This document shows positions 1 through 64,000 of a stretch of 64,000 bases of DNA, in pieces. Within the stretch, counting starts at the first letter, position 1. Every line of letters starts with the position of its first letter. Source of the DNA: Faecalibacterium sp. I3-3-33 (lineage in GTDB: Bacteria > Bacillota > Clostridia > Oscillospirales > Ruminococcaceae); NCBI RefSeq assembly GCF_023347295.1, contig NZ_CP094469.1:868001-932000 (forward strand). The letters are read 5' to 3'. The notes under the pieces are model-generated. The model was not told the DNA's origin. It saw only the letters and a program-made list of their open reading frames with translations, and ran no database searches. The position numbers and the translations under genes are program-made.

Positions 1-1
1 A

Positions 2-592
2 GAAACCCTACGGATATACGAAGAGTTTTTATCAGATGTTGCCAAATCGCCTTGTTTTTTTGCCAACATTTTACTTTACGCAAACCAAAAAAGTAGTGCG
101 CATTTTTTGATGGATGCTGTCTGCGGAGAAGCTATCAAAGAAGGAACTTGTGAAATTCAGGAAATTCCCAGTACGGCCACACCGTTGGAATTGCAGGAAG
201 TAAATCAGCCTTACTGCAATCTTCTACCACCCTCTTTAGCATTCTGGCCAACCGCTTATACACTTGATGAACTTTCTTCTTTCTTTCGGCTTCCAATACT
301 ATTTGATGGCGAGAATATCGAAATAAAGAAGGAAACTGCTCCGAAGTTGGAGCAAACTGGCATTTACCTTGGACAAACCAACAATGGGTTGAGCGCTTTT
401 ATCGATGCATCATCCTTCAAAAAACACGCTTTCATATGTGGTGTTCCCGGCTCTGGTAAAACTAACACCATGCTGCATCTCGCTAATAGCCTATGGCATC
501 ATAAAAAGCTAATCAAGGATGATACCGATAATTTGTCGGTCACTTTTAAAGAAGAAAGTGATCCTATTCCTTTTTTGGTTTTGGAACCCGCC
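2..592 (+). pseudogene. HerA/FtsK-like ATPase, 5' part (runs in from the left; split by an insertion)
   Basis: The frame is open from the window edge, so the start lies upstream. A Walker A motif, GVPGSGKTNT, sits near 440-470. The frame then reads EPAK and stops at 599-601. The missing continuation, beginning REYREL, resumes at 5161. HerA/FtsK-superfamily ATPases of this form are hexameric DNA pumps, often paired with nuclease or NADase partners in defence loci. The gene is interrupted at the EPAK codons by a 4.57 kb insertion, so this half codes only for the N-terminal region and Walker A. It is AT-rich like the genes at 6541-9517 and would be first or early in that operon. Family call is from the motifs in both halves; substrate is unknown. 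Confidence 0.8.
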
Positions 593-635
593 AAATTATG
601 ATGCTAAAAATTTGTAATTAAGAAGGAGTGATTAC

Positions 636-1373
636 ATGAACAAAAATATAAAATATTCTCAAAACTTTTTAACGAGTGAAAAAGTACTCAACCAAATAAT
701 AAAACAATTGAATTTAAAAGAAACCGATACCGTTTACGAAATTGGAACAGGTAAAGGGCATTTAACGACGAAACTGGCTAAAATAAGTAAACAGGTAACG
801 TCTATTGAATTAGACAGTCATCTATTCAACTTATCGTCAGAAAAATTAAAACTGAATACTCGTGTCACTTTAATTCACCAAGATATTCTACAGTTTCAAT
901 TCCCTAACAAACAGAGGTATAAAATTGTTGGGAGTATTCCTTACCATTTAAGCACACAAATTATTAAAAAAGTGGTTTTTGAAAGCCATGCGTCTGACAT
1001 CTATCTGATTGTTGAAGAAGGATTCTACAAGCGTACCTTGGATATTCACCGAACACTAGGGTTGCTCTTGCACACTCAAGTCTCGATTCAGCAATTGCTT
1101 AAGCTGCCAGCGGAATGCTTTCATCCTAAACCAAAAGTAAACAGTGTCTTAATAAAACTTACCCGCCATACCACAGATGTTCCAGATAAATATTGGAAGC
1201 TATATACGTACTTTGTTTCAAAATGGGTCAATCGAGAATATCGTCAACTGTTTACTAAAAATCAGTTTCATCAAGCAATGAAACACGCCAAAGTAAACAA
1301 TTTAAGTACCGTTACTTATGAGCAAGTATTGTCTATTTTTAATAGTTATCTATTATTTAACGGGAGGAAATAA
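636..1373 (+). CDS. erm(B): 23S rRNA (adenine-N6) dimethyltransferase Erm(B)
   Basis: The full-length 245-aa protein matches Erm(B) as I know it. It dimethylates A2058 of 23S rRNA and gives macrolide-lincosamide-streptogramin B resistance. The SAM site EIGTGKGHL is at residues 35-43 and the catalytic motif SIPYHLST at 100-107. Residue 100 is Ser, as in some known alleles, where others have Asn. The RBS AAGAAGGAG lies just upstream. Only about 43 bp separate the gene from the interrupted ATPase frame. The usual leader peptide and promoter are absent, so expression probably depends on transcription entering from the ATPase operon. Confidence 0.97.
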
Positions 1374-1377
1374 TTCT

Positions 1378-1509
1378 ATGAGTCGCTTTTGTAAATTTGG
1401 AAAGTTACACGTTACTAAAGGGAATGTAGATAAATTATTAGGTATACTACTGACAGCTTCCAAGGAGCTAAAGAGGTCCCTAGCGCCTACGGGGAATTTG
1501 TATCGATAA
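1378..1509 (+). CDS. Small ORF downstream of erm(B), topoisomerase-derived
   Basis: A 43-aa frame starts ATGAGTCGC five bases after the erm(B) stop, behind the RBS GGGAGG. It begins MSRFCKFGKLHV and ends inside the large palindrome at 1473-1547. The same short frame is commonly found after erm(B) in pAM-beta-1/Tn917-type contexts. I read it as the leading piece of a topoisomerase C-terminal region cut by the palindrome, with the rest at 1546-1797. It is probably not functional. Confidence 0.4.
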   Translation: MSRFCKFGKLHVTKGNVDKLLGILLTASKELKRSLAPTGNLYR

Positions 1510-1547
1510 GGGGTACAAATTCCCACTAAGCGCTCGGGACCCCTTGT
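1473..1547. repeat. Large palindrome downstream of erm(B)
   Basis: The arms GGGAATTTGTA (1492-1502) and TACAAATTCCC (1514-1524) pair perfectly over 11 bp. The outer GGTCCCTAGCGC and GCGCTCGGGACCCC pair around them. It interrupts the small ORF before the topoisomerase-like sequence resumes. It may act as a terminator for erm(B) or mark a recombination junction. Confidence 0.75.
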
Positions 1548-1797
1548 AGGAAAATGTCCTAAGTGTGGCAACAATATTGTATTAAAAAAATCGTTTTATG
1601 GTTGTTCAAATTATCCTGAATGTACCTTCACTTTAGCTGAACATTTTAGAAAGAAAAAACTCACCAAAACAAATGTAAAAGAATTACTAGAGGGAAAAGA
1701 AACCCTGGTAAAAGGAATCAAAACGAAAGATAGAAAGTCCTACAATGCCGTTGTAAAAATCGGAGAAAAGGGATATATTGATTTTATCTATGTATGA
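1546..1797 (+). pseudogene. Topoisomerase C-terminal zinc-ribbon fragment
   Basis: An 83-codon frame without a start codon reads GKCPKCGNN, then CSNYPECTF, then a basic tail ending in TGA. The paired CPxC and CxxYPEC motifs are a type IA topoisomerase C-terminal zinc ribbon, as in the pAM-beta-1-type topoisomerase that often lies beside erm(B). The catalytic body is missing. It is a passenger remnant. Confidence 0.65.
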
Positions 1798-1855
1798 GAA
1801 CGTATTTTTTGAAATGCTTGAGCGAATCATTCAATTAGAAAACGAAAAAGAATAG

Positions 1856-1905
1856 AATCACAAATCACAAGTGATTAATCACAAATCACTTGTGATTTGT
1901 GATTG
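1856..1905 (+). promoter_or_regulatory. Omega operator: heptad repeats
   Basis: This stretch holds repeated ATCACAA-type heptads in both orientations (AATCACAAATCACAAGTGATT and its mirror) just upstream of omega. In pSM19035-type systems omega binds unspaced heptads of the form (A/T)ATCACA(A/T) and represses its own promoter. The match to that pattern is direct; binding here is inferred. Confidence 0.85.
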
Positions 1906-1946
1906 TTGATGATAAAATAAGAGTAAGAAGAAATAGAAAGAAGTGA

Positions 1947-2162
1947 GTGGTTGTGGGAAATTTAGGCGCACAAAAAGCAAAACGAAATGATACACCAATC
2001 AGTGCAAAAAAAGATATTATGGGGGATAAGACGGTTCGTGTTCGTGCTGACTTGCACCATATTATAAAAATCGAAACAGCAAAGAATGGCGGAAACGTAA
2101 AAGAAGTTATGGATAAAGCCTTAGAAGAATATATTCGGAAATATTTACCTGACAAACTTTAA
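1947..2162 (+). CDS. Omega transcriptional repressor (ribbon-helix-helix)
   Basis: This 71-aa protein starts at GTG (reading MVVGNLGAQKAKRND) and contains the RHH core KTVRVRADLHH followed by two helices. It matches the omega regulator of the omega-epsilon-zeta stability cassette of Gram-positive plasmids in length and sequence. It probably autoregulates through the heptads at 1856-1905 and controls the following epsilon gene 17 bp downstream. Because zeta is truncated here, omega now regulates an antitoxin and a chimera. Confidence 0.93.
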   Translation: MVVGNLGAQKAKRNDTPISAKKDIMGDKTVRVRADLHHIIKIETAKNGGNVKEVMDKALEEYIRKYLPDKL

Positions 2163-2178
2163 AAGGAGTGAAAATGAA

Positions 2179-2451
2179 ATGGCAGTTACTTATGAAAAAA
2201 CATTTGAAATAGAGATCATTAACGAATTATCGGCAAGCGTTTATAATCGAGTATTAAACTATGTTTTGAATCATGAATTAAATAAAAATGACTCTCAATT
2301 ATTGGAAGTCAATTTATTAAACCAATTAAAGCTTGCAAAACGTGTAAATCTTTTTGATTATTCTTTAGAAGAATTACAAGCCGTTCATGAGTATTGGCGG
2401 TCAATGAATCGCTATTCAAAACAAGTTTTGAATAAAGAGAAAGTGGCTTAA
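2179..2451 (+). CDS. Epsilon antitoxin
   Basis: This 90-aa protein beginning [17 protein letters not shown] matches epsilon, the helical antitoxin that covers the ATP site of the zeta UDP-N-acetylglucosamine kinase. It is full length, follows omega, and ends one base before the zeta start, so the genes are coupled. Its partner is cut after about 65 residues, so epsilon is likely an orphan antitoxin in this element. It could still neutralise zeta made by another replicon in the cell. Confidence 0.92.
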
Positions 2452-2452
2452 T

Positions 2453-3319
2453 ATGGCAAATATAGTCAATTTTACTGACAAACAATTTGAAAATCGCTTA
2501 AATGATAATTTAGAAGAATTGGTTCAAGGAAAAAAAGCGGTTGAATCGCCAACCGCTTTTTTACTTGGTGGGCAACCAGGGTCAGGGAAAACGAGTTTGC
2601 GATCAGCAATTCTTGAAGAAACACAAGGGAATGTTATTGTCATTGATAAAGAGGGGTTAAAAGCTGCTGGTGAATGGCATCAATTAAAACCTTTGTTTCC
2701 TTCGTTAGAAGGAAAATCTGTTCTTGACTTGGGGTGCGGATATGGCTGGCACTGCAAGTTCGCAGAAGAACAAGGAGCTACAAAAATATTAGGGATTGAT
2801 TTAAGTAAGAAAATGATTGAGGAAGCCCAAAAGCGCAATTCAGGAAATCAAATTGAATATCGTATTAGCGGATTAGAGGAATATGACTATCCAGAAAATG
2901 AATGGGATTGTGTTATATCTAATTTAGCTCTGCACTATATAGAGGACATAGTGGAAATATTTCAAAAAGTGTATAGGACATTAAAACCAGGTGGAATTTT
3001 TCTTTTTAATATCGAACACCCTGTTTTTACCGCAGGAGTTGGGCAGGATTGGATTTATACAGATGATGGGAAACCGCAATATTGGGCGATTGATAATTAC
3101 TTTATAACAGGAGAACGAAATACACATTTTTTAGGATGTGATGTAGTAAAACAACATCACACACTTACACAGATTATAATGGGATTGCTGAACAATGGGT
3201 TTGAGCTTAAAGTTGTAGAGGAAGCAGAACCGCCTAAAGAGATGATGGATATTCCGGGTATGGAAGATGAACTTCGCCGCCCGATGATGTTACTTGTAAA
3301 GGCGATAGCGAAAAAATAA
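2453..3319 (+). CDS. Chimera: zeta toxin N-terminus fused to a class I SAM methyltransferase
   Basis: Residues 1-65 are zeta: [19 protein letters not shown], then the Walker A motif [10 protein letters not shown] and NVIVID. After VID the sequence becomes [17 protein letters not shown] and then a class I methyltransferase with the SAM motif [15 protein letters not shown], and [14 protein letters not shown] (an ubiE-like small-molecule methyltransferase). The frame is continuous for 288 aa. Zeta needs residues beyond the break for substrate binding, so toxin activity should be lost. The methyltransferase lacks its own start and would be made with the zeta leader. Similar truncations occur in other erm(B)/aadE cassettes as I recall. 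Substrate unknown. Confidence 0.85.
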
Positions 3320-3321
3320 TA

Positions 3322-3555
3322 TCTCTATTAGGAAAACTGATATACCCCAATTTAGAGAATGGCATAGTAATTCCTAGTGATAAAGAGAAAATGATTGCAC
3401 TGGCAAATAAATACATTGAAAAAGAAAATGTAGATGCACTCATTCTCGCCTGTACGGAGCTGCCACTTGCCATAAAGCCCGAAGATGTTAATGTGCCAAT
3501 CGTGAATACAACCCAAGTACATATCAATGCAATTTACCAATATGCAATTCGATAA
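3322..3555 (+). pseudogene. Aspartate/glutamate racemase C-terminal fragment
   Basis: A 78-codon frame without a start reads SLLGKLIYPNL, ALILACTELPLAI and ends YQYAIR-stop. CTELPL with the second catalytic Cys is typical of the C-terminal half of Asp/Glu racemases. The N-terminal half with the first Cys is missing. It lies directly after the methyltransferase and is a cassette remnant. Confidence 0.7.
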
Positions 3556-3567
3556 AAATAGCAAAGC

Positions 3568-3650
3568 CAGCCGAGCCAGTCAACGGTCAAGATGAACGGC
3601 GCATTTCATGCGCCGCCGTTGACAGCCCCGCCCGTCTTTGCTAAAGGGTA
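3568..3650. repeat. Hairpin repeat shared with 47307-47380
   Basis: The segment carries GCCGAGCCAGTCAACGG, a GC-rich hairpin (GGCGC...GCGCC), then CCGTTGACAGCC and CCCG(T/C). GTCAACGG pairs with CCGTTGAC. Near-identical ends and a different middle occur at 47307-47380, at the left side of the Tn1549-like element. The shared unit suggests that both mosaics drew on the same family of elements. Confidence 0.7.
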
Positions 3651-3711
3651 ATCAAGGCGGGAAAGCCCTAAAATGGCTTCACACCTATTTCAATAATTGG
3701 AGGAGATAAAA

Positions 3712-4578
3712 ATGAGATCAGAAAAGGAAGTTTATGATATTGTTTTGAATTTTGCAAAAACAGACAAACGCATTCGCATGGTTACTTTGGAAGGATCTAG
3801 AACAAATACAAATATTCCGCCTGATGATTTTCAGGATTTTGATATTACTTTTTTTGTTACGGATATGGACAGCTTCACAAGTGATGATAAATGGCTAGAT
3901 ATATTTGGTGAAAGGTTGATTCTGCAAAAGCCGGAAGATATGGAATTATTTCCAGCTGTAGAAAAGGGATTTTCATATTTAATGCTGTTTACTGATGATG
4001 TTAAGATAGATTTAACTTTGCTGCCGCTGGAACTGATAGACGAGTATTTTACATGGGATAAACTGGTAAAGTTACTGTTGGATAAAGACAACCGTATCGT
4101 AAAGCCGCCAATACCAACGGATATAGACTACCACTTGCAGAAGCCTACTCAAAGAATGTTTGACGATTGCTGTAATGAATTTTGGAATACTACAACATAT
4201 GTAGTAAAGGGCTTATGCCGCAAAGAAATTCTTTTTGCTATTGACCATATGAATGATATAGTACGAAAAGAATTGCTTCGCATGATTTCCTGGCTGATTG
4301 GTATCAAACAGGGATTTCATTTCAGTTTGGGAAAAAACTATAAATTTATGAAGCAATATGTCCCAGAGGAATTGTGGGAACGACTTATGTCCACTTATAA
4401 TATGGATTCCTATCCCCATATGTGGGAATCCTTTGAACAATGTATGGCATTGTTCCGGGAGGTTTCGTCAGAAGTGGCATGCCAGTTGGATTACCAGTAT
4501 CCACTATATGATGAAAAAATCAGTAATTATGTGATTCGGCAAAAGAAAAAATATGGCATTGAAGATGATAACAAATAA
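3712..4578 (+). CDS. ant(6)-Ia: Aminoglycoside 6-nucleotidyltransferase ANT(6)-Ia (AadE)
   Basis: This 288-aa protein starts at ATG behind TTGGAGGAG. It adenylylates streptomycin at the 6 position. The nucleotidyltransferase motif is visible as GSRTN followed by DFDITFF, and the family pattern continues through KIDLTLLPL and the helical C-terminal domain. It matches AadE/ANT(6)-Ia of Gram-positive mobile elements, including the usual company of erm(B). It appears complete. Confidence 0.95.
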   Translation: MRSEKEVYDIVLNFAKTDKRIRMVTLEGSRTNTNIPPDDFQDFDITFFVTDMDSFTSDDKWLDIFGERLILQKPEDMELFPAVEKGFSYLMLFTDDVKIDLTLLPLELIDEYFTWDKLVKLLLDKDNRIVKPPIPTDIDYHLQKPTQRMFDDCCNEFWNTTTYVVKGLCRKEILFAIDHMNDIVRKELLRMISWLIGIKQGFHFSLGKNYKFMKQYVPEELWERLMSTYNMDSYPHMWESFEQCMALFREVSSEVACQLDYQYPLYDEKISNYVIRQKKKYGIEDDNK

Positions 4579-4639
4579 AATTTTTTCAATCGAAAAAATT
4601 TATTTTGATTATTCAATTTTGAAAAACTGAATACCTCAA

Positions 4640-5158
4640 AATCAGAAAGAGCGCGGACAAGCACTTTGAGGGATTGGCCGCCTTGTCCACCCATCCAGCG
4701 GGGCGGCGGGCGGCGGTCAAGGCCGGGTGTAACCCCGTTCATTTCAGCCTTGACGGTTGCCCGCTGTCCTGCTACTTTTCCGGGAGTGTGGCCACAACTT
4801 CGGGACACTTTGTCCACAAGTCGGAGCGTAGGACGAGGGACGGGGGCTTTCATATACCTGCCGCCGTTCTCTGAAAACAGGCCGATTTTTTGCTCATTCC
4901 CATTCGCAAAAATTCAGCCTGTTTTCCTGCCGGAGCAAACGGGGCGCAAGAAGCACCGCACCCCGTTTCCCCCGTCAGCCACGCCAGCAGGTATAACACA
5001 CTACACTTTGCAAGCAAAGTCGTGTGCCAAAGGGGGCACCCCTTTGGAAACCCCGGACAACAAAACAGGCGGTATGCTGCCCTCTCCGGGAGCATACCGC
5101 CGTTTGTTGTCAGCAGCCCGTTTCACGGTCTGCGTGTAGTTCCTTGTAAACTGACCTA
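4640..5158. other. GC-rich non-coding tail of the insertion
   Basis: Base composition changes from AT-rich to GC-rich after the ant(6)-Ia gene. No convincing gene is present; the frames here overlap each other and lack family features. The sequence has the look of the region before mobC in Tn1549-type elements (the run GTGTGCCAAAGGGGGCACCC) and ends in the large hairpin at 5056-5111. It abuts the ATPase gene at about 5158. Confidence 0.6.
5056..5111. repeat. Long imperfect inverted repeat near the right end of the insertion
   Basis: The left arm GACAACAAAACAGGCGGTAT continues into GCT (5056-5078). The right arm AGCATACCGCCGTTTGTTGT continues into C (5091-5111). They pair over about 21 bp with two small differences around a 12-nt loop. 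It could be a terminator, part of an oriT, or a secondary-structure breakpoint. It lies 47 bp from the ATPase junction. Confidence 0.75.
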
Positions 5159-6531
5159 AGCGTGAATATCGAGAACTTTCTAGGTATGATATTCCAGAGT
5201 TAATTATTCTTTCTCCTTCAGCTAGTACAAAATTTCCTATGAGGTTGAATCCCTTCGAATTCCCGAAAGGACTCACACTTTCAGAACATATCTCTAAACT
5301 GTGTCAGGTTTTTGAGGGTGCTTTTCCGATTGCTCCACCAGCTCCTTTTATATTGGATAAAGCTATCGAAGGTATTTATCGAGCACATGGTTGGAATACC
5401 AATGATATTAACACCGGGGAAAAAGAATATCCGACCATGTCGGAATTATATGATCGCTTTCAAAAAGAACTTAGCCAAACAACTTATGACAGCGAAATTC
5501 AAGGTAATATTCAATCTGTTCTGGAAATGCGTATTGGCAGTCTCCTACGTCGGGAAATGAAGGACATTTTTGATGTAAAACACTCTACATTCTCTCCAGA
5601 GGAATGGCTAAAGCACCCTGTCATTGTAGAACTCGAATCGTTAGGAGAAGGTCCTGCCAACTTTGTTACGTTGTTATTATGTACCCTCATTCGAGAAACT
5701 TTGAAAGCCTCTCCTCGTGCAGATGAAGAAAAGGTTGTCCGGCATATCATTTTTATCGAAGAAGCCCATAACCTTATCGCTCCTGAAGCACAAGTAGCAT
5801 CTGGTCAAGATTCAAATCCTAAAATTGCCGCTACAGCATATATCGTTAAAATGTTAGCAGAGGTTCGTGCTTTACGCGAAGGTATTATCATCGCAGACCA
5901 GCTTCCTACTGCTATGGCACCTGAAGTTATTAAAAATACTAATATCAAGCTGATTCATAGACTTACCTCTATAGATGATCGACAACTGATTGGCAGCACA
6001 ATGTCTGCTAGTGGCATTCAACTAGAACATGTTGCAGTTTATCGTCCGGGTGAGGCCCTAATGTCTTATGAAGGACTTCAGCGACCATTTGAACTCAGAA
6101 TTCAAGAGCAAAAAGGTCATGGTTCTGAAACGCCCAATGACGACGAACTATATGATATTATGCTTCACAAGCCAGCATTTTTTCAGTTGGCGCAAAAAGA
6201 AGAAAATCTAAAGCTAGAAACTCTAAAAGAAAATGTTAAATCACTAAAGAAAAAGGAGGTTGAAGCTCTTTGTGCACTCTCCGAATATGACTCATCCGTA
6301 CATACATCCACTCAAATCACAGATTTCTATTGGCACATGGAAAATATTTACACCTCGATTGTAATACTTCGTTCACAATACCGAAGAGACTGTCAGGCGA
6401 TAAATGAACTTTTCATTTCAGCCGAAAGAAAAGCGATGTTGGATGAATTGATTCGCAGTATAGGAGAACCTCTCCAACAAAAAATCAAAAATAACGTTGT
6501 TTTTCTTGATTCGAATGGCCAATTAGAATGA
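5159..6531 (+). pseudogene. HerA/FtsK-like ATPase, 3' part
   Basis: The frame is open from 5155 and reads KREYRELSRYDIPEL, continuing the EPAK that stops at 599. Walker B is FIEEAHNLI (about 5752-5778), followed by the superfamily pattern QLPTAMAPEVIKNTN and the sensor-like HRLTSIDDRQLIG. The final 100 residues are helical. An ATG at 5239 could start a 430-aa product, but it has no good RBS and the product would lack Walker A, so ATPase activity is unlikely. With 2-592 it makes a gene of at least 655 codons. Downstream genes follow within 10-20 bp and may still be expressed from the insertion. Confidence 0.82.
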
Positions 6532-6540
6532 GGTATTATT

Positions 6541-7029
6541 ATGGCTGAAAATTTTAGTATTGAGCATTCCAGAACGAAAATCACTGAGGTAAAGAAAACT
6601 ATTGAAGATAAAAAACAAAAGCTGGACGAGTTAAAGCAACAAAAAAAGAGTCTTATGGATGCCGGGCTTGCGTTGGATTCTTCAAATTTAGATTCAGCTG
6701 TTCAAGCTACCCTTATGGAAAGCATTAACGATTCTCTGCGTGATGTTGAGAACAAAGCTTATGACGTTTCGAAGGATGCAAATCAGAATCTACAGAGCCT
6801 TGAACAAATCCGGCAAAATGTTGACGATGAAATCACAGATAGTCAAAAGGCGAAGAAGAAACTCGACCAAACCAAGAAGCTGTTAGACACATTAGGTGTT
6901 GGAAAATCATTGGAGAAAGGAGTAAACAAGCTGGATGACCACTTACAGGAAGCAACCGGCTTAAAAGGTGAAGTCATTTCAGCTATGCAGGATTTGGAAA
7001 AAGTCTACCGTCAGTTAGATCAAATTTAA
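6541..7029 (+). CDS. Coiled-coil protein, ATPase-operon partner
   Basis: This 162-aa protein is almost wholly predicted coiled coil. Its first 120 residues are charged heptads (for example KITEVKKTIEDKKQKLDELK), then a Gly-containing hinge (LGVGKSLEKGVNKLDDH) and a short helical tail. There is no signal peptide or membrane segment. It starts 9 bp after the ATPase stop and is followed 17 bp later by the 594-aa gene, so the three look co-transcribed. I do not recognise a named family. It could be an adaptor or structural partner of the ATPase. Confidence 0.7.
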   Translation: MAENFSIEHSRTKITEVKKTIEDKKQKLDELKQQKKSLMDAGLALDSSNLDSAVQATLMESINDSLRDVENKAYDVSKDANQNLQSLEQIRQNVDDEITDSQKAKKKLDQTKKLLDTLGVGKSLEKGVNKLDDHLQEATGLKGEVISAMQDLEKVYRQLDQI

Positions 7030-7046
7030 AATGGGAGGAATTATTT

Positions 7047-8831
7047 ATGGGCTTACTCGGATCTCTTTTTTCGGCAGCCGCCGATATCGCAAAGGAAACT
7101 ATCACAGAAACAATGAATCAAAATGAAACCGAAAAATTCATTAAGATAATGATGGAGCGCGATGCTCAAAACGCTGAAGCAAATGAAAAACTCTATCAAG
7201 ACTGGCTCACGCATGAAAGAAGCAACTATTTTGCGGCTAAAAAGAATACTATCATTCATGATGCCTTTGATGTTCTGATGGATTCTTTTGAGGATACCGG
7301 AAAATTTGATTTTTCTGCTGTGGATAGTTTGAGCGATGAACTGAAGAACAGCGATAGCTATAAGCAGGAGGCAGCTGATGTTGTTAATCTATGCTGCGAA
7401 GCTCTAGTTAAACTGCATCAAAAGTGTTGTATTTCCATTCGATTTGTTATGCAGACAATTCACAATTTACAGCGCTTCGCCGATATTGTCCCTAGCATTC
7501 GAGGCTTGGATCGTCATTATGATGCTTTCTTCCCTGTTGACAATGCCGATTGCAGTTTTTTGACAGATTTCGACAGCATTGCGGAAGGATTAGAAGCTGC
7601 CAAAAATGATTCTGATAATTATCTCGCTATGGTTGGAAGCAACAGTCCGTTGTCAAGGCTTGCAGCTTTGAAAGATATTTTGAAATCGGAAGACTATGTT
7701 GCTGCTGTTTCCAATTTACTTTTTGCCGATCAAGAGGTTGCTCCTTATGCAGGTATGAAAAAAATGATTCTCTGTCTCTCTATGGAGGAAACAGACGAAG
7801 CTACCGCTCTTCTTTTGGATACATATTGTACGGTTATTATGAATTATTTACGGCTTTCAACAGCTAAAGAAAAAGTCGGAAAAGATAATCCTTTTATTTC
7901 TGCATCAACAGAGCAAATCCTGCCAATCGATCTTTTGATTGCTCAATCTATTAAATCTTCGAAATCTGGTAGCCCGCAGGAAGTTGATACCAATCTCGAT
8001 GAGTTCCTTGAATATTATCCTCTGATTTGTACATCTAGCTGGGAAGATCAGCTTTTCATACTTCAGAAAGTTTTTGCTTACCTCAAAATGTATTCTCAGG
8101 AGAGAAAGGTTCTTGAATTTTTAGTCAAAAACAATATTCCTCGTACTGAGCAAATTGATCGTCGGTTAAACTTTTTGAAAAATCTTAATCAAAATGACAT
8201 TAGTAATGCGGCCAACAGCATAGAGGAATTTAGCATTCAGACAAGTGATAATGAAATTGCATATGATTATCGATTTATTTCTTGGACAGTTTCGGAAATA
8301 AACTCCTATATGAACCTTTTAACTAGCGAGGACAAAACACTCGATCTTCCTATGGTTGTTGCTGAATGGAACAAGAAAATTCCTCAAAAAAATATTCGCT
8401 GGAGTACAGATGCTATGCAAGTTTACCTTGATAAGTATCTCCATGAAAATTTTGGTGATCTGTATACAACCAAAATTAAAAACTGCGGTGCAGTACTCTC
8501 AAATGAAGTAGAGTACGAGCCTTCCGTCTATATTGAAGCAACCGACAGCGCTAAATATCCGTGGCTTTCGTTTGTTGTTACTGGTGAACAGCTTACCATG
8601 ACACAAGTTTCCTTCGCTATTTATGCGTTGTATCTGCCTACGAAAGACTCCCAATGCACTCAGGCGGTTGATACAATCGAACAGAATCAGAAATACCAAA
8701 ATCGACTGATTACTTTAAAACAAGCTCAGAATCCTAAAATCAAGAATTATATTGAGTCCATCAATGAAATTCTGATTTCTGGTCTTGAAGCATGGCTAAA
8801 TAACAACAATACTTCTAGCATGTATGATTAA
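7047..8831 (+). CDS. Uncharacterised 594-aa helical protein, ATPase-operon partner
   Basis: It starts at ATG behind AATGGGAGG. The first 15 residues (MGLLGSLFSAAADIAK) are Gly/Ala-rich and amphipathic, suggesting membrane association or a helical cap rather than a cleaved signal. The rest is mostly acidic and helical, with no nuclease, NTPase or toxin motif that I can see. Codon use is AT-rich like the flanking genes. The position between the coiled-coil and Sel1 genes, with gaps of 17 and 11 bp, argues for one functional unit. I could not assign it to any family. Confidence 0.75.
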   Translation: MGLLGSLFSAAADIAKETITETMNQNETEKFIKIMMERDAQNAEANEKLYQDWLTHERSNYFAAKKNTIIHDAFDVLMDSFEDTGKFDFSAVDSLSDELKNSDSYKQEAADVVNLCCEALVKLHQKCCISIRFVMQTIHNLQRFADIVPSIRGLDRHYDAFFPVDNADCSFLTDFDSIAEGLEAAKNDSDNYLAMVGSNSPLSRLAALKDILKSEDYVAAVSNLLFADQEVAPYAGMKKMILCLSMEETDEATALLLDTYCTVIMNYLRLSTAKEKVGKDNPFISASTEQILPIDLLIAQSIKSSKSGSPQEVDTNLDEFLEYYPLICTSSWEDQLFILQKVFAYLKMYSQERKVLEFLVKNNIPRTEQIDRRLNFLKNLNQNDISNAANSIEEFSIQTSDNEIAYDYRFISWTVSEINSYMNLLTSEDKTLDLPMVVAEWNKKIPQKNIRWSTDAMQVYLDKYLHENFGDLYTTKIKNCGAVLSNEVEYEPSVYIEATDSAKYPWLSFVVTGEQLTMTQVSFAIYALYLPTKDSQCTQAVDTIEQNQKYQNRLITLKQAQNPKIKNYIESINEILISGLEAWLNNNNTSSMYD

Positions 8832-8842
8832 GGAGAAAAAGT

Positions 8843-9517
8843 ATGGAAGACATCAATACCTTAACTCAAAAAGCCAATTCAGGTGACGCTGTTGCCATGC
8901 GTAAGCTGGGTTATGAATACCTGATTGGAAAAAACATTCAAAAAGACGAAAAAAAGGCATTTCAACTTTTCCGTGCAGCTGTTTGGGAAGGCGATTTGAA
9001 TGCGACAATATACTGTGGCTATTGCTGTAAAACTGGTGCCGGTCTTGAAAAGCCTAACATCGTCGCAGCCGCACGATACTACGAGTATGGTGCACGTGCA
9101 GGAGTTGCCGCAGCGCAATATGAACTTGCCAGAATCTATATTGATAAAGAGATGGGGGATGCTTGCTTTATTGGCGGTGCTAATCCGTATATTGGTTGTG
9201 AGCGTTGGCTAAAAAAGGCGGCTGAACAAAACTATATCTATGCAGAAGAACTCCTTGCAGATAAATACTATGAAGGTGCCTATATTGTTAAGGATGTCAA
9301 AGCTGCAATTTACTGGTACGAAAAAGCTGCAAATCAGGGTAGTGTCTATGCAATGTATCAAGCAGGCTACGTCTACTACACTGTGCCAATTGACTATAAT
9401 AAAGCTGGACAGTGGTTCTCTCTTGCAGCGGAAAAAGGCAATAAGGATGCTGAAGATGTATTGCGCAACCATCTAAGGTACAACCGTTTTACTAAGAAAT
9501 GGGATGCTATTCGCTAA
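8843..9517 (+). CDS. Sel1-repeat (TPR-like) protein
   Basis: The 224-aa protein consists of about five Sel1-like repeats: AMRKLGYEYLIGKNIQKDEK, ATIYCGYCCKTGAG, AQYELARIYID, AEELLADKYYEGAYI and AMYQAGYVYYTVPI with AxxWxxxAAEKG linkers. Sel1 solenoids are protein-interaction scaffolds and are common sensors or adaptors in signalling and phage-defence loci. The RBS AAGGAG is 11 bp after the 594-aa gene. This is the last gene of the operon and is followed by a terminator at 9550-9597. Confidence 0.85.
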   Translation: MEDINTLTQKANSGDAVAMRKLGYEYLIGKNIQKDEKKAFQLFRAAVWEGDLNATIYCGYCCKTGAGLEKPNIVAAARYYEYGARAGVAAAQYELARIYIDKEMGDACFIGGANPYIGCERWLKKAAEQNYIYAEELLADKYYEGAYIVKDVKAAIYWYEKAANQGSVYAMYQAGYVYYTVPIDYNKAGQWFSLAAEKGNKDAEDVLRNHLRYNRFTKKWDAIR

Positions 9518-9549
9518 TCGTATAAATCTTTTTATATAGCTCAAGAACC

Positions 9550-9597
9550 AGCGTATCTGTGAGATTCCAAAGCTCATAGATGCGCTGCTCCTTTTTT
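9550..9597 (+). terminator. Terminator after the ATPase operon
   Basis: The arms AGCGTATCTGTGAG (9550-9563) and CTCATAGATGCGCT (9573-9586) pair over 14 bp with two G-U type differences. A T6 run follows at 9592-9597. It closes the operon 33 bp after the Sel1-repeat gene. Confidence 0.75.
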
Positions 9598-9616
9598 AAA
9601 TCATTAGAGGAGCGTG

Positions 9617-9940
9617 ATGCCATTGACCCAACCAAAAAACAGCCTATCCTACCTCCGCAGCGAAAAATCCAAAGCCGAACAAAAGCTGCGCTCTTGTCAG
9701 CACCGGGAGAAAATCCTTGAACGTCAGATGTCAAAGCTGAACCGGAGAGAGCGTGTGCATCGCCTTTGCACTCGTGCCGGAATGCTGGAAAGCTTTTTGG
9801 TCTGTCCGGGAGAACTGACCGACGATCAGGTGATGGAGCTTCTGAAGATCTCGTTCCGTCAGCCGGAAGTCGTACTGGCTCTTGCAAAGATGGTGCATGA
9901 TGTTCACGAACGCAGCAACGTCCAAAACCCTTTAGAATAA
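9617..9940 (+). CDS. DUF3847-type small protein, mobilization module copy A
   Basis: The 107-aa basic helical protein contains SKAEQKLRSCQHREKILE and ends VHERSNVQNPLE. It is a near-identical paralogue of 23867-24184. DUF3847 proteins commonly precede MobA/MobL relaxase genes in Clostridia elements; their role is unknown and may be in relaxosome assembly. The RBS AGAGGAG is upstream. ATG 9617 is chosen over GTG 9614 because the second copy starts at the aligned position. Confidence 0.8.
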   Translation: MPLTQPKNSLSYLRSEKSKAEQKLRSCQHREKILERQMSKLNRRERVHRLCTRAGMLESFLVCPGELTDDQVMELLKISFRQPEVVLALAKMVHDVHERSNVQNPLE

Positions 9941-9967
9941 AGGGCGCAATTATACACCGTTCCGGTG

Positions 9968-10080
9968 AAATTGCGGTCTTGCAGACGGCTCGATGAAATC
10001 GAAGCTGGCGTTTGTGCGCCAGCCCGATTCCATCCCAAGGAAAACTGCATTTTCCTTGCGCTGCTTTGCAGCTATCCTTT
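9968..10080. other. Candidate oriT, copy A (three conserved hairpins)
   Basis: This non-coding block is conserved with 24325-24440 although flanking sequence differs. It holds three inverted repeats in series: CTGGCG/CGCCAG with a 6-nt loop (10005-10022), AAGGAAAA/TTTTCCTT (10037-10057) and GCTGC/GCAGC (10060-10072). Its location between the DUF3847 gene and the relaxase fits an origin of transfer. The nick site is not identified. Confidence 0.55.
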
Positions 10081-10108
10081 TGCCCGCTACCATATAACAC
10101 GCATGAAA

Positions 10109-10152
10109 AAGCCGATTGGAAACAGCAACATTTCCAATCGGCTTATCTTTTT
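10109..10152. terminator. Terminator at the 3' end of the Rpn-type gene
   Basis: AAGCCGATTGGAAA and TTTCCAATCGGCTT pair over 13-14 bp around CAGCAACA. A-rich and T-rich flanks on opposite sides allow it to work in both directions. It lies just past the stop of the minus-strand nuclease gene. Confidence 0.8.
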
Positions 10153-10153
10153 G

Positions 10154-10966
10154 TTAGGCAGATTTCTTTTCAGCTAATGCTCGGACTTCTTCAATTGGAA
10201 GTTCGCTGTACTTTGCAACTTTTTCATAAGGCATACCATCTGCCAACATTGCCAATGCGTGCTTGATCGATGTTTCATGCTCGGTTTCATCCCGCATTTT
10301 TTCCATAGCTCTGCACATAGCTGCCACTCCCTTCGTATCTTCTTTGAAATAACGAACTCTCTGTGCCAAAATGGAATAATTCATATCCTTCGAGTTGGTA
10401 CAGAAAAAGTCATGCATCAGTTTTCCCAATGCCGTTTCGTCTTTGATTTGTGAGTTTACATAAACGATGTGCGCCTGATCGTTGAAAAACGTTCCCGTTT
10501 CCCGAACGGTACGGTCAACATGATAAATGGGAAGGCCGGCCTTTAATACGTCATTCTCGGTGATAAAAATAACGTATGTTTCGTTCAGCGCATCGTAATC
10601 ATCGCCCGCATCCGTCAGGTTTGCATCCAGCAGGCTGCTGTTGTACCGTGCGCGCTTTTCACTCGCACCACGGTCACTGCGCTGTACCTCAATATTATAT
10701 GCACGGCTTTCCCGATCTACCGCCAAAATATCCAGACGAACGGAGCGGCCTTGCAGATTTTTAATGCTGTACTGGCCATGAACCTCTTTGACGGTCAAGT
10801 CATCCCGTTTCAAGATGATCTGCAAAAGGAACTCAGCACAGGCACGTTCTTCAAACACCGCAGCCATGAAATCATCATCAATCAGACGTAAGCCACGCAA
10901 CCGCTGCAAATCTTCTTCGTGTTTCCGTTCAAAATCCAATTCTTGTTGTGATTTTCTTTCCGACAT
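10154..10966 (-). CDS. Rpn/PD-(D/E)XK nuclease family protein
   Basis: The 270-aa protein carries VRLDILAVD and, twelve residues on, NIEVQ, the D-x(n)-ExQ core of the PD-(D/E)XK transposase-like nuclease family (Rpn, recombination-promoting nuclease). N-terminal LRLIDDDFMAAVF and C-terminal repeats around LADGMPYEKVAKYSELPIEEV are also typical of the family. Rpn proteins are DNA endonucleases and some act as phage-defence toxins. Here the gene lies opposite to and between oriT and relaxase of copy A, a place that is empty in copy B, so it is an insertion into the module. The RBS is weak. Confidence 0.85.
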   Translation of the reverse strand: MSERKSQQELDFERKHEEDLQRLRGLRLIDDDFMAAVFEERACAEFLLQIILKRDDLTVKEVHGQYSIKNLQGRSVRLDILAVDRESRAYNIEVQRSDRGASEKRARYNSSLLDANLTDAGDDYDALNETYVIFITENDVLKAGLPIYHVDRTVRETGTFFNDQAHIVYVNSQIKDETALGKLMHDFFCTNSKDMNYSILAQRVRYFKEDTKGVAAMCRAMEKMRDETEHETSIKHALAMLADGMPYEKVAKYSELPIEEVRALAEKKSA

Positions 10967-11060
10967 CGGTTCACCAACTTTCTGCTTGCTTATTCAAGCT
11001 AATAATACCATAAGTTCGTGATTTTTACAAGTGAACGATTCAAATGTTATCGAGGGGGTG

Positions 11061-12644
11061 ATGCCTATTCCGTGTCCGCATTTCAAAATCACCATCGTCA
11101 AGCGCAGCCAAGGTCAGTCCGCTGTTGCCGGGGCCGCTTACCAGAGCGGCGAACGGCTGTTTAGTGAGTACGACCAGAAAACGAAATTTTACAACAAGAA
11201 GAAAGAACTTGTCCACGCCGAGATCATGCTGCCGTCCCATGCGCCGCCCGGATATGCAGACCGGGCAACCCTCTGGAATTCCGTAGAAGCCGTGGAAAAC
11301 CAGTGGAACTCCCAGCTTGCCAGGCGCATCGTGCTGGCGTTTCCGGTGGAAGTCCCGAAGGAGCAGTATCTCTCCATGATAAAGGGATTTTGTCAGGAGC
11401 AGTTTGTTTCCAAAGGGATGATCGCTGACTTTGCCATCCACGACAAGGGAGATGGCAACCCACACGCCCACATTCTGCTGACACTCCGGGCAATGGACGA
11501 ACACGGCAAGTGGCTCCCGAAAGCCCGAAAGGTGTACGACCTTGACGAAAACGGTGAGCGCATTCAGCTTCCTTCCGGCAACTGGAAGTGCCACAAGGAA
11601 AACACGGTGGACTGGAACGACCAGAAGTACGCCGAGGTCTGGCGGCATAGCTGGGAAACCATCACCAACCGCTATCTGGAAGCTGTTGGCAGACCGGAAC
11701 GTGTTGACCTGCGGTCCTTTGAGCGGCAGGGCATCCAGCAGATACCGACCGTGCATCTCGGTCCCGCCGCACACCAGATGGAAAAGCGTGGAGTGGAAAC
11801 CTTTCTCGGCAATTTGAACCGGGATATTCGTGCTGCCAACAGCCTGATGCAGTCCATTCGCAGCACCATCCGTGGACTGCAACGCTGGATCGCAGACCTG
11901 ACCGAAAAGAAGCAGCTTCTTCTGGACGCTCTGGAAAAGGCAAAGGAACCCACGCTTTCTGATTTGCTGGTGGACTACTTCAACCTCCGCAACGAGCAGC
12001 GCAGCGAATGGTCTGGCAAGGCAAAACTGAAATGCACCGTCCGGGACTTTGAGGAAGTTAAACGGGCTGTGGACTATCTGAAAGCCCATTCTCTGAACAC
12101 CATCGAGGATTTGGACACTGCAATTTCTAACCTGAATCAGACCACCGCCCCTCTCCGCAGGCAGTTGAAGCGGAACGAAAACCGTATGCGGGCAATCGCC
12201 CAGATCAAGGACGCTGCTGCCGTCCATGCCAAGCTGAAGCCCATCCACGACACCTTTATAAAGAAGAACTTCAAGCTGACCAAGGACGCTTATGCTGCCC
12301 AGCACAAGGAGGAGTTGGACACCTTCAACAAAGCTGTCCGCACCTTGATGAAGCTGAACGGCAGCACATCGGTGGATTTTTCGGCATTGGATGCCGAATT
12401 TTCTGCGCTGCAATCCGGCAGCGCAGAGCTGCACACCCAACTGGAAACCTTGCAGCCGGACATCTCTGCCCTGAAAAATATCCGCAAGTATATTGACATG
12501 GTGCTGAATAAGCAACAGCTTTCCGCACCGGGCGACAAGACCCCGGAGAAGGAATCGGTACTGAAAAAGCTGAACGATAGCAAGGCAGCACTTGAACAGA
12601 AAAAATCACAGACCCAGCCAAAAGAAAGCGAACACACATTGTAA
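11061..12644 (+). CDS. MobA/MobL-family relaxase, copy A
   Basis: The protein is 527 aa from ATG 11061 behind CGAGGGGGTG. The N-terminal domain is MobA/MobL (MOBQ): HFKITIVKRSQGQSAVAGAA, then ADFAIHDKGDGNPHAHILLT with the metal-binding HxH and a downstream catalytic Tyr region. The C-terminal half is coiled coil with no clear helicase motifs. It nicks oriT and pilots DNA into the recipient through a conjugation system supplied in trans. It is a close paralogue of 24560-26137; most differences are conservative. It looks intact, but the rest of its module is not. Confidence 0.9.
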   Translation: MPIPCPHFKITIVKRSQGQSAVAGAAYQSGERLFSEYDQKTKFYNKKKELVHAEIMLPSHAPPGYADRATLWNSVEAVENQWNSQLARRIVLAFPVEVPKEQYLSMIKGFCQEQFVSKGMIADFAIHDKGDGNPHAHILLTLRAMDEHGKWLPKARKVYDLDENGERIQLPSGNWKCHKENTVDWNDQKYAEVWRHSWETITNRYLEAVGRPERVDLRSFERQGIQQIPTVHLGPAAHQMEKRGVETFLGNLNRDIRAANSLMQSIRSTIRGLQRWIADLTEKKQLLLDALEKAKEPTLSDLLVDYFNLRNEQRSEWSGKAKLKCTVRDFEEVKRAVDYLKAHSLNTIEDLDTAISNLNQTTAPLRRQLKRNENRMRAIAQIKDAAAVHAKLKPIHDTFIKKNFKLTKDAYAAQHKEELDTFNKAVRTLMKLNGSTSVDFSALDAEFSALQSGSAELHTQLETLQPDISALKNIRKYIDMVLNKQQLSAPGDKTPEKESVLKKLNDSKAALEQKKSQTQPKESEHTL

Positions 12645-12658
12645 AAGGAGAAGCGCAA

Positions 12659-12832
12659 ATGAGCAAAACTATCACATTGACCGAACATCGCCCCGCTGAC
12701 GGACTGTTGACCATGCGAGTCAGAAACACAACTTACAACGTCAACATCTTTTTCAATCCGAACTCAAAGAACACATTGGATACTCAAATGCGAAAAATCA
12801 TTCAAAAAGAAGCGAAAGCTGGTAATTTTTAA
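12659..12832 (+). CDS. TnpW-like small transposon-encoded protein
   Basis: This 57-aa ORF starts at ATG behind AAAAGGAG, 14 bp after the relaxase. It reads TTYNVNIFFNPNSKNTLDTQ and MRKIIQKEAK, matching the pattern of TnpW-like proteins in Clostridia elements (TTYxVxxxFxxxSxxTxxDKxxRLI). Function is unknown. A more distant relative is at 51815-52003. Confidence 0.65.
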   Translation: MSKTITLTEHRPADGLLTMRVRNTTYNVNIFFNPNSKNTLDTQMRKIIQKEAKAGNF

Positions 12833-12847
12833 ATTTGCAGCAGCATC

Positions 12848-13891
12848 TTGATTTTTTATCTTGACAAAATGCAGCCCAAAGGAAGTCTCATTTACGAGTG
12901 CGGACATGCCCTTGCAAAGAAGGGGTACCTCATTAAGACGATGAACACCATCAATTTCCACAAGTCAATGCATTATAATCCCTTCGCTTATATCCACGAA
13001 GAAAAGGACATTTTGAAACTGGTTACAACCCTGATGGCCAATACAAAAGGGGAGGGGACCGGAGGCGACCCGTTCTGGGAAAAAAGCGAAAAATTACTCT
13101 ATACTGCGTTGATTGCGTATCTGCATTACGAGGCACCGGGGGAAGAACAAAACTTTGCAACGCTGCTGCAGCTGCTCAATGCCATGGAAGTCCGAGAGGA
13201 CGATGAAGAGTATCAGAATCCCGTGGATTTGTTGTTTGAAGAACTCAGTAAGCGGAAACCGAACTCCTTTGCCGTGCGGCAATACCGTCTTTTCCAGCTG
13301 GCTGCCGGCAAAACGATGAAATCGATCCTTATTTCCTGCGGTGCACGCCTTGCGCCCTTTGATATTCAGGAAATTCGGGATGCCACGATGTACGATGAAC
13401 TGGAGCTGGACAAGCTTGGCGACCGGAAAACGGCGCTGTTTTTGATCATGAGCGATACGGACAGCACCTTCAATTTTCTGATTTCGATGATTTACACCCA
13501 ACTGTTCAACCTGCTCTGCGACAAGGCTGATGACCAATATGGCGGTAAACTGCCGGTTCATGTGCGCTGTCTGATTGACGAGTGTGCCAACATCGGGCAG
13601 ATTCCGCAGTTGGAAAAGCTGGTGGCTACCATCCGCAGCCGTGAGATTTCAGCCTGCCTTGTCTTGCAGACCCGCAGTCAGCTGAAAGCTATCTACAAAG
13701 ATAATGCGGATACGATTGTGGGCAACATGGACGCGCAAATTTTTCTGGGCGGCAGCGAGCCGACTACCCTGAAAGAACTTTCCGAAGCGCTTGGCAAAGA
13801 GACCATCGACAGCTTCAACACATCGGATACCTGCGGTAACTCGCCGTCTTATGGCACATCGTTCCAGAAGCTTGGCCATGATGTGCCATAA
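12848..13891 (+). pseudogene. VirD4/TraG-type coupling protein, internal fragment
   Basis: The reading from about 12880 is a type IV coupling protein: PKGSLIYECGHALAKKGY, MHYNPFAYI, FWEKSEKLLYTALIAYL, and Walker B LIDECANIG followed by QLEKLVATIRSREISACLVLQ. The N-terminal membrane segments and Walker A are missing, and the first eight residues of the frame are unrelated. The C-terminus breaks at SFQKLGHDVP where the family continues. Both ends are therefore truncated, and the protein cannot couple DNA to a secretion channel. Confidence 0.9.
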
Positions 13892-13983
13892 TTACTTGTG
13901 ATGAATTCAGTTGCCCTAAATTCACACGAGCAGGGACACGACCAACTGGATTCGAACAACGAATACATACAGGAGGTTTTCGC

Positions 13984-14232
13984 ATGAACAAACTGCTTTC
14001 CTGCCGCTACAACATGGACACCAACCGGGTGGAAGCCCAATTTAATGATGGCACTATCCTTTCCATCGACTGTATCGCCGTTGAGGACGAATACAGCAAC
14101 ACCCCTGCGCAGCGAGCAGAACTGGATTGGCTACTATATAATAATCCTTTGGAGTACGCCCAGCTTGTGCTGAGTGGTGAGATTGAGCACTATCTCTCAC
14201 TTGGTTGCGACCACGGTAGAATGGAAGACTAA
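13984..14232 (+). CDS. DUF6061-type small protein, copy 1
   Basis: The 82-aa acidic protein reads MNKLLSCRYNMDTNRVEAQF and ends LSLGCDHGRMED. It recurs at 15802-16083 (full) and 19882-20043 (3' part only). I recall it as the DUF6061 family of gut Clostridia; function is unknown. The RBS CAGGAGG is upstream. It is followed by the conserved hairpin at 14256-14290. Confidence 0.75.
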   Translation: MNKLLSCRYNMDTNRVEAQFNDGTILSIDCIAVEDEYSNTPAQRAELDWLLYNNPLEYAQLVLSGEIEHYLSLGCDHGRMED

Positions 14233-14255
14233 CCTTTAATTAAAATATCCAAAGC

Positions 14256-14290
14256 AGCCCTCTACTTGCAGTCGTTGCAAATAGAGGGCT
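14256..14290. terminator. Hairpin after DUF6061 copy 1
   Basis: AGCCCTCTA pairs with TAGAGGGCT (9 bp). After one C/A mismatch, TTGCA pairs with TGCAA around GTCGT. No T run follows. The same architecture occurs after the two other DUF6061 copies, with paired base changes in the third. Confidence 0.65.
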
Positions 14291-14307
14291 CATGGTTAGT
14301 TAGTAGT

Positions 14308-14847
14308 TCAACCTATTATGGTAACCATCTGAAAATACTGATATTGATATTCGTCTTCTAATACCGCCTGCATTTCTTCCATGTATAACGGGTCTTTCAA
14401 CAATTTGGGATGAAATGCTCGCTCTCTCCAGAGTCGGACTCCAATTTGGGGAAAAATATATTCCGTTCCCAGTTGCAAGTCCTTTTCGTTGCAAATAACG
14501 TTGTCCTTTTTCATTAAGCTATCAACAATACACTCGGCGGTTGTATTAAACATATCCAGCCCGAACAATTTTATTGATGCCACTTTAGACAACTCTCTCT
14601 GGATGCCGATTTCAGTAGCTTTTCCGTTCCGATACTGCACCAGAAAGAACGAATCATTATCCATATATCGTCCTGTTATCAAATTAGGATCACCAGTTTC
14701 AGTACAACGCTCCATTTGCATTGCTTCATCAGAAGAATTCGACCAATGTTTCTTCATTTCTAGAAGAGCATTTTCTAGTTCATCTGATGTCATGCCTAAT
14801 TTTAATTGTCCAATTCCAATATGCGGTTCAATAATTATCTCTTTCAT
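14308..14847 (-). CDS. Uncharacterised 179-aa protein
   Basis: The N-terminus IEPHIGIGQLKLGMTSDEL resembles a motif seen in several small cytosolic proteins near toxin-immunity genes, but I cannot assign a family. There is no signal peptide or membrane segment. It overlaps the upstream membrane-protein gene by 4 bp (ATGA type), so the two are translated together. An immunity role is only a guess. Confidence 0.6.
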   Translation of the reverse strand: MKEIIIEPHIGIGQLKLGMTSDELENALLEMKKHWSNSSDEAMQMERCTETGDPNLITGRYMDNDSFFLVQYRNGKATEIGIQRELSKVASIKLFGLDMFNTTAECIVDSLMKKDNVICNEKDLQLGTEYIFPQIGVRLWRERAFHPKLLKDPLYMEEMQAVLEDEYQYQYFQMVTIIG

Positions 14848-15122
14848 AACAAAACCTTATACCAAAAGGTAAACCACACAAATGCAGCAGTTGCACATAT
14901 CATCAGAACCAGTAGTATCGTACTTGCAAGTTTCTTCTCAATGGAAACTTTCTGATTTTCGCATAGGACAATCTGCTGAAGATTGTGAAATTCGGCTTCG
15001 CTGACATTTCCATTTAACGCTTTCCATGTATTGCGGCGTTCTGTAACCAGCAAGAAATCAGATAGCATTTCCATAAAAATGACAGCGAAAAATGCCAAAG
15101 AAAGAAACACATACTGCTCCAT
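14844..15122 (-). CDS. Small two-helix membrane protein
   Basis: The 92-aa protein has hydrophobic helices at about residues 3-24 (YVFLSLAFFAVIFMEML) and 66-90 (STILLVLMICATAAFVWFTF) with a charged segment between. No family was recognised. Its stop overlaps the start of the 179-aa gene, which suggests that the two work together, possibly at the membrane. Confidence 0.55.
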   Translation of the reverse strand: MEQYVFLSLAFFAVIFMEMLSDFLLVTERRNTWKALNGNVSEAEFHNLQQIVLCENQKVSIEKKLASTILLVLMICATAAFVWFTFWYKVLL

Positions 15123-15377
15123 TGGCTTGCCGTCAAAGTATCTCGGAGTGCTGCCGGTTTCAAGGACTGTACCGCAATGACATAAAGTACGGTACTTTGT
15201 TCACAGTTGTTCTCCTTAATCTGCTGGCACCTATACACCGTTATTCCCATCATGTCTAATATATATAGTTCACATTCGTCACTTGCTTACAATTGCCTCT
15301 GTTGATTTTTTCATCTATTTACATTTTAGCCGAAGCAGTACATTTTTCAAGTGAATTTTGCGAAAAATCAAGAAGAA

Positions 15378-15716
15378 ATGGGGGAATGCTTATTGTCTTA
15401 TCAACTTGTGGTCAGCGAGAAACCATCAACGGCACAGGCTTACGCCAAAGTCCTCGGTGCCACCAACCGTCAGGACGGCTACCTTGAGGGCAACGGCTAT
15501 CTCGTCAGTTGGTGCATCGGGCATCTGGTGGAACTTGCTCCGCCCAACGTGTACGATGAAAAATTCGTCAAGTGGAGCGTGGCCGACCTGCCTATCCTAC
15601 CGAAAAAGTGGCAGTATCTTGTGTCTGCGTCCACCAAAAAACAGTTTGGCATCCTGCAAAAGCTGATGAACCTCCCGGATGTGGACAATGTGATTTGCGA
15701 TACGGATGCAGGATAG
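15378..15716 (+). pseudogene. topB: DNA topoisomerase III N-terminal stub
   Basis: The frame starts MGECLLSYQLVVSEKPSTAQ and continues with a TOPRIM domain (VSWCIGHLVELA, CDTDAG), then stops where the family reads DTDAGREGELIFR. About 112 aa remain of a roughly 700-aa enzyme, and the catalytic Tyr domain is gone. Topoisomerase III genes are usual cargo of Tn1549-type elements, so this is another module remnant. Confidence 0.9.
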
Positions 15717-15801
15717 TGTGGTTGAGTGACTTAAGAGAAAGAAAAAAGAGACCTCATCTCGTTGAAAATTAAATTTTACGATCATTAAAGGAGTAATTCA
15801 A

Positions 15802-16083
15802 ATGAAACGAAATCAGAATTCTGACCATAATCCCCCTCAAAAAGTGCTTTCCTGCCGCTACAACATGGACACCAACCGGCTGGAAGCCCAATTTAATGAT
15901 GGCACTATTCTTTCCATCGACTGTATCGCCGTTGAGGACGAATACGGCAACACCCCTACGCAGCGAGCAGAGCTAGATTGGCTGCTCTACAACAAGCCCT
16001 TGGAGTATGCCCAGCTTGTGCTGGGTAGTGAGATTGAGCATTATCTCTCGCTCGGCTGTGACCATGGCAGATTAGAAGATTGA
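15802..16083 (+). CDS. DUF6061-type small protein, copy 2
   Basis: The protein is 93 aa and nearly identical to copy 1 from VLSCRYNMDTNR onward, with an N-terminal extension MKRNQNSDHNPPQK. The RBS AAAGGAG is upstream. It is followed by the same TGACCTTTAATTAAAATAT stretch and a hairpin as in copy 1. The close identity suggests recent duplication or repeated capture. Confidence 0.75.
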   Translation: MKRNQNSDHNPPQKVLSCRYNMDTNRLEAQFNDGTILSIDCIAVEDEYGNTPTQRAELDWLLYNKPLEYAQLVLGSEIEHYLSLGCDHGRLED

Positions 16084-16114
16084 CCTTTAATTAAAATATT
16101 CCAAACAAACCGTC

Positions 16115-16149
16115 AGCCCTCTACTTGCAGTCCTCGCAAATAGAGGGCT
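16115..16149. terminator. Hairpin after DUF6061 copy 2
   Basis: AGCCCTCTA pairs with TAGAGGGCT, and TTGC with GCAA, around a short loop. It is the counterpart of 14256-14290 and faces the end of the minus-strand operon at 16174. Confidence 0.65.
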
Positions 16150-16173
16150 ATAGCTATACTCCAGTATCCTTTA

Positions 16174-16551
16174 TTATACGCCGCTATTCCCACGAGAACT
16201 GACGCTCATTGGCGGTGTTGCACTATAAAAAGCTTTGCCGTTTACGGTGCCCTGCGTCATGCCAATTAAATCGATCAGCTGATCCTCAGAATATGCAACC
16301 GGACGGTTTTTCAGTTTCTTGGTGCTACACGAATAGGCTCCATCTGTTAAGGTGACTACACCCATCCGTTCCAGACTTGCCAGCATCTTTCCAAGTTCTT
16401 TTCGGTCACATTTTATTCCTTTTTCCGAAATAGCTGTTGCAATCTGGGATGCCGACAATGTTTTTTCAGTTAGCAACATGGCCAATGCAAGCTTGGCTCC
16501 TTTTAAGTAGTAGGGGACGATTTTATTGCGTATCCAAATTCCCTTTTTCAT
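16174..16551 (-). CDS. Winged-helix-like protein downstream of the ABC transporter
   Basis: In this 125-aa protein residues 12-75 look like a winged helix: [40 protein letters not shown]. The tail, from about residue 95, is Gly/Ser-rich and ends [10 protein letters not shown]. It starts inside the last codons of the ATPase gene (29 bp overlap), so it belongs to the transporter operon. A regulatory role for the exporter is likely by context; a peptide substrate cut from its tail is a speculative alternative. Confidence 0.55.
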
Positions 16552-17233
16552 GTTGCGGTTCTCCTTTTAGGATCTGTCCATCCTCGATCCGAATGATCTG
16601 CTGCGCCTTCTGCGCAATTTCCGGGTTATGCGTGACAACGATAAGCGTTTGCCCGAACTCCGCAGCACATTCCATCAGCAGCCGCATCGTATCCTCACCC
16701 GTCCGCGTATCCAGATTTCCGGTAGGCTCGTCTGCAAAAACGATGCGGGGCTTTGCAATCAGCGCACGAGCGATCGCCACACGCTGCTGCTGTCCACCGG
16801 AAAGCTGTGCGGGGCGGGAATGCAGCTTGCCCGCAATGCCCAAAATCTCAGTCAGCTTGTGAAGCATTTGCTCATTCGGTGCTCTATGATCCAGATAGAA
16901 CGGAATCAGAATATTATCCCGCACCGTGTACTCCGGGAACAGGCGGAAATCCTGAAAAATAAAGCCGATCTTTTGCCGCCGCACCTGTGCCAGCTGCTCC
17001 GCATTCATCGCATAAATGTCCTGACCGTCCAGCAGCACCTTGCCGGTAGTGGGCGGCAGAAGCCCTCCCAGAATTTTCAGGAGCGTGGATTTTCCGCTGC
17101 CGCTGGAACCGATGATGGACGCAAATGTACCGTTTTCAAGGGTCAGGTCGCTATTTCTGAGGGCGTGAACCACACTTTCCCCTTCCCCGTAGGTTTTGGA
17201 GATCTGCACAGCTTCCAGAATTTTATCTTTCAT
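16523..17233 (-). CDS. ABC transporter ATP-binding protein (MacB/LolD type)
   Basis: The 236-aa ATPase has Walker [10 protein letters not shown], signature LSGGQQQR, Walker [13 protein letters not shown] and the switch VVTHN. It belongs to the FtsX-permease-associated group that energises peptide or antibiotic efflux, or lipoprotein-type extrusion, at the cytoplasmic membrane. It overlaps the permease stop by 4 bp. Together with the two-component genes at 21.8-23.8 kb it resembles a peptide-sensing detoxification module. Confidence 0.93.
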
Positions 17234-19725
17234 AAAATGTCCCCCTTGGATGCTTTTTTACGAATAAAAGAGAAGATCGGCAGCAACGCTGCGGACAGCC
17301 AGAACACCATCAGCAGAATGCTGACCATGATCTGACTTCCCACGGGTTTATGGAATTCAAACACCCGTCCGCTTGTATGGATACGGATCAGGTCGAGAAT
17401 GCTCTGGATCGGAACGATGCGCGAGACCGCCGCATAGACAACGATGTTCACAAGCAGCGTTGTCCCAACGATGACCGGGAGCAGCAGCTTTGCATAGGAC
17501 AGCACCAGTTTTTTCGGGGAAACGCCCAGCGTCAGGAGAAGCGACAGCCGCTGCTGCTGGACTTCATAAGCCGAAAGATTCAAAACCACCAGCAGCGCAC
17601 ACCCCAGAAGGACCCCGAATACAGCAAGGATGCCGACAAGGAAAGCGCTCTGTGTGCCCTCGGTGTAGCTCTGGCTGAGCAGATCGTAGTTGTCTGCGCT
17701 CAGAATCCCATTTCTGCGTGTGGCAATGGATGCAATGGAACGCCGCAGCGAGAAGTTATTGTCGGCAGCCAGCTTTACATTCAGGCTGCTGTATCCTTCT
17801 TTTTCCATATGGTAGCTTCCTGCGCCTTCAAACATTTTATGATAAAGAGCCGTGCTGACAAAAACCGTGCCATTGTAGAGGATCCGATCTGTTGTCAGCA
17901 GTGTGTAATTTCTTGCAGACTTTACGACACCGGCAATGGGCAGCTGGGCGGTGTACGTCCGGTAGACATCGTTCCCGGCTTCATCCTGCCCGGTATAACG
18001 CTGGTATTGGATGCTCAACTTGTCTCCGGCTGCGAAAACCGGTTCAACCAACGTTTTGCCATCCGTTTGGAAGCCCTGATAATATTCATCCGCAGCGGGG
18101 TCATAATAGTAATCTCCCCACAGGGTCAAAACAGAATCCCCTGCCAGCAGCGTCTCTGTTTCCTCGTCCGAAACGCCGGCATCTGCGGCAATGCGGCGCA
18201 GTTCGTCCTCCGGCAAGGCGCAGACGATCGTATTCAGCGTTCCTTTTTTTGCATTTTGCATCAAGTTCGAAATGTCCGTATAGAAACCGTTGCCCTTGAC
18301 CCAGATATCGGCAAGCATCTGGCTGGACTGGATCTTGTCGGACGTCACGGTATAGATATCGGTCAGATCAATTGCGGCGGAAACCTCTTCCACGCCGGGC
18401 AATGCAGCGAGGTCATCCTTTAAAGAAAACGGCATCCCGGAGGTTCCGTTCATCTTGATGGACAGACAGGCATACGGTGCATCCAGATCATACGGCAGCA
18501 TGACACGCCAGCCGACATACAGACAACTGACGGCAATCAGCAATACCGCGCAGCCGACACCGATCTGCGGTGCAAGCGGCAGCTGTGCCAAGCGGAATTT
18601 TTTTGCAGGCTTCTCTTTGGGTCTTGCGGTCTGCGGGCGAACCAGCACCGCAGGCAAAAGTGCGCCCAGCAGTACGGAGAGCAGAAACAACACCGCCAAC
18701 GGCACAAGAGATGCAGCGGGGACCACTAAGAACGAAAGGTGCTTCTGCAGCCCCAGACCGACTGCCGCAGCACCGCAGCCCAGTGCAAACCCTGCAGCAA
18801 CTGCTGCAAGCCCGGCAAAAAGCGCCTCCCACAGGCACATGAGCCGGAGATCCCGATTTTTAGCCCCCAGCGTCAGGAAGGTATTGATAGTATGTACACG
18901 CTTGTGCAGAACGATCAGGAAATACTGCGCCACCGCAAAAAAGCTGACCAGAATCGCTGCGACCAGTAAAAAGCGCAAAGAAGATGAAACGGTATCCTCC
19001 TGCGGGTAGGCATACTCGTTTGCCACTAAAGCAGGGTCGGTCGAAGCGGTCACGGGTGCGGCTGCATTCAGATAATAAAATGTCTGGAACTTTTGCCCGT
19101 CTATGGCAAGCGGCTCTGCTACAATGCCGCTGACGGTCAGGTTGCCGTTCAGATTCCAATAAACATCATAGGCAGGCAGAACACCGCACAGGGTATAGGC
19201 TTTTTCCATCACTGCGCCGGAGCCTGCCAGCGGGTCGTAATCATTGGCAGCCACCTTCAGCGTGACCGTCTGCCCTACGTCATAGGAGCAGCCCAGCGCA
19301 TCCAGCAGTGTCGTCGTCATGGCGATCTCATCGGACTGGGTGGGGAAATTACCGCTGATCGGCACGATACGTCCCAGCTGTGTAAAGGTATCGTCTGCCG
19401 TTCCGATACCACCCGCCACACCATCGTCTGCACCGAGAACGATTCCGTTTTGGATCACTGTGCTGACCTGTGCGGATGCAGGCAAGGCGCCTTGTACCTG
19501 TGCGGCATCCGCAGCAGTATCCGACAAACGCAGGTACTGCCATTCGCCATATAACTCACAGCGGGTGTCCTGCAATACCTGTGCAGAGCTGACGGAGTAG
19601 ATCACCGCCGCTGTCAGGAACGAGAAAACCAGTGTCAGCAAAAGCAGCAATAGGCTTGTCTGCTTCTTGCGGCCAAGCATCCCATGAAACGCCAGAATGA
19701 TTGATGGACTTTCTTTGATTTTCAT
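17230..19725 (-). CDS. FtsX-like ABC transporter permease
   Basis: The protein is 831 aa from MKIKESPSIILAFHGMLG. ATG 19725 is chosen because it follows GGGGAGGAC, whereas the upstream GTG/ATG lacks an RBS. There is an N-terminal membrane helix (LLLLLLTLVFSFLTAAVIY), a large extracytoplasmic region, and two groups of FtsX helices at about 260-380 and 695-825. The layout fits a BceB/MacB-like exporter for peptides. It is the first gene of a three-gene minus-strand operon. Substrate unknown. Confidence 0.88.
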   Translation of the reverse strand: MKIKESPSIILAFHGMLGRKKQTSLLLLLLTLVFSFLTAAVIYSVSSAQVLQDTRCELYGEWQYLRLSDTAADAAQVQGALPASAQVSTVIQNGIVLGADDGVAGGIGTADDTFTQLGRIVPISGNFPTQSDEIAMTTTLLDALGCSYDVGQTVTLKVAANDYDPLAGSGAVMEKAYTLCGVLPAYDVYWNLNGNLTVSGIVAEPLAIDGQKFQTFYYLNAAAPVTASTDPALVANEYAYPQEDTVSSSLRFLLVAAILVSFFAVAQYFLIVLHKRVHTINTFLTLGAKNRDLRLMCLWEALFAGLAAVAAGFALGCGAAAVGLGLQKHLSFLVVPAASLVPLAVLFLLSVLLGALLPAVLVRPQTARPKEKPAKKFRLAQLPLAPQIGVGCAVLLIAVSCLYVGWRVMLPYDLDAPYACLSIKMNGTSGMPFSLKDDLAALPGVEEVSAAIDLTDIYTVTSDKIQSSQMLADIWVKGNGFYTDISNLMQNAKKGTLNTIVCALPEDELRRIAADAGVSDEETETLLAGDSVLTLWGDYYYDPAADEYYQGFQTDGKTLVEPVFAAGDKLSIQYQRYTGQDEAGNDVYRTYTAQLPIAGVVKSARNYTLLTTDRILYNGTVFVSTALYHKMFEGAGSYHMEKEGYSSLNVKLAADNNFSLRRSIASIATRRNGILSADNYDLLSQSYTEGTQSAFLVGILAVFGVLLGCALLVVLNLSAYEVQQQRLSLLLTLGVSPKKLVLSYAKLLLPVIVGTTLLVNIVVYAAVSRIVPIQSILDLIRIHTSGRVFEFHKPVGSQIMVSILLMVFWLSAALLPIFSFIRKKASKGDIL

Positions 19726-19774
19726 AAGCTGTCCTCCCCTATGTCTTACACGCACCTAGAAAAGGAATTTTTCT

Positions 19775-19780
19775 ATTATA
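19775..19780 (-). promoter_or_regulatory. Probable -10 box of the exporter operon
   Basis: TATAAT on the minus strand lies about 50 bp before the permease start. No good -35 is seen at 17 bp, as expected for an activator-dependent promoter. A LytTR-type activator such as the product of 21828-22526 is a plausible partner. Confidence 0.4.
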
Positions 19781-19881
19781 ATAACGCTTTTAGAAGAAGT
19801 TTGTTACACTTGTTTTAAAACATCGTATGACTGCACATAAATTCATAGAAAATTTGTTGCATAATCACAGTTTTGTTTATC

Positions 19882-20043
19882 TGCATCGCTATTGAGGACG
19901 AATACGGCAACACTCCGGCACAGCAGGCGGAGTTTGACTGGCTGCTCCACAACAAGCCCTTGGAGTATGCCCGACTTGTGCTGGGTGGTGAGATTGAGCA
20001 TTATCTCTCGCTCGGCTGTGACCATGGCAGGTTAGAAGATTGA
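19882..20043 (+). pseudogene. DUF6061 copy 3, 3' fragment
   Basis: From codon CIAIEDEYGNTPAQQAEFDW the frame matches the last 53 residues of the DUF6061 proteins, ending LGCDHGRLED-stop. The first 30 or so codons are missing and the preceding sequence is unrelated. It keeps the downstream hairpin. Confidence 0.85.
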
Positions 20044-20071
20044 CCTTTAATTAGAATATACAGATAAAACC

Positions 20072-20110
20072 GACATCCATCTACTTGCGACTTGCAAATA
20101 GATGGATGTC
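20072..20110. terminator. Hairpin after DUF6061 copy 3, with compensatory changes
   Basis: GACATCCATCTA pairs perfectly with TAGATGGATGTC (12 bp), then TTGC with GCAA. Relative to copies 1 and 2 the lower stem is different on both sides while pairing is kept, and the upper TTGC/GCAA is unchanged. This indicates selection for structure. Confidence 0.7.
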
Positions 20111-20128
20111 TATTATTAACTACGCATT

Positions 20129-20539
20129 TTAACAATGATTTTTCTTTTCAACAAGCATTCCGATAATAAACGAAAGTAGGAAAACGAGTAGCCAAATCAA
20201 AACTCCGTAGTGTGCCTTGAGCCGCCATACTTTTCCTATATACATATCCGGCGTGATTTTTGTGGCGTTTATTTTGATAATAAAATCGCCCAACACTTGT
20301 CCGATCAAAATTCCTGTCCAGTTTCCAGCTGTTGTGATAAGAGCTGCTCTATACATTTCCAGAAAACAGAAAGTAACAGATGCAACCCATAAACACAAAT
20401 AATAATGGGCTGCTGTCCATTCAAACAAGTAGACTTCATGAAACACTGTTTGAGAAAGAAGATAGCACACCACATATGCTAAAAATACGATCAGCAAAAA
20501 TCCGAGACAAGTTTTCTTTTTTGATGCTGTGTTCTTCAT
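20129..20539 (-). CDS. Four-helix membrane protein, unknown
   Basis: The protein is 136 aa from MKNTASKKKTCLGFLLIVF. Hydrophobic segments lie at about 11-31, 45-62, 68-90 and 108-130, with a polar loop (DFIIKINATKITPDMYIGK). No family was recognised. It is located between the exporter and the exported protein at 20708-21439. The gene upstream in the same direction is 170 bp away, so it may be a separate unit. Confidence 0.55.
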   Translation of the reverse strand: MKNTASKKKTCLGFLLIVFLAYVVCYLLSQTVFHEVYLFEWTAAHYYLCLWVASVTFCFLEMYRAALITTAGNWTGILIGQVLGDFIIKINATKITPDMYIGKVWRLKAHYGVLIWLLVFLLSFIIGMLVEKKNHC

Positions 20540-20707
20540 ACGGCTTTTGAATCCTATTCCAATGTGTACCGCCATCTTTGCGTTTCATTATAAAACAGCT
20601 TGGCTGCTTACTTCGATACTATTTCGACAGTTGGCATCTTGCCTTCCAATCCGAGTTCGTCATCTTCTGCAACTCTATAAAGCGTGCAACCAAGCTTTTT
20701 AAAACGA

Positions 20708-21439
20708 TCAGTTTTCAAAGGAGAAACTATCCAGTAAGGTCAGCAGATAATCGTTTGGAATACCAGCCGTCTCACTTTTTTGAGCATTTTCATTGCGGAC
20801 ATAAAGGGCATAGTCTGTTGCATGGTGTTGGAACATGGTATACTGTGCAGTTGTACAGCCAGCACGATCTTGTACTGTGTAGATTTCAAAGCACTTTCCT
20901 GACTTCGATGTGTAAAGCTTTTTGGAAATGCTGTAATTCTGTTTAGGGAATGTTTTCGTATACGTTTTCTGAGAACCGCACATTCCATCCACATCATAAA
21001 ATGTGTTGGCGCAAAGTGAAATACTTACATTTCCGTCCAGCCAGTATCTTGTATATTCCGTCTCCATGACTTTGGTGGAGGAATTGAAAAAGACATTCAG
21101 TTGATCTTTTTGGGCAGCGCTATGCTCCATGGTATTCAGCAAAGCGTTTTCCACAAAATGAATGCCGAACAGCTGCTCGACCTGCTCCCGCGATTCTGGT
21201 GTCATAGAGTAGAAAGTTGCTCCGGTGCGGGCTCGTTCCTTCACGGTTTGTCGAACCGATTTGTCAATTTCCGTATTGCTTATAACCTCATCTATTTCAG
21301 AGACATAGCAAATCTGCGTGTCCTCCGACCTATATGTGATTGAACTGCTCATATCTGCTTCAAGTGCATTTGAGACAGGACTTAGAAGAACTGCTACCCC
21401 CAGTAACATTGCGAAGGAGAAGGTTAAACTTTTCTTCAT
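20708..21439 (-). CDS. Exported protein of unknown function
   Basis: The protein is 243 aa from MKKSLTFSFAMLLGVAVLLS, a typical signal peptide with probable cleavage after SNA. ATG 21439 is chosen because of CAGGGAGGCG upstream. The mature part has no Cys-anchoring lipobox and no enzyme motif that I can name. Its location between a two-component system and an exporter suggests an extracellular ligand-binding or immunity role, which is inference only. Confidence 0.65.
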   Translation of the reverse strand: MKKSLTFSFAMLLGVAVLLSPVSNALEADMSSSITYRSEDTQICYVSEIDEVISNTEIDKSVRQTVKERARTGATFYSMTPESREQVEQLFGIHFVENALLNTMEHSAAQKDQLNVFFNSSTKVMETEYTRYWLDGNVSISLCANTFYDVDGMCGSQKTYTKTFPKQNYSISKKLYTSKSGKCFEIYTVQDRAGCTTAQYTMFQHHATDYALYVRNENAQKSETAGIPNDYLLTLLDSFSFEN

Positions 21440-21458
21440 GATTTTCGCCTCCCTGTTT

Positions 21459-21647
21459 TTAATCTGTATAATCAAGAGCAATCAACATAACAATATGAAT
21501 CATGCCCTTTTCAACAATTAGGATGCTTATAATAGCTAAGATGAGCAGCTCATATTCGTAAACATATGCAACTGCATCGGAGGGAACAATTACATCTTGC
21601 TCGCATAGCTTATCTACAATTTTTTGAGAAAATGTACGTTCCCACAT
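21459..21647 (-). pseudogene. AgrB-like N-terminal stub
   Basis: The 62-aa frame reads MWERTFSQKIVDKLCEQDVI and then EYELLILAIISILIVEKGM. The opening helix, a Tyr-rich stretch and the first membrane helix resemble the start of AgrB, the peptide-processing membrane protease of quorum-sensing loci. About 150 residues with the catalytic His and Cys are missing. It sits divergently beside an AgrA/AgrC-like pair, which is the expected company. The call is tentative. Confidence 0.4.
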
Positions 21648-21744
21648 TGTAATGTTGCTCCCAGACTGTCGATTTTCAATTTCAATGCACCATAGATTTT
21701 TCTGAAATCAAGACCTTTGGCAAAACTGGTCGTTTTGGCGGCAA

Positions 21745-21792
21745 AAGTGGTATGTCAAACCACTTGTCAGGCGCAAATGCACAGTTTATAAT
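21745..21792 (+). promoter_or_regulatory. Promoter with palindromic operator before the LytTR regulator
   Basis: TTGTCA (21764-21769), a 17-bp spacer and TATAAT (21787-21792) make a near-consensus promoter. A perfect palindrome AAGTGGT-N7-ACCACTT (21745-21765) touches the -35 box and is a likely autoregulatory or repressor site. Transcription would start just before the RBS of the response regulator. Confidence 0.75.
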
Positions 21793-21827
21793 AGTGTCAG
21801 CAACATTACTTTGTGGAGGACGACAAA

Positions 21828-22526
21828 ATGGCGAGGTATCGAATTGCAGTCTGCGATGATGAACCGTCAGAGCTTGAAGATATTGTTCAAAGCGTCAAGC
21901 GATATGATGTCCATGGCGATTTTGACATTGAGAATTACACAGACGGTGCAGTGCTTTTAAGTGATTTGCAGCTAAAAAAGAACTTCTTCGATCTTCTGCT
22001 GCTTGATATCGAAATGCCTTCAAACGGATTTCAAATTGCGCAAACCTTAACACAGATGGAAAAGCATCCGTTGGTGATCTTTGTTACAAAACGGCATGAA
22101 TACGCTGTGCAGGGGTATGGCATTGCGTTCCGTTATCTGGTGAAACCACTTGATGAATCGCTTTTTACTGCTGCAATGGATGCAGTTGTCCAAGAATTGA
22201 ATTCCAAACACTTTACCGTTGAATATGAAGGAGCTACGCTTTCATTGGAAACGTCAGAAATTTATTATCTGGAAAGCCATGGGCATAAAGTTTTGATTCA
22301 TTGTAAAGGGCAGGATCTCACTCTGCGAATGACGATTCCAGAAGCCTTAGACCAGTTGCCGAAAAGGTGCTTTGCTTCACCACATAAAAGCTATCTTGTA
22401 AATATGGAGCATATTGTCTACGCCACTGGAACGACAGTTGTTCTGTCCAGTGGAAATCAATTGCCGATCAGCCGGAGGAAGCGTCAGGAGTTCAATCAGA
22501 GCTTTAACGCTTATTTGGGAAGATGA
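21828..22526 (+). CDS. LytTR-family response regulator (AgrA-like)
   Basis: The protein is 232 aa from MARYRIAVCDDEPSELEDIV. The receiver has the acidic pair CDDE, the phospho-acceptor LLLDIEMP and the conserved Lys in RYLVKPLDE. The LytTR DNA-binding domain occupies about residues 135-232 (IYYLESHGHKVLIHCKG, HKSYLVN). ATG 21828 is chosen over GTG 21813 because TGGAGGA lies seven to nine bases upstream. It overlaps the kinase gene by 4 bp. Confidence 0.93.
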   Translation: MARYRIAVCDDEPSELEDIVQSVKRYDVHGDFDIENYTDGAVLLSDLQLKKNFFDLLLLDIEMPSNGFQIAQTLTQMEKHPLVIFVTKRHEYAVQGYGIAFRYLVKPLDESLFTAAMDAVVQELNSKHFTVEYEGATLSLETSEIYYLESHGHKVLIHCKGQDLTLRMTIPEALDQLPKRCFASPHKSYLVNMEHIVYATGTTVVLSSGNQLPISRRKRQEFNQSFNAYLGR

Positions 22527-23788
22527 TATATTATTTTGTTGAATTTGCCGGGAGTTTTGCTAACATTGCGCTGCTTGTGCTTTTCGTTGACCGTTTATTC
22601 CAGAAAAAAGATTTATCTTCACGATGGTTCTATCTTTATATTGCGCTTCTAATCGTGGGGCAATGTACATTGAGCTTATTTCCCACTTGGGTGATGACAC
22701 GAACGATTTACCTTCTGCTGGGAGGTTTTTTTCTGGCAATTCTGTTTTATGAAGCACAAATATGGCAAGTTATCTTTGCAAGTGCTGCGTTTTTTACGCT
22801 GATTGCAGTGGTCGAGATCCTCGCAATGCTCCTTATCGGACTGCGCATCCCAGACACAGCGATTCTAATGCAAGCGGGAGCAGCCAGACTGATCTATGTG
22901 GTATTCTCAAATTTGATACAGATTCCATTGGTTGTTTTGCTCTCGCATTTTTTCAGTCGAAAAGAAAGTGTACTGCGTATTCTTTGGCTGCTGCCGATCA
23001 TCGCTATCCAAATTGCCAGTATCGCAGTTTGTTATGTGGTACAGTACCATGCAGCGGATGAAAATTTTCCAGACTATCTGATTGGCTTGATGGTGGTACT
23101 CCTCTTAATGAATATCCTAATCGTTTTCTATGTAGAAGCTCTCCGAAAAAATGAGCAGGAAAAATTCAGAGCGGAATTTAACGAGCAGCAATATCGCTTG
23201 CAGATGGAGTATTACCAGCAGCTAAAGGAACGGCAAGAAGAAACAAGAGCCCTTTGGCACGACATCAAAAAATATATTCTGGCAATGCAGGCGGTGGCGG
23301 GGCGTGGGAATTCCGAAGAACTTCACAAAATTGTACGAGATGCAACGGATGCCTTTGAACGTTCCAAAAATATTTCTACGATTGGAAATCCAGTTGTGGA
23401 CGCACTGTTAAATCAGTGTTTACATACAGCAGAAGAAAACGGCATCAAAGTAACTCTGGACGTAACGATTCCAGAAGTTCTATCTATATCTCCGTTATCT
23501 TTAAGCATCCTGATTGGAAACACATTCGACAATGCAATTGAAGCTTGTTGTGGCTTGCCGCCAGAACAACGAAAGATCCATTTGCAGCTGCGCAAACAGT
23601 ATCGAAGCCTTTTCTACCGCCTTGACAATCCATACAGTGGTACCTCGCGCAGCCTTCGGGTTGGCAGCCACCATGGATATGGGCTGAAAAATGTAAAACG
23701 TGTGGTACGGGAAAGCGATGGCGATTTTTATGCCGAGAAAAAGAATGGGACTTTTACCGTGAAAGTTCGATTAAACTGCGAAAATTAA
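22523..23788 (+). CDS. GHKL sensor histidine kinase (AgrC-like)
   Basis: The 421-aa protein has about six membrane helices in residues 1-205, then a dimerisation helix with the phospho-acceptor in LWHDIKKYILAMQ. The GHKL ATPase has the N box GNTFDNAIEACC and G box GYGLKNVKRVV. This is the AgrC/ComD architecture that senses peptide ligands. It is coupled to the response regulator by an ATGA overlap. With the agrB-like stub missing its body, the cognate peptide may come from elsewhere. Confidence 0.92.
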   Translation: MIYYFVEFAGSFANIALLVLFVDRLFQKKDLSSRWFYLYIALLIVGQCTLSLFPTWVMTRTIYLLLGGFFLAILFYEAQIWQVIFASAAFFTLIAVVEILAMLLIGLRIPDTAILMQAGAARLIYVVFSNLIQIPLVVLLSHFFSRKESVLRILWLLPIIAIQIASIAVCYVVQYHAADENFPDYLIGLMVVLLLMNILIVFYVEALRKNEQEKFRAEFNEQQYRLQMEYYQQLKERQEETRALWHDIKKYILAMQAVAGRGNSEELHKIVRDATDAFERSKNISTIGNPVVDALLNQCLHTAEENGIKVTLDVTIPEVLSISPLSLSILIGNTFDNAIEACCGLPPEQRKIHLQLRKQYRSLFYRLDNPYSGTSRSLRVGSHHGYGLKNVKRVVRESDGDFYAEKKNGTFTVKVRLNCEN

Positions 23789-23800
23789 ATATGTTTCCAC

Positions 23801-23842
23801 AGCCAAATGATCAGCCTCCATACTGATTGTTTGGCTTTTTAT
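23801..23842 (+). terminator. Terminator after the two-component operon
   Basis: AGCCAAATGATCAG and CTGATTGTTTGGCT pair with one bulge around CCTCCATA. A TTTTTATTTT tract follows. It lies 12 bp after the kinase stop. Confidence 0.85.
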
Positions 23843-23866
23843 TTTCTGAAAAAGGAGTGTGATACC

Positions 23867-24184
23867 ATGACCCAACCCAAAATCGACCTTGCCTATCTCC
23901 ACAACGAAAAAGCCAAAGCAGAGCAGAAGCTGCGCTCTTGTCAGCACCGTGAGAAGATCCTTGAACGCAGGATGTCGGAGCTAAACCGGAGAGAGCGTGT
24001 GCATCGTCTTTGCACCCGTGCCGGAATGCTGGAAAGCTTTCTGGTCTGTCCGGGAGAACTGACCGACGATCAGGTGATGGAACTGCTGAAGATCTCGTTC
24101 CGTCAACCGGAAGTCGTGCTGGCACTTGCAAAGATGGTGCATAACGTTCACGAACGTAGCAACGTTCAAAACCCTTTAGAATAA
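23867..24184 (+). CDS. DUF3847-type small protein, mobilization module copy B
   Basis: The protein is 105 aa from MTQPKIDLAYLHNEKAKAEQ behind AAAGGAG. It is about 90% identical to 9617-9940. It lies upstream of the conserved hairpin block and a second MobA/MobL relaxase, so the gene order of copy A is repeated. Confidence 0.8.
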   Translation: MTQPKIDLAYLHNEKAKAEQKLRSCQHREKILERRMSELNRRERVHRLCTRAGMLESFLVCPGELTDDQVMELLKISFRQPEVVLALAKMVHNVHERSNVQNPLE

Positions 24185-24324
24185 AGGGCGCAATTATACA
24201 CCTCGTCGTCACTTGCTGCGTATCGTTCGCATCTATGCAAAAGCACAAATGCTCATTCACTCCGCAGTTCCTCCTCTTCCCCATAAAATCATCTTCGATG
24301 CTTTTCCGGGGACCCCTTTGTGTG

Positions 24325-24440
24325 AAATTGCGGTCTTGCAGACGGCTCGATGAAATCGAAGCTGGCGTTTGTGCGCCAGCCCGATTCCATCCCAAGGAAA
24401 ACTGCATTTTCCTTGCGCTGCTTTGCAGCTATCCTTTTGC
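24325..24440. other. Candidate oriT, copy B
   Basis: The block contains the same three hairpins as copy A: CTGGCG/CGCCAG (24362-24379), AAGGAAAA/TTTTCCTT and GCTGC/GCAGC. Upstream of it, about 130 bp present only in copy B separates it from the DUF3847 gene. Conservation of this untranslated block between copies supports a cis-acting role. Confidence 0.55.
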
Positions 24441-24559
24441 GGCTCCCGCCTGAAACCGAAGCGCACAGCACTCCGTTCCAAGGTGGCGAGCACAACCGAA
24501 TACGATTCCAGACCGTTCACAAGAGCAATCTTGTTGGGCGGTCTTTTTGTTTGGGGGTG

Positions 24560-26137
24560 ATGCCTATTCCGTGTCCGCATTTCAAAATCACCATCGTCAA
24601 GCGCAGCCAAGGGCAGTCCGCTGTTGCCGGGGCCGCTTACCAAAGCGGCGAACGGCTATTCAGTGAGTACGACCAGAAAACGAAATTCTACAACAAGAAG
24701 AAAGAGCTTGTCCATGCCGAGATCATGCTGCCGTCCCATGCGCCGCCCGGATATGCAGACCGGGCAACCCTCTGGAACGCCGTGGAAGCTGTGGAGAACC
24801 AGTGGAACTCCCAGCTTGCCAGGCGCATCGTTCTGGCGTTCCCGGTGGAGGTTCCGAAAGAGCAGTATCTTTCCATGATAAAGGAATTTTGTCAGGAGCA
24901 GTTTGTTTCCAAAGGGATGATTGCCGACTTTGCCATCCATGACAAGGGAGATGGGAACCCACACGCCCACATTTTGCTGACGCTCCGGGCAATGGATGAA
25001 CACGGCAAGTGGCTCCCGAAAGCCCGCAAGGTTTACGACCTTGACGAAAACGGCGAGCGCATCCAACTCCCATCCGGCTACTGGAAGTGCCATAAGGAAA
25101 ACACGGTGGACTGGAACGACCAGAAGTATGCCGAGGTCTGGCGGCACAGCTGGGAAGTTGTTACCAACCGCTATCTGGAAGCCGCTGGCAGACCAGAACG
25201 TGTTGACCTACGCTCCTTTGAGCGGCAGGGCATCCAGCAGATACCGACCGTGCATCTCGGCCCCGCTGCTCACCAGATGGAAAAGCGAGGAATCGAAACC
25301 TTTCTCGGAAATCTCAACCGGGATATTCGCGCCGCCAACAGCTTGATGCAGTCCATCCGCAGCACCATCCGTGGTCTGCAACACTGGATCGCAGACCTGA
25401 CCGAAAAGAAGCAGCTTTTTCTGGATGCTCTGGAAAAAGCGAAGGAACCCACGCTGTCCGACTTGTTGGTGGATTACTTCAACCTTCGCAACGAGCAGCG
25501 CAGCGATTGGTCTGACAAGGCAAAACTGAAATGCACTGTCCGGGACTTTGAGGAAATTCGGCAGGCAGTGGACTACCTGAAAGCCCACTCGCTGAACACG
25601 GTCGAGGACTTGAATGCTGCAATCAAAGACCTGAGCCAAACCGCTGCCCCGCTACGCAAGCAGCTGAAGCAGAACGAGAACCATATGCAGGCAATCGCCC
25701 AGATCAAGGATGCTGCTGCCATCCATGCCAAGCTGAAGCCCATCCACGATACCTTTATCAAGAAGAACTTCAAACTCGCCAAGGATGCTTATGCCGCCCA
25801 GCACAAGGATGAACTGGACACGTTCAATAAAGCTGTCCGCACCCTGATGAAGCTGAACGGCAGCACAGCGGTGGATTTTTCGGCATTGGATGCCGAATTT
25901 TCTGCGCTGCAATCCGGCAGCGCAGAGCTGCGCAGCCAACTGGAAACTTTGCAGCCGGACATCTCCGCTTTGAAAAATATCCGCAAGTATATCGACATGG
26001 TGCTGAATAAGCAGCAGCTTTCCGCATCGGACGGCAAGACCCCGGAGAAAGAATCTGTGCTGAAGAAGCTGCATGAAGCCAAAGCCACCGCCGCCCCGAA
26101 GAGACCGGAGCAGCAGAAGAACACACCGGAACTTTAA
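24560..26137 (+). CDS. MobA/MobL-family relaxase, copy B
   Basis: The protein is 525 aa from MPIPCPHFKITIVKRSQGQS, behind TTGGGGGTG. The catalytic block DKGDGNPHAHILLT is kept. It is about 93% identical to copy A until residue 510, after which the tails differ. The start is placed at ATG 24560 because similarity with copy A begins there; the frame is open further upstream through the oriT block. A primase-helicase gene follows after 12 bp. Confidence 0.92.
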   Translation: MPIPCPHFKITIVKRSQGQSAVAGAAYQSGERLFSEYDQKTKFYNKKKELVHAEIMLPSHAPPGYADRATLWNAVEAVENQWNSQLARRIVLAFPVEVPKEQYLSMIKEFCQEQFVSKGMIADFAIHDKGDGNPHAHILLTLRAMDEHGKWLPKARKVYDLDENGERIQLPSGYWKCHKENTVDWNDQKYAEVWRHSWEVVTNRYLEAAGRPERVDLRSFERQGIQQIPTVHLGPAAHQMEKRGIETFLGNLNRDIRAANSLMQSIRSTIRGLQHWIADLTEKKQLFLDALEKAKEPTLSDLLVDYFNLRNEQRSDWSDKAKLKCTVRDFEEIRQAVDYLKAHSLNTVEDLNAAIKDLSQTAAPLRKQLKQNENHMQAIAQIKDAAAIHAKLKPIHDTFIKKNFKLAKDAYAAQHKDELDTFNKAVRTLMKLNGSTAVDFSALDAEFSALQSGSAELRSQLETLQPDISALKNIRKYIDMVLNKQQLSASDGKTPEKESVLKKLHEAKATAAPKRPEQQKNTPEL

Positions 26138-26149
26138 GGAGGAAGGAAT

Positions 26150-27976
26150 ATGACCTACACGCAAGCCCAAATTGACCGTGCAAACGCCGCCAATCTGGAA
26201 GATTTTCTCCGTGCGCAGGGCGAAACGCTGGTGCGCAGCGGAAAAGAATATCGCTGGAAAGCTCACGACAGTCTGACCGTGTGCGGAAACAAATGGTTTC
26301 GGCACAGCCAGAGCAGGGGCGGCTTTCCTGTGGATTTCGTAATGGAATTTTACGGCAAATCCTTCCCCGAAGCGGTGCAGATGCTGACCGGAGAGCCGGG
26401 CAAAGCCCAGCCGGAGGCTGACCCCGCCCCCTCTCCGGCGTTTCGTCTGCCGCTGCGGAACGTCACCAATGCCAACATCCTGAACTATCTGACACGGGAG
26501 CGAAAACTCAGCCCCTCGCTGGTGAACTTCTTTATCGCTGCCGGAGATATTTACGAGGATTCCTCCCACCACAACGTGGTCTTTGTGGGGCGGGATGCAG
26601 ACGGGCATCCCCGCTACGCAAGCAGCCGTGGCATCAATGAGAAGTTCCGGCAGGATGCAGCAGGTGCAGAAAAGGCGTTTGGCTTTGCCCATCGTGGCAC
26701 CGACAAACAGTTGCTGGTCTTTGAAGCCCCCATCGACCTGTTGTCCTTCATCGAATTGTTTCCAAAGAACTGGCAGCAGCACAGCTATCTGGCATTGGGC
26801 GGCGTGTCTGCAAAGGCATTGCAGCAGTTTCTTTCTGAACGTCCGGACGTGGAGCGTGTGTTCCTCTGTCTGGCTGCTCTGCTGCCGGACACCGTGAGCG
26901 TGACCCGCATCCAGCCCTGCATGAAAGACTGGAACGATGTTCTGGTGCACCGAGCAGAAATCCCGAATCGCAATTATTTCAAGAGCGTCGTGCTGAAAGA
27001 GCCGTCAAAACCGAAAATGGTGAAGATTATCCGCATGAGCGACGTGGAGCTGACCCCGGTGGAATGGCTTTGGAAGCCGTATCTGCCCTTTGGAAAGCTC
27101 AGTGTTCTGCAAGGCAATCCGGGCGAGGGCAAGACTTATTTTGCCATGCACCTTGCCGCCGCCTGCACCAATGGAAAGCTGCTGCCCAATATGGAACGAC
27201 TGGAACCGTTCAATGTAATCTATCAGACCGCCGAGGACGGTCTGGGCGATACGGTCAAGCCCCGTCTGATCGAAGCGGGCGCAGACCTTGACCGAGTGCT
27301 GGTCATTGATGACAGCGATGTGCAGCTGACACTTTCGGACGAACGAATTGAAAAAGCCATCATCGAGAACAATGCCAAACTGGTCATAATAGACCCGATT
27401 CAGGCATATCTCGGTGCCGATGTGGACATGAACCGGGCAAATGAAGTCCGGCCTATCTTCATGCGGCTGGGACAGGTAGCGCAGCGAACAGGCTGCGTTA
27501 TTTTGCTGATTGGACACCTGAACAAAGCAGCCGGGATGCAGAGTTTACAGCGTGGCCTTGGCTCCATCGACATTGCTGCCGCCGTGCGCAGTGTCATGTT
27601 CATCGGCAAGCTGAAGCACGACCCGACCATGCGAATCCTGACCCATGAGAAAAGTTCGCTTGCCCCGCCGGGCGCATCGCTGGCGTTCTCTCTGGGGGAC
27701 GAGGGCGGCTTCCGCTGGGTCGGCGAGTACGACATTACCGCAGACGAAATGCTGTCCGGCATTGAGCCGCAGCGTGAAACCAAGACCCAGCAAGCCAAAG
27801 ACCTGATCTGCACCCTGCTTGCCGGAGGAAAGCGAGTGTTCAGCGAGGACATCGACAAGGCGGCTCTGGAAAGGGGCATCCCCGGTCGAACTGTCCGAGA
27901 TGCCAAACGTGAACTGAGCGATGCCCTGAAAAGCAAGATCGTGGAAGGCCGCAAAAAGATCTTTTGGATGGAATGA
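26150..27976 (+). CDS. Primase-like DUF3991/TOPRIM protein fused to a RecA/RepA-type helicase
   Basis: In this 608-aa protein residues 5-85 hold a zinc-ribbon-like primase region (HDSLTVCGNKWFRHSQSRGG), residues 100-270 DUF3991/TOPRIM, and residues 305-530 a RecA-type ATPase with Walker A GNPGEGKT (about 321-329) and Walker B LVIIDPIQAYL, followed by IGHLNK. The tail is a winged helix. The TOPRIM Glu (FEAPID) is present, but the DxD motif is missing: VFLCL runs straight into AALLPDTV at about residue 240, where the family has an LDNDxAG stretch. Primase catalysis is probably lost while the helicase looks intact. The element would use it for replication. Confidence 0.85.
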   Translation: MTYTQAQIDRANAANLEDFLRAQGETLVRSGKEYRWKAHDSLTVCGNKWFRHSQSRGGFPVDFVMEFYGKSFPEAVQMLTGEPGKAQPEADPAPSPAFRLPLRNVTNANILNYLTRERKLSPSLVNFFIAAGDIYEDSSHHNVVFVGRDADGHPRYASSRGINEKFRQDAAGAEKAFGFAHRGTDKQLLVFEAPIDLLSFIELFPKNWQQHSYLALGGVSAKALQQFLSERPDVERVFLCLAALLPDTVSVTRIQPCMKDWNDVLVHRAEIPNRNYFKSVVLKEPSKPKMVKIIRMSDVELTPVEWLWKPYLPFGKLSVLQGNPGEGKTYFAMHLAAACTNGKLLPNMERLEPFNVIYQTAEDGLGDTVKPRLIEAGADLDRVLVIDDSDVQLTLSDERIEKAIIENNAKLVIIDPIQAYLGADVDMNRANEVRPIFMRLGQVAQRTGCVILLIGHLNKAAGMQSLQRGLGSIDIAAAVRSVMFIGKLKHDPTMRILTHEKSSLAPPGASLAFSLGDEGGFRWVGEYDITADEMLSGIEPQRETKTQQAKDLICTLLAGGKRVFSEDIDKAALERGIPGRTVRDAKRELSDALKSKIVEGRKKIFWME

Positions 27977-28082
27977 GCTATTTGACTGGCAGAAAAATTT
28001 GGCTGGCAAGAAAATCATGGTACACCCACAGTTGCCAGTTTGCCAGCCAAATTTAAAAAGTGACGCTAAAAGGAGAAATCGA

Positions 28083-28271
28083 ATGGAGAATCAGAATTCG
28101 AGTTATTCGGTGCAGATTGGCAAAACCACCTTTATTGTGTGCGTGAAGCAGTCCGAAACCGCCAAAAAGCCGATTGAAAAGATGTTCAAGGATATGTGCA
28201 GACATGAGGTCACAAGGGCCTTCCTTGCGGACAACCTGATGAATTTAGAAAAATTACCGAAAACCTCTTGA
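28083..28271 (+). CDS. Small element-encoded protein (TnpW-like group)
   Basis: This 62-aa protein starts at ATG behind AAAAGGAG and reads MENQNSSYSVQIGKTTFIVC and VKQSETAKKPIEKMF. Similar short proteins follow the replication genes of Clostridia mobilizable elements; function unknown. The last residues (NLEKLPKTS) run into the helicase remnant that begins in another frame at 28249, so its natural C-terminus may be altered. Confidence 0.55.
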   Translation: MENQNSSYSVQIGKTTFIVCVKQSETAKKPIEKMFKDMCRHEVTRAFLADNLMNLEKLPKTS

Positions 28272-29421
28272 CGAAGTCCAGCCCGAGGGCACGGGCTACC
28301 GTGCACGCACCCGGTTTGCCAAGTTTTTCAACCTGCCGGAGCTGATGGCCATGTTCAAGGAAGTGGCCGACATCAAGACCAGCGACCAGCTGCATCTGCC
28401 GGTGCCGGAAGCAAAGTTTGAAACGGTGGTTGTAAAACCGTCTGACATCCAGAAAGAAATGGTGCAGAATCTGAGTGAGCGTGCAGCTAAGGTGCATTCC
28501 GGTACTGTGGATGCGTCCGAGGACAACATGCTCTGCATTACGAATGACGGCCGGAAAATCGGCCTTGACCAGAGGCTGATGAATCCGCTGCTGCCCGATG
28601 ACCCCGCTAGCAAACTGAACGCCTGTGTGCGGAATGTGCTGCAAATCTGGGAGGACGGCAGGGAGCAGAAACTGACGCAGCTGCTGTTCTGTGATCTTTC
28701 TACCCCGAAAAACGATGGGCAGTTCAATGTTTATGATGACATCAAAACGAAGTTGCTGGCCGCAGGCGTGCCGGAAAGTGAGGTGGCCTTTATCCATTCG
28801 GCGGACACTGAAGCAAAAAAGGCGGCACTGTTCTCCAAAGTGCGCTCCGGCGATGTGCGGATTCTGCTGGGCAGCACTGCAAAAATGGGTGCAGGCACCA
28901 ATGTGCAGGACCGGCTTGTGGCGGTTCATCATCTGGATGTCGGCTGGAAACCCAGTGATATGACTCAGCGCAACGGCCGTATCATCCGGCAGGGAAACCG
29001 CAACAAAGAGGTGAAGGTGTTCAACTATGTCACGGAAGGAACTTTTGACGCGTACCTTTGGCAGACACTGGAAAATAAACAGCGATTTATCTCGCAGATT
29101 ATGACCAGCAAATCCCCGGTGCGTTCCTGCGATGATGTGGATGAGCAGGCGCTCTCTTACGCCGAAGTCAAGGCGCTGTGTGCCGGAAACCCGCTGATTA
29201 AGGAAAAGATGGACCTTGATGTGCAGGTGGCTAAGCTGAAAGTTCTGAAAGCTGACCATCAGAGCCAGAAATATCGTCTGGAAGACAAATTGCTGACGCA
29301 GTTCCCGGCAGATATTCAGCAGCAGAGAGCGCATATTTCCGCACTGAAAACCGATGCGGAAACGGCTGCGGCCCATCCGCAGGACAAGGAAAACTTCTGC
29401 GGGATGACCATCAAGGCATGA
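28249..29421 (+). pseudogene. SNF2-type helicase (LtrC-like), C-terminal helicase domain, truncated and frameshifted
   Basis: Open from 28249, it reads GTGYRARTRFAKFFNLPELM, then helicase C-terminal motifs: VAFIHSADTEAKK, ILLGSTAKMGAGTNVQDRL, DMTQRNGRIIRQGN. This is the last third of the very large methylase/SNF2 helicase found in conjugative elements. The N-terminal parts are gone. The frame stops at TGA 29419-29421 after GMTIKA. The expected continuation is in the next frame from ATG 29418, so a single base, probably a G at 29415-29416, was lost. Confidence 0.88.
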
Positions 29422-29906
29422 TGTTCGATGACAAAAAGACTGCCGGTGAACGGTTGATTCTGGCGGCAAAAGAACTTCCCGACACAGAGCCTGTTGTGCT
29501 GGGCGAGTACCGCGGCTTTGAGCTTTCGGTGCGCTATGAGCCGGTCCGGAACGAGCAGCAGGCGGTGCTGAAAGGCAAGGCGATTTATCCGGTGGCACTT
29601 GGTGCCGACCCGCACGGCAATATCACCCGACTGGAGAATCTGCTACAGCAACAGACGGCAGCGCAGGCAGAAGTGGAAAAGTCCTTTCCGCAGGAAGAAG
29701 AACTGGCACAAAAATCTGCACGGCTGGCTGAACTGAATGCACAGCTGGATGTGGACGAAAAACATCACGAGCCGGAGATGGAAGAAACGCCGGATGAGGA
29801 ATCTGCGCGCCCTTCCGTGCTGGCCGCCCTGAACGAAAAGTCGGATAAGGAGGAACCGGTCAAGCCGTTCCGCAGCTACTCGGACCGGGATGGTGATGCC
29901 CGATGA
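29418..29906 (+). pseudogene. SNF2-type helicase, final C-terminal part after the frameshift
   Basis: The frame opens MMFDDKKTAGERLILAAKEL and continues LGEYRGFELSV, LKGKAIYPVALGADPHGN, with a coiled-coil tail. It is the natural continuation of the preceding helicase fragment. The ATGA overlap could let ribosomes restart here and make a separate 162-aa domain. The downstream MobC start overlaps its stop. Confidence 0.85.
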
Positions 29907-30235
29907 GAGAAAAGAGAAACGAGATTTTGATCCTGCGCATCACAAAAACCGAAAAGAATCGGATTTACGAAAAGATGTATGGCATGGGCATCCGCAGTCT
30001 GAGTGCGTATATCCGTAAAATGGCATTGGACGGATACTGCTTGAACCTTGACCTGCCGCAGTTGCGCCGGATGTCGTACCTGCTTCAGAATTGCAGCAAC
30101 AATCTGAATCAGGTGGCAAAACGTGTGAATGAAAGCAATCAGCTTTATGCTGCAGACATTGAAGATTTGTGGCATCGGCTGGACGAGCTGATTGGCATCG
30201 GAAAACAGATTCTTTCCAAACTGTCTGAACTTTAA
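29903..30235 (+). CDS. MobC-like relaxosome protein
   Basis: This 110-aa protein begins MREKRNEILILRITKTEKNR, an RHH-like DNA-binding N-terminus, followed by SAYIRKMALDGY and a helical LNQVAKRVNE segment typical of MobC. MobC proteins open oriT for the relaxase. It starts by ATGA overlap with the helicase tail and precedes the second-type relaxase at 30939, its likely partner. Confidence 0.88.
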   Translation: MREKRNEILILRITKTEKNRIYEKMYGMGIRSLSAYIRKMALDGYCLNLDLPQLRRMSYLLQNCSNNLNQVAKRVNESNQLYAADIEDLWHRLDELIGIGKQILSKLSEL

Positions 30236-30282
30236 CTTTTTTCCGCAGAGAGGAGCTGCGGATTACATATCGATTGACATCC

Positions 30283-30312
30283 TTGCAATGGATGCGGAGA
30301 TACCTTTATAAT
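30283..30312 (+). promoter_or_regulatory. Candidate promoter before the small membrane protein
   Basis: TTGCAA (30283-30288), an 18-bp spacer and TATAAT (30307-30312) precede the ATG at 30337. The -10 is perfect; the -35 has one or two differences from consensus. The position between mobC and the next gene suits a secondary promoter for the relaxase block. Confidence 0.45.
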
Positions 30313-30336
30313 AAGGGCGAAAGGCAGGTGCTCGAT

Positions 30337-30612
30337 ATGAGGTTCATTTTTAAGATGGTCATTCTTCCGTTTTCGCTGCTTACGGCTTTCCTTGCGCTGA
30401 TGCTGAAATTGACATTGAATCTGTCGGCATTTGTGCTTGCGCTGCCGATGCTGTATATTTTTGGCTGCGGACTTTATACTCTTTATTGTAGAGAATGGAC
30501 GCAGTTCCTGATTCTTTTTGTGGCAGAGTTCGGGTGCTTTTTGCTCATCGTGGCAGGAACGGCGATTGTGGAAGCCGTCGAGCGATTCAGCGAATGGCTT
30601 GCGGAACTGTAA
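30337..30612 (+). CDS. Small three-helix membrane protein
   Basis: The protein is 91 aa from MRFIFKMVILPFSLLTAFLA. Hydrophobic helices lie at about 7-28, 30-48 and 55-75, with an amphipathic end (VEAVERFSEWLAEL). The upstream TTG start was rejected because the ATG follows AAAGGCAGG. Small membrane proteins of this sort lie beside relaxase genes in gut mobilizable elements; function unknown. Confidence 0.6.
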   Translation: MRFIFKMVILPFSLLTAFLALMLKLTLNLSAFVLALPMLYIFGCGLYTLYCREWTQFLILFVAEFGCFLLIVAGTAIVEAVERFSEWLAEL

Positions 30613-30623
30613 TGGAGGAAACG

Positions 30624-30887
30624 ATGGATAAAGATAAAATGCTGGATTATTTCAATGACCGTGAGGCAACGCTTTTTCGGGATGAATTGGGAAGCAATGC
30701 ACGGTATCATGAGCTCCTGCGGAAAAAACTGGCAGCGGAAGACGCACACCGGAAAATGGTGGGCGAAGCAGCATGGAAGCAGTATCTTCAGCTGGATGAG
30801 ATCTGCAATGAGCTGGAAAGCGTACGATATCAGGCAATGTATCTGGCCGGTGCCGCTGATTTTGAAAAGTTGTTCCGTCAATCCTGA
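30624..30887 (+). CDS. Small helical element-encoded protein
   Basis: This 87-aa protein starts at ATG 30624 behind TGGAGGA, 11 bp after the membrane protein gene. It reads MDKDKMLDYFNDREATLFRD and is predicted helical and acidic. No family was recognised. It lies between mobC and the relaxase and probably belongs to the mobilization block. Confidence 0.55.
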   Translation: MDKDKMLDYFNDREATLFRDELGSNARYHELLRKKLAAEDAHRKMVGEAAWKQYLQLDEICNELESVRYQAMYLAGAADFEKLFRQS

Positions 30888-30938
30888 TGGATGATGTGCC
30901 GCCTTCGGGCGGCTTTTTCTTTATGGGGGTGGTTTGAG

Positions 30939-32321
30939 GTGGCAGCAACACGGCTGATTGTGCTGCATAAAAACAAGGGAAAGTCTGTTGCGGCTTGCTT
31001 GAAAAGCCGCACCGACTATGCACAAAACCCGGATAAAACGGAGCAGGGGCAGCTTGTAAGCAGTTATAAATGCAGCCCCTTGACTGTAGATGAAGAATTT
31101 ATGCTGTCCAAGCGGCAGTACGAACTTGTTACCGGGCGCAGACAGAAAAGTGACGTGATTGCATATCAAATTCGGCAGTCCTTCAAATCCGGAGAAATCA
31201 CCGCTGAAGAAGCCAACAAAGTAGGTTATGAGTTGGCGATGCGCTTTACAAAAGGCAAGTATGCTTTTCTGGTTGCTACGCACACCGACCGGGAGCATAT
31301 TCACAATCACATTATCTATAACTCTACGGCTCTGGACTGCAACCGTAAATTCCGGGACTTTTTGCTGTCGGGGTTGGCCGTGCAGCGGCTGAGTGACCTG
31401 ATTTGCCTGGAACACAGCCTGTCTGTGATTGAAATAAAGCCCTACCGGGAGCGGCAGAAGCGCATCGTCTACCCGCCTAAGGAGAGCAACCGTGACCGCC
31501 TGTGCGGAATCATCGATACAATCCTTGCAGAAAAGCCGGGAGATTACGAAATGTTTTTGCAAAAGCTGGAACAGCAGGGCTATGAGGTAAAGCGTGGCAA
31601 GCACACAGTGGTGAAGGGCAAGGGGCAGAAACGCTTTATTCGGTTCCGAACGCTGGGCACCGGGTACAGTGAGGATGAAATCAAGGCGGTGCTGGAGGAA
31701 AAGGCGAAGCACCAACCGTACCAGAAAAAGCAGGCCAAAGAGCAGCTCTTCCAGTTGCTGGTGGATATTCAGGGGAAAATGGCAGAGGGCAAAAGTGTCG
31801 GCTACAAAAGGTGGGCGACCAAGTTCAACCTGAAGGAGATGTCCAAGACGCTGCTATTTTTACAGGAGCAGAAAATCGGCAGTGCCGAGGAACTGCGGGA
31901 ACGTGCAGCGGCGGCAACGGAACGCTATCATGCCATGGGCGATTTCATCAAGGCGGCGGAAACGAGGTTGGCCGAAATCGCCGTCCTGAAAACCCACATC
32001 ATCAACTATGCCAAGACCCGCCCAGCCTATGATGCCTACCGCAAGTCAGGGTACAGTAAAAAGTCTTTGGAAGCCCACCGGGAGGAAATCACTCTGCATA
32101 AGGCGGCGAAAGCTGCCTTTGACGAAGCCGGACTGCAGAAGCTGCCGAAGGTCAAGGAGTTGGATGCGGAGTTTGCAGAACTGCTGACCAAGAAGAAAGC
32201 AGCCTACACGGACTACCGCAAAGCACGGGACGAGATGCAGGAACTGGTCCGGGCACAGAAAAATGTGGAGCGATTTTTTGCGGAGGAAAAGGACACCACC
32301 GAGAAAACGCAGATCCGATAA
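30939..32321 (+). CDS. Relaxase/mobilization nuclease (VirD2-like)
   Basis: The protein is 460 aa from GTG 30939, reading (M)AATRLIVLHKNKGKSVAACL, with TDYAQNPDKT typical of the family. The metal-binding motif is THTDREHIHNHIIYNS. The C-terminal half is coiled coil ending EKTQIR. GTG is chosen because similarity begins there and GGGGGTGG lies upstream. Shorter, diverged copies of its 3' end occur at 36460-36576 and about 40046. It is intact and differs from the MobA/MobL type at 11061 and 24560. Confidence 0.92.
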   Translation: MAATRLIVLHKNKGKSVAACLKSRTDYAQNPDKTEQGQLVSSYKCSPLTVDEEFMLSKRQYELVTGRRQKSDVIAYQIRQSFKSGEITAEEANKVGYELAMRFTKGKYAFLVATHTDREHIHNHIIYNSTALDCNRKFRDFLLSGLAVQRLSDLICLEHSLSVIEIKPYRERQKRIVYPPKESNRDRLCGIIDTILAEKPGDYEMFLQKLEQQGYEVKRGKHTVVKGKGQKRFIRFRTLGTGYSEDEIKAVLEEKAKHQPYQKKQAKEQLFQLLVDIQGKMAEGKSVGYKRWATKFNLKEMSKTLLFLQEQKIGSAEELRERAAAATERYHAMGDFIKAAETRLAEIAVLKTHIINYAKTRPAYDAYRKSGYSKKSLEAHREEITLHKAAKAAFDEAGLQKLPKVKELDAEFAELLTKKKAAYTDYRKARDEMQELVRAQKNVERFFAEEKDTTEKTQIR

Positions 32322-32335
32322 ACGGATAGCGTCGA

Positions 32336-32378
32336 GAAGACTGTTACCTTTTGGCCAAATAACTCGGGTCTTTTTGTT
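32336..32378 (+). terminator. Weak terminator after the relaxase
   Basis: AAGAC-TGTTA can pair with TAAC...GTCTT, followed by TTTTTG. It occupies the place of the stronger terminators after the two relaxase remnants at 36584 and 40078. Confidence 0.4.
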
Positions 32379-32441
32379 GTAGATTGTGCAACAGCCCCTG
32401 TTCAATCTGTATACAACTTCCCCACAATATAAGCGTTTTTG

Positions 32442-32471
32442 TTTACTTTTCCGTCACAGTTATGATATAAT
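32442..32471 (+). promoter_or_regulatory. Candidate promoter of the pcp operon
   Basis: TTTACT (32442-32447), an 18-bp spacer and TATAAT (32466-32471) lie about 80 bp before the first gene at 32549. No other promoter is apparent in the gap. Confidence 0.5.
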
Positions 32472-32548
32472 AATACAATCTATAAAGATGCAGAGTTGTA
32501 TCCGAAGTGGAGTGGCGCTGCATTCGTTCTGATTTGGAGGCAGCGCTT

Positions 32549-32962
32549 ATGCATCCACTGCTCATTCTAGTTTTAATTTTTGATGTGCTCATTGCCGTTT
32601 CGTCGGTGCTGAACCTTGTGAACATGATGCGGGTAAACCTGCTGGTGGAAGAACGCAAAGCGGAAGCATTCACCGTGGAGCGCGTGCGCGTGAGCAAGGC
32701 AGCAGCCGGAAAGGGCGGCATCCTTACTTCCTATTTTGGCGTGTATACTTGTCCGGGCGAAACTGGCAAGGGTGAATTCACCTCTACAAACCCCTACGGC
32801 AGCGAGGTCGCTGTACCTGAAACCACTACCGTAGTGCCCATGAAGGCTTCCGGCGTGCTGGAAAAATGCGATATTTCCGCCCATCTGCGCCGCCGTCTTG
32901 TGCCGCTGTGGCTCACGGCGCTGGGCTTCTCGGTGCTGCTGGCGGCATTCGTCAACGCATAA
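32549..32962 (+). CDS. Small membrane protein, first gene of the pcp operon
   Basis: The protein is 137 aa from MHPLLILVLIFDVLIAVSSV behind GGAGG, with membrane helices at both ends (about 3-22 and 115-135) and a polar middle (TSYFGVYTCPGETGKGEF). No family was recognised. Its RBS and orientation match the following permease genes, 68 bp away. It may be an accessory to the transporter. Confidence 0.6.
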   Translation: MHPLLILVLIFDVLIAVSSVLNLVNMMRVNLLVEERKAEAFTVERVRVSKAAAGKGGILTSYFGVYTCPGETGKGEFTSTNPYGSEVAVPETTTVVPMKASGVLEKCDISAHLRRRLVPLWLTALGFSVLLAAFVNA

Positions 32963-33030
32963 ATCAGACACATCCATGTATTTTCGGCGTTCTTCGCCGG
33001 GAAAATATAATTCTGTAAAGGAAGGAAATT

Positions 33031-33702
33031 ATGGAACTACTCAAATTACTTGGCATTGTCATCGTCATCGTCGGCTTTGCGCTGAAGCTGGACTCCATTC
33101 TCGTCATTCTGGCTGCAGCCGTTGTGACTGCGATCGTGGGCGGTCTGGGTCCTGTCACCCTGCTGGAGACCCTTGGTAGCACCTTTGTGGCCAACCGCAG
33201 CATGGCAATTTTTATTATTATCATGCTGGTCACTGGCACTCTGGAGCGCAACGGCCTGCGTGAGGCAGCTGCGGCTCTGATCGGCAAGTTCAAGGGCGCG
33301 ACCTCCGGTCTGGTCATTGGCATTTACGGTGTTATGCGTGCGGTCTTTGCCGCCTTCAATGTGGGCTTTGGCGGCGTGGCCGGCTTTGTCCGCCCGGTGA
33401 TCATGCCTATGGCGGAAGGCGCCATTGTGGCGCGGGGCTATGAACCGAACGAGGATCATGTTGAGGAGCTGAAGGGCATGGCTTCCGGCATGGAGAACGT
33501 GACCTGGTTCTTTGGTCAGGTACTGTTTGTGGGCGGCTCCGGCGCACTGCTGGTGCAGAGCACCCTGGCCGGCTTGGGCATTGAAGTGGAGCTGGCCCCG
33601 CTGGCTGCCATTGAAGTGCCGGTGTGCATCATTGCTACCGCCGTTACGATCGTGTTCTACATCATCAAGGACCGCAAGATGGTTCAGAAGTATTATAAAT
33701 AA
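33031..33702 (+). CDS. DUF969-family permease subunit
   Basis: The 223-aa protein has about six membrane helices, with the conserved FNVGFGGVAGFVRPVIMPMA and GMASGMENVTWFFGQ. DUF969 and DUF979 proteins form adjacent pairs in many Firmicutes, often next to pyroglutamyl peptidase. A transporter for pyroglutamate or pyroglutamyl peptides is the usual inference. It precedes DUF979 by 14 bp with a GGGAGGA RBS between. Confidence 0.85.
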   Translation: MELLKLLGIVIVIVGFALKLDSILVILAAAVVTAIVGGLGPVTLLETLGSTFVANRSMAIFIIIMLVTGTLERNGLREAAAALIGKFKGATSGLVIGIYGVMRAVFAAFNVGFGGVAGFVRPVIMPMAEGAIVARGYEPNEDHVEELKGMASGMENVTWFFGQVLFVGGSGALLVQSTLAGLGIEVELAPLAAIEVPVCIIATAVTIVFYIIKDRKMVQKYYK

Positions 33703-33716
33703 GGGAGGACAGAAGA

Positions 33717-34670
33717 ATGAGCTTTTTTACAAGTGCTGATGTCACCCTCGCCAATAAGGTGATGGAAGTCATCTACATCATTATCGGCCTGCTGTGCATC
33801 AACTGTGGCGTGAAGAACCTGAAGGACAAAGAGAACTCCGAGCCAGTGGGCACCTTTATTTTCTGGGCTGTTCTGGGCGTTGTGATCGCACTGGGCCGCT
33901 GGCTGCCCGCTCTGGTAAGTGGTATTCTGGTCGTTGTCATGTGCCTGCCCGCCATCTTCAAGAAGGTGAAGAAGGGTGCCGTCTCTGCTGCTACCAAGGC
34001 TGAGACCGAGGCTGCCTATGAGAAGATCGGCATGAAGATCTTTGCTCCTACCCTGAGCATCGGCGTGATGGCTGTTATCTGCGCCATCACCGGTCTGGGC
34101 ATCGGCCTGTCTGCTCTGAACGGCGTTGCCATCGGCGTGCTGGTATCCGTCATCCTGCTGATGATCATGAACAAGGAGAACAAGCCCTCCACCTTCCTGA
34201 ACGATTCCGAACGTATGCTGTCCACCGTCGGTCCCTTGTCCATGCTGCCCATGCTGCTGGCGTGTCTGGGCGCCATCTTCACCAAGGCTGGTGTCGGTGA
34301 CGTGATTTCTGACATCGTCAGCCACATCGTCCCGGAGGGCAATGTGAACGCCGGTATTGTGGTGTACGCCATTGGCATGATGCTGTTCACCATGATCATG
34401 GGCAACGCCTACGCTGCCATCACTGTTATGACCGTGGGCATTGGCTATCCGTTCGTTCTGGCACACGGTGCAAACCCCACCGTTATTGGTATGCTGGCCC
34501 TGACCTGCGGCTTCTGCGGCACCCTGTGCACCCCGATGGCTGCAAACTTTAACACCGTGCCTGTCGCTCTGCTGGACATGAAGAAGCCCATGGGCGTTAT
34601 CAAAAATCAGGTGCCTGTTGCGATCATCATGCTGGTCGTCCAGATCGTTGTGATGATCATGCTGAAGTGA
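33717..34670 (+). CDS. DUF979-family permease subunit
   Basis: The 317-aa protein has about nine membrane helices. Conserved segments include GVVIALGRWLPALVSGILVV, MGNAYAAITVMTVGIGYPF and CGFCGTLCTPMAANFN, which looks like a transport core. It is the partner of the DUF969 gene upstream and precedes two peptidase genes, so the operon could import and cleave pyroglutamyl peptides. Confidence 0.87.
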   Translation: MSFFTSADVTLANKVMEVIYIIIGLLCINCGVKNLKDKENSEPVGTFIFWAVLGVVIALGRWLPALVSGILVVVMCLPAIFKKVKKGAVSAATKAETEAAYEKIGMKIFAPTLSIGVMAVICAITGLGIGLSALNGVAIGVLVSVILLMIMNKENKPSTFLNDSERMLSTVGPLSMLPMLLACLGAIFTKAGVGDVISDIVSHIVPEGNVNAGIVVYAIGMMLFTMIMGNAYAAITVMTVGIGYPFVLAHGANPTVIGMLALTCGFCGTLCTPMAANFNTVPVALLDMKKPMGVIKNQVPVAIIMLVVQIVVMIMLK

Positions 34671-34721
34671 TCGTCTGTCCCGCTGTAACCTGTAGTTTTT
34701 AAAATTAGATCGAGTGATTGA

Positions 34722-35717
34722 ATGGAACAAGCAATTCAGCACGGTGCCAACATTATTGTCAAAGACTGGGTCCGGCTCCGTACAAGAGAACGTCTTTTGA
34801 TCGTATCCAGCCTGAATTATGCCGCAGAAGTGCAGGCCATGCAGACAACTGCTAAAGCGGTGGGGGCCACCGCTGAGGTTTTGTTGCTGGACGACCTGCA
34901 TGAACAGGTGGGCCAGTACTTTGATGAACGCGAGGACGCTTTTGACCCCTACGATGCCGTGATCGGTGCAACGGAATATTCGCTGATCACTACGCGGGCG
35001 GTCAAGCGGGTGGTGCAGCGGCGGCACAGGTTTCTCTCGCTGCCGCTGAGCACAAATAACGGCCAGTCGCTGCTGAGCTACGACTTTTTGAACATGAGCC
35101 TGCCCAAAAGCCGCATTATGGCCAGCATCATTATGAACTGCTACCAGAATGCCAGTAAGATCCATGTGACAACCGACCTTGGCACGAATCTGGATTTTAC
35201 CATTGAAGGGCGCACTCCCGGTTTCTTCAACGGCTGCTGCCGCGACGGCAACGGTCTGGCATCCTCCAGCGTGGAGGTGTATGTGGCCCCGGTGGAGACC
35301 GAGACCAGCGGCACCCTGATCCTGGATGGTTCCATGGGCTACATCGGCGTGGTATCCAGCCCGGTGCGGGTGGAGCTGCAGCACGGCAAGATCGTGGACA
35401 TTGAGGATAACGAGAGCGGCAGACGGCTCAAACAGTTTCTGCAACGTTTCAAGGACCCTGAAGATATGGTGGTGGCCGCAGAGTTCGGCATCGGGCTGAA
35501 CACCCACTCCCACTGCGACGGCAACTGCTATATTGAGGACGAATCCACTTACGGCACCTTCCACATTGGTTTTGGACGCAACATCGCCCTTGGCGGTGTG
35601 CAGGATGCTACCGGACACTTCGATCTGGTCACCCATGACCCCAACATCTATGTGGACAACCGCATGATCATGGATCACGGACAACTGACCGTTCTAGAGC
35701 CATCCATTTATATCTGA
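34722..35717 (+). CDS. M29-like aminopeptidase-family protein
   Basis: The 331-aa protein has late motifs that fit the M29/aminopeptidase T superfamily: EFGIGLNTHSH, then YGTFHIGFGRNIALGG and HFDLVTHD, which supply Glu, Tyr, His and Asp metal ligands. The N-terminal half has the Rossmann-like region (ERLLIVSSLNYAAEVQAMQ). It is placed between the DUF979 permease and pcp, so it probably acts on the same peptides after pyroglutamate removal. Related non-peptidase enzymes exist, so specificity is not certain. Confidence 0.75.
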   Translation: MEQAIQHGANIIVKDWVRLRTRERLLIVSSLNYAAEVQAMQTTAKAVGATAEVLLLDDLHEQVGQYFDEREDAFDPYDAVIGATEYSLITTRAVKRVVQRRHRFLSLPLSTNNGQSLLSYDFLNMSLPKSRIMASIIMNCYQNASKIHVTTDLGTNLDFTIEGRTPGFFNGCCRDGNGLASSSVEVYVAPVETETSGTLILDGSMGYIGVVSSPVRVELQHGKIVDIEDNESGRRLKQFLQRFKDPEDMVVAAEFGIGLNTHSHCDGNCYIEDESTYGTFHIGFGRNIALGGVQDATGHFDLVTHDPNIYVDNRMIMDHGQLTVLEPSIYI

Positions 35718-35735
35718 GAAAGAAGGTAATTCATT

Positions 35736-36380
35736 ATGAAAATCCTGATTACTGGTTTTGATCCCTTTGGCGGCGAGTCCGTCAACCCTGCTTTTGAAGC
35801 TGTGAAGCTGCTGCCCGACACCATTGCCGGTGCCCAGATCATAAAGCAGGAAGTTCCTACCGAGTTTGGCCGCGCCGGTGAAGTGCTGGAAGCTGCCATG
35901 AACGCCTCGAAGCCCGATGTGGTCATCTGCATCGGTCAGGCAGGTGGCCGTTCCGCCATCACCCCGGAGAAGGTGGGCATCAATATCATGGATGGCCGCA
36001 TCCCGGATAACGCCGGTTACCAGCCCGTGGATGTGACCATCCGCGAGGACGGCGAGACCGCATACTTCACTTCCTTGCCTGTGAAGGCCATGGTACAGAA
36101 GATGAAGGATGCCGGCATTCCGGCTGCCCTGTCCTACACTGCAGGCTCCTATGTGTGCAACTACCTGATGTACACCCTGCTGTACCTCATCGACAAGAAG
36201 TTCCCCGGCGTGCGCGGCGGCTTCATCCATGTGCCTTACGCCATGGAGCAGGTCGTGAATAAGCCGCTGGGCACCCCCAGCATGGATCTGCACCAGATCG
36301 CACGCGGTCTGGAAAAGGCTGTGGAAGCCATTGTGGAAAGTGACAGCGACATCGCTGTGAACATGGGCACCACCCACTGA
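35736..36380 (+). CDS. pcp: Pyrrolidone-carboxylate peptidase
   Basis: This 214-aa peptidase of family C15 removes N-terminal pyroglutamate from peptides in the cytoplasm. The catalytic triad is present: Glu78 ([10 protein letters not shown]), Cys141 ([10 protein letters not shown]) and His165 ([10 protein letters not shown]). Length is normal. It is the last gene of the operon 32549-36380 and is followed by a terminator at 36394. Confidence 0.95.
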
Positions 36381-36393
36381 GTTTAAACAAAGA

Positions 36394-36427
36394 AGGAGCT
36401 GTTGCAATGTGACAGCTCCTATTTTTA
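36394..36427 (+). terminator. Terminator after pcp
   Basis: AGGAGCTGT and ACAGCTCCT pair perfectly (9 bp), followed by ATTTTTAT. It lies 14 bp after the pcp stop. Confidence 0.88.
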
Positions 36428-36459
36428 TACGAACAGGCGTAAGAATCAAACGGCATCAA

Positions 36460-36576
36460 TATGATGCCTACCGCAAAGTACGGAATGAGATGCAACAATT
36501 GATGAAAGCACAGAAAAATGTGGAGTTGTTTTTTGCGGAGGACAAGAGCAATCTCCGACCGCAGCATACCCGATAA
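36460..36576 (+). pseudogene. Relaxase 3'-end remnant, copy 2
   Basis: Thirty-nine codons read YDAYRKVRNEMQQLMKAQKN, then VELFFAEDKS and HTR-stop. They align with the end of the relaxase at 30939-32321 (DYRKARDEMQELVRAQKNVE). Sequence beyond the stop, CGATAAACG(A/G)ATA, is also shared. No other part of a relaxase is present. It marks the boundary after the pcp cargo block. Confidence 0.8.
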
Positions 36577-36583
36577 ACGAATA

Positions 36584-36629
36584 CCGCCGAGGAGCTTTCC
36601 CAGTTGGGAGGCATCCTCGGCGGATTTTT
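36584..36629 (+). terminator. Terminator after the relaxase remnant
   Basis: CCGCCGAGGA pairs perfectly with TCCTCGGCGG, with an inner TCCCA/TGGGA, and ATTTTTG follows. A related copy is at 40078-40125. Confidence 0.85.
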
Positions 36630-36862
36630 GTTTGTGCAGCAGGTTTAAGATGTTGGATTTATTCTGTTAAAACGCAGTCCTACTCTCTGCCGGTCACGGC
36701 ATCCAAGTCAACGCCCTGTTTTTGCTGCCCGGTATTTTCCGGCGGAGAACGGCAAAGTTTTTTTACTTGAAACGGTGCACGGATACGATATAATAAGGAT
36801 GGATAGAAAAATAACATTCGAGCAGCTCTAAGGTTCTGCTGCCCGGAAAGGAGCTTACTGTT

Positions 36863-37681
36863 ATGCGCTATACCATCAGTGAGATGGCATCTCTGCTTGG
36901 TGTCACAACCCATACTTTGCGCTACTATGAAAAAATGGGCCTGATCCACCCCGAGGTTAACGAGGATACCGGCTACCGTTACTATACAGTCACTGATACC
37001 CGGCGGTTCAACCTGTGCAGGGAACTGCGGGCGGCAGAGCTCTCGCTGGAAGAATGCCGGGAGCTGATCGGCGCACCCACGGTGGAGCAGAGCGACGCCA
37101 TGTTCAACCATCAGATCGCCCAGCTGCGGCGCAGGCAGGTGCTGGACGAACTGGCCATCCGTTTTTTGGAACACAAGCGGGAGCAGTACCGCACACTGGA
37201 ACAGAATGCTGGGCGCATCTGGGTGCAGAATTTCCCGGAAATGTGGCGACTGACCTTCTCACAGGAAGAAGCAGCAGACCGGGATAAAGAATTGCAGCAG
37301 GAAAAGGCTGAATGGCTGGAATGTATGCCTGCGACCCGCTGGGTGAGCCGCCTGCCCCGGCGGGTGATGGAGCAGTTTCGGGTGGGACGCAACGAGTACG
37401 ACTACGGCCTTATGATTGAGGCCGATGCCGCCCGCAGGCTGGGGCTGAAGCACACAAAGCATGTGGAGGTGGTGTGTGGCGGAGACTATCTGACGACCAT
37501 TTGGAAAAAGGATTATCGCGGGTCCTTTGGGTGGGACTCGCTGGACGACCTGCATGCGGAGATCGTGCAGCGCGGTTTCCGTGCGGTGGGCGAGACCTTC
37601 AGCAGCATCACTGCTAGCCGGGAACAGCCCGATGGGAGCATCGTGAATTACCATCTGACACGGACAAAAATATATACATAA
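36863..37681 (+). CDS. MerR-family regulator with C-terminal effector domain
   Basis: The 272-aa protein has a MerR winged helix in the first 70 residues: YTISEMASLLGVTTHTLRYY, EKMGLIHPEV and GYRYYTVTDTRRF. A helical linker and a GyrI-like ligand-binding region follow (about 120-270, with TMPRRVMEQFRV-like and DYGLMIEADAA stretches). It probably activates the reductase gene at 37862 through the 19-bp-spacer promoter at 37748-37778. It ends in a strong terminator. Confidence 0.9.
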   Translation: MRYTISEMASLLGVTTHTLRYYEKMGLIHPEVNEDTGYRYYTVTDTRRFNLCRELRAAELSLEECRELIGAPTVEQSDAMFNHQIAQLRRRQVLDELAIRFLEHKREQYRTLEQNAGRIWVQNFPEMWRLTFSQEEAADRDKELQQEKAEWLECMPATRWVSRLPRRVMEQFRVGRNEYDYGLMIEADAARRLGLKHTKHVEVVCGGDYLTTIWKKDYRGSFGWDSLDDLHAEIVQRGFRAVGETFSSITASREQPDGSIVNYHLTRTKIYT

Positions 37682-37688
37682 AATTGCA

Positions 37689-37735
37689 ATATCACGAGAA
37701 TTTGTTATATCAGACAAATTCTCGTGATATTTTTG
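37689..37735 (+). terminator. Strong terminator after the MerR gene
   Basis: ATATCACGAGAATTTG and CAAATTCTCGTGATAT pair perfectly over 16 bp around TTATATCAGA, followed by TTTTTG. Confidence 0.93.
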
Positions 37736-37747
37736 TCAAAATGACCC

Positions 37748-37778
37748 TTGACCTTCGCGCTGCTCTAACGTGTAAACT
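37748..37778 (+). promoter_or_regulatory. MerR-type promoter with a 19-bp spacer
   Basis: TTGACC (37748-37753), a 19-bp spacer and TAAACT (37773-37778). Within the spacer ACCTTCGCGC and GCTCTAACGT form an imperfect dyad (7 of 10). Elongated 19-bp spacers with an internal dyad are the mark of MerR-activated promoters. It is 84 bp from the reductase start. Confidence 0.75.
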
Positions 37779-37861
37779 TTGTTTAGCAAGTAACAAAGTC
37801 GGACTTCCGGCTTTGCTGCTCTGACAGAGTACACGATTGAGAAGAAAGAGGAGAACACACT

Positions 37862-39913
37862 ATGAGCGAAAAGATCTCTCGCCGCAACTTCCTGCGCACC
37901 GCTACGCTGGGCGCAGCAGCTGCCGGTCTGCTGGCAGGCTGCGGCAACAGCGGCGCTTCCAGCAGCGCCGCCGCAGGCACCTACACTGCAGGCACCTACA
38001 GCGCCACCGCTACCGGCATCAACACCACCACCCCCGTCACCGTGACCATGACATTCAGCGCTGACGCCATCACCGATGTGCAGATCGACGTTGCAAACGA
38101 GACCAAGGGCTACGGTGCCGACATCGCCGATGAGATGGTCAAGAAGATCCTGGACGCACAGTCCAGCGAGGTGGACGGCCACTCCGGCGCAACCATCACC
38201 TCCGACGCCATCCGGAAGGCTGCCGAGAGCTGCATCAATCAGGCCAAGGGCGTGGCAGTTGCCCCCACCGAGGCCAATAAGGCCGAGACCGTTGTCCCCG
38301 ACGGCCTGAGCGTGGAGGAAGTGGAGTCCTCTGTGTGCGAGCTGGGCGACATCACCCCCGACGAGACCAAGGACTTTGACGTGGTCGTCGTGGGTGCCGG
38401 TGCTGCCGGTGTGCCCGCCGCAGGCTGGGCTGCCGAGCTGGGCGGCCATGTGGCTCTGCTGCAGAAGCAGAGCATCGTGGTCAGCCAGGGCAACTGCGGT
38501 TCCGCCATCATCAAGTCCAAGTCCACCGACGCGGGCAAGAAGATGTGGGTGCACATGACCAACGGCCTGTGCGACTGGCGCGCTGATACCAGCCTGCTGA
38601 ACGCCTACGTCGAGAACTCCGAAGAGGCCCTGATGTGGTACCTGAACCGCGCCGGCCTGACCGACCAGACCGAGTACGGCGACGGCAGCCTCGTGGACAG
38701 CAACAAGAACCCCTCCGACCTGCTGCACAACGACGAGAAGGAGATCTTCGCCTACATGTGCACCAGCCAGGATCTGACCGGCGTGTGGAAGGACCGCATG
38801 GACACCTACGACTTCGGCGATGAGCACTGCTACTTCTTTGCTCCGTGGATCGGCCCCAAGCCCAAGAACGTGGGCGACGTGCTGGCCACTGTGCTGGAGA
38901 ACGTGCAGGCCAAGAACTCCAATCTGGAGACCTTCTTCAACACCCCCGCTGTCAAGCTGGTGCATGAGAACGGCAAGGTGACCGGCGTTATCGCAAAGGA
39001 CGAAAACGGCAAGTACATCCAGTTCAACGCTTCCAAGGGCGTCATTCTGGCCACCGGCGACTACATGAACAACGAGGCCATGGTCAAGCGCTGGTGCCCC
39101 GATGTGGACGGCTTCGACAAGAAGCAGTATCAGAAGACCGGCGACGGCCACATCATGGCCATCGATGCAGGTGCAAAGATGGAAAATCTTGGCCACACCA
39201 AGATGATGCACGACTTCGACTCCGGCCTGATGTACGAGGAACCGTTCCTGTACGTCAACATGGAGGGCAAGCGCTTCTGCAACGAGGACACCGGCTTTGT
39301 CTACATGGGCAACATCACCAAGTATGTGCCCAAGTTCAACGGCAACAACGTGGATGCAAACCATCCGGACGGTTCTCTGGGCTGGTACTGCCAGATCTAC
39401 GATAACGACTACATGAGCTACGCCAACGGCCCCATTCCCGAGCAGGTGATGACCAAGTACATCCCCGGTGCCGTGGAGAACCCGCAGGGCGTGTTCACCA
39501 ACCTCATCGATACCTACAAGGCCGACACCATCGAAGAGCTGGCCGGTCTGCTGGGCGTGCCTGCAGACGAGCTGCAGAAGACCATCGACCGCTACAACGA
39601 GCTGTGCGACAAGGGCACTGACGTGGACTTCGGTAAGAAGAGCGCTTACATGCACAAGATCGTCACCGCTCCCTTCTGGGGCATCCGCAAGCACATCCGC
39701 GTGTCCTCCATCGACAGCGGCGTGAACACCAACGCCAACGGTCAGGCTCTGGATGCTGACGGCAACGTCATCGACGGCCTGTACTGCGTCGGCAACGTAG
39801 GCGGTGTGTTCTACGGCGGCGCGGACTATCCGTTCCACCAGACCGGTCTGTCTCTGGGTCGTTGCTACACCTTTGGTATGCTGGCTGCAAAGCATGCTAT
39901 GGGCCAGCTGTAA
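37862..39913 (+). CDS. Exported FMN/FAD flavoprotein reductase (fumarate/urocanate reductase-like)
   Basis: The protein is 683 aa from MSEKISRRNFLRTATLGAAA, which combines a twin-arginine motif (SRRNFLR) with a lipobox (LLAGC, Cys27), so it is probably exported by Tat and lipid-anchored. An FMN-binding domain follows with DGHSGATITS, in which Thr111 would bind FMN covalently. A FAD-binding reductase domain starts with VVVVGAGAAGVPAAGW. The end (GGVFYGGADYPFHQTGLSLG) fits the flavocytochrome c group. Such enzymes use external organic acceptors for anaerobic respiration; the substrate cannot be read. MerR control implies a ligand-induced enzyme. Confidence 0.88.
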   Translation: MSEKISRRNFLRTATLGAAAAGLLAGCGNSGASSSAAAGTYTAGTYSATATGINTTTPVTVTMTFSADAITDVQIDVANETKGYGADIADEMVKKILDAQSSEVDGHSGATITSDAIRKAAESCINQAKGVAVAPTEANKAETVVPDGLSVEEVESSVCELGDITPDETKDFDVVVVGAGAAGVPAAGWAAELGGHVALLQKQSIVVSQGNCGSAIIKSKSTDAGKKMWVHMTNGLCDWRADTSLLNAYVENSEEALMWYLNRAGLTDQTEYGDGSLVDSNKNPSDLLHNDEKEIFAYMCTSQDLTGVWKDRMDTYDFGDEHCYFFAPWIGPKPKNVGDVLATVLENVQAKNSNLETFFNTPAVKLVHENGKVTGVIAKDENGKYIQFNASKGVILATGDYMNNEAMVKRWCPDVDGFDKKQYQKTGDGHIMAIDAGAKMENLGHTKMMHDFDSGLMYEEPFLYVNMEGKRFCNEDTGFVYMGNITKYVPKFNGNNVDANHPDGSLGWYCQIYDNDYMSYANGPIPEQVMTKYIPGAVENPQGVFTNLIDTYKADTIEELAGLLGVPADELQKTIDRYNELCDKGTDVDFGKKSAYMHKIVTAPFWGIRKHIRVSSIDSGVNTNANGQALDADGNVIDGLYCVGNVGGVFYGGADYPFHQTGLSLGRCYTFGMLAAKHAMGQL

Positions 39914-40045
39914 TTAAGAAAAAGCTGATTTTGGGGCTGTTGCAAAATAGCATCCCTTTATCGCAAAGCCGATCAATCTGAATATTTTTGTACCGCCCCT
40001 CCGAAAATATCGTTGATGCGGATAGAAAGCTGTACAGAAGGACGT

Positions 40046-40125
40046 TCTCAGACCGCAGCACACTTGATAAACGAATACCGTCGAGGACTCTTCCCATTGT
40101 GGAGGTGTCCTCGGCGGCTTTTTTG
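40046..40125 (+). repeat. Relaxase 3'-end and terminator remnant, copy 3
   Basis: TCAGACCGCAGCACACTTGA, TAAACGAATACCGTCGAGGA and TCCTCGGCGG repeat the end of copy 2 (36556-36623) with about 80% identity. The hairpin 40078-40117 is followed by CTTTTTTG and should terminate transcription from the reductase gene. The coding part is reduced to a few codons. Confidence 0.75.
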
Positions 40126-40183
40126 TATATAGGGCAGCAATTCTTGACCGTTTTTTATGGAAGAGTTTCTGAAAATCAATCTG

Positions 40184-40627
40184 TCATAAACGCTGCAAGA
40201 GCATCCCTTCTAACTTCATGTGATATTGTTCCAGCACATCTTTCAGCGTGATTCCTTGCATTCTTTGTTCCGCTGTTTTTTGAATGTCCAAGTAAAAATC
40301 CCGCAGCACCAGTTGGATATTTACACCCACGCCACAAGCAGGGTTGGTGTGGATGTCCTGATGGAGCAGGGGCTTGTCGCCCTCTACTGCCCGATAGGCA
40401 TCCAGCAGAGTGATTTTCTCCGGCTCACGAGCCAGAGCAGGTCGGGGATGTCCCTTCACGCTGACCAGCAGTCCACCCTTCCGCAGGGCGGACATGAGCT
40501 GGCGCACATAGGCAGGATTCGTCTGAATGCTCTCTGCCAGCTTGTTACTGGTCAGGTCGCAGTCTGGGTACAGAGCGATAAAAGCCAGTATATGAACAGC
40601 ATCGCTAAGGCGGGTGGGATATTTCAT
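40184..40627 (-). CDS. Rrf2-family transcriptional regulator
   Basis: The 147-aa protein has an Rrf2 winged helix (MKYPTRLSDAVHILAFIAL, SNKLAESIQTNPAYVRQLMS, GGLLVSVKGHPRP). The three-Cys Fe-S cluster of IscR/NsrR is absent; there is one Cys at 22 and one in NPACGVG, so it is a YwnA-like redox or ligand sensor instead. It is divergent from the sirtuin operon with a 120-bp gap that contains the promoter at 40672-40700, and is its probable regulator. Confidence 0.92.
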   Translation of the reverse strand: MKYPTRLSDAVHILAFIALYPDCDLTSNKLAESIQTNPAYVRQLMSALRKGGLLVSVKGHPRPALAREPEKITLLDAYRAVEGDKPLLHQDIHTNPACGVGVNIQLVLRDFYLDIQKTAEQRMQGITLKDVLEQYHMKLEGMLLQRL

Positions 40628-40671
40628 GGACTGATCTCCTTTTTTGATGTTATTTTTATTATAACAGCATA

Positions 40672-40700
40672 TTGACAGTGACGCAAGAGGATGCTAAAAT
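40672..40700 (+). promoter_or_regulatory. Promoter of the sirtuin operon
   Basis: TTGACA (40672-40677), a 17-bp spacer and TAAAAT (40695-40700) form a near-consensus sigma-A promoter. It lies in the divergent gap with the Rrf2 gene, where an Rrf2 operator would be expected. Confidence 0.75.
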
Positions 40701-40740
40701 GATTTGAAGTAAGAATAAAAATAACACCCGCTTGAAAAGA

Positions 40741-41730
40741 ATGGTGACAATGAACTTCTATGATGATCTGGTCATGCAGACCCAGATGAATTATTCCAGG
40801 CACTATCCTATCTATGCTTCCGGCAGTACGCCTTATCAGCTGACTGACAAAAAGCCGCTGCCGTATAGCGAACAGATCCATCGTTTGGTACAGGAGGTAA
40901 AGGAAGCTGACTGTGTGGTAGTGGGCGGGGCCTCCGGCCTGTCCGCTGCCGGTGGCGGAGATTTTTACTACGAGGACAACGACTCCTACCGTAAATACTT
41001 CCGACCTTTTGCCGAGAAGTACCACTTCAAAGGTGCTTTTGCAGGGATGATGCACCCCTGGAAGACAAGGGAAGAGTATTGGGGGTATCTTGCCACCTTC
41101 CTTCACACCACCCAGACCGCACCTGTGCGTCATTCCTATTTGGATTTAGACGCTTTGCTGAAAGGTAAGGACTTCTTCATCCTCACCACCAACCAGGATA
41201 CCCAGTTTGTCAAACTCTACCCGGAGGAGAAGGTGGCAGAGATTCAGGGGGATCACCGCTTCTTCCAGTGTGCCGCCTGTTGTACCGATGACACTTGGGA
41301 TGCGGTAAAGCCGGTGGCTGATATGGTAGCCGCTATGGGGGATGACACGAAGATTCCTACGAATCTCATTCCCCGGTGCCCCCACTGTGGCGGTGAGGCA
41401 TTCCCCTGGGTGCGAGGATATGGGAATTTTCTGCAAGGAAAGAAATATGAAGAACAGTACGAAAAAATTTCTCGCTACGTACTGGAACACAAAAACAGCA
41501 AAATTCTGTTCCTGGAGCTGGGCGTGGGCCGAATGACTCCCATGTTTATCCAAGAGCCTTTCTGGAACATGACCCTCAGCTTTCCCCATGCTCGATATAT
41601 TGCTGTCAACAACAAGTATGACTTCCTGCCCAAGCAGTTGGAGGACAAGGGCATGACCATTGTGGCCGACATTGCTCAAGTGCTGCGGGATGCACGGAAC
41701 ACCATGGAAAGCGGAGATAACGATCGATGA
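40741..41730 (+). CDS. SIR2-family protein 1 (class M-like sirtuin)
   Basis: This protein of about 329 aa starts at ATG 40741 or 40750; neither has a strong RBS. The NAD loop is GGASGLSAAGG (62-72), followed by TTNQD (149-153) and AEIQGDHRFFQCAACC (166-181), in which Gln replaces the catalytic His of deacetylase sirtuins. Zinc Cys pairs are QCAAC and RCPHCGG. Gln at this place is, as I recall, a trait of SirTM enzymes, protein ADP-ribosyltransferases linked to lipoate/GcvH-L and macrodomains. It has a 45-aa N-terminal extension not in the next two copies. It overlaps gene 2 by 4 bp. Confidence 0.88.
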   Translation: MVTMNFYDDLVMQTQMNYSRHYPIYASGSTPYQLTDKKPLPYSEQIHRLVQEVKEADCVVVGGASGLSAAGGGDFYYEDNDSYRKYFRPFAEKYHFKGAFAGMMHPWKTREEYWGYLATFLHTTQTAPVRHSYLDLDALLKGKDFFILTTNQDTQFVKLYPEEKVAEIQGDHRFFQCAACCTDDTWDAVKPVADMVAAMGDDTKIPTNLIPRCPHCGGEAFPWVRGYGNFLQGKKYEEQYEKISRYVLEHKNSKILFLELGVGRMTPMFIQEPFWNMTLSFPHARYIAVNNKYDFLPKQLEDKGMTIVADIAQVLRDARNTMESGDNDR

Positions 41731-42608
41731 GGGTTGCAAACCAAGCGACGCTTCAGGAACTTGCCGAGCGTATTGATCAAGCAGATGCTGTTGTGATCGG
41801 AGGCGGCTCCGGCCTGTCAAGCGCGGCTGGATACGACCACTACCATTGGTCCCCGGCACTTTCGGAGGCGTTGGCTCCCTTTCGCGAACAGTATGGCTTC
41901 ACCTCCCCGCTGGCTGGATTCTACCATTGCTTTTCCAGCTATGGAGAGCAGTGGGGATATTACAGTCAATATATCCGCTTCCTGTGGGAAGCCCCTACTG
42001 GGCAGCCCTATCTGGACCTGCAAGCACTTATTGCGGACAAACCTGCTTTTGTTCTGACCACCAATGTGGATCAGCAGTTTTTTCGGGTATTTCCCCAGGA
42101 ACAAATTTGCGCCTTTCAGGGAGACTTTAGCTACTGCCAATGCAGTCAGCCTTGCCGGGATGATATTTGGAAAAACCGCGAGCTGGTGAAGGAGCTGACC
42201 AGCCGCCTGAACGGTGTTCGCCTGCCGGAGGAAGTTATTCCTCGTTGCCCGGATTGCGGACGGGTGCTGGTGCCCTGGGTACGAGATGATACCTTCCTGG
42301 AGGGAACCTTCTGGCAGGATAGTCTGCACCGCTACCATAGCTTTCTGCGACACTGGATAATGGATCAGTCCGACAAAAAAGTCCTGCTGTTGGAACTTGG
42401 CGTGGGTGAGATGACACCCAGTATCATCAAACTACCCTTCTGGGAACTTACTGCCAAAAACGAAAACGTCTTTTATGCATGTCTTAATCGAGAGGCATCT
42501 CATAGTCCGGAGCATCTGCGGGGACGCAGCCTGTATCTGCAAGGAGATTTGGCGGAAACCCTAGCTACCCTCCGACAGGAGCGATCCATCGCGGCAAACA
42601 TAAAATAG
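41727..42608 (+). CDS. SIR2-family protein 2 (best-preserved class M-like sirtuin)
   Basis: In this 293-aa protein the NAD loop is GGGSGLSSAAG (25-35), then TTNVD (111-115) and AFQGDFSYCQCSQPC (129-143), the pattern I know from SirTM proteins, and a second zinc pair RCPDCG. The usual Asn-Asp pair for NAD binding is complete here, unlike copies 1 and 3. Of the three it is the most likely active ADP-ribosyltransferase. It is translationally coupled to copy 1 by ATGA. Confidence 0.9.
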   Translation: MRVANQATLQELAERIDQADAVVIGGGSGLSSAAGYDHYHWSPALSEALAPFREQYGFTSPLAGFYHCFSSYGEQWGYYSQYIRFLWEAPTGQPYLDLQALIADKPAFVLTTNVDQQFFRVFPQEQICAFQGDFSYCQCSQPCRDDIWKNRELVKELTSRLNGVRLPEEVIPRCPDCGRVLVPWVRDDTFLEGTFWQDSLHRYHSFLRHWIMDQSDKKVLLLELGVGEMTPSIIKLPFWELTAKNENVFYACLNREASHSPEHLRGRSLYLQGDLAETLATLRQERSIAANIK

Positions 42609-42624
42609 AAAGGGGCAAACGAAT

Positions 42625-43461
42625 ATGATTGATTGGAATCCTATTGCGGAAAAATTCAGAGAAGCGGACGCTATCCTGATCGGGGCCAGTAACGGACTGT
42701 CCATCACCGAGGGACTGCATTTGTTTGCGGACAATGCGGCCTTTGATGAATTGTTTGGAGATTTCAAACAAAAATACGGCTTACATTGTATTTTGCAGGG
42801 CATGATGGCCGGATGGCCCAGCGAGGAGGAAAAGTGGGCCTTCTGGACTCGGCTCATCCATCATTACTGCGGGCAGTACCAGCCTACGCCGGTGATGAAC
42901 GATTTGAAGGCCATTGTGGGAGAGAAAGATTACTTTGTCGTCACATCAAACGGAGAAGGTCACTTTGAACTGTGTGGCTTCGATCCGACGAAAATCTATG
43001 AGATCGAGGGCAACTGGTTTACGATGCAGTGTGCCCATCCCTGCCACGACACCCTCTATTCAAGTTTAGAGGTGGCCGAAAAATTATCGGCTGCCGAACA
43101 GGGCGGCCATGTGCCTACAGAGTTGGTGCCGCGTTGTCCCAAGTGCGGCGGTCCCATGGACATCCACATGGGTGCGGGTCAGAGAATGATTCCGGATACC
43201 GCTGCCCAGGCACGGTTCCAAAACTTTCTGAAAACCTACCACGGAAAGAAACTGGTGGTTTTGGAGCTGGGCATTGGCTGGCGTAATCAACTGATCAAGG
43301 CCCCGATGATGCGCCTGGTGGCCAGCGAGCCAAACGCCACTTATGTGACCCTCAATCTTGGTGAGATCTACATTACGGACAATATCAAAGAGAAGTCCTT
43401 CGGACTGGACGGGCGGCTGGATGAGCTGCTGCCTGCTCTCCGGGAGGCGTGCGAGGCATAA
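42625..43461 (+). CDS. SIR2-family protein 3 (degenerate NAD site)
   Basis: The 278-aa protein starts behind AAAGGGG, 16 bp after copy 2. The fold and zinc Cys are kept (MQCAHPC, RCPKCGG), and the first loop is GASNGLSITEG. The NAD-site TTNVD is replaced by TSNGEG (107-112) and QGD by EGN (128-130). NAD-dependent catalysis is therefore doubtful. It may be a pseudoenzyme regulating the other two. The degree of overall conservation argues against simple decay. Confidence 0.87.
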   Translation: MIDWNPIAEKFREADAILIGASNGLSITEGLHLFADNAAFDELFGDFKQKYGLHCILQGMMAGWPSEEEKWAFWTRLIHHYCGQYQPTPVMNDLKAIVGEKDYFVVTSNGEGHFELCGFDPTKIYEIEGNWFTMQCAHPCHDTLYSSLEVAEKLSAAEQGGHVPTELVPRCPKCGGPMDIHMGAGQRMIPDTAAQARFQNFLKTYHGKKLVVLELGIGWRNQLIKAPMMRLVASEPNATYVTLNLGEIYITDNIKEKSFGLDGRLDELLPALREACEA

Positions 43462-43604
43462 CGATTTCGGAGCAAGTTCAAAATGACTATGAAGTTTGTG
43501 GGGACCATAATCATCTATGCCTATTTGCAGGCGGTGGGAGTTATCAACTCTCATGAATCAGGTTGCTTCCTGAATCCTTTGCAGCAGTAGAGAATGCATA
43601 AAAA

Positions 43605-43646
43605 AGCCGGGAAGTTGACTCAAATTGTCAATGCCTCCCGGCTATT
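43605..43646 (+). terminator. Terminator after the sirtuin operon
   Basis: AGCCGGGAAGTTGAC pairs with GTCAATGCCTCCCGGCT, with a small bulge, around TCAAATT. It is A-rich before and TATTAT after. It lies about 145 bp after the last sirtuin; nothing else is seen in that gap. Confidence 0.75.
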
Positions 43647-43663
43647 ATCTTGCAGATATTATA

Positions 43664-43705
43664 GCAATTCAACTTTTTAATGCAATAGCAACAACGTTGA
43701 ATTGC
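43664..43705. repeat. Perfect 10-bp inverted repeat between the sirtuin operon and HxlR gene
   Basis: GCAATTCAAC and GTTGAATTGC form a palindrome with a 22-nt loop. TTGCGATAATATAG-like words recur around it. It could be a terminator for the minus-strand HxlR gene or an operator. Confidence 0.5.
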
Positions 43706-43768
43706 ATATCGCAAATATGCTGTTTGAATGTTGCGCTAATTTCTTGACTTGCGATAATATAGTTAGAA

Positions 43769-44122
43769 TCATGGTATATATTTCATTCCCCATTGGGAAA
43801 TGGCGTAAAAGACCGGCAACAGATCCCGCCCTTTCTCGGTGAAGGAGTACTCCACTCGCAGAGGCATTTCATTATATTGGATACGCTGAACCAATTCGTC
43901 CGCTTCCAGTTCCTTCAGGGCGTTGGTCAGGGCTGTATTGGTAATGGGTTTGAGAACTTTTTTCAGTTCCCCAAACCGCATGGGGCACTTGATGCACAGC
44001 TCATATAGAATTTGGAGTTTCCATTTGCCCTGCAGCATTTGAACCACCGGTGTGACCGGGCAGTTTCCATCATCGGTTAGAATGACACTGCTAACCTTTT
44101 CTTTGAATTCTTCATAAGTCAT
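43769..44122 (-). CDS. HxlR-family transcriptional regulator
   Basis: The protein is 117 aa from MTYEEFKEKVSSVILTDDGN; ATG 44122 is preceded by GACGAGGAAAG, and the longer frame was rejected. The HxlR core is MLQGKWKLQILYELCIKCPM, RFGELKKVL, ALTNALKELEADELVQR and YSFTEKGRDL. HxlR regulators often respond to thiol or electrophile stress and control an adjacent reductase. It is divergent from the flavin reductase-like gene. Confidence 0.92.
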   Translation of the reverse strand: MTYEEFKEKVSSVILTDDGNCPVTPVVQMLQGKWKLQILYELCIKCPMRFGELKKVLKPITNTALTNALKELEADELVQRIQYNEMPLRVEYSFTEKGRDLLPVFYAISQWGMKYIP

Positions 44123-44186
44123 GATTGGATCTTTCCTCGTCTTTTGCAGTATATTTTTTGATACCAGGTACAAACAATTTGCGTAC

Positions 44187-44214
44187 TTGAACAAAAATTG
44201 CTAGCAGGTATAAT
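44187..44214 (+). promoter_or_regulatory. Promoter of the flavin reductase-radical SAM operon
   Basis: TTGAAC (44187-44192), a 16-bp spacer and TATAAT (44209-44214). The words GTACAAACAATTTGC and GAACAAAAATTGC repeat upstream and across the spacer, and may be HxlR sites. Confidence 0.6.
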
Positions 44215-44276
44215 AAATATATCACTAGTTAGCCGTGCAGTCAACGACTGAAATTTCTTAGAAAGGTCTGAATAAC

Positions 44277-44780
44277 ATGAAAGAACTGAACATTATGGAG
44301 GCTACTGTTCTGACCTCCCCCAATCCGCTGACACTGATCTGCTCGAAAAAGGAGGATGGTTCTACGAACCTGGCTCCCATTTGCTTTGTGTCTTACCTCT
44401 CCTTCAATCCGCCTATGGTGGGCTTCGCCACTGGCAAACAGTCCCACACCGGCAAGCGTGTGCGTGAGACCGGCAAAGTCATTGTCACTGTTCCCGGTGA
44501 GAGTCTGACAGGCGCAGTAATGGCCTGCGGAGCATCTACCGGTGCCGAGACCGACAAGGTGGCCGCCAACAACATCGAGATGATGGCTGTGGAGGGCAGC
44601 GACATCCAGATTCCGGCGGACACCCGGCTGGCGATGGTGGCTACCTTGCAGCAGTCGGTGGAGGTAGGCGACCATATCCTGCACATCTGTCAGGTGGACA
44701 AGTTCCTGGGCGATGAGGACAAGAAGGGCCTGTATGCCTGGAACGGCTTCGGGAAAGTTGCACCTGCGGCAGAAGGCTAA
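44277..44780 (+). CDS. Flavin reductase-like (flavoredoxin) domain protein
   Basis: The 167-aa protein has the flavin reductase-like split barrel: TSPNPLTLICSKKEDGSTNL, APICFVSYLSFNPPMVGFAT, KRVRETGKVIVTVPGESLTG. It is an FMN-binding redox partner, acting with an unknown electron donor. It is 28 bp upstream of the first radical SAM gene and could supply electrons to its Fe-S cluster. HxlR control is suggested by divergence. Confidence 0.85.
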   Translation: MKELNIMEATVLTSPNPLTLICSKKEDGSTNLAPICFVSYLSFNPPMVGFATGKQSHTGKRVRETGKVIVTVPGESLTGAVMACGASTGAETDKVAANNIEMMAVEGSDIQIPADTRLAMVATLQQSVEVGDHILHICQVDKFLGDEDKKGLYAWNGFGKVAPAAEG

Positions 44781-44808
44781 ATCTTAAAACGGTAAGGAGG
44801 CATCAGCG

Positions 44809-45498
44809 GTGGCTGTTTGTATTAAAGACTGTATTCAGAACATGAATCTGGTGATCGGCTGTACGATCGGTTGCAGCTACTGCTATGCCAGAAACAATGT
44901 CCGCCGGTTTCACATGATTGATGACTTTGAAAAGCCGGAGTTTTTTCCCAATAAGCTGCGGCTGATGGAGAAAAAGCGCCCACAGAATTTTCTGCTCACC
45001 GGCATAAGCGATTTTTCCCACTGGAAGCCAGAATGGCGGGAACAGATATTTGCCAAGATGACTGAAAATCCGCAGCACCAATATCTGTTTTTGACCAAGC
45101 GACCGGAAGATATTGTGTTTTCCACTACCCTAGAGAATGCGTGGTTTGGTGTAACTGTTACCTCCAGTAAAGAGAAAAACCGTATCCGGACTTTGCGGGA
45201 GAATATCCATGGCGGACACTATCATGTGACCTTTGAACCTATGTTTGATGAGGTTGGCATGGTAGACCTTACCGGAATTGAGTGGATCGTCATTGGGACT
45301 GAGACCGGACATAGGAAGGGCAAAGCTGTATCGAAACCGGAATGGGTGTGGAGCCTGACACATCAGGCCCATGCGCTTGGCATCCCTGTATTTATGAAGG
45401 AAGATCTGCTTCCTATCATGGGAGAGGCACAGATGGTACAAGAATTTCCCCCGGCTTTTTACCGGGTATTGGAGGAACAGAAGACATGGCGGAAGTAA
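44809..45498 (+). CDS. Radical SAM mobile pair protein A
   Basis: The protein is 229 aa from a GTG behind AAGGAGG. The radical SAM cluster motif is CTIGCSYCYA (Cx3Cx2C), followed by NFLLTGISDFSHWKPEW and FLTKRPEDI, as in DUF5131/Gp37-like proteins. This matches the A member of the radical SAM mobile pair family as I recall it. It overlaps the B gene by 13 bp. Substrate unknown; members of the broader group resemble spore photoproduct lyase in part. Confidence 0.87.
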   Translation: MAVCIKDCIQNMNLVIGCTIGCSYCYARNNVRRFHMIDDFEKPEFFPNKLRLMEKKRPQNFLLTGISDFSHWKPEWREQIFAKMTENPQHQYLFLTKRPEDIVFSTTLENAWFGVTVTSSKEKNRIRTLRENIHGGHYHVTFEPMFDEVGMVDLTGIEWIVIGTETGHRKGKAVSKPEWVWSLTHQAHALGIPVFMKEDLLPIMGEAQMVQEFPPAFYRVLEEQKTWRK

Positions 45499-46403
45499 AA
45501 GAGAGCAGCATTCTGATTCAGGATGTAGAAACCAAAAATATTATGACAAAATCCTCCCTGCCGGTGGGCGGCTATTCTGTCAATCCTTATGTGGGCTGTA
45601 CCCATGGCTGCAAATACTGCTACGCCTCGTTTATGAAGCGATTTACCGGGCACACCGAACCGTGGGGGACATTTCTGGATGTGAAACATTGGCCAGCAAT
45701 CAAAAATCCGCAAAAATACAAAGGACAGCGCGTAGTCATCGGTTCAGTGACCGATGGCTATCTGCCCCAGGAGGCTCAGTTTCAGAACACCCGAAAGCTT
45801 CTTGAACAGCTCCGGGGCAGTGAGGCAGAAATTCTCATCTGTACCAAGTCAGACTTGGTAATCCGTGACATCGACCTTCTGAAAAAATTGGGAAAGGTCA
45901 CGGTCTCTTGGTCGATCAATACATTGGACGAAGGCTTTAAAAATGATATGGACGATGCCGTCAGCATCAAGCGACGGCTGGAGGCCATGAAGCAGATCTA
46001 TGATGCGGGCATTCGCACCGTCTGCTTTATTGCACCTGTCTTTCCGGGTATCACGGATTTTGAGGCTATCTTCCATCAGGTCAGAAATCAATGCGACCTG
46101 ATATGGTTAGAAAATCTAAACCTGCGAGGCGGATTCAAAAAAGACATCATGGACTATATTTGTAAAAAATATCCTGACTTGGTTCCGCTGTACGACGCTA
46201 TCTACAACAAGGGAGACAGAAGCTACTTCCGTGGTTTGGAGGATCAAGCGGAACGGCTGGCGAAAGAAAACAACTGTCCCTTCGTGGACAACGAGCTGCC
46301 CTACGGACGAGCAGAGCCTGGGCACCCGGTCATTGTGGATTACTTTTACCATGAGGAAGTGCGTGGCTCGGAAAACACCGGGCGACGCAACCAAAAAAAA
46401 TAA
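45486..46403 (+). CDS. Radical SAM mobile pair protein B
   Basis: The protein is 305 aa from MAEVKESSILIQDVETKNIM behind TTGGAGGAA. The cluster motif is CTHGCKYCYA, then VVIGSVTDGYLPQE and ILICTKSDLVIRDIDLL, a full radical SAM barrel. It is the partner of protein A and both are needed together by inference from the overlap. The pair travels between genomes on mobile islands. A perfect terminator follows. Confidence 0.88.
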   Translation: MAEVKESSILIQDVETKNIMTKSSLPVGGYSVNPYVGCTHGCKYCYASFMKRFTGHTEPWGTFLDVKHWPAIKNPQKYKGQRVVIGSVTDGYLPQEAQFQNTRKLLEQLRGSEAEILICTKSDLVIRDIDLLKKLGKVTVSWSINTLDEGFKNDMDDAVSIKRRLEAMKQIYDAGIRTVCFIAPVFPGITDFEAIFHQVRNQCDLIWLENLNLRGGFKKDIMDYICKKYPDLVPLYDAIYNKGDRSYFRGLEDQAERLAKENNCPFVDNELPYGRAEPGHPVIVDYFYHEEVRGSENTGRRNQKK

Positions 46404-46418
46404 TTTGTGAAATAAATG

Positions 46419-46460
46419 GGTTCTGACATGGAGCTGTGCTTCAATGTCAGAACCTTTTTA
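46419..46460 (+). terminator. Terminator after the radical SAM pair
   Basis: GGTTCTGACAT and ATGTCAGAACC pair perfectly over 11 bp, followed by TTTTT. Confidence 0.95.
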
Positions 46461-46469
46461 GCACTGTTT

Positions 46470-46646
46470 AAGCATCAACATGATCATCATTCAGAGTATG
46501 CCATGGTCTATTCCGATGAGATTGAGGACAAAATCGACCAGATCATGTTGGAGCTGAAGCACTGTTATCCTAATCTGATCAACTACCGCTGGCATGCGCT
46601 GAAGCTGCTGGAGGAGATACCCCAATGCAATGCTCATGTGCGGTAA
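46470..46646 (+). pseudogene. feoB: FeoB internal fragment
   Basis: The frame reads HQHDHHSEYAMVYSDEIEDK, then NLINYRWHALKLLE and stops. Ser/Asp-Glu-Ile-Glu followed by RWHALKLLE is the helical segment behind the G domain of FeoB, the ferrous iron transporter. The GTPase, membrane part and start are missing. The upstream end lies under the terminator at 46419-46460, so it probably was cut by insertion of the sirtuin-radical SAM island. Confidence 0.65.
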
Positions 46647-46789
46647 AGTAACACACAAGAATTTAATAGACAACAGCCCCTCACTATTCCTAAAATTAAG
46701 GGAAAATAAATAGATTTCTTAAAATCTGTATGGTAGAATATGATTATGAACAAATCAACAAACAAGAATTGATATGGGAGGATAACAAT

Positions 46790-47278
46790 ATGTCAAGATT
46801 AGGTATGCTTTATGCACTGAACGAAGAAGATGTAAAAAAACTTCGCTCTGTGCCAGAAGAAGAACGATATGAATATATGTTGGAAGAAATAGAAGAAGCC
46901 TTAATCGGAAGTCCGCGCAGTTGTGAATTAGATAAAGCATGGGAGGGTATTCAGTATTGCTTAGGTGGTGGACAATGGAATGAAGATAATTGCATCCCGA
47001 CTAATATTGTCTTTGGCGGAGAAGTTTTGGTAGAAACGGATGATGAAATTATTACATTGAAAAATCATCAAGATGTCAGAGATATTGTTGAATATCTTCA
47101 TCAGAATAAATTGCAAGAAATAATACAAAAGAACTTTTGGAATATTGATGATGAAAATTTTATGTATAAAAACGATGATGGATTAGAACACACTTTAGGT
47201 TGGAGCGAAGAAATTCTTGCTTTTTACGAAAACGCACTGAAAGAAAATTGCCAAGTGATTTTTACTGTTGACTTTTAA
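46790..47278 (+). CDS. DUF1877-family (YfbM-like) protein
   Basis: The protein is 162 aa from MSRLGMLYALNEEDVKKLRS behind TGGGAGG; ATG 46790 is chosen over an upstream in-frame start for that reason. CELDKAWEGIQYCL and NIVFGGE fit the DUF1877/YfbM group of small cytosolic proteins, whose role is unknown. It is AT-rich, unlike its neighbours, so it was probably acquired separately. Confidence 0.78.
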   Translation: MSRLGMLYALNEEDVKKLRSVPEEERYEYMLEEIEEALIGSPRSCELDKAWEGIQYCLGGGQWNEDNCIPTNIVFGGEVLVETDDEIITLKNHQDVRDIVEYLHQNKLQEIIQKNFWNIDDENFMYKNDDGLEHTLGWSEEILAFYENALKENCQVIFTVDF

Positions 47279-47306
47279 GCAAATTTCAGTTTATCGAGCA
47301 GATAGC

Positions 47307-47380
47307 AAATCCAGCCGAGCCAGTCAACGGCAAGCAAGTGGGCTTCGCCCACCGTTGACAGCCTCGCCCGTTTTTGCTGA
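47307..47380. repeat. Hairpin repeat shared with 3568-3650
   Basis: GCCGAGCCAGTCAACGG, a short inner hairpin (GTGGGC...GCCCAC) and CCGTTGACAGCC repeat the unit in the resistance insertion with a different middle. It lies at the left side of the Tn1549-like element. Confidence 0.7.
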
Positions 47381-47734
47381 TAAGCAGCCAAGAGGACGAT
47401 AGCCCAAAGTGCTACCGCCCTCTTTTATTATTTACAACTGAATAACCGTCGCCACGCAGCGGCACATGAAGCAGTAAATCCGAAAAAGATTTGCTGCTTT
47501 TTTGTTGTCCGTTTGGCAAATTTCAAAATGTTCTGTATTAGGGAATGAAGCCGGAAAAAGCCGCTGATTTTTTCATACAGCGGGCAAAACGCAGCCAGCC
47601 CAACGCTCTATGTGTGAAAAAAAGCTGGTTGCGATTTCCCGAAAAAGTGGCAGTAGGAAGTGAGCGGCAGTCCGGCAGTTTCTTAGAGCAAGATTCTACC
47701 GCAGTACCAAAATTCGCTTTTCGCTCATTTTGCC

Positions 47735-47825
47735 CCTGCGGGAATCTTGTTGGGGAGTGCCTTCCCCAAACCCTGCTTATGCGGCTTACGCCGCTTATCC
47801 CGCCGCAGCCATGCGGCAGCCGAAA
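47735..47825. other. Candidate oriT of the Tn1549-like element
   Basis: Three inverted repeats lie in series before mobC: TTGGGGA/TCCCCAA (47750-47769), GCGGC/GCCGC (47781-47794) and GCCGCA/TGCGGC (47802-47817). The block has no convincing gene. In related elements oriT lies directly upstream of mobC, so this is the expected place. The 460 bp between the DUF1877 gene and here otherwise hold only the hairpin repeat. Confidence 0.5.
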
Positions 47826-47838
47826 GGAGGTTTTTACC

Positions 47839-48237
47839 ATGCGAAAACGATACAACACGCCGCACCGCAGCCGGGTAGTCAAGACACGCATGACCGAGGA
47901 AGAATACGCCGAGTTTGCGGAAAGGCTTTCTGCCTGCAACATGAGCCAAGCCGAGTTTATCCGGCAAGCCATAACCGGGGCAGCCATACGCCCCATCATA
48001 ACCGTTTCCCCCGTCAATGACGAGCTGCTTGCCGCTGTCGGGAAGCTGACCGCCGAATACGGCAGGATCGGCGGCAACTTAAACCAGATAGCCCGGACGC
48101 TGAACGAGTGGCACAGCCCCTACCCGCAGCTTGCCGGGGAGGTACGGGCGGCGGTTTCCGACCTTGCTGCCCTAAAGTTTGAAGTCTTGCAGAAAGTGGG
48201 TGACGCTGTTGGCAACATTCAAACATATCAGCTCTAA
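47839..48237 (+). CDS. MobC-family relaxosome protein
   Basis: The protein is 132 aa from MRKRYNTPHRSRVVKTRMTE; ATG 47839 follows AAAGGAGG. An RHH-like N-terminus (VVKTRMTEEEYAEFAERLSA) and the family signature IGGNLNQIARTLNE are visible. It binds oriT and assists the relaxase whose gene starts inside its 3' end. A longer open frame upstream was rejected. Confidence 0.93.
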   Translation: MRKRYNTPHRSRVVKTRMTEEEYAEFAERLSACNMSQAEFIRQAITGAAIRPIITVSPVNDELLAAVGKLTAEYGRIGGNLNQIARTLNEWHSPYPQLAGEVRAAVSDLAALKFEVLQKVGDAVGNIQTYQL

Positions 48238-49831
48238 AAATGCCGACTATGGCGCAGCGGAAGCCTACCTCACATTTGAGCATGACGAGTTTACCATGAA
48301 GCCCACCCTTGATGAAAACGGGCGGCTGATACCGAGAGAGGATTACCGCATTTCTTCCCTCAACTGCGGGGGCGATGATTTCGCCGTTGCCTGTATGCGA
48401 GCCAATCTCCGCTATGAGAAAAACCAAAAACGGGAAGATGTGAAAAGCCACCACTATATCATCAGCTTTGACCCACGGGACGGGACAGACAACGGCTTGA
48501 CCGTAGACCGGGCGCAGGAGCTGGGCGAGCAGTTCTGCAAGGAGCATTTTCCCGGACACCAAGCCCTAATCTGCACCCACCCGGACGGGCATAACCACAG
48601 CGGCAATATCCATGTGCATATCGTCATCAACTCCCTGCGGATTTATGAAGTCCCGCTTCTGCCCTACATGGACAGACCAGCCGATACACGGGAGGGCTGC
48701 AAGCACCGCTGCACCAACGCCGCTATGGAATATTTCAAGAGTGAAGTCATGGAGATGTGCCACCGGGAGGGGCTTTACCAAATCGACCTCCTAAGCGGCA
48801 GCAAGGAACGGATAACGGAACGGGAATACTGGGCGGCAAAGAAAGGGCAGCTTGCCCTTGATAAAGAGAACGCCGCCAGAGAAGCCGCCGGACAGCCGAC
48901 CAAGCCCACCAAGTTTGAAACGGACAAGGCGAAGCTGCGCCGGACGATACGGCAGGCACTTTCCCAAGCTACCAGCTTTGACGAGTTTTCTTCCCTTTTG
49001 CTGCGTGAGGGTGTGACTGTCAAGGAGAGCCGGGGGCGGCTTTCCTACCTCACGCCGGACAGGACAAAGCCTATCACAGCCCGGAAGCTGGGGGACGATT
49101 TTGACAAGGCTACTGTCCTTGCCCTGCTTACACAGAACGCCCGCAGAGCCGCCGAACAGACCAAAGCCATACCCGAATACCCTGCCGCAGTTAAAAAGCC
49201 GTCACAAGGGGAAAAAACCACAAAAACCACACCGGCAGACAACACCTTGCAGCGCATGGTTGACCGGGAAGCCAAGCGAGCCGAGGGCAAGGGCGTGGGC
49301 TATGACCGCTGGGCGGCAAAGTACAATCTAAAGCAAATGGCGGCTACCGTTACCGCCTACCAGCAGTACGGCTTTTCTTCCCCGGAGAAACTGGACGAAG
49401 CCTGTTCTGCCGCCTATACCGCCATGCGGGAAAGCCTTACAGAGCTGAAGCAGGTGGAAAAGACGCTGGACGGGAAAAAGGAGCTGCAACGGCAGGTGCT
49501 TGCCTATTCCAAGACCCGCCCTGTCCGGGACGGGCTGAAACAGCAGAAAAACGCCAAAGCAAAAGCAGCCTACCGACAGAAGCACGAAAGCGACTTTATC
49601 ATAGCAGACGCAGCCGCCCGTTATTTCAGGGAGAACGGCATTTCCAAGCTGCCAAGCTATAAAGCCCTGCAAGCAGAGATTGAAACCCTTATCAAAGAGA
49701 AAAACAGCGGCTACAACGATTACCGGGCAAAACGGGAGGAATACCGCCGCTTACAGACCGTCAAGGGCAATATCGACCAGATTTTACGCCGGGAGCGCAA
49801 GCCTGTGAAAAGGCAGGAACAGGAGCGATAA
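48200..49831 (+). CDS. Relaxase/mobilization nuclease (Tn1549 type)
   Basis: The protein is 543 aa from GTG 48200, reading (M)TLLATFKHISSKNADYGAAE. The metal-binding region is ICTHPDGHNHSGNIHVHIVI. The C-terminal half is coiled coil, with the conserved AEGKGVGYDRWAAKYNLKQM that also occurs in the relaxase at 30939. It overlaps mobC by 38 bp. It should nick the candidate oriT at 47735-47825. It appears intact. Confidence 0.93.
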   Translation: MTLLATFKHISSKNADYGAAEAYLTFEHDEFTMKPTLDENGRLIPREDYRISSLNCGGDDFAVACMRANLRYEKNQKREDVKSHHYIISFDPRDGTDNGLTVDRAQELGEQFCKEHFPGHQALICTHPDGHNHSGNIHVHIVINSLRIYEVPLLPYMDRPADTREGCKHRCTNAAMEYFKSEVMEMCHREGLYQIDLLSGSKERITEREYWAAKKGQLALDKENAAREAAGQPTKPTKFETDKAKLRRTIRQALSQATSFDEFSSLLLREGVTVKESRGRLSYLTPDRTKPITARKLGDDFDKATVLALLTQNARRAAEQTKAIPEYPAAVKKPSQGEKTTKTTPADNTLQRMVDREAKRAEGKGVGYDRWAAKYNLKQMAATVTAYQQYGFSSPEKLDEACSAAYTAMRESLTELKQVEKTLDGKKELQRQVLAYSKTRPVRDGLKQQKNAKAKAAYRQKHESDFIIADAAARYFRENGISKLPSYKALQAEIETLIKEKNSGYNDYRAKREEYRRLQTVKGNIDQILRRERKPVKRQEQER

Positions 49832-50015
49832 AAACCACCCCAAAATGTACCCGAACCCATACAGAACAAGGGGGCTGCCCCGTACCCTATCCCCAATACC
49901 AAAGGATTTTTTAACGGGCTTACAGGGCAGAAAAACCCCGAAAATGATACCGAGATGATACAGAATTACCGCCGATACCGCCACACCAGCGGAAACGGCA
50001 GAAAGGAGCGCACCC

Positions 50016-50228
50016 ATGCCAAGAATGAGCAAGAAACGGCGGCTGGAATGGTCTTTTTTCCTGCGGCAAGTGAAAGTCGGGAATGCCACCTGCGACCGTA
50101 TCACATACAACGACCTCTGCCGGAGCTGTACCCATAGCTGCAAGCAGAGCTTCCGGGCGGTTATCATACTCTGCCCCCGCTACTACTCCAAACGCCGGAA
50201 AAAGGAGGACAGGGACAATGGCAGATAA
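50016..50228 (+). CDS. Small Cys-rich basic protein of the Tn1549-like element
   Basis: The 70-aa protein begins MPRMSKKRRLEWSFFLRQVK behind AAAGGAG and has CDRITYNDLCRSCTHSC, a possible zinc site. It ends in a basic tail that overlaps the next start. It is conserved in position in Tn1549-type elements as I recall; function unknown. Confidence 0.65.
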   Translation: MPRMSKKRRLEWSFFLRQVKVGNATCDRITYNDLCRSCTHSCKQSFRAVIILCPRYYSKRRKKEDRDNGR

Positions 50229-50967
50229 CCGCAAGTATTACTACCTCAAGCTGAAAGAGAACTTTTTTGACAGCGACTCCATTGTGCTGCTGGAAGATAT
50301 GAAAGACGGGATTTTATATTCCAATATCCTCTTGAAGCTGTACTTAAAATCGCTGAAAAACGGCGGGAAGTTACAGCTTGACGAGCATATCCCCTACACA
50401 GCGCAGATGATAGCAACACTGACCCGCCACCAGATAGGGACGGTTGAGAGGGCTTTAGAGATTTTCCGGCAGTTGGGGCTTGTGGAGCAGCTTGACAGCG
50501 GGGCTTTCTATATGACCGATATTGAGCTGATGATAGGACAGTCCTCTACCGAAGCCGAGAGGAAACGGGCTGCAAGGCTGGAAAACAAGGCACTTTTACC
50601 GCCCCGGACAAAAGGCGGACATTTGTCCGACATTCGTCCACCAGAGATAGAGATAGAGTTAGAGAAAGAGAAAGAGATAGAAAAAGAGAGAGAGGGAGAA
50701 ACGGGACACCCCGCCCCCGCTGCTTATGGCAGATACAACAATGTGATACTGACCGATACAGAGCTTTCCGGGCTGAAAACAGAGCTGCCCGACAAGTGGG
50801 AGTATTATATTGACCGGCTTTCCTGCCATATCGCTTCCACCGGGAAACAGTACCACAGCCATGCAGCCACCATTTACAAGTGGGCGCAGGAGGACGCTGC
50901 CAAAGGCAAGGCTGCCCCGAAACAGGGCATACCCGATTATTCATGCAAGGAGGGCGAGAGCTTATGA
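50218..50967 (+). CDS. Phage replisome organiser-like replication protein
   Basis: The protein is 249 aa from MADNRKYYYLKLKENFFDSD, behind AAAGGAGGAC. The N-terminal winged-helix domain (ILLKLYLKSLKNGGKLQLDE) is the phage replisome organiser domain, followed by a charged Glu/Lys linker (about 140-160) and a C-terminal DnaD-like part. It binds the element origin and recruits the DnaC-like loader encoded next, with 4 bp overlap. Confidence 0.88.
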   Translation: MADNRKYYYLKLKENFFDSDSIVLLEDMKDGILYSNILLKLYLKSLKNGGKLQLDEHIPYTAQMIATLTRHQIGTVERALEIFRQLGLVEQLDSGAFYMTDIELMIGQSSTEAERKRAARLENKALLPPRTKGGHLSDIRPPEIEIELEKEKEIEKEREGETGHPAPAAYGRYNNVILTDTELSGLKTELPDKWEYYIDRLSCHIASTGKQYHSHAATIYKWAQEDAAKGKAAPKQGIPDYSCKEGESL

Positions 50968-51818
50968 AAAACGAGATTGAAGCTATGATTACGGACATTA
51001 CAACTACTACCGCCGAAGCGGAGGACTACACAGGCGAGGACGGGCTTTTATACTGCGGCAAGTGCCATACGCCCAAAGAAGCCTACTTTGCAGAGGGAAA
51101 GACCTGTTTCGGGCGTGACCGCCACCCAACAGACTGCGACTGCCAGCGGGCAGCCCGTGAAAAGCAGCAAGCCGCCGAAAGCCGACAGAAGCACCTTGAA
51201 AAAGTGGAGGACTTGAAACGCCGGGGCTTTACCGACCCTGCTATGCGGAACTGGACATTTGAGCATGACAACGGCAGAAACCCACAGACCGAAACCGCCC
51301 GCTTTTATGTGGAGAGCTGGGAAACCATGCAGGCTGAAAATATCGGCTACCTGTTCTGGGGCGGTGTGGGGACAGGAAAAAGCTACCTTGCCGCCTGTAT
51401 CGCCAACGCCCTTATGGAAAAAGAGGTTGCCGTCTGCATGACAAACTTTGCAACGATACTGGGTGACCTTGCCGCCAGCTTTGAGGGCAGGAACGAATAT
51501 ATTTCCCGCCTTTGCAGCTACCCGCTGCTGATACTTGATGATTTTGGCATGGAGCGAGGGACAGAGTACGGGCTGGAACAGGTTTACAGCGTGATTGACA
51601 GCCGTTACCGAAGCGGCAAGCCGCTGATCGCCACGACCAACCTCACGCTGGAGGAATTGCAGCACCCGCAGGACACGCCCCACGCCCGTATCTATGACAG
51701 GCTGACTTCCATGTGCGCCCCCGTCCGTTTCACGGGCAGCAACTTCCGAAAGGAAACCGCACAGGAAAAGCTGGAACGCTTAAAGCAACTGATGAAGCAG
51801 CGAAAGGAGAGCCTATGA
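50964..51818 (+). CDS. DnaC-like helicase loader ATPase
   Basis: The protein is 284 aa from MKNEIEAMITDITTTTAEAE. There are Cys pairs near the N-terminus (YCGKCHTP, DCDC), then the AAA+ core with Walker A GGVGTGKS and Walker B LLILDDFGME, and the sensor ATTNL. It loads the replicative helicase for element replication. Start ATG 50964 overlaps the replisome organiser stop. Confidence 0.92.
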   Translation: MKNEIEAMITDITTTTAEAEDYTGEDGLLYCGKCHTPKEAYFAEGKTCFGRDRHPTDCDCQRAAREKQQAAESRQKHLEKVEDLKRRGFTDPAMRNWTFEHDNGRNPQTETARFYVESWETMQAENIGYLFWGGVGTGKSYLAACIANALMEKEVAVCMTNFATILGDLAASFEGRNEYISRLCSYPLLILDDFGMERGTEYGLEQVYSVIDSRYRSGKPLIATTNLTLEELQHPQDTPHARIYDRLTSMCAPVRFTGSNFRKETAQEKLERLKQLMKQRKESL

Positions 51819-52003
51819 CAGAAACGAAACAGACAAGCACCACCAAAACAGACCGCCGCCCGGACTGTGTAACGGAAATCCGCATGGGCAATTCCGTCCT
51901 TACCGTTTCCGGCTTCTTCAAGCAGGGCGCAACCGATACCGCAGCCGACAAGATGATGAAAGTGCTGGAAGCGGAGGCTGCTACACAAAAAACGGCGATT
52001 TGA
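51815..52003 (+). CDS. TnpW-like small transposon-encoded protein
   Basis: The protein is 62 aa from MTETKQTSTTKTDRRPDCVT, coupled to the DnaC-like gene by ATGA. CVTEIRMGNSVLTVSGFFKQ and TAADKMMKVL follow the same pattern as other TnpW-like proteins. Function unknown; it is distant from 12659-12832. Confidence 0.75.
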   Translation: MTETKQTSTTKTDRRPDCVTEIRMGNSVLTVSGFFKQGATDTAADKMMKVLEAEAATQKTAI

Positions 52004-52114
52004 CCGACCATAAAGAAGCAGATTTGACGCTTTTGCCGCTATACAGACAGCCGCCCCATGTGGTACAATCAAGGTACGGAATAGTGGGGCTGGCTGTCGG
52101 AAACGGAGGATTTT

Positions 52115-53725
52115 ATGTTAAGACAGACCAACCAACAACCAATTACCGCCCTTTACCCAAGACTTTCCCATGAGGACGAGCTGCAAGGCGAAAGCAATTC
52201 CATTTCCAATCAGAAGCGTATTCTTGAAACCTATGCAAAGCAGAACGGCTTTTCCAATCTGCGCTGGTACACGGACGACGGTTATTCTGGTGCGAACTTT
52301 CAAAGACCCGGTTTTCAAGCCATGCTTGCGGACATTGAAGCCGGAAAAGTCGGGACAGTTATCGTAAAGGATATGTCGAGGTTAGGGCGAAACTACCTGC
52401 AAGTGGGAATGTACACGGAAATGATTTTCCCACAGAAAGGTGTCCGCTTCATCGCTATCAATGACGGAGTGGACAGCGCACAGGGCGACAATGACTTTGC
52501 CCCGCTGCGGAATATCTTTAACGAATGGCTGGTGAGAGATACGAGCAAGAAAATCAAAGCAGTAAAACGCTCAAAAGGCATGAGTGGCAAGCCCATCACA
52601 AGCAAGCCTGTGTATGGCTACCTCATGGACGAGAACGAAAATTTCATTATTGACGAGGAAGCTGCACCCGTAGTCAAGCAGATATACAACCTCTGCCTTG
52701 CCGGGAATGGTCCGACCAAGATAGCCCGTATGCTCACAGAGCAGCAGATCCCCACGCCGGGGACGCTGGAATACCGCAGGACGGGCAGCACCCGCCGCTA
52801 CCACCCCGGCTATGAGTGCAAGTGGGCGACCAATACCGTTGTGCATATCCTTGAAAACCGGGAATACACAGGCTGTCTGGTAAACTTCAAGACAGAAAAG
52901 CTCTCTTACAAAGTCAAGCACAGCGTAGAAAATCCCCCGGAGAAGCAAGTGATTTTCGAGAACCACCACGAGCCTATCATAGACACCCAGACATGGGAAC
53001 GGGTGCAGGAACTTCGCAAGCAGCGCAAACGCCCCAACCGCTATGATGAAGTGGGCTTGTTCTCCGGCATACTGTTCTGTGCGGACTGCGGCAGTGTCAT
53101 GTATCAGCAGCGATACCAGACGGACAAGCGCAAGCAGGACTGTTATATCTGCGGCAACTACAAGAAGCGCACCCATGACTGTACGGCGCACTTTATCCGC
53201 ACCGACCTCTTGACCGCTGGTGTACTCTCCAATCTGCGGAAAGTGACAAGCTATGCGGCAAAGCATGAAGCCCGGTTTATGAAGCTCTTGATTGAGCAGA
53301 ACGAGGACGGGGGCAAGCGCAGGAACGCCGCCAAGAAAAAGGAACTGGAAGCCGCCGAGAAACGCATAGCCGAGTTATCCGCTATCTTCAAGCGGCTGTA
53401 TGAGGACAGCGTGACCGGGCGCATATCAGACGAGCGTTTCACAGAGCTGTCGGCAGACTATGAAGCAGAACAACGGGAGCTGAAAGAAAGAGCCGCCGCT
53501 ATCCAAGCGGAGCTTTCCAAAGCACAGGAAGCCACCGTGAACGCAGAAAAGTTTATGAATGTTGTCCGGCGGCATACCAGCTTTGAAGAACTTACCCCTA
53601 CTCTGCTGCGGGAGTTTGTAGAGAAAATCGTTGTGCATGAGTGCAGCTATGACGAGAACAAGACCCGCAGACAGGACATTGAGATTTATTATTCTTTTGT
53701 TGGCAAGGTGGACTTGCCCGAATAA
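52115..53725 (+). CDS. Large serine recombinase
   Basis: The 536-aa protein is of the TndX/TnpX type. The catalytic domain has Ser18 in ALYPRLSHEDE, then DGYSGANFQRPGF and KDMSRLGRNYLQVG. The recombinase domain, a zinc ribbon (FCADCG, CYICGNY) and a coiled coil follow. It excises and integrates the element by site-specific recombination. It is the last gene, as in related elements, with its att site expected just downstream. Confidence 0.95.
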   Translation: MLRQTNQQPITALYPRLSHEDELQGESNSISNQKRILETYAKQNGFSNLRWYTDDGYSGANFQRPGFQAMLADIEAGKVGTVIVKDMSRLGRNYLQVGMYTEMIFPQKGVRFIAINDGVDSAQGDNDFAPLRNIFNEWLVRDTSKKIKAVKRSKGMSGKPITSKPVYGYLMDENENFIIDEEAAPVVKQIYNLCLAGNGPTKIARMLTEQQIPTPGTLEYRRTGSTRRYHPGYECKWATNTVVHILENREYTGCLVNFKTEKLSYKVKHSVENPPEKQVIFENHHEPIIDTQTWERVQELRKQRKRPNRYDEVGLFSGILFCADCGSVMYQQRYQTDKRKQDCYICGNYKKRTHDCTAHFIRTDLLTAGVLSNLRKVTSYAAKHEARFMKLLIEQNEDGGKRRNAAKKKELEAAEKRIAELSAIFKRLYEDSVTGRISDERFTELSADYEAEQRELKERAAAIQAELSKAQEATVNAEKFMNVVRRHTSFEELTPTLLREFVEKIVVHECSYDENKTRRQDIEIYYSFVGKVDLPE

Positions 53726-53733
53726 CCGCCCGA

Positions 53734-53766
53734 CCTATCCGACACAATGCGCAAGTGCCGGATAGG
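53734..53766. terminator. Hairpin after the recombinase
   Basis: CCTATCCG and CGGATAGG pair perfectly around a 17-nt loop. AAAATTTTTT follows ten bases later. It may be a terminator or lie within the right attachment site. Confidence 0.6.
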
Positions 53767-53769
53767 AAC

Positions 53770-54024
53770 GGCAAAATTTTTTACACTTCTATTACTTCTT
53801 TATCACACATCAGTAAAAGCTGCTGGTCACCAGCAAAAACACCAGCAAAAAAGATTTTGAACCCGGTAATCGCAAAAAAATCTGTGCGAGAATTGCGACC
53901 GGTGATTATGATGCGGTTACAACATCATTATCGACCTTGCCCGAAAGTACAGCCGCAAGGTGCGGTATTTTGCCTATGCCAGTGCAACGAAATGCGCGGA
54001 ACAGGTCGTTGCGGAAGAGGAAAA
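53770..54024. other. Non-coding stretch right of the recombinase element
   Basis: No convincing gene was found. A 130-codon open frame here has no RBS or family features. The plus strand has a short plausible reading (IIIDLARKYSRKVRYFAYAS) without a start, perhaps a fragment of an unrecognised gene. Confidence 0.4.
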
Positions 54025-54099
54025 CGCAGTTGCCTTAATATTTTTTCTAAGCTCATTCGCCGTGGCCCAGATTTTAGTCGCCAATTCCTGTTTGTTCAT
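54025..54099 (-). pseudogene. hsdM: Type I restriction-modification HsdM N-terminal stub
   Basis: On the minus strand MNKQELATKIWATANELRKN begins behind a strong RBS (AAGGAGAATGC). This is the characteristic start of HsdM methylase subunits. After about 25 residues similarity stops and the frame closes. The promoter-like TATAAT (minus strand, 54141-54146) and operator-like palindrome upstream are kept. The body of the locus was lost, perhaps when the recombinase element inserted. Confidence 0.75.
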
Positions 54100-54149
54100 T
54101 ACAGCATTCTCCTTATAATCGCAGAGTCCTACATATCATCATTATAACA

Positions 54150-54187
54150 TATTTTTGATGAATCAGCTATACGATTCATCAAAAATA
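54150..54187. promoter_or_regulatory. Perfect 15-bp palindrome upstream of the hsdM stub
   Basis: TATTTTTGATGAATC and GATTCATCAAAAATA pair perfectly around AGCTATAC. It abuts the minus-strand TATAAT at 54141-54146, as an operator would. No T-run typical of a terminator follows on the side of a gene. Confidence 0.6.
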
Positions 54188-54356
54188 ATCTCAATTCAAC
54201 AATCTTCATGTTCGTTTGTTTGGTGTTCTTGGAGTGACCCACTTTTTTGTAGCAATCCATAGTCAACGGATCTTCTTCGGCAGGCTGTTGTCTATGTCTA
54301 AGGAACGTATTACTCTTTTTTGTTGTCTATATCACAGATTGAATAGCCGTTTCATC

Positions 54357-54385
54357 TTGAAAACAGCGTAAAGATTTATTATAAT
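54357..54385 (+). promoter_or_regulatory. Promoter before the small conserved gene (copy of 58500-58528)
   Basis: TTGAAA (54357-54362), a 17-bp spacer and TATAAT (54380-54385), followed by AAGATAAATAGTTGTT. The promoter at 58500 has the same boxes, spacing and AAATAAAAAGTTGTT tail, so the two are duplicates. Confidence 0.8.
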
Positions 54386-54426
54386 AAGATAAATAGTTGT
54401 TACTTTTTCCGAAGAAGCTGTGAGGA

Positions 54427-54714
54427 ATGAATCGGAACTGCCGCCGTAAAACAGAAAAGGTCTACGTGAAGGTGAACTCTGATTTTGACGCAACCGGCTA
54501 TATGCAGCCCCGGCAGATCACATGGGGCGATGGTCGGACGTATCCCATCGAGCAAGTGCGGGACTTTCGCCCTGCAAATACCATTGCCGATATGCCCGGC
54601 GACTGTTATACTGTAATGGTAAAGGGACAGGAGCGGCACCTGTTTTTCGAGCGTTCCGACCCACGATTTCCATCCCGGTTCGGCAGATGGTTTGTGGAGG
54701 TGGAGACCAAATAA
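54427..54714 (+). CDS. Small conserved protein of unknown function
   Basis: The 95-aa protein starts MNRNCRRKTEKVYVKVNSDF and contains QITWGDGRTYPIEQVRDFRP and ends GRWFVEVETK, a beta-rich small domain. The RBS GTGAGG is weak. It stands between a umuC-type promoter and a truncated umuC start, so it may belong to the umuC-yolD mutagenesis module. No family name is certain. Confidence 0.65.
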   Translation: MNRNCRRKTEKVYVKVNSDFDATGYMQPRQITWGDGRTYPIEQVRDFRPANTIADMPGDCYTVMVKGQERHLFFERSDPRFPSRFGRWFVEVETK

Positions 54715-54733
54715 CACAAAGGAGGGCTGATTC

Positions 54734-54928
54734 ATGGCAGCGCAGCGCACTTATCTGGCAATTTCTACGGGTGTGTATGGCTATCCGCTGGAGGCCGCCA
54801 CCCAAATTGCAGTGAATACAGTGGCGGATTGGCTGCAAAGCCACGCCGACTGCGATATGAAGGTCATCTTCTGTTGCTTTGATGCCCGGATGGCGCAGGC
54901 GTATCAGACAAAAATGAAAATGGAGTAA
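54734..54928 (+). pseudogene. Deletion scar: first codons of umuC joined to a macrodomain C-terminus
   Basis: The 64-aa frame starts MAAQRTYLAI, like the UmuC-type start KKRTYLAIDLKSFYASVEC at 58600, and turns at codon 10 into [20 protein letters not shown], the C-terminal third of the macrodomain protein at 62515-63036. Both parent sequences share GGCAAT at the joint. ADP-ribose-binding residues in the N-terminal part are absent, so it should be inactive. sfsA follows after 3 bp as in the intact copy. Confidence 0.9.
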
Positions 54929-54931
54929 ACA

Positions 54932-55597
54932 TTGAAATACAGAGAGATCGTGGACGGCATTTTTCTTGACCGTCCCAACCGTTTTATTGCCCATGTGGAC
55001 GTGAACGGTGCGGTAGAAACCGTCCATGTCAAAAACACCGGGCGGTGCAAGGAACTGCTGCTGCCCGGTGCGGAGGTGCGTCCGGAAGTGTCGGACAACC
55101 CGAAACGCAAGACAAAATACGACCTTGTGGCGGTCTACAAGCAGGAACTTGGCTGGGTCAATATGGACAGTCAGGCACCCAACAAGGTGGTAGGAGAATG
55201 GCTCTCAAAGCAGGAGTTTGACCTTGTCCGGTCGGAGTTTACCTACGGAAAATCCCGCATCGACTTCTACATGGAAAAAGGCGAACAGAAATACCTGCTG
55301 GAAGTCAAAGGCTGTACACTGGAAGTGGGCGGTATCGGTTATTTCCCGGATGCGCCCACTGAACGGGGCGTGAAGCACTTGCATGAGTTAGCGCAGGCGC
55401 AGCAGGCCGGATACCGGTGCGCGGTGGCATTTGTGATTCAAATGGAAGGCGTTACGGAAGTGCGGCCCAACATCAGCACACAGCCGGAATTCGGGATGGC
55501 TCTGGAACAAGCAAAGGCAGCAGGTGTGCGCGTGTTGTTTCTGCTATGCCGCATCAGACAGGACAGTCTGGAAATCACGGAGCAGCGGGAAGGCTGA
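54932..55597 (+). CDS. sfsA: SfsA-family protein, copy 1
   Basis: The protein is 221 aa from TTG (MKYREIVDGIFLDRPNRFIA). The OB-like N-terminus, NTGRCKELLLPGAEV, and the nuclease-like domain (FTYGKSRIDFYMEKGEQKYL, LEVKGCTLE) are typical of SfsA, described as a sugar-fermentation stimulation DNA-binding protein. The TTG start is supported by the identical arrangement in copy 2 and by GGAG nine bases upstream. It is about 88% identical to 63040-63705. Confidence 0.93.
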   Translation: MKYREIVDGIFLDRPNRFIAHVDVNGAVETVHVKNTGRCKELLLPGAEVRPEVSDNPKRKTKYDLVAVYKQELGWVNMDSQAPNKVVGEWLSKQEFDLVRSEFTYGKSRIDFYMEKGEQKYLLEVKGCTLEVGGIGYFPDAPTERGVKHLHELAQAQQAGYRCAVAFVIQMEGVTEVRPNISTQPEFGMALEQAKAAGVRVLFLLCRIRQDSLEITEQREG

Positions 55598-55619
55598 AGC
55601 CAGTACCGGCTTGGATAGA

Positions 55620-55666
55620 AGCAAAACGACGGCACAATCATCTTATGATTGCACCGTCGTTTTGCT
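55620..55666. terminator. Bidirectional terminator between sfsA and the helicase gene
   Basis: AGCAAAACGACGG pairs with CCGTCGTTTTGCT, with inner CAATCAT/ATGATTG. It serves the convergent ends of sfsA copy 1 and the minus-strand helicase. Confidence 0.88.
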
Positions 55667-55667
55667 G

Positions 55668-58397
55668 TCATACAGGGTTTTTAATTAGCAGGATCGCCTG
55701 CAATGCTGCCCGGATCTTTTCGCGTTCTCCACTTCCGTCTGTCCGGAGACGCAGCAGAGAAACGCCGCATTTGTCCATGATATGGTTCTTCTTTTCATCC
55801 CGTTCTGCCTGTTTACTTCCATCTTCGTGGAAACTGGTTCCGTCCACTTCAATGGCCAGAACAGGCTGTTTGTCCATCTGACGGAATAACAGAAAATCAA
55901 TGTGAGTCAGCGGGTTACGGGCATATTTCTGCTCGTCCTCCGTCAAAGACCCGTAGTTTTTAATCAGCGTTGCAAGAGAAACATGGATGGTACAGCCGAT
56001 GGAGGAAAACGCTTCCTCCGAGAGCACCTCCTGAATAACGGCATACATCAGATTCTCAGAGTCATATTCTGAAATCCGTTTGTGCTTTTGCAGATATGTT
56101 TTGCGCTGCTCGGCATATCCCTGATACAGCATGTCGAACACGGAGTAGACCTGACTTTGGATGACTTCAAAATTGTTGTATTCGATGTAGCGCGCCAGAT
56201 CACCATAGTTTGTCCGGTCATTGCGCGGGTCTTGCGATGTAATGACCGTCAGCGAATGAACTGCGCGGGAAACGGCGACATTCAGCATATGCGGATCGTC
56301 TACAAAATCGGTGATCACGTTGTCCACGGAGGTCAGGATAATGGCATCCTGCTCGCGTCCCTGAAATTTGTGGACAGTATCGACAACACAGGCGTCCCCT
56401 AGCTGGAGGTGGAGTGCATTTACCTGATCCCGATAGGGTGTGATGACGCCGATGCTCTGATGGTTGTGCTGGTTCAGCCTCGGAAGAACTTCCTGCCGGA
56501 TGACGTCGATCTGACGTTGATTGATGTGTCCCCGCGCGTGGTTTCCCGCAACGGTCCGATACAGGGCCAGCACATCCAGCTCATCATGATCTTTTGTCAT
56601 GACGATCAACTGACCGTGATAGAATTTCTGGTTGCAGAAATTGATGATTTTCGGGTGGCAGCGGTAGTGTTCTCGCAGTAGCGTGACAGGCGCGGTCTGC
56701 CATGTTTCCAGCGCGGAGGAGAGCAGGTTGTGGGTGGAAAAGTGATACCGTTCCTCAAGAGAATACTTTTTCCAGATGGCATCGCTGGTGCGGATGTCAT
56801 GTTCTGTCAGTACATTTGGCAACTGTTTCAGATCGCCGACGATCACGATATTCCGCGCACAGGAGAATGCAAGAACGCCGGTAGCAAGATCGACCTGAGA
56901 TGCTTCGTCTACGATCAGATAATCGTAGATGTGGTCGGTGCTCAGAGTTCCTTTGATGGAATAGGTCGTGCTGAGCACCACGGGATATTCCCGTGTGAAT
57001 GCTGCGGAGTCCCCGCGAAAATCAGCCATGTCAAAACGTTTCCGGCTGCTTTTCCATGGATAACGAGCCGCCAGTTCTGCACGGAACAGCTGCAGAGACT
57101 TCTGGGCAAGTTCGTCCATTTTTGCGTCGAAAGAGTAATACTCCAATCTGCGATTCAATTCGGACTTCTCATTTTCAAGCTCCCGCTTTTTTGCGGAATA
57201 GAACTGGTGCTGCAGATACGGGATGACCAGCTCCGGAGAGCGAAGAAACAGCCTGAGTGCATTGAGGTTGAACCGGAACAGGATGGAAAGCTTTTGTAGA
57301 AGCCCAAGGCGATTGTGACGTTCTGCGTGCTGTTCAAATTCTGTCCAAAGGGCAAGGATCTTCTGGGAAGACAGGCTGTTTAGATTCTCAGTTGGAAGAT
57401 CGTGGTATGTTGCATAGTACTCCTCAAAATAGTGCTGCTCCGGATTCAGCTGCAAAAGTTCCTGCTCAATGGCTGCGATGCGGTTCTTGGCGTTGAGCAT
57501 TTCATTCAGTTCGGCAGAAAGAGCAGTGGTCTGCTGACAGAGTTGAGCGCGTTCTTCCTCGGTGATTTCCCAGTCTTTCATGTCCGGGTAAGTGTCTGTC
57601 TGATCTTCCAGAAATTTCTGCTTATTGGCCATGCTGCCAAGAAATGCGGTCAGAAATGCAGCATTTTTCCTTTCCAGTTTTTCTGCAACATTGTGTGTGG
57701 CGGAGTTGTTGTTGGAAACGACCGCGACGGTCTGTCCGCTTCGGATAACGTTGGCAATGATGTTCAGGATGGTCTGCGTTTTTCCAGTGCCCGGAGGGCC
57801 TTGGATGATGCTGATTTTGGAAGAAAGTGCACGTTCAACCGCCAGTTTCTGACTTTGGTTCAGACCGAACGGATAAATGATCGAATCCGGTATCTGGGGC
57901 GCTTCTACCTCCGTTTGAGGATCGAGATAGCTCGCCAGCACGGTATCCTTGCTGACTTTCTGGATTTTGTTGTATTGCGCACTCAGAATGTTGACGCCGT
58001 TTTCCGCCACAAGACTGATTGCCGTGGCAGCTTCTTTGAAGTACTGGAAGATTTCTTCATTTTTGCTGTCGGAAAGGCAATTCTGCTGGAGCTGGACTTC
58101 GCTGCTGCGGAGCAACTGATCTTTTGCACCTTTGCGGAGAATGCGGTAATACGCGCCAAAATCCAGAAGCTCATCGATGCCATGAATCGACTGGCCGTTT
58201 ACGGTGACGATAAACCGTGCCGGATCAAGCCGCTTTTGCAAAGAAAAAACTTCTACATTGCTGCTCTGAAAGCGATAAATCTTATGAGGCGCACTGAGAT
58301 AAGAAATCTCACAGGTTCTATCATGAAGCTGGAAATTGGCAACAGAGCTTGTCTGATCTGTCCCTTTTATCATGACCAGATATTTTCGTGGATCCAT
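55668..58397 (-). CDS. SF1 helicase (Upf1/Dna2-like) with C-terminal PD-(D/E)XK-type nuclease domain
   Basis: The protein is 909 aa from MDPRKYLVMIKGTDQTSSVA; ATG 58397 follows ACAAGGAG, and a longer frame was rejected. Helicase motifs: Walker A GPPGTGKT (about 200), motif II LIVDEASQ, motif III VGDLKQLP, LREHYRCHP, VDTVHKFQGREQD and NVAVSRA. A long coiled coil is inserted after motif Ia. The C-terminus (DFLLFRQMDKQPVLAIEVDG, then RDEKKNHIMDKCG) is a DUF2726/Vsr-like nuclease. Such helicase-nuclease fusions are often in defence islands; activity here is inferred. Confidence 0.88.
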   Translation of the reverse strand: MDPRKYLVMIKGTDQTSSVANFQLHDRTCEISYLSAPHKIYRFQSSNVEVFSLQKRLDPARFIVTVNGQSIHGIDELLDFGAYYRILRKGAKDQLLRSSEVQLQQNCLSDSKNEEIFQYFKEAATAISLVAENGVNILSAQYNKIQKVSKDTVLASYLDPQTEVEAPQIPDSIIYPFGLNQSQKLAVERALSSKISIIQGPPGTGKTQTILNIIANVIRSGQTVAVVSNNNSATHNVAEKLERKNAAFLTAFLGSMANKQKFLEDQTDTYPDMKDWEITEEERAQLCQQTTALSAELNEMLNAKNRIAAIEQELLQLNPEQHYFEEYYATYHDLPTENLNSLSSQKILALWTEFEQHAERHNRLGLLQKLSILFRFNLNALRLFLRSPELVIPYLQHQFYSAKKRELENEKSELNRRLEYYSFDAKMDELAQKSLQLFRAELAARYPWKSSRKRFDMADFRGDSAAFTREYPVVLSTTYSIKGTLSTDHIYDYLIVDEASQVDLATGVLAFSCARNIVIVGDLKQLPNVLTEHDIRTSDAIWKKYSLEERYHFSTHNLLSSALETWQTAPVTLLREHYRCHPKIINFCNQKFYHGQLIVMTKDHDELDVLALYRTVAGNHARGHINQRQIDVIRQEVLPRLNQHNHQSIGVITPYRDQVNALHLQLGDACVVDTVHKFQGREQDAIILTSVDNVITDFVDDPHMLNVAVSRAVHSLTVITSQDPRNDRTNYGDLARYIEYNNFEVIQSQVYSVFDMLYQGYAEQRKTYLQKHKRISEYDSENLMYAVIQEVLSEEAFSSIGCTIHVSLATLIKNYGSLTEDEQKYARNPLTHIDFLLFRQMDKQPVLAIEVDGTSFHEDGSKQAERDEKKNHIMDKCGVSLLRLRTDGSGEREKIRAALQAILLIKNPV

Positions 58398-58499
58398 GAA
58401 AAACTCCTTGTGTAAAGCGGCGTAAGCGATTTTGCAGGGATTGCTTTCTATTATACGGGCAATGTTGTCTGAAAACAAGATAGGATAATTAGAATACAC

Positions 58500-58528
58500 T
58501 TGAAAACAACCGGCGGAACTGCTATAAT
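58500..58528 (+). promoter_or_regulatory. Promoter of the umuC-yolD operon
   Basis: TTGAAA (58500-58505), a 17-bp spacer and TATAAT (58523-58528). It is a duplicate of the promoter at 54357-54385. No LexA-like box was seen beside it. Confidence 0.8.
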
Positions 58529-58599
58529 AAAATAAAAAGTTGTTAAACACGGGCAAAAATTGCGCAAAACGAACCAAAACAATAGGGGGAAAAGAGGTA

Positions 58600-60108
58600 A
58601 TGGACGGAAAGAAACGCACCTATCTGGCAATCGACCTGAAAAGTTTCTATGCCTCGGTGGAGTGCGTAGACCGCCATCTTGACCCCCTGACCACGAATCT
58701 GGTGGTGGCAGATGCCTCCCGCACCGAAAAGACCATTTGCCTTGCAGTGTCGCCCTCCCTGAAAGCCTACAAGATACCCGGCAGAGCACGGCTGTTTGAA
58801 GCCGTTCAGCGGGTGAAAGAGGTCAACGCTCAGCGGCTGCAAACTGCCATCTGGCAGCACAAGGCAGTCCGGGGAGAGGAGGGAAAATACCACTTTGCCA
58901 GCACCTCTTTTGATGCCAATGCCCTGAATGCAGACCCGGCGCTGGGCTTGAGCTACATCGTTGCGCCGCCCCGGATGCAGCGATATCTGGACGTTTCCAC
59001 CCAGATCTACAAGACCTACCTCAAATATGTGTCCCCGGCGGATATCTACCCCTACTCCATTGACGAGGTTTTTATTGATGTGACGGGCTATCTGCCCTAC
59101 TACCATATGAGCGCCCACGAGCTTGCCATGACCATGGTGCGGGAGGTGCTGTACAACACCGGCATCACCGCAACGGCAGGCATCGGCACCAACCTCTACC
59201 TTGCAAAGCTGGCCATGGACATTGTGGCAAAACACATCCCGGCGGACAAGGATGGTGTCCGCATTGCGGAGTTGGACGAGCAGTCCTACCGGTATCTGCT
59301 GTGGAACCACAGACCGCTGACGGATTTCTGGATGACTGGCCCCGGCACCGTCAAGCGGCTGGAAGCCCACGGCATCTACACCATGGGGGATTTGGCACGG
59401 TTTTCCATCCACGGAGAAGATCGTCTGTATGAGATTTTCGGCGTGGATGCAGAAATTCTCATCGACCACGCATGGGGCTATGAGCCCTGCGGTATGGCTG
59501 AGATCAAAAGCTACAAGCCCAGCACCAACAGCATCAGTGAGGGACAGGTGCTGACCTGCCCCTACCCCAACGATAAAGCAAAACTCATCGTCCGGGAGAT
59601 GGCGGAAATTCTGATGTTCCGGCTTACCGAAAAGAAACTGGTGACGGAATCCATCACCTTGGAGGTGGGCTACGACCGGGAGAACGTGGACAAGGGCGGC
59701 TACCGTGGTCTGACCCAGACCGACCGCTACGGCAGAATCATCCCCAAAGCGGCACACGGCACCGTCCGGTTCGATGCTCCTACCAATCTGGGCAGCACCA
59801 TCATCAACGAAAGCGCAAAGCTGTTTGAGCGCATTACTAACCCTGCGCTGACGGTGCGGCGCATCACCCTCAACGCCAACAAGGTCACCCAGGACGAGGG
59901 CATCTATCAGGTGGACTTTTTTACCGACACCAAGAAGCTGGAAAAGGAGAAAAAACTCCAGCAAGCCATGCTGGGCATCAAGAACAAGTACGGCAAAAAT
60001 GCCGTACTGAAAGCCAGCAGCTACGAGGAAGGTGCCACCATGCGCCAGCGCAATGCGCAGATTGGTGGTCACAGCGCAGGAGGTTCGGATGGAAAACTAC
60101 AAAAATAG
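58600..60108 (+). CDS. Y-family DNA polymerase (UmuC/DinB type)
   Basis: The protein is 502 aa from MDGKKRTYLAIDLKSFYASV; ATG 58600 follows AAGAGG. Catalytic acids lie in AIDLKSFYASVE and YSIDEVFIDVTGYL. The helix-hairpin-helix and little-finger domains follow (TGPGTVKRLEAHGIYTMGDL). It is a translesion polymerase of the type carried by Firmicutes mobile elements with a YolD-like partner, here the next gene with 20 bp overlap. Confidence 0.93.
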   Translation: MDGKKRTYLAIDLKSFYASVECVDRHLDPLTTNLVVADASRTEKTICLAVSPSLKAYKIPGRARLFEAVQRVKEVNAQRLQTAIWQHKAVRGEEGKYHFASTSFDANALNADPALGLSYIVAPPRMQRYLDVSTQIYKTYLKYVSPADIYPYSIDEVFIDVTGYLPYYHMSAHELAMTMVREVLYNTGITATAGIGTNLYLAKLAMDIVAKHIPADKDGVRIAELDEQSYRYLLWNHRPLTDFWMTGPGTVKRLEAHGIYTMGDLARFSIHGEDRLYEIFGVDAEILIDHAWGYEPCGMAEIKSYKPSTNSISEGQVLTCPYPNDKAKLIVREMAEILMFRLTEKKLVTESITLEVGYDRENVDKGGYRGLTQTDRYGRIIPKAAHGTVRFDAPTNLGSTIINESAKLFERITNPALTVRRITLNANKVTQDEGIYQVDFFTDTKKLEKEKKLQQAMLGIKNKYGKNAVLKASSYEEGATMRQRNAQIGGHSAGGSDGKLQK

Positions 60109-60586
60109 CAAGATCGGGCGGGAGGCCGCCCAAAAGTACGGGGATATCCTGGAGATGGAACGCCCCCAGACCAAAGAATCCCTTCGCAAGCACCCCCGCA
60201 TGACCCTTCAGAACCGTGCCAAAATCTTTTCGCCCTTCTCTCCGCTGCGGGGCTATGACGAGCAGCTTGCCGCAGAAAAGCAGCGCACCGAGCGTGTGAC
60301 CAAGCGCATTCTGACCGAGGAAGAAATGTCGGCTCTGTCCGATCGGCTGATGCAGGTTACGAAGGGTATGACCATTACGGTACGGTATTTCAAGGAGGAC
60401 ACTACCCACCCGGAGGTTCCGGCGGTGGGCAACTACATCACCCTGACCGGAAAAGCAGACCGCATCGACCCGGTGTTCCGCACCTTGCAAGTGGGCGACA
60501 CCGTGGTGCCCTTTGAAGATCTGGTTGAGATCAGTGGAGAAAGCATCATGGAGATTGACCAATATCTCGGCATTACAGAGGATTAA
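60089..60586 (+). CDS. YolD-like protein
   Basis: The protein is 165 aa from MENYKNSKIGREAAQKYGDI behind GCAGGAGG. The YolD-like domain (MTLQNRAKIFSPFSPLRGYD, LVEISGE) regulates or assists the UmuC-type polymerase. It overlaps the polymerase gene and ends before a strong terminator. Confidence 0.88.
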   Translation: MENYKNSKIGREAAQKYGDILEMERPQTKESLRKHPRMTLQNRAKIFSPFSPLRGYDEQLAAEKQRTERVTKRILTEEEMSALSDRLMQVTKGMTITVRYFKEDTTHPEVPAVGNYITLTGKADRIDPVFRTLQVGDTVVPFEDLVEISGESIMEIDQYLGITED

Positions 60587-60594
60587 GCACAAAA

Positions 60595-60626
60595 AAGACC
60601 ACCAGCCGTTTCCGGCTGGTGGTCTT
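60595..60626 (+). terminator. Terminator after the umuC-yolD operon
   Basis: AAGACCACCAGCCG and CGGCTGGTGGTCTT pair perfectly over 14 bp with a TTTC loop. Only TGCTT follows, so it may work poorly as an intrinsic terminator on the plus strand. Confidence 0.75.
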
Positions 60627-60746
60627 GCTTCATAGAGAAAACCACAGGCTATGCTTGTGGAAGAAAAGAGCCGTAGCGTCGAAACGGTAGAAAAAGAACC
60701 TCCTTTTGCTATAATTAGAAGCGGGTAACGCCAACCGCATAGGGCC

Positions 60747-61004
60747 TCTGGTTCGGCCTACTTTTTGGAGCTGGGCCTCTCGTGCCAGCAGCTTGAACAG
60801 AATATCCCGGCCCTCTTCACCGACACCGCGTGCGGCCATGTGCTGCGGGCGAAAGGCTTCGTACAGGACAAGAACGGCTGGGTGGAGCTGAACGCCACCG
60901 CCGACGGCCTGACGGCAAACGCTATCCCCAAGGGGCAGGAAGTGCTCATCGTGATCGGGGAGGGGCTGGAGAAAGAACGGATTGAGGTGAGATTAAAGGG
61001 GTAA
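60747..61004 (+). pseudogene. CobW/COG0523-like C-terminal fragment
   Basis: The frame reads GSAYFLELGLSCQQLEQNIP, TACGHVLRAKGFVQDKNGWV and ends IGEGLEKERIEVRLKG. RAKGF followed by Trp and VIGEGL resembles the C-terminal domain of COG0523 GTPases (metal chaperones). The GTPase part is missing and no start or RBS is seen. It is a remnant between two intact genes. Confidence 0.5.
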
Positions 61005-61107
61005 AGGTGGATCCCCCGTATATCGTTGTATCTTTCCATAAATAGTTTGTCTCCCGCCCAAAGTAGGCGTATAATAGGGGAAAAGAAACGCTAAAGGAGA
61101 ATCCCCT

Positions 61108-61746
61108 ATGAACGGCACCGCATTGCGCAAACCGACTGCCCGGCGGGTGGTGGGCATGGTGGCGGGCATCGTCATCATCGCCCTTGGCATTGCGCTTTTC
61201 AAGCAGTCCCACCTCGGCAACGACTCCATCAGCGCCCTGAACATGCGGCTGGCGGAGCTGCTCGGCATCTCGCTGGGCACCCAGAACCTGTGCACGAACA
61301 TCCTGTTTTTCCTGCTGGAATTCTGGTTCGGGCGCAAGTACATCGGCCTTGGCACCTTCGTCAACGGCATCTGCATCGGGTACATCGTCACGGCGTTCTA
61401 TGACCCCATTCACGCCCACTTCGGCGACGCGCCGTCGCTGGCGGTGCAGTTGGCGTGGGTCATCGCGGCGGTGCTGGTCACGGCGCTGGGCGCTTCGCTC
61501 TACCAGACCGCCGACCTCGGCATCGCGCCCTACGATTACCTTTCCCTCGGTCTGCGGGACTACACACCCTGCCCGTACTTCGGGTGCCGCATCTTCACCG
61601 ATGCGCTCAGCGCCCTGCTGTGCTGGCTGCTGGGTGGCCTTGTGGGCCTTGGCACCTTGATCTGTGCGTTCTGCCTTGGGCCCTTCATCCAGTTCTTCGA
61701 TCGGACGTTCTCCCAGAAGGTGCTGCAATACAAACCGAACAATTGA
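61108..61746 (+). CDS. YczE/YyaS/YitT-family membrane protein
   Basis: The protein is 212 aa from MNGTALRKPTARRVVGMVAG behind AAAGGAG. Five or six membrane helices and the repeats GNDSISALNMRLAELLGIS and GIAPYDYLSLGLRD fit the YczE/YitT group. The function of this group is not established; transport is possible. It is monocistronic with a terminator. Confidence 0.85.
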   Translation: MNGTALRKPTARRVVGMVAGIVIIALGIALFKQSHLGNDSISALNMRLAELLGISLGTQNLCTNILFFLLEFWFGRKYIGLGTFVNGICIGYIVTAFYDPIHAHFGDAPSLAVQLAWVIAAVLVTALGASLYQTADLGIAPYDYLSLGLRDYTPCPYFGCRIFTDALSALLCWLLGGLVGLGTLICAFCLGPFIQFFDRTFSQKVLQYKPNN

Positions 61747-61749
61747 GAA

Positions 61750-61788
61750 ACCCCGCGGCGTCAAATCATACGCTGCGGGGGTCTTTTT
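61750..61788 (+). terminator. Terminator after the YczE-like gene
   Basis: ACCCCGC-GGCGT pairs with ACGCTGCGGGGGT with small bulges, followed by CTTTTTT. Confidence 0.85.
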
Positions 61789-61976
61789 TATTGCTGCCGT
61801 TAAGCAGAAAATGAAGGAGATTTATCTTTCAAAACCGCCTGTGGACTGCTGCGGCGATGGGGAGCCATAACAAACCCATCAGACAGGCTTTGGAAGAAGT
61901 AAATTTTTCGAATCTGCTTGTAGAAAACGGCGGTCTATGGTAGCATGAAATCAAAGAAAAACAGGAGGGCTTACAC

Positions 61977-62504
61977 ATGGTTTTACTGGTTGTGGATACA
62001 CAGAAAGGTATCGTGGATGAACGCCTGTATGCGTTTGAAAAGTTTGTCAGCAACATCAGGAAACTGATCCGGACTGCCCGCGAACAGGGAATCGAGGTCG
62101 TCTATGTCCAGCATGACGATGGGCCCGGTACAGGCTTTTCCATCGGAGACGATGAATTTGAGGTCTATTCCGGGTTTGCGTCGCTGCTGACTGAAAAACG
62201 GTTCGTCAAAACCGTATGCAGTGCGTTCAAAAAAGAAAGCGGTCTGCTGGAATATCTGACGGAAAAGGGCGAAAAAGATGTGATGGTCTGCGGCATCATG
62301 ACCGACTTCTGCATCAATGCAACGGTGGAGGCAGGCTTTGAGCATGGCCTGCACATGATCGTTCCTGCCTATGCAAATTCCACGCAGGACAACGAGTACA
62401 TGACAGGGGAGCAGAGCTACCGCTATTACAATGAATTCCTCTGGCCGGACCGCTATGCCGATTGTGTGCCCATGGACAAGGCGCTGGAGCTGCTCAAAAA
62501 GTGA
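61977..62504 (+). CDS. Isochorismatase-type cysteine hydrolase
   Basis: The protein is 175 aa from [20 protein letters not shown] behind CAGGAGG. The Asp-Lys-Cys triad is visible: Asp7 (VVDTQ), Lys in [11 protein letters not shown] and Cys in [15 protein letters not shown]. These enzymes hydrolyse amides such as nicotinamide or biuret, or act on isochorismate. It is followed 10 bp later by the macrodomain gene. If it is a nicotinamidase it would fit NAD/ADP-ribose turnover, but specificity cannot be read. Confidence 0.9.
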
Positions 62505-62514
62505 GGTGTTTACA

Positions 62515-63036
62515 ATGATTTCTGAAAAAGTCAAAAATCAGATTCAAGTGGTGCAGGGTGATATTACCAAACTGGACTGTGACTGCATCGTAAATGCGGC
62601 CAATCGCAGTCTGCTGGGTGGCGGCGGTGTGGATGGTGCCATCCACCGGGCAGCAGGGCCGGAATTGTTGGCGGAGTGTCGTACGCTACACGGCTGCCGC
62701 ACCGGCGAAGCAAAAATCACCAAGGGCTACCGGTTGAGAGCAAAGTATATCATTCATACGGTAGGCCCGATTTATTCCGGCACAGCAGAGGATGCCGCGC
62801 AGCTGGCGGACTGCTACCGCAATTCGCTGAACCTTGCCAAAGAGCATGATGTCCATAGCATTGCGTTCCCGGCAATTTCGACCGGCGTGTATGGCTACCC
62901 GCTGGATGCCGCCACCCAAATTGCGGTGGATACAGTGACAGATTGGCTGCAAAGCCACGTCGACTACGATATGAGGGTCATTTTCTGCTGCTTTGATGCC
63001 CGGACGGCGCAGGTGTATCAGACAAAAATGGAGTAA
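62515..63036 (+). CDS. Macrodomain (ADP-ribose-binding) protein
   Basis: The protein is 173 aa from [20 protein letters not shown]. MacroD-type motifs: [20 protein letters not shown] with the catalytic Asn/Gly loop, and [13 protein letters not shown]. Such enzymes remove ADP-ribose from proteins or deacetylate O-acetyl-ADP-ribose. A C-terminal piece of a second copy is at 54734-54928. ATG 62515 is chosen because the motif begins nearby and GTGAGGTG lies upstream. SIR2 proteins at 40.7-43.5 kb may make its substrate. Confidence 0.94.
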
Positions 63037-63039
63037 ACA

Positions 63040-63705
63040 TTGAAATACAGAGAAATCGCAGACGGCATTTTTGTTGACCGTCCCAACCGCTTTATTGCCC
63101 ATGTGGAAGTGAATGGAGCAGTGGAAACCGTCCATGTCAAGAACACCGGGCGGTGCAAGGAACTGCTGCTGCCCGGTACGGCGGTGCGGCTGGAAGTGTC
63201 AGATAACCCGAAACGCAAAACAAAATACGACCTTGTGGCGGTACATAAGCAGGGGCTTGGTTGGGTCAACATGGACAGTCAGGCACCCAACAAGGCAGTA
63301 GGAGAGTGGCTTGCAAAACAGGGCTACGACTATATCAAGCCGGAATTCATCTATGGCAAGTCCCGCATCGACTTTTATATGGAAAAGGGCGAGCAAAAGT
63401 ATCTGATGGAAGTCAAGGGCTGCACACTGGAAGTGGACGGTATCGGCTATTTCCCGGATGCACCCACCGAGCGGGGTGTGAAGCACCTGCACGAGCTGGC
63501 GCAGGCACAGCAGGCAGGGTATCGGTGCGCAGTGGCTTTCGTGATTCAGATGGAAGGCATCACCGAGGTGCGGCCAAATGTCAGCACACAGCCGGAGTTT
63601 GGTACGGCACTGGCCGAAGCAAAGGCCGCAGGTGTGCGGGTGCTGTTTCTGCTCTGCCGTGTGGGGCGTGACAGCTTGGAAATCATGGAGCAGCGGGAAG
63701 GCTGA
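63040..63705 (+). CDS. sfsA: SfsA-family protein, copy 2
   Basis: The protein is 221 aa from TTG (MKYREIADGIFVDRPNRFIA), 3 bp after the macrodomain stop, with the same GGAG spacing as copy 1. It keeps FIYGKSRIDFYMEKGEQKYL and the MEVKGCTLEVDG nuclease-like core. It is coupled to the macrodomain gene, which in copy 1 is reduced to a scar. Confidence 0.93.
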   Translation: MKYREIADGIFVDRPNRFIAHVEVNGAVETVHVKNTGRCKELLLPGTAVRLEVSDNPKRKTKYDLVAVHKQGLGWVNMDSQAPNKAVGEWLAKQGYDYIKPEFIYGKSRIDFYMEKGEQKYLMEVKGCTLEVDGIGYFPDAPTERGVKHLHELAQAQQAGYRCAVAFVIQMEGITEVRPNVSTQPEFGTALAEAKAAGVRVLFLLCRVGRDSLEIMEQREG

Positions 63706-63725
63706 AAAATTTTTCAGAAAACCTC

Positions 63726-63756
63726 TTGACCCTGACGCAGCGTCATAGCGTATACT
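63726..63756 (+). promoter_or_regulatory. MerR-type promoter with 19-bp spacer and perfect dyad
   Basis: TTGACC (63726-63731), a 19-bp spacer and TATACT (63751-63756). In the spacer TGACGC-A-GCGTCA (63733-63745) is a perfect dyad. This is a classical autoregulated MerR/TipA-type promoter, in front of a MerR gene. Confidence 0.9.
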
Positions 63757-63783
63757 GTGGCTGTCGCAAGGGAGGACAGCAAG

Positions 63784-64000
63784 ATGATGACAGTGAACGA
63801 AGTGAGTAAGCGGACCGGAGTGAGCATCCGGACCCTGCAATATTACGATAAAATCGGTCTGCTGCGCGCGGCGGGCCGTACCGAAGCAGGCTATCGGCTG
63901 TATGACGATGCCGCGCTGGAACGTTTGCAGCAGATCTTATTGTTCCGGGAACTGGAATTTCCGCTGAAGGACATCCAGAAAATCGTGGAGAATCCTGCTT
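63784..64000 (+). CDS. MerR-family regulator (runs off the right edge)
   Basis: The visible 72 residues read MTVNEVSKRTGVSIRTLQYY, DKIGLL, EAGYRLYDDAALERLQQILL and FPLKDIQKIVENP, a TipA/MerR winged helix. The RBS GGGAGG is upstream; ATG 63784 or 63787 could be used. It is probably autoregulated through the promoter at 63726-63756. The effector domain lies beyond the window. Confidence 0.92.
   Translation, partial: MMTVNEVSKRTGVSIRTLQYYDKIGLLRAAGRTEAGYRLYDDAALERLQQILLFRELEFPLKDIQKIVENPA

Follow-up and report, generated by a model that had tools for sequence, protein, structure and literature searches.

Why would a bacterium encode three sirtuins of one class side by side? The question arises in the gut bacterium Faecalibacterium sp. 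I3-3-33, in which the analysed stretch of 64,000 nucleotides (the window) carries three such genes in tandem, here called S1, S2, and S3. A preliminary description had read them as class M-like sirtuins with a stepwise loss of the NAD site, in which copy 2 was the one active ADP-ribosyltransferase and the other two were modified partners. The features of the locus are as follows.

40184..40627, minus strand: Rrf2-family regulator, divergent from S1 (Pfam Rrf2, E 1.4e-28)
40648..40666, plus strand: palindrome TGTTATTTTTATTATAACA, putative Rrf2 operator 1
40672..40700, plus strand: promoter-like element read from the sequence (TTGACA at 40672–40677, 17 nt, −10 TAAAAT at 40695–40700)
40708..40726, minus strand: putative Rrf2 operator 2, a palindrome-like sequence that differs from site 1 at 3 positions
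40741 (ATG) and 40732 (TTG), plus strand: alternative in-frame starts of S1
40750..41730, plus strand: S1, class M-like sirtuin with a helical extension at the N-terminus and a complete catalytic set (N148, D150, Q166, R222, GVGRMTP)
41727..42608, plus strand: S2, class M-like sirtuin, optional third member, all catalytic residues present (TTNVD, FQGDF, VRDD, GVGEMTP)
42625..43461, plus strand: S3, sirtuin fold with a rewritten active site (GASNGLS, TSNGEGHF, IEGNW, GIGWRNQ, without Arg192), a near-constant partner of S1

The tandem of class M-like sirtuins was confirmed, as the three same-strand ORFs each matched the SirTM of S. pyogenes (5A3A), with E-values of 4.7e-44 (S1), 9.7e-42 (S2), and 9.4e-41 (S3). 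The folds of S1 and S3 both matched SirTM, to which Foldseek added nothing; the sirtuin fold of 5A3A, one of the features by which class M membership was judged, is present. When the three proteins were compared with the Pfam SIR2 profile, S1 alone matched, with a score under the cut-off. They are not canonical Sir2 deacetylases (CobB), having Q or E instead of the catalytic His and scoring far under the cut-off of the NCBIfam CobB models. When mapped on S. pyogenes SirTM (SpySirTM), S1 and S2 of the window contained Asn118, Asp120, Gln137, Arg192, and Asn258, with a variable residue between the Asn and the Asp (Q, V, and A in S1, S2, and SpySirTM, respectively). Asn118, Gln137, and Arg192 are described as important by mutation in the S. 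pyogenes enzyme (PMC4518038). In S1 and S2, Ser replaces Ala34, which contacts nicotinamide, and Met stands at the [NT] position of GVGx[NT]TP, two smaller departures from canonical members. The changes in S3 relative to SpySirTM were Q137E, D120E, A34N, the absence of R192, and GIGWRNQ replacing GVGxxTP. In other words, the motifs quoted earlier (TTNQD/QGD in S1, TTNVD/QGD in S2, and TSNGEG/EGN in S3) were correct, but the NAD site is not lost stepwise: S1 and S2 both have the catalytic residues, and S3 alone is rewritten.

These patterns extended to the family in an alignment of 148 sequences, with SpySirTM and the S1, S2, and S3 of the window among them (the window enters each class twice, as WIN and L002). 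Asn118, Asp120, Gln137, and Arg192 were present in 37/37 S1 rows and 16/16 S2 rows, so that the deacetylase His is indeed Gln in copies 1 and 2, whereas all 42 S3 rows had Asn118, Glu at position 137, and no Arg at position 192. The same Glu occurred in five S3 proteins of Bacilli plasmids. The QG that replaces the catalytic HG in class M was therefore found in S1 and S2 but not in S3 (Glu). With respect to the class motif GVGx[NT]TP, S1 and S2 had the Asn, the Arg, and the final TP but Met or Leu at [NT], and S3 had the Asn alone. In three S1 relatives beside S3 (L061, L064, and L067), Lys replaces Arg192. The four zinc Cys, which all copies were said to keep, are present in the three window proteins but not throughout the family, being absent from S1 in the three Lactobacillaceae plasmids examined and from most fused S3 domains.

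A phylogenetic tree was based on 100 rows, obtained by filtering the alignment for similarity and length (240 aa), minus one L055 fragment and plus 10 plasmid sequences. S1, S2, and S3 formed one clade each with 100% ultrafast bootstrap, and 40 canonical rows formed a separate clade with SpySirTM (100/99), with S1/S2 and S3 outside it (the tree is midpoint-rooted, with SpySirTM on a long branch). Pairwise dN/dS was 0.04–0.14 overall (S1, 0.04–0.14; S3, 0.06–0.13) by simple pairwise counting; many pairs had a dS above 1, and saturation was reached in one pair of S1 genes. Because each type forms a single clade and dN/dS lies in this range, the observation goes beyond chance. S3 orthologs as far apart as those of Clostridia and of Bacilli plasmids keep the rewritten site under purifying selection. 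The dN/dS values and the motif conservation ruled out that S3 is decaying into a pseudogene, although broken copies occur (S1 in L042, L077, and L091; S2 in L055; S3 in L049, L071, and L076), which indicates that the cassette also undergoes loss.

Which of the three genes belong together was evident from their linkage. S1, or a contig-edge piece of it, lay at most 1.3 kb upstream of S3 in 52 of 53 S3 ORFs, and S3 lay within 1.3 kb downstream of S1 in 42 of 44 S1 ORFs (ORFs of at least 180 aa for S3 and at least 200 aa for S1 and canonical members, identical C-termini counted once; the S3 remnants of L071 and L076 fall below the threshold). The sole S3 without S1 was in L065, with 751 bp of upstream sequence available. 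When 394 genomes of the order were searched with S1, S3 was adjacent in all five with an S1-type match (G000, G429, G302, G431, and G282), a count that leaves aside weak partial matches in G273, G437, G211, G326, G425, and G292; ten other weak matches in these genomes all classed as canonical. Meanwhile, S2 was cleanly missing from L032, L035, and L037, with 93–96% DNA identity on both sides. The core unit is the S1/S3 pair, not the triplet, and S2 is optional. Copy 2 as the one active enzyme is thus not supported, since S1 has the catalytic set as well and S2 is dispensable. The proposed search for the triplet in other genomes instead yielded a recurrent pair, and the suggestion of a heteromeric arrangement unlike described SirTM operons is supported for S1 with S3, by this linkage and by fusions in both orders, but not in its three-member form.

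Natural fusions were found among 32 proteins examined (the 31 of 117 new ids that reached 440 aa, plus P0091). S3 was followed by a complete S1 in at least 14 proteins, and S1 by S3 in at least two (P0179 and P0232, the latter with 457 members); these are lower bounds, as the 7,999 candidates with the most shared words were scored and the best 120 of 153 were listed. P0135–P0137 (S1 first loop absent), P0194 (S3 start missing), P0121 (S1-S1), and P0215 (S2 plus part of S3) were left out of the count. Among the matches listed, the zinc module was absent from the S3 half in 12 of the 14 S3-S1 fusions; P0130 and P0140 were judged by split profile matches alone, and the other ten (and P0194) also had a spacing of 36–37 residues without Cys. 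Most fused S3 halves, even zinc-less ones, had Glu at the Gln137 place (NEANW in the divergent P0232), and the site was not found by pattern in P0123, P0130, P0135–P0137, and P0140. Because S1 and S3 are fused in some microbes, they probably constitute one two-part machine, although linkage and fusion can also be compatible with a shared pathway without contact.

The surroundings of the pair differ from those of canonical SirTMs. A Zn-macrodomain occurred within 600 bp in 85 of 103 canonical SirTMs, versus a macrodomain within 6 kb of 1 of 53 S3 genes; that one (L070) belongs to a separate canonical SirTM pair, and several flanks are short. Neither a macrodomain eraser nor a GcvH-L substrate is encoded with the cassette. 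A macrodomain at 62515–63033 of the window was set aside as a partner, given its match to an O-acetyl-ADP-ribose deacetylase model (NF001664) and its distance of 19 kb. In GCV_H and Macro searches of 31 genomes chosen from 44 S3-type loci, unlinked macrodomains were found in 28 and full-length GCV_H in four, with weak partial matches alone in eight more; there were zero GCV_H matches in the genome of the window (G000). GcvH-L is described as the sole known SirTM target (PMC11490716). Compared with the class M SirTM of S. pyogenes and S. aureus (Rack 2015, PMC4518038), the cassette is without a linked Zn-macrodomain or GcvH, has a second, rewritten sirtuin adjoining, lies outside the macrodomain-linked clade, and differs at Ala34 (Ser) and in the class motif (Met or Leu). 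The minimal SirTM/Zn-Macro pairs of Clostridia share the superfamily of S1–S3 and are present in the same family and order, but consist of a single sirtuin and an adjacent macrodomain, with GAG, TQGDY, NLRxD, and GVGxNTP as typical motifs. The fungal macrodomain-fused SirTM (Mfs1, 8RSN) is likewise a two-domain fusion including a class M sirtuin; however, its partner domain is a macrodomain, whereas that of S1 is a rewritten sirtuin. We found no description of the S1/S3 pair in the open-licence PMC literature. Surveys of NAD-using operons, such as those of Aravind and co-workers, may have noticed it.

Judging from the sequences, we hold with moderate confidence that the cassette encodes a heteromeric two-subunit sirtuin, in which S1 is the catalytic and S3 a conserved non-catalytic subunit. 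The observations behind it are the conserved pairing, the fusions, the conservation of both sites, the lack of a linked macrodomain, and the promoter layout, from which we infer a physical complex, an active S1, and an inactive S3. S1 would cleave NAD+ and transfer ADP-ribose to a substrate via the class M chemistry of Asn118, Gln137, and Arg192. S3 would pair with S1 and position or switch it; on its adenosine side, the nucleotide pocket of S3 is probably intact, given that Asn258 and the glycine loop remain. Where present, S2 would be a second competent-looking enzyme and may share S3. The two-subunit reading is further favoured by the low dN/dS values, by the NAD-salvage genes next to some pairs, and by a precedent for mutually dependent sirtuin paralogs, FAM118A/B (PMC12700824). 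Against it speak the Lys at Arg192 in three S1 relatives, the broken gene copies, the varied flanking genes, and the loci without an adjacent Rrf2 gene or the palindrome core. If this is true, a bacterial sirtuin is paired with a conserved rewritten subunit, in a lineage that resembles class M but is without the macrodomain to which the class owes its name. The pair also makes testable what SirTM-type enzymes modify where GcvH-L is absent.

It is unlikely, though worth weighing first, that S1:S3 is an NAD+ glycohydrolase (NADase) active as a heteromer only, perhaps a stress or defence effector. The human pair FAM118A/FAM118B, two sirtuin paralogs whose activity depends on both, is described as weak singly and strongly active jointly (PMC12700824). 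According to the same source, this vertebrate, filament-forming pair is closer to ThsA-type antiphage sirtuins and needs Asn and His in both partners, whereas S3, while having the Asn, has Glu instead of the His/Gln; the likeness is an analogy only. Movement of the cassette between genera would suit an effector, as would the nicotinamide-recycling neighbours: NAD-salvage genes (NAPRT, isochorismatase, and HD genes) lie beside the pair in L169 and L170, both Bacilli plasmids, and in L062, a Lachnospira MAG. Such neighbours were thus seen in no more than two lineages, apart from a gene fragment in L171. However, PADLOC gave 0 families at E 0.1 for S1, S2, S3, and Rrf2, and S1 retains Gln137 and Arg192, which serve transfer to protein in SpySirTM (PMC4518038).

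Against a non-catalytic S3, this protein keeps Asn118 and the conserved Glu, the latter in most fused halves even where the zinc module is absent, and may therefore be a different type of enzyme. We give slightly less credence to the idea that S3 is reversed rather than dead. Within its sirtuin fold, it would then employ the conserved Glu (at Gln137) and the GxGxRNQ loop to act as an ADP-ribosylhydrolase or as a sensor of ADP-ribose, and the writer and the eraser or reader would be sister sirtuins in one complex, replacing the SirTM/Zn-macrodomain pair. That S3 is specifically an eraser, with Glu for Gln137, in the role of the Zn-macrodomain is more doubtful again. The rarity of macrodomains near S3 genes and the constancy of the Glu in S3 rows, Bacilli plasmid proteins, and most fused halves fit an eraser, but half of the sirtuin cleft is missing in the 12 fusions in which the zinc module is absent, and most S3-locus genomes have unlinked macrodomains. 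Moreover, we know of no precedent for a sirtuin-fold eraser of ADP-ribosylation.

There is also a small chance that S3 is the acceptor, ADP-ribosylated by S1 as an operon-encoded substrate in place of GcvH-L. Extended SirTM operons are described as encoding the substrate beside the enzyme (PMC11490716), and the scarcity of GCV_H in S3-locus genomes, with no match in that of the window, agrees with this; nevertheless, S3 keeps a nucleotide-type pocket (GASNGLS, N118, EG, RNQ, and N258) that a mere substrate would not need. A toxin-antitoxin-like pair, in which S3 holds the effector S1 inactive, is very improbable: the cassette is mobile with its own putative repressor, and sirtuin-macrodomain pairs have been termed type II TA-like (PMC9503650), but S1 and S3 are fused in both orders, and the S1-clade genes of L061 and L064 have no S3 adjoining, although the same locus also contains another S1-S3 pair. 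That S1, S2, and S3 are plain tandem duplicates working independently, as their homology and retained fold might suggest, is scarcely credible in view of the order, strand, and partner kept from Clostridia to Bacilli plasmids, the single clades of S1 and S3, and the natural fusions.

With the heteromeric two-subunit sirtuin as the preferred reading, the upstream region suggests how it might be controlled. Of 50 loci, 27 had the Rrf2 gene directly beside S1 in divergent orientation, and one Cys of its product (NPxC) was invariant in 17/17 aligned orthologs. The promoter layout is alike in many S1 upstream regions of other loci. At ≤3 mismatches, the palindrome had only two matches in the window, compared with a mean of 0.00 in 100 shuffles. 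Of 21 loci, 16 had its core 80–108 nt ahead of the S1 start codon, and five did not have it at the usual place. We infer that the putative Rrf2 protein would sit on the two palindromes around the S1 promoter and be released upon a redox or metal signal. Because the genes flanking the cassette differ widely among loci, the signal and the substrate are guesses. S3 of other lineages carries extra domains (CGGC, DUF3786, or cupin) or has an HD protein encoded after it. The names Rrf2, HxlR, NAPRT, isochorismatase, CGGC, DUF3786, HMA, and E1-E2 ATPase come from searches, whereas “CooC-like,” “nicotinamidase-like,” and “heavy-metal” are our own reading.

As for its spread, no convincing terminal repeats explaining cassette mobility were found. 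Carriage as cargo of an element at approximately 46.6–53.8 kb of the window was ruled out, as L049 has the cassette while the sequences at window positions 46634 and 53840 are near-contiguous there. The viral_contigs scan gave no relative, and a phage collection held three records at 32–36% identity. The pair is common, with 13,076 member sequences in the top S3 cluster alone.

The three tandem class M-like sirtuin ORFs, S1 to S3, lie in a 2.99 Mb, single-contig genome (G000; window at G000:C1:868001-932000) as follows:

40750-41730, same strand as S2 and S3: S1 ORF
41727-42608, same strand as S1 and S3: S2 ORF, overlapping S1 by 4 bp
42625-43461, same strand as S1 and S2: S3 ORF, after a 16 bp gap from S2

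All three matched the sequence of Streptococcus pyogenes SirTM (SpySirTM, 5A3A), with E-values of 4.7e-44 (S1), 9.7e-42 (S2), and 9.4e-41 (S3), and they were the three class M-like matches in G000. Only S1 of the three matched Pfam SIR2, with a score under the cut-off; elsewhere in G000, one Sir2 protein was above the Pfam cut-off.

A pattern scan of genome contigs with S3 yielded 63 loci, comprising 44 of the S3 type (genes or remnants) and 19 with canonical SirTM-type sirtuins. When each sirtuin ORF in all loci was sorted by class profiles, S1 was directly upstream of 52 of the 53 S3 genes (in a few, only as an S1 piece at the contig edge), and the sole exception was locus L065, where the upstream sequence compared spans only 751 bp. 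S3 was directly downstream of 42/44 S1 genes, the other two being extra S1 copies in loci holding another pair. The conserved unit is the S1–S3 pair. In many loci, S2 lay between S1 and S3; it followed S3 in L066, preceded S1 in L061, and was absent from some. In L032, L035, and L037, it was cleanly absent, with flanking DNA 93–96% identical to the window. An S1-type match occurred in five of 394 genomes in the order-level search, with S3 adjoining in 5/5, and in G000 only among 398 genomes at the phylum level. The triplet emphasized in the preliminary description does recur (at least three of 148 genomes in the family-level search), but its constant part is S1–S3, with S2 optional. Faecalibacterium sp. 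I4-1-79 has two S1–S2–S3 cassettes in one chromosome (L033 and L049), and the S3 of L049 is split.

According to the SpySirTM study (PMC4518038), activity is reduced by mutating Asn118, Gln137, or Arg192; nicotinamide is contacted by Ala34, Phe42, Ala119, and Asp120, the pyrophosphate is held by GVGx[NT]TP, and the adenine ribose by Asn258. In an alignment of 148 sequences including SpySirTM, with the window counted twice in each class set, Asn118, Asp120, Gln137, and Arg192 were all present in 37/37 S1 and 16/16 S2 rows. The final TP was present in 36/37 and 15/16 rows, respectively, the remaining rows being cut or broken there, and the Ala34 position was Ser in 35/37 S1 and 16/16 S2 rows and Ala in 44/47 canonical rows. 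S3 retained Asn118 (42/42) and Asn258 (40/40 rows with letters); Asp120 and Gln137 were each replaced by Glu in 42/42 rows, position 192 was Arg in 0/42, NQ or a close variant replaced TP in 41 of the 42 rows with letters, and Ala34 was replaced by Asn in 40/40 rows with letters. Therefore, the stepwise loss of the NAD site initially proposed for the three copies does not hold: two sites are complete (S1 and S2) and one is rewritten (S3). The S1 relatives in L061, L064, and L067, also upstream of S3, carry Lys in place of Arg192, and five S3 proteins from Bacilli plasmids (36–47% identity) are rewritten as in other S3 but retain Asp120.

Pairwise dN/dS values were 0.06–0.13 for the window S3 against six orthologs, 0.04–0.14 for S1 (five of six orthologs; one pair was saturated), and 0.08–0.11 for S2 against three orthologs. 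Judging from these sequences, S3 is rewritten rather than decayed. Maximum-likelihood analysis of 100 rows recovered S3 as a single clade (support 100/100) containing members from Clostridia and Bacilli. S1 (100/98) and the adjoining S2 (100/100) were each monophyletic, and SpySirTM with 40 canonical rows formed a separate clade (100/99). S1 and S2 share the QG motif with SirTM, and S1 has the sirtuin fold; however, the cassette sirtuins showed no macrodomain linkage of their own in the flanks compared and fall outside the clade with SpySirTM. S1 is thus predicted to work like a SirTM, yet is not simply a SirTM.

Fusions were searched with the window S1 and S3 joined as the query, and 31 new proteins of ≥440 aa, plus P0091, were assigned by profiles. 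Among the matches listed, at least 14 proteins had S3 followed by a complete S1 (P0123, P0126–P0134, P0140, P0213, P0224, and P0227), and at least two had S1 followed by S3 (P0179 and P0232). P0134 lies on a 602,886 bp contig, P0131 occurs on 25 contigs, and P0232 has 457 members. The two orders indicate independent fusion events, a usual sign of partnership. Because 12 of the 14 listed S3–S1 proteins (P0126–P0134, P0140, P0224, and P0227) combine a complete S1 half with an S3 half that has no zinc module, the fusions speak for S3 as the putative non-catalytic half, although most of these zinc-less halves retain the Glu site (IEGNF and similar). We somewhat favor the reading that S1 and S3 together form a class M-like ADP-ribosyltransferase, a heteromer with S3 as its conserved non-catalytic subunit. 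A report on human FAM118A/B (PMC12700824) describes sirtuin paralogs dependent on each other, a precedent in which, however, both partners need their own catalytic residues. Other S3 fusion partners were CGGC (P0091), DUF3786 (P0222), and cupin (L171). P0121 is an S1–S1 protein and P0135–P0137 are shortened S3–S1 proteins, possibly from recombination between tandem genes or assembly artefacts.

The regulator gene Rrf2 was divergent from and adjoined S1 in 27/50 loci, and the intergenic region of the window contains the following:

40648-40666, between Rrf2 and S1: palindrome TGTTATTTTTATTATAACA, putative Rrf2 operator
between the two palindrome copies: promoter-like TTGACA, 17 nt, TAAAAT
40708-40726: second palindrome copy, reversed, putative Rrf2 operator

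At ≤3 mismatches, these were the only palindrome matches in the window (shuffle mean 0.00). Across 21 loci, the 190 nt preceding S1 (3,990 bases in all) contained 33 occurrences of the palindrome core, versus 23 in the other 286,662 bases; 16 loci had it at the usual position, and L053, L067, and L091 had none. Rrf2 has a single invariant Cys (17/17 aligned rows). Genes downstream of the pair differed from locus to locus. A conserved HD protein (177–193 aa) followed S3 in 10/50 loci, including L043, L046 (where its gene overlaps the S3 stop), L169, and L170. NAPRT was beside the pair in L061, L062, L169, and L170 (a fragment in L171), and isochorismatase in L062, L169, and L170; neighbors in other loci were E1-E2 ATPase with HMA, ArsR, CGGC, CbiA-type ATPases, and DUF3786. 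The metal/redox neighbors and Rrf2 would fit a stress response, and the NAD-salvage neighbors would fit an NAD+-consuming enzyme. A heteromeric NADase is one of three main rival readings of S1:S3, the others making S3 an eraser or a substrate; it seems unlikely to us.

Profiles built from macrodomain proteins of the genomes compared placed a macrodomain ≤600 bp away from 85/103 canonical sirtuins and ≤6 kb from 1/53 S3 genes (L070, there behind a separate canonical SirTM), a count that may have missed some because flanks were short at several loci. Macrodomains were present somewhere in 28 of the 31 S3-locus genomes, and at three places in G000; therefore, an unlinked eraser, encoded away from the cassette, is possible. 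We consider it quite improbable that S3 is itself the eraser, and slightly more so that it is a substrate. The GCV_H profile had no match in G000 and matched in 12/31 S3-locus genomes, at full length in only four.

Records from Clostridium fessum, Faecalibacterium, and Fusicatenibacter, as well as others, shared blocks of 93–96% identity with the window, from ~40.05–40.29 kb to 43.47–43.66 kb; therefore, the cassette (3.4 kb) seems to be mobile as a single unit. Downstream are two genes above the model cut-offs:

44809-45498: radical SAM mobile pair protein A (TIGR04471)
45342-46403: radical SAM mobile pair protein B (TIGR04470)

Several other loci had relatives of this pair downstream of the sirtuin cassette; a literature search found no paper under the name “radical SAM mobile pair”. 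An apparent mobile element at ~46635-53839 contains a recombinase with weak XisF/Ccr matches and a gene that we take to be relaxase-like, which had no NCBIfam match; L049 does not have this element, and positions 46634 and 53840 map almost contiguously there. A direct duplication of 0.84 kb (54757-55598 and 62871-63706, 85% identity) includes the end of a macrodomain gene and a presumably SfsA-like gene. In a low-GC stretch, 636-1373 and 3697-4578 matched the Erm(B) and ANT(6) models above cut-off. Two genes, presumably MobA-like, at 11054-12572 and 24553-26071 are 91% identical across 1.5 kb, and the left half of the window therefore seems to hold related mobile elements.
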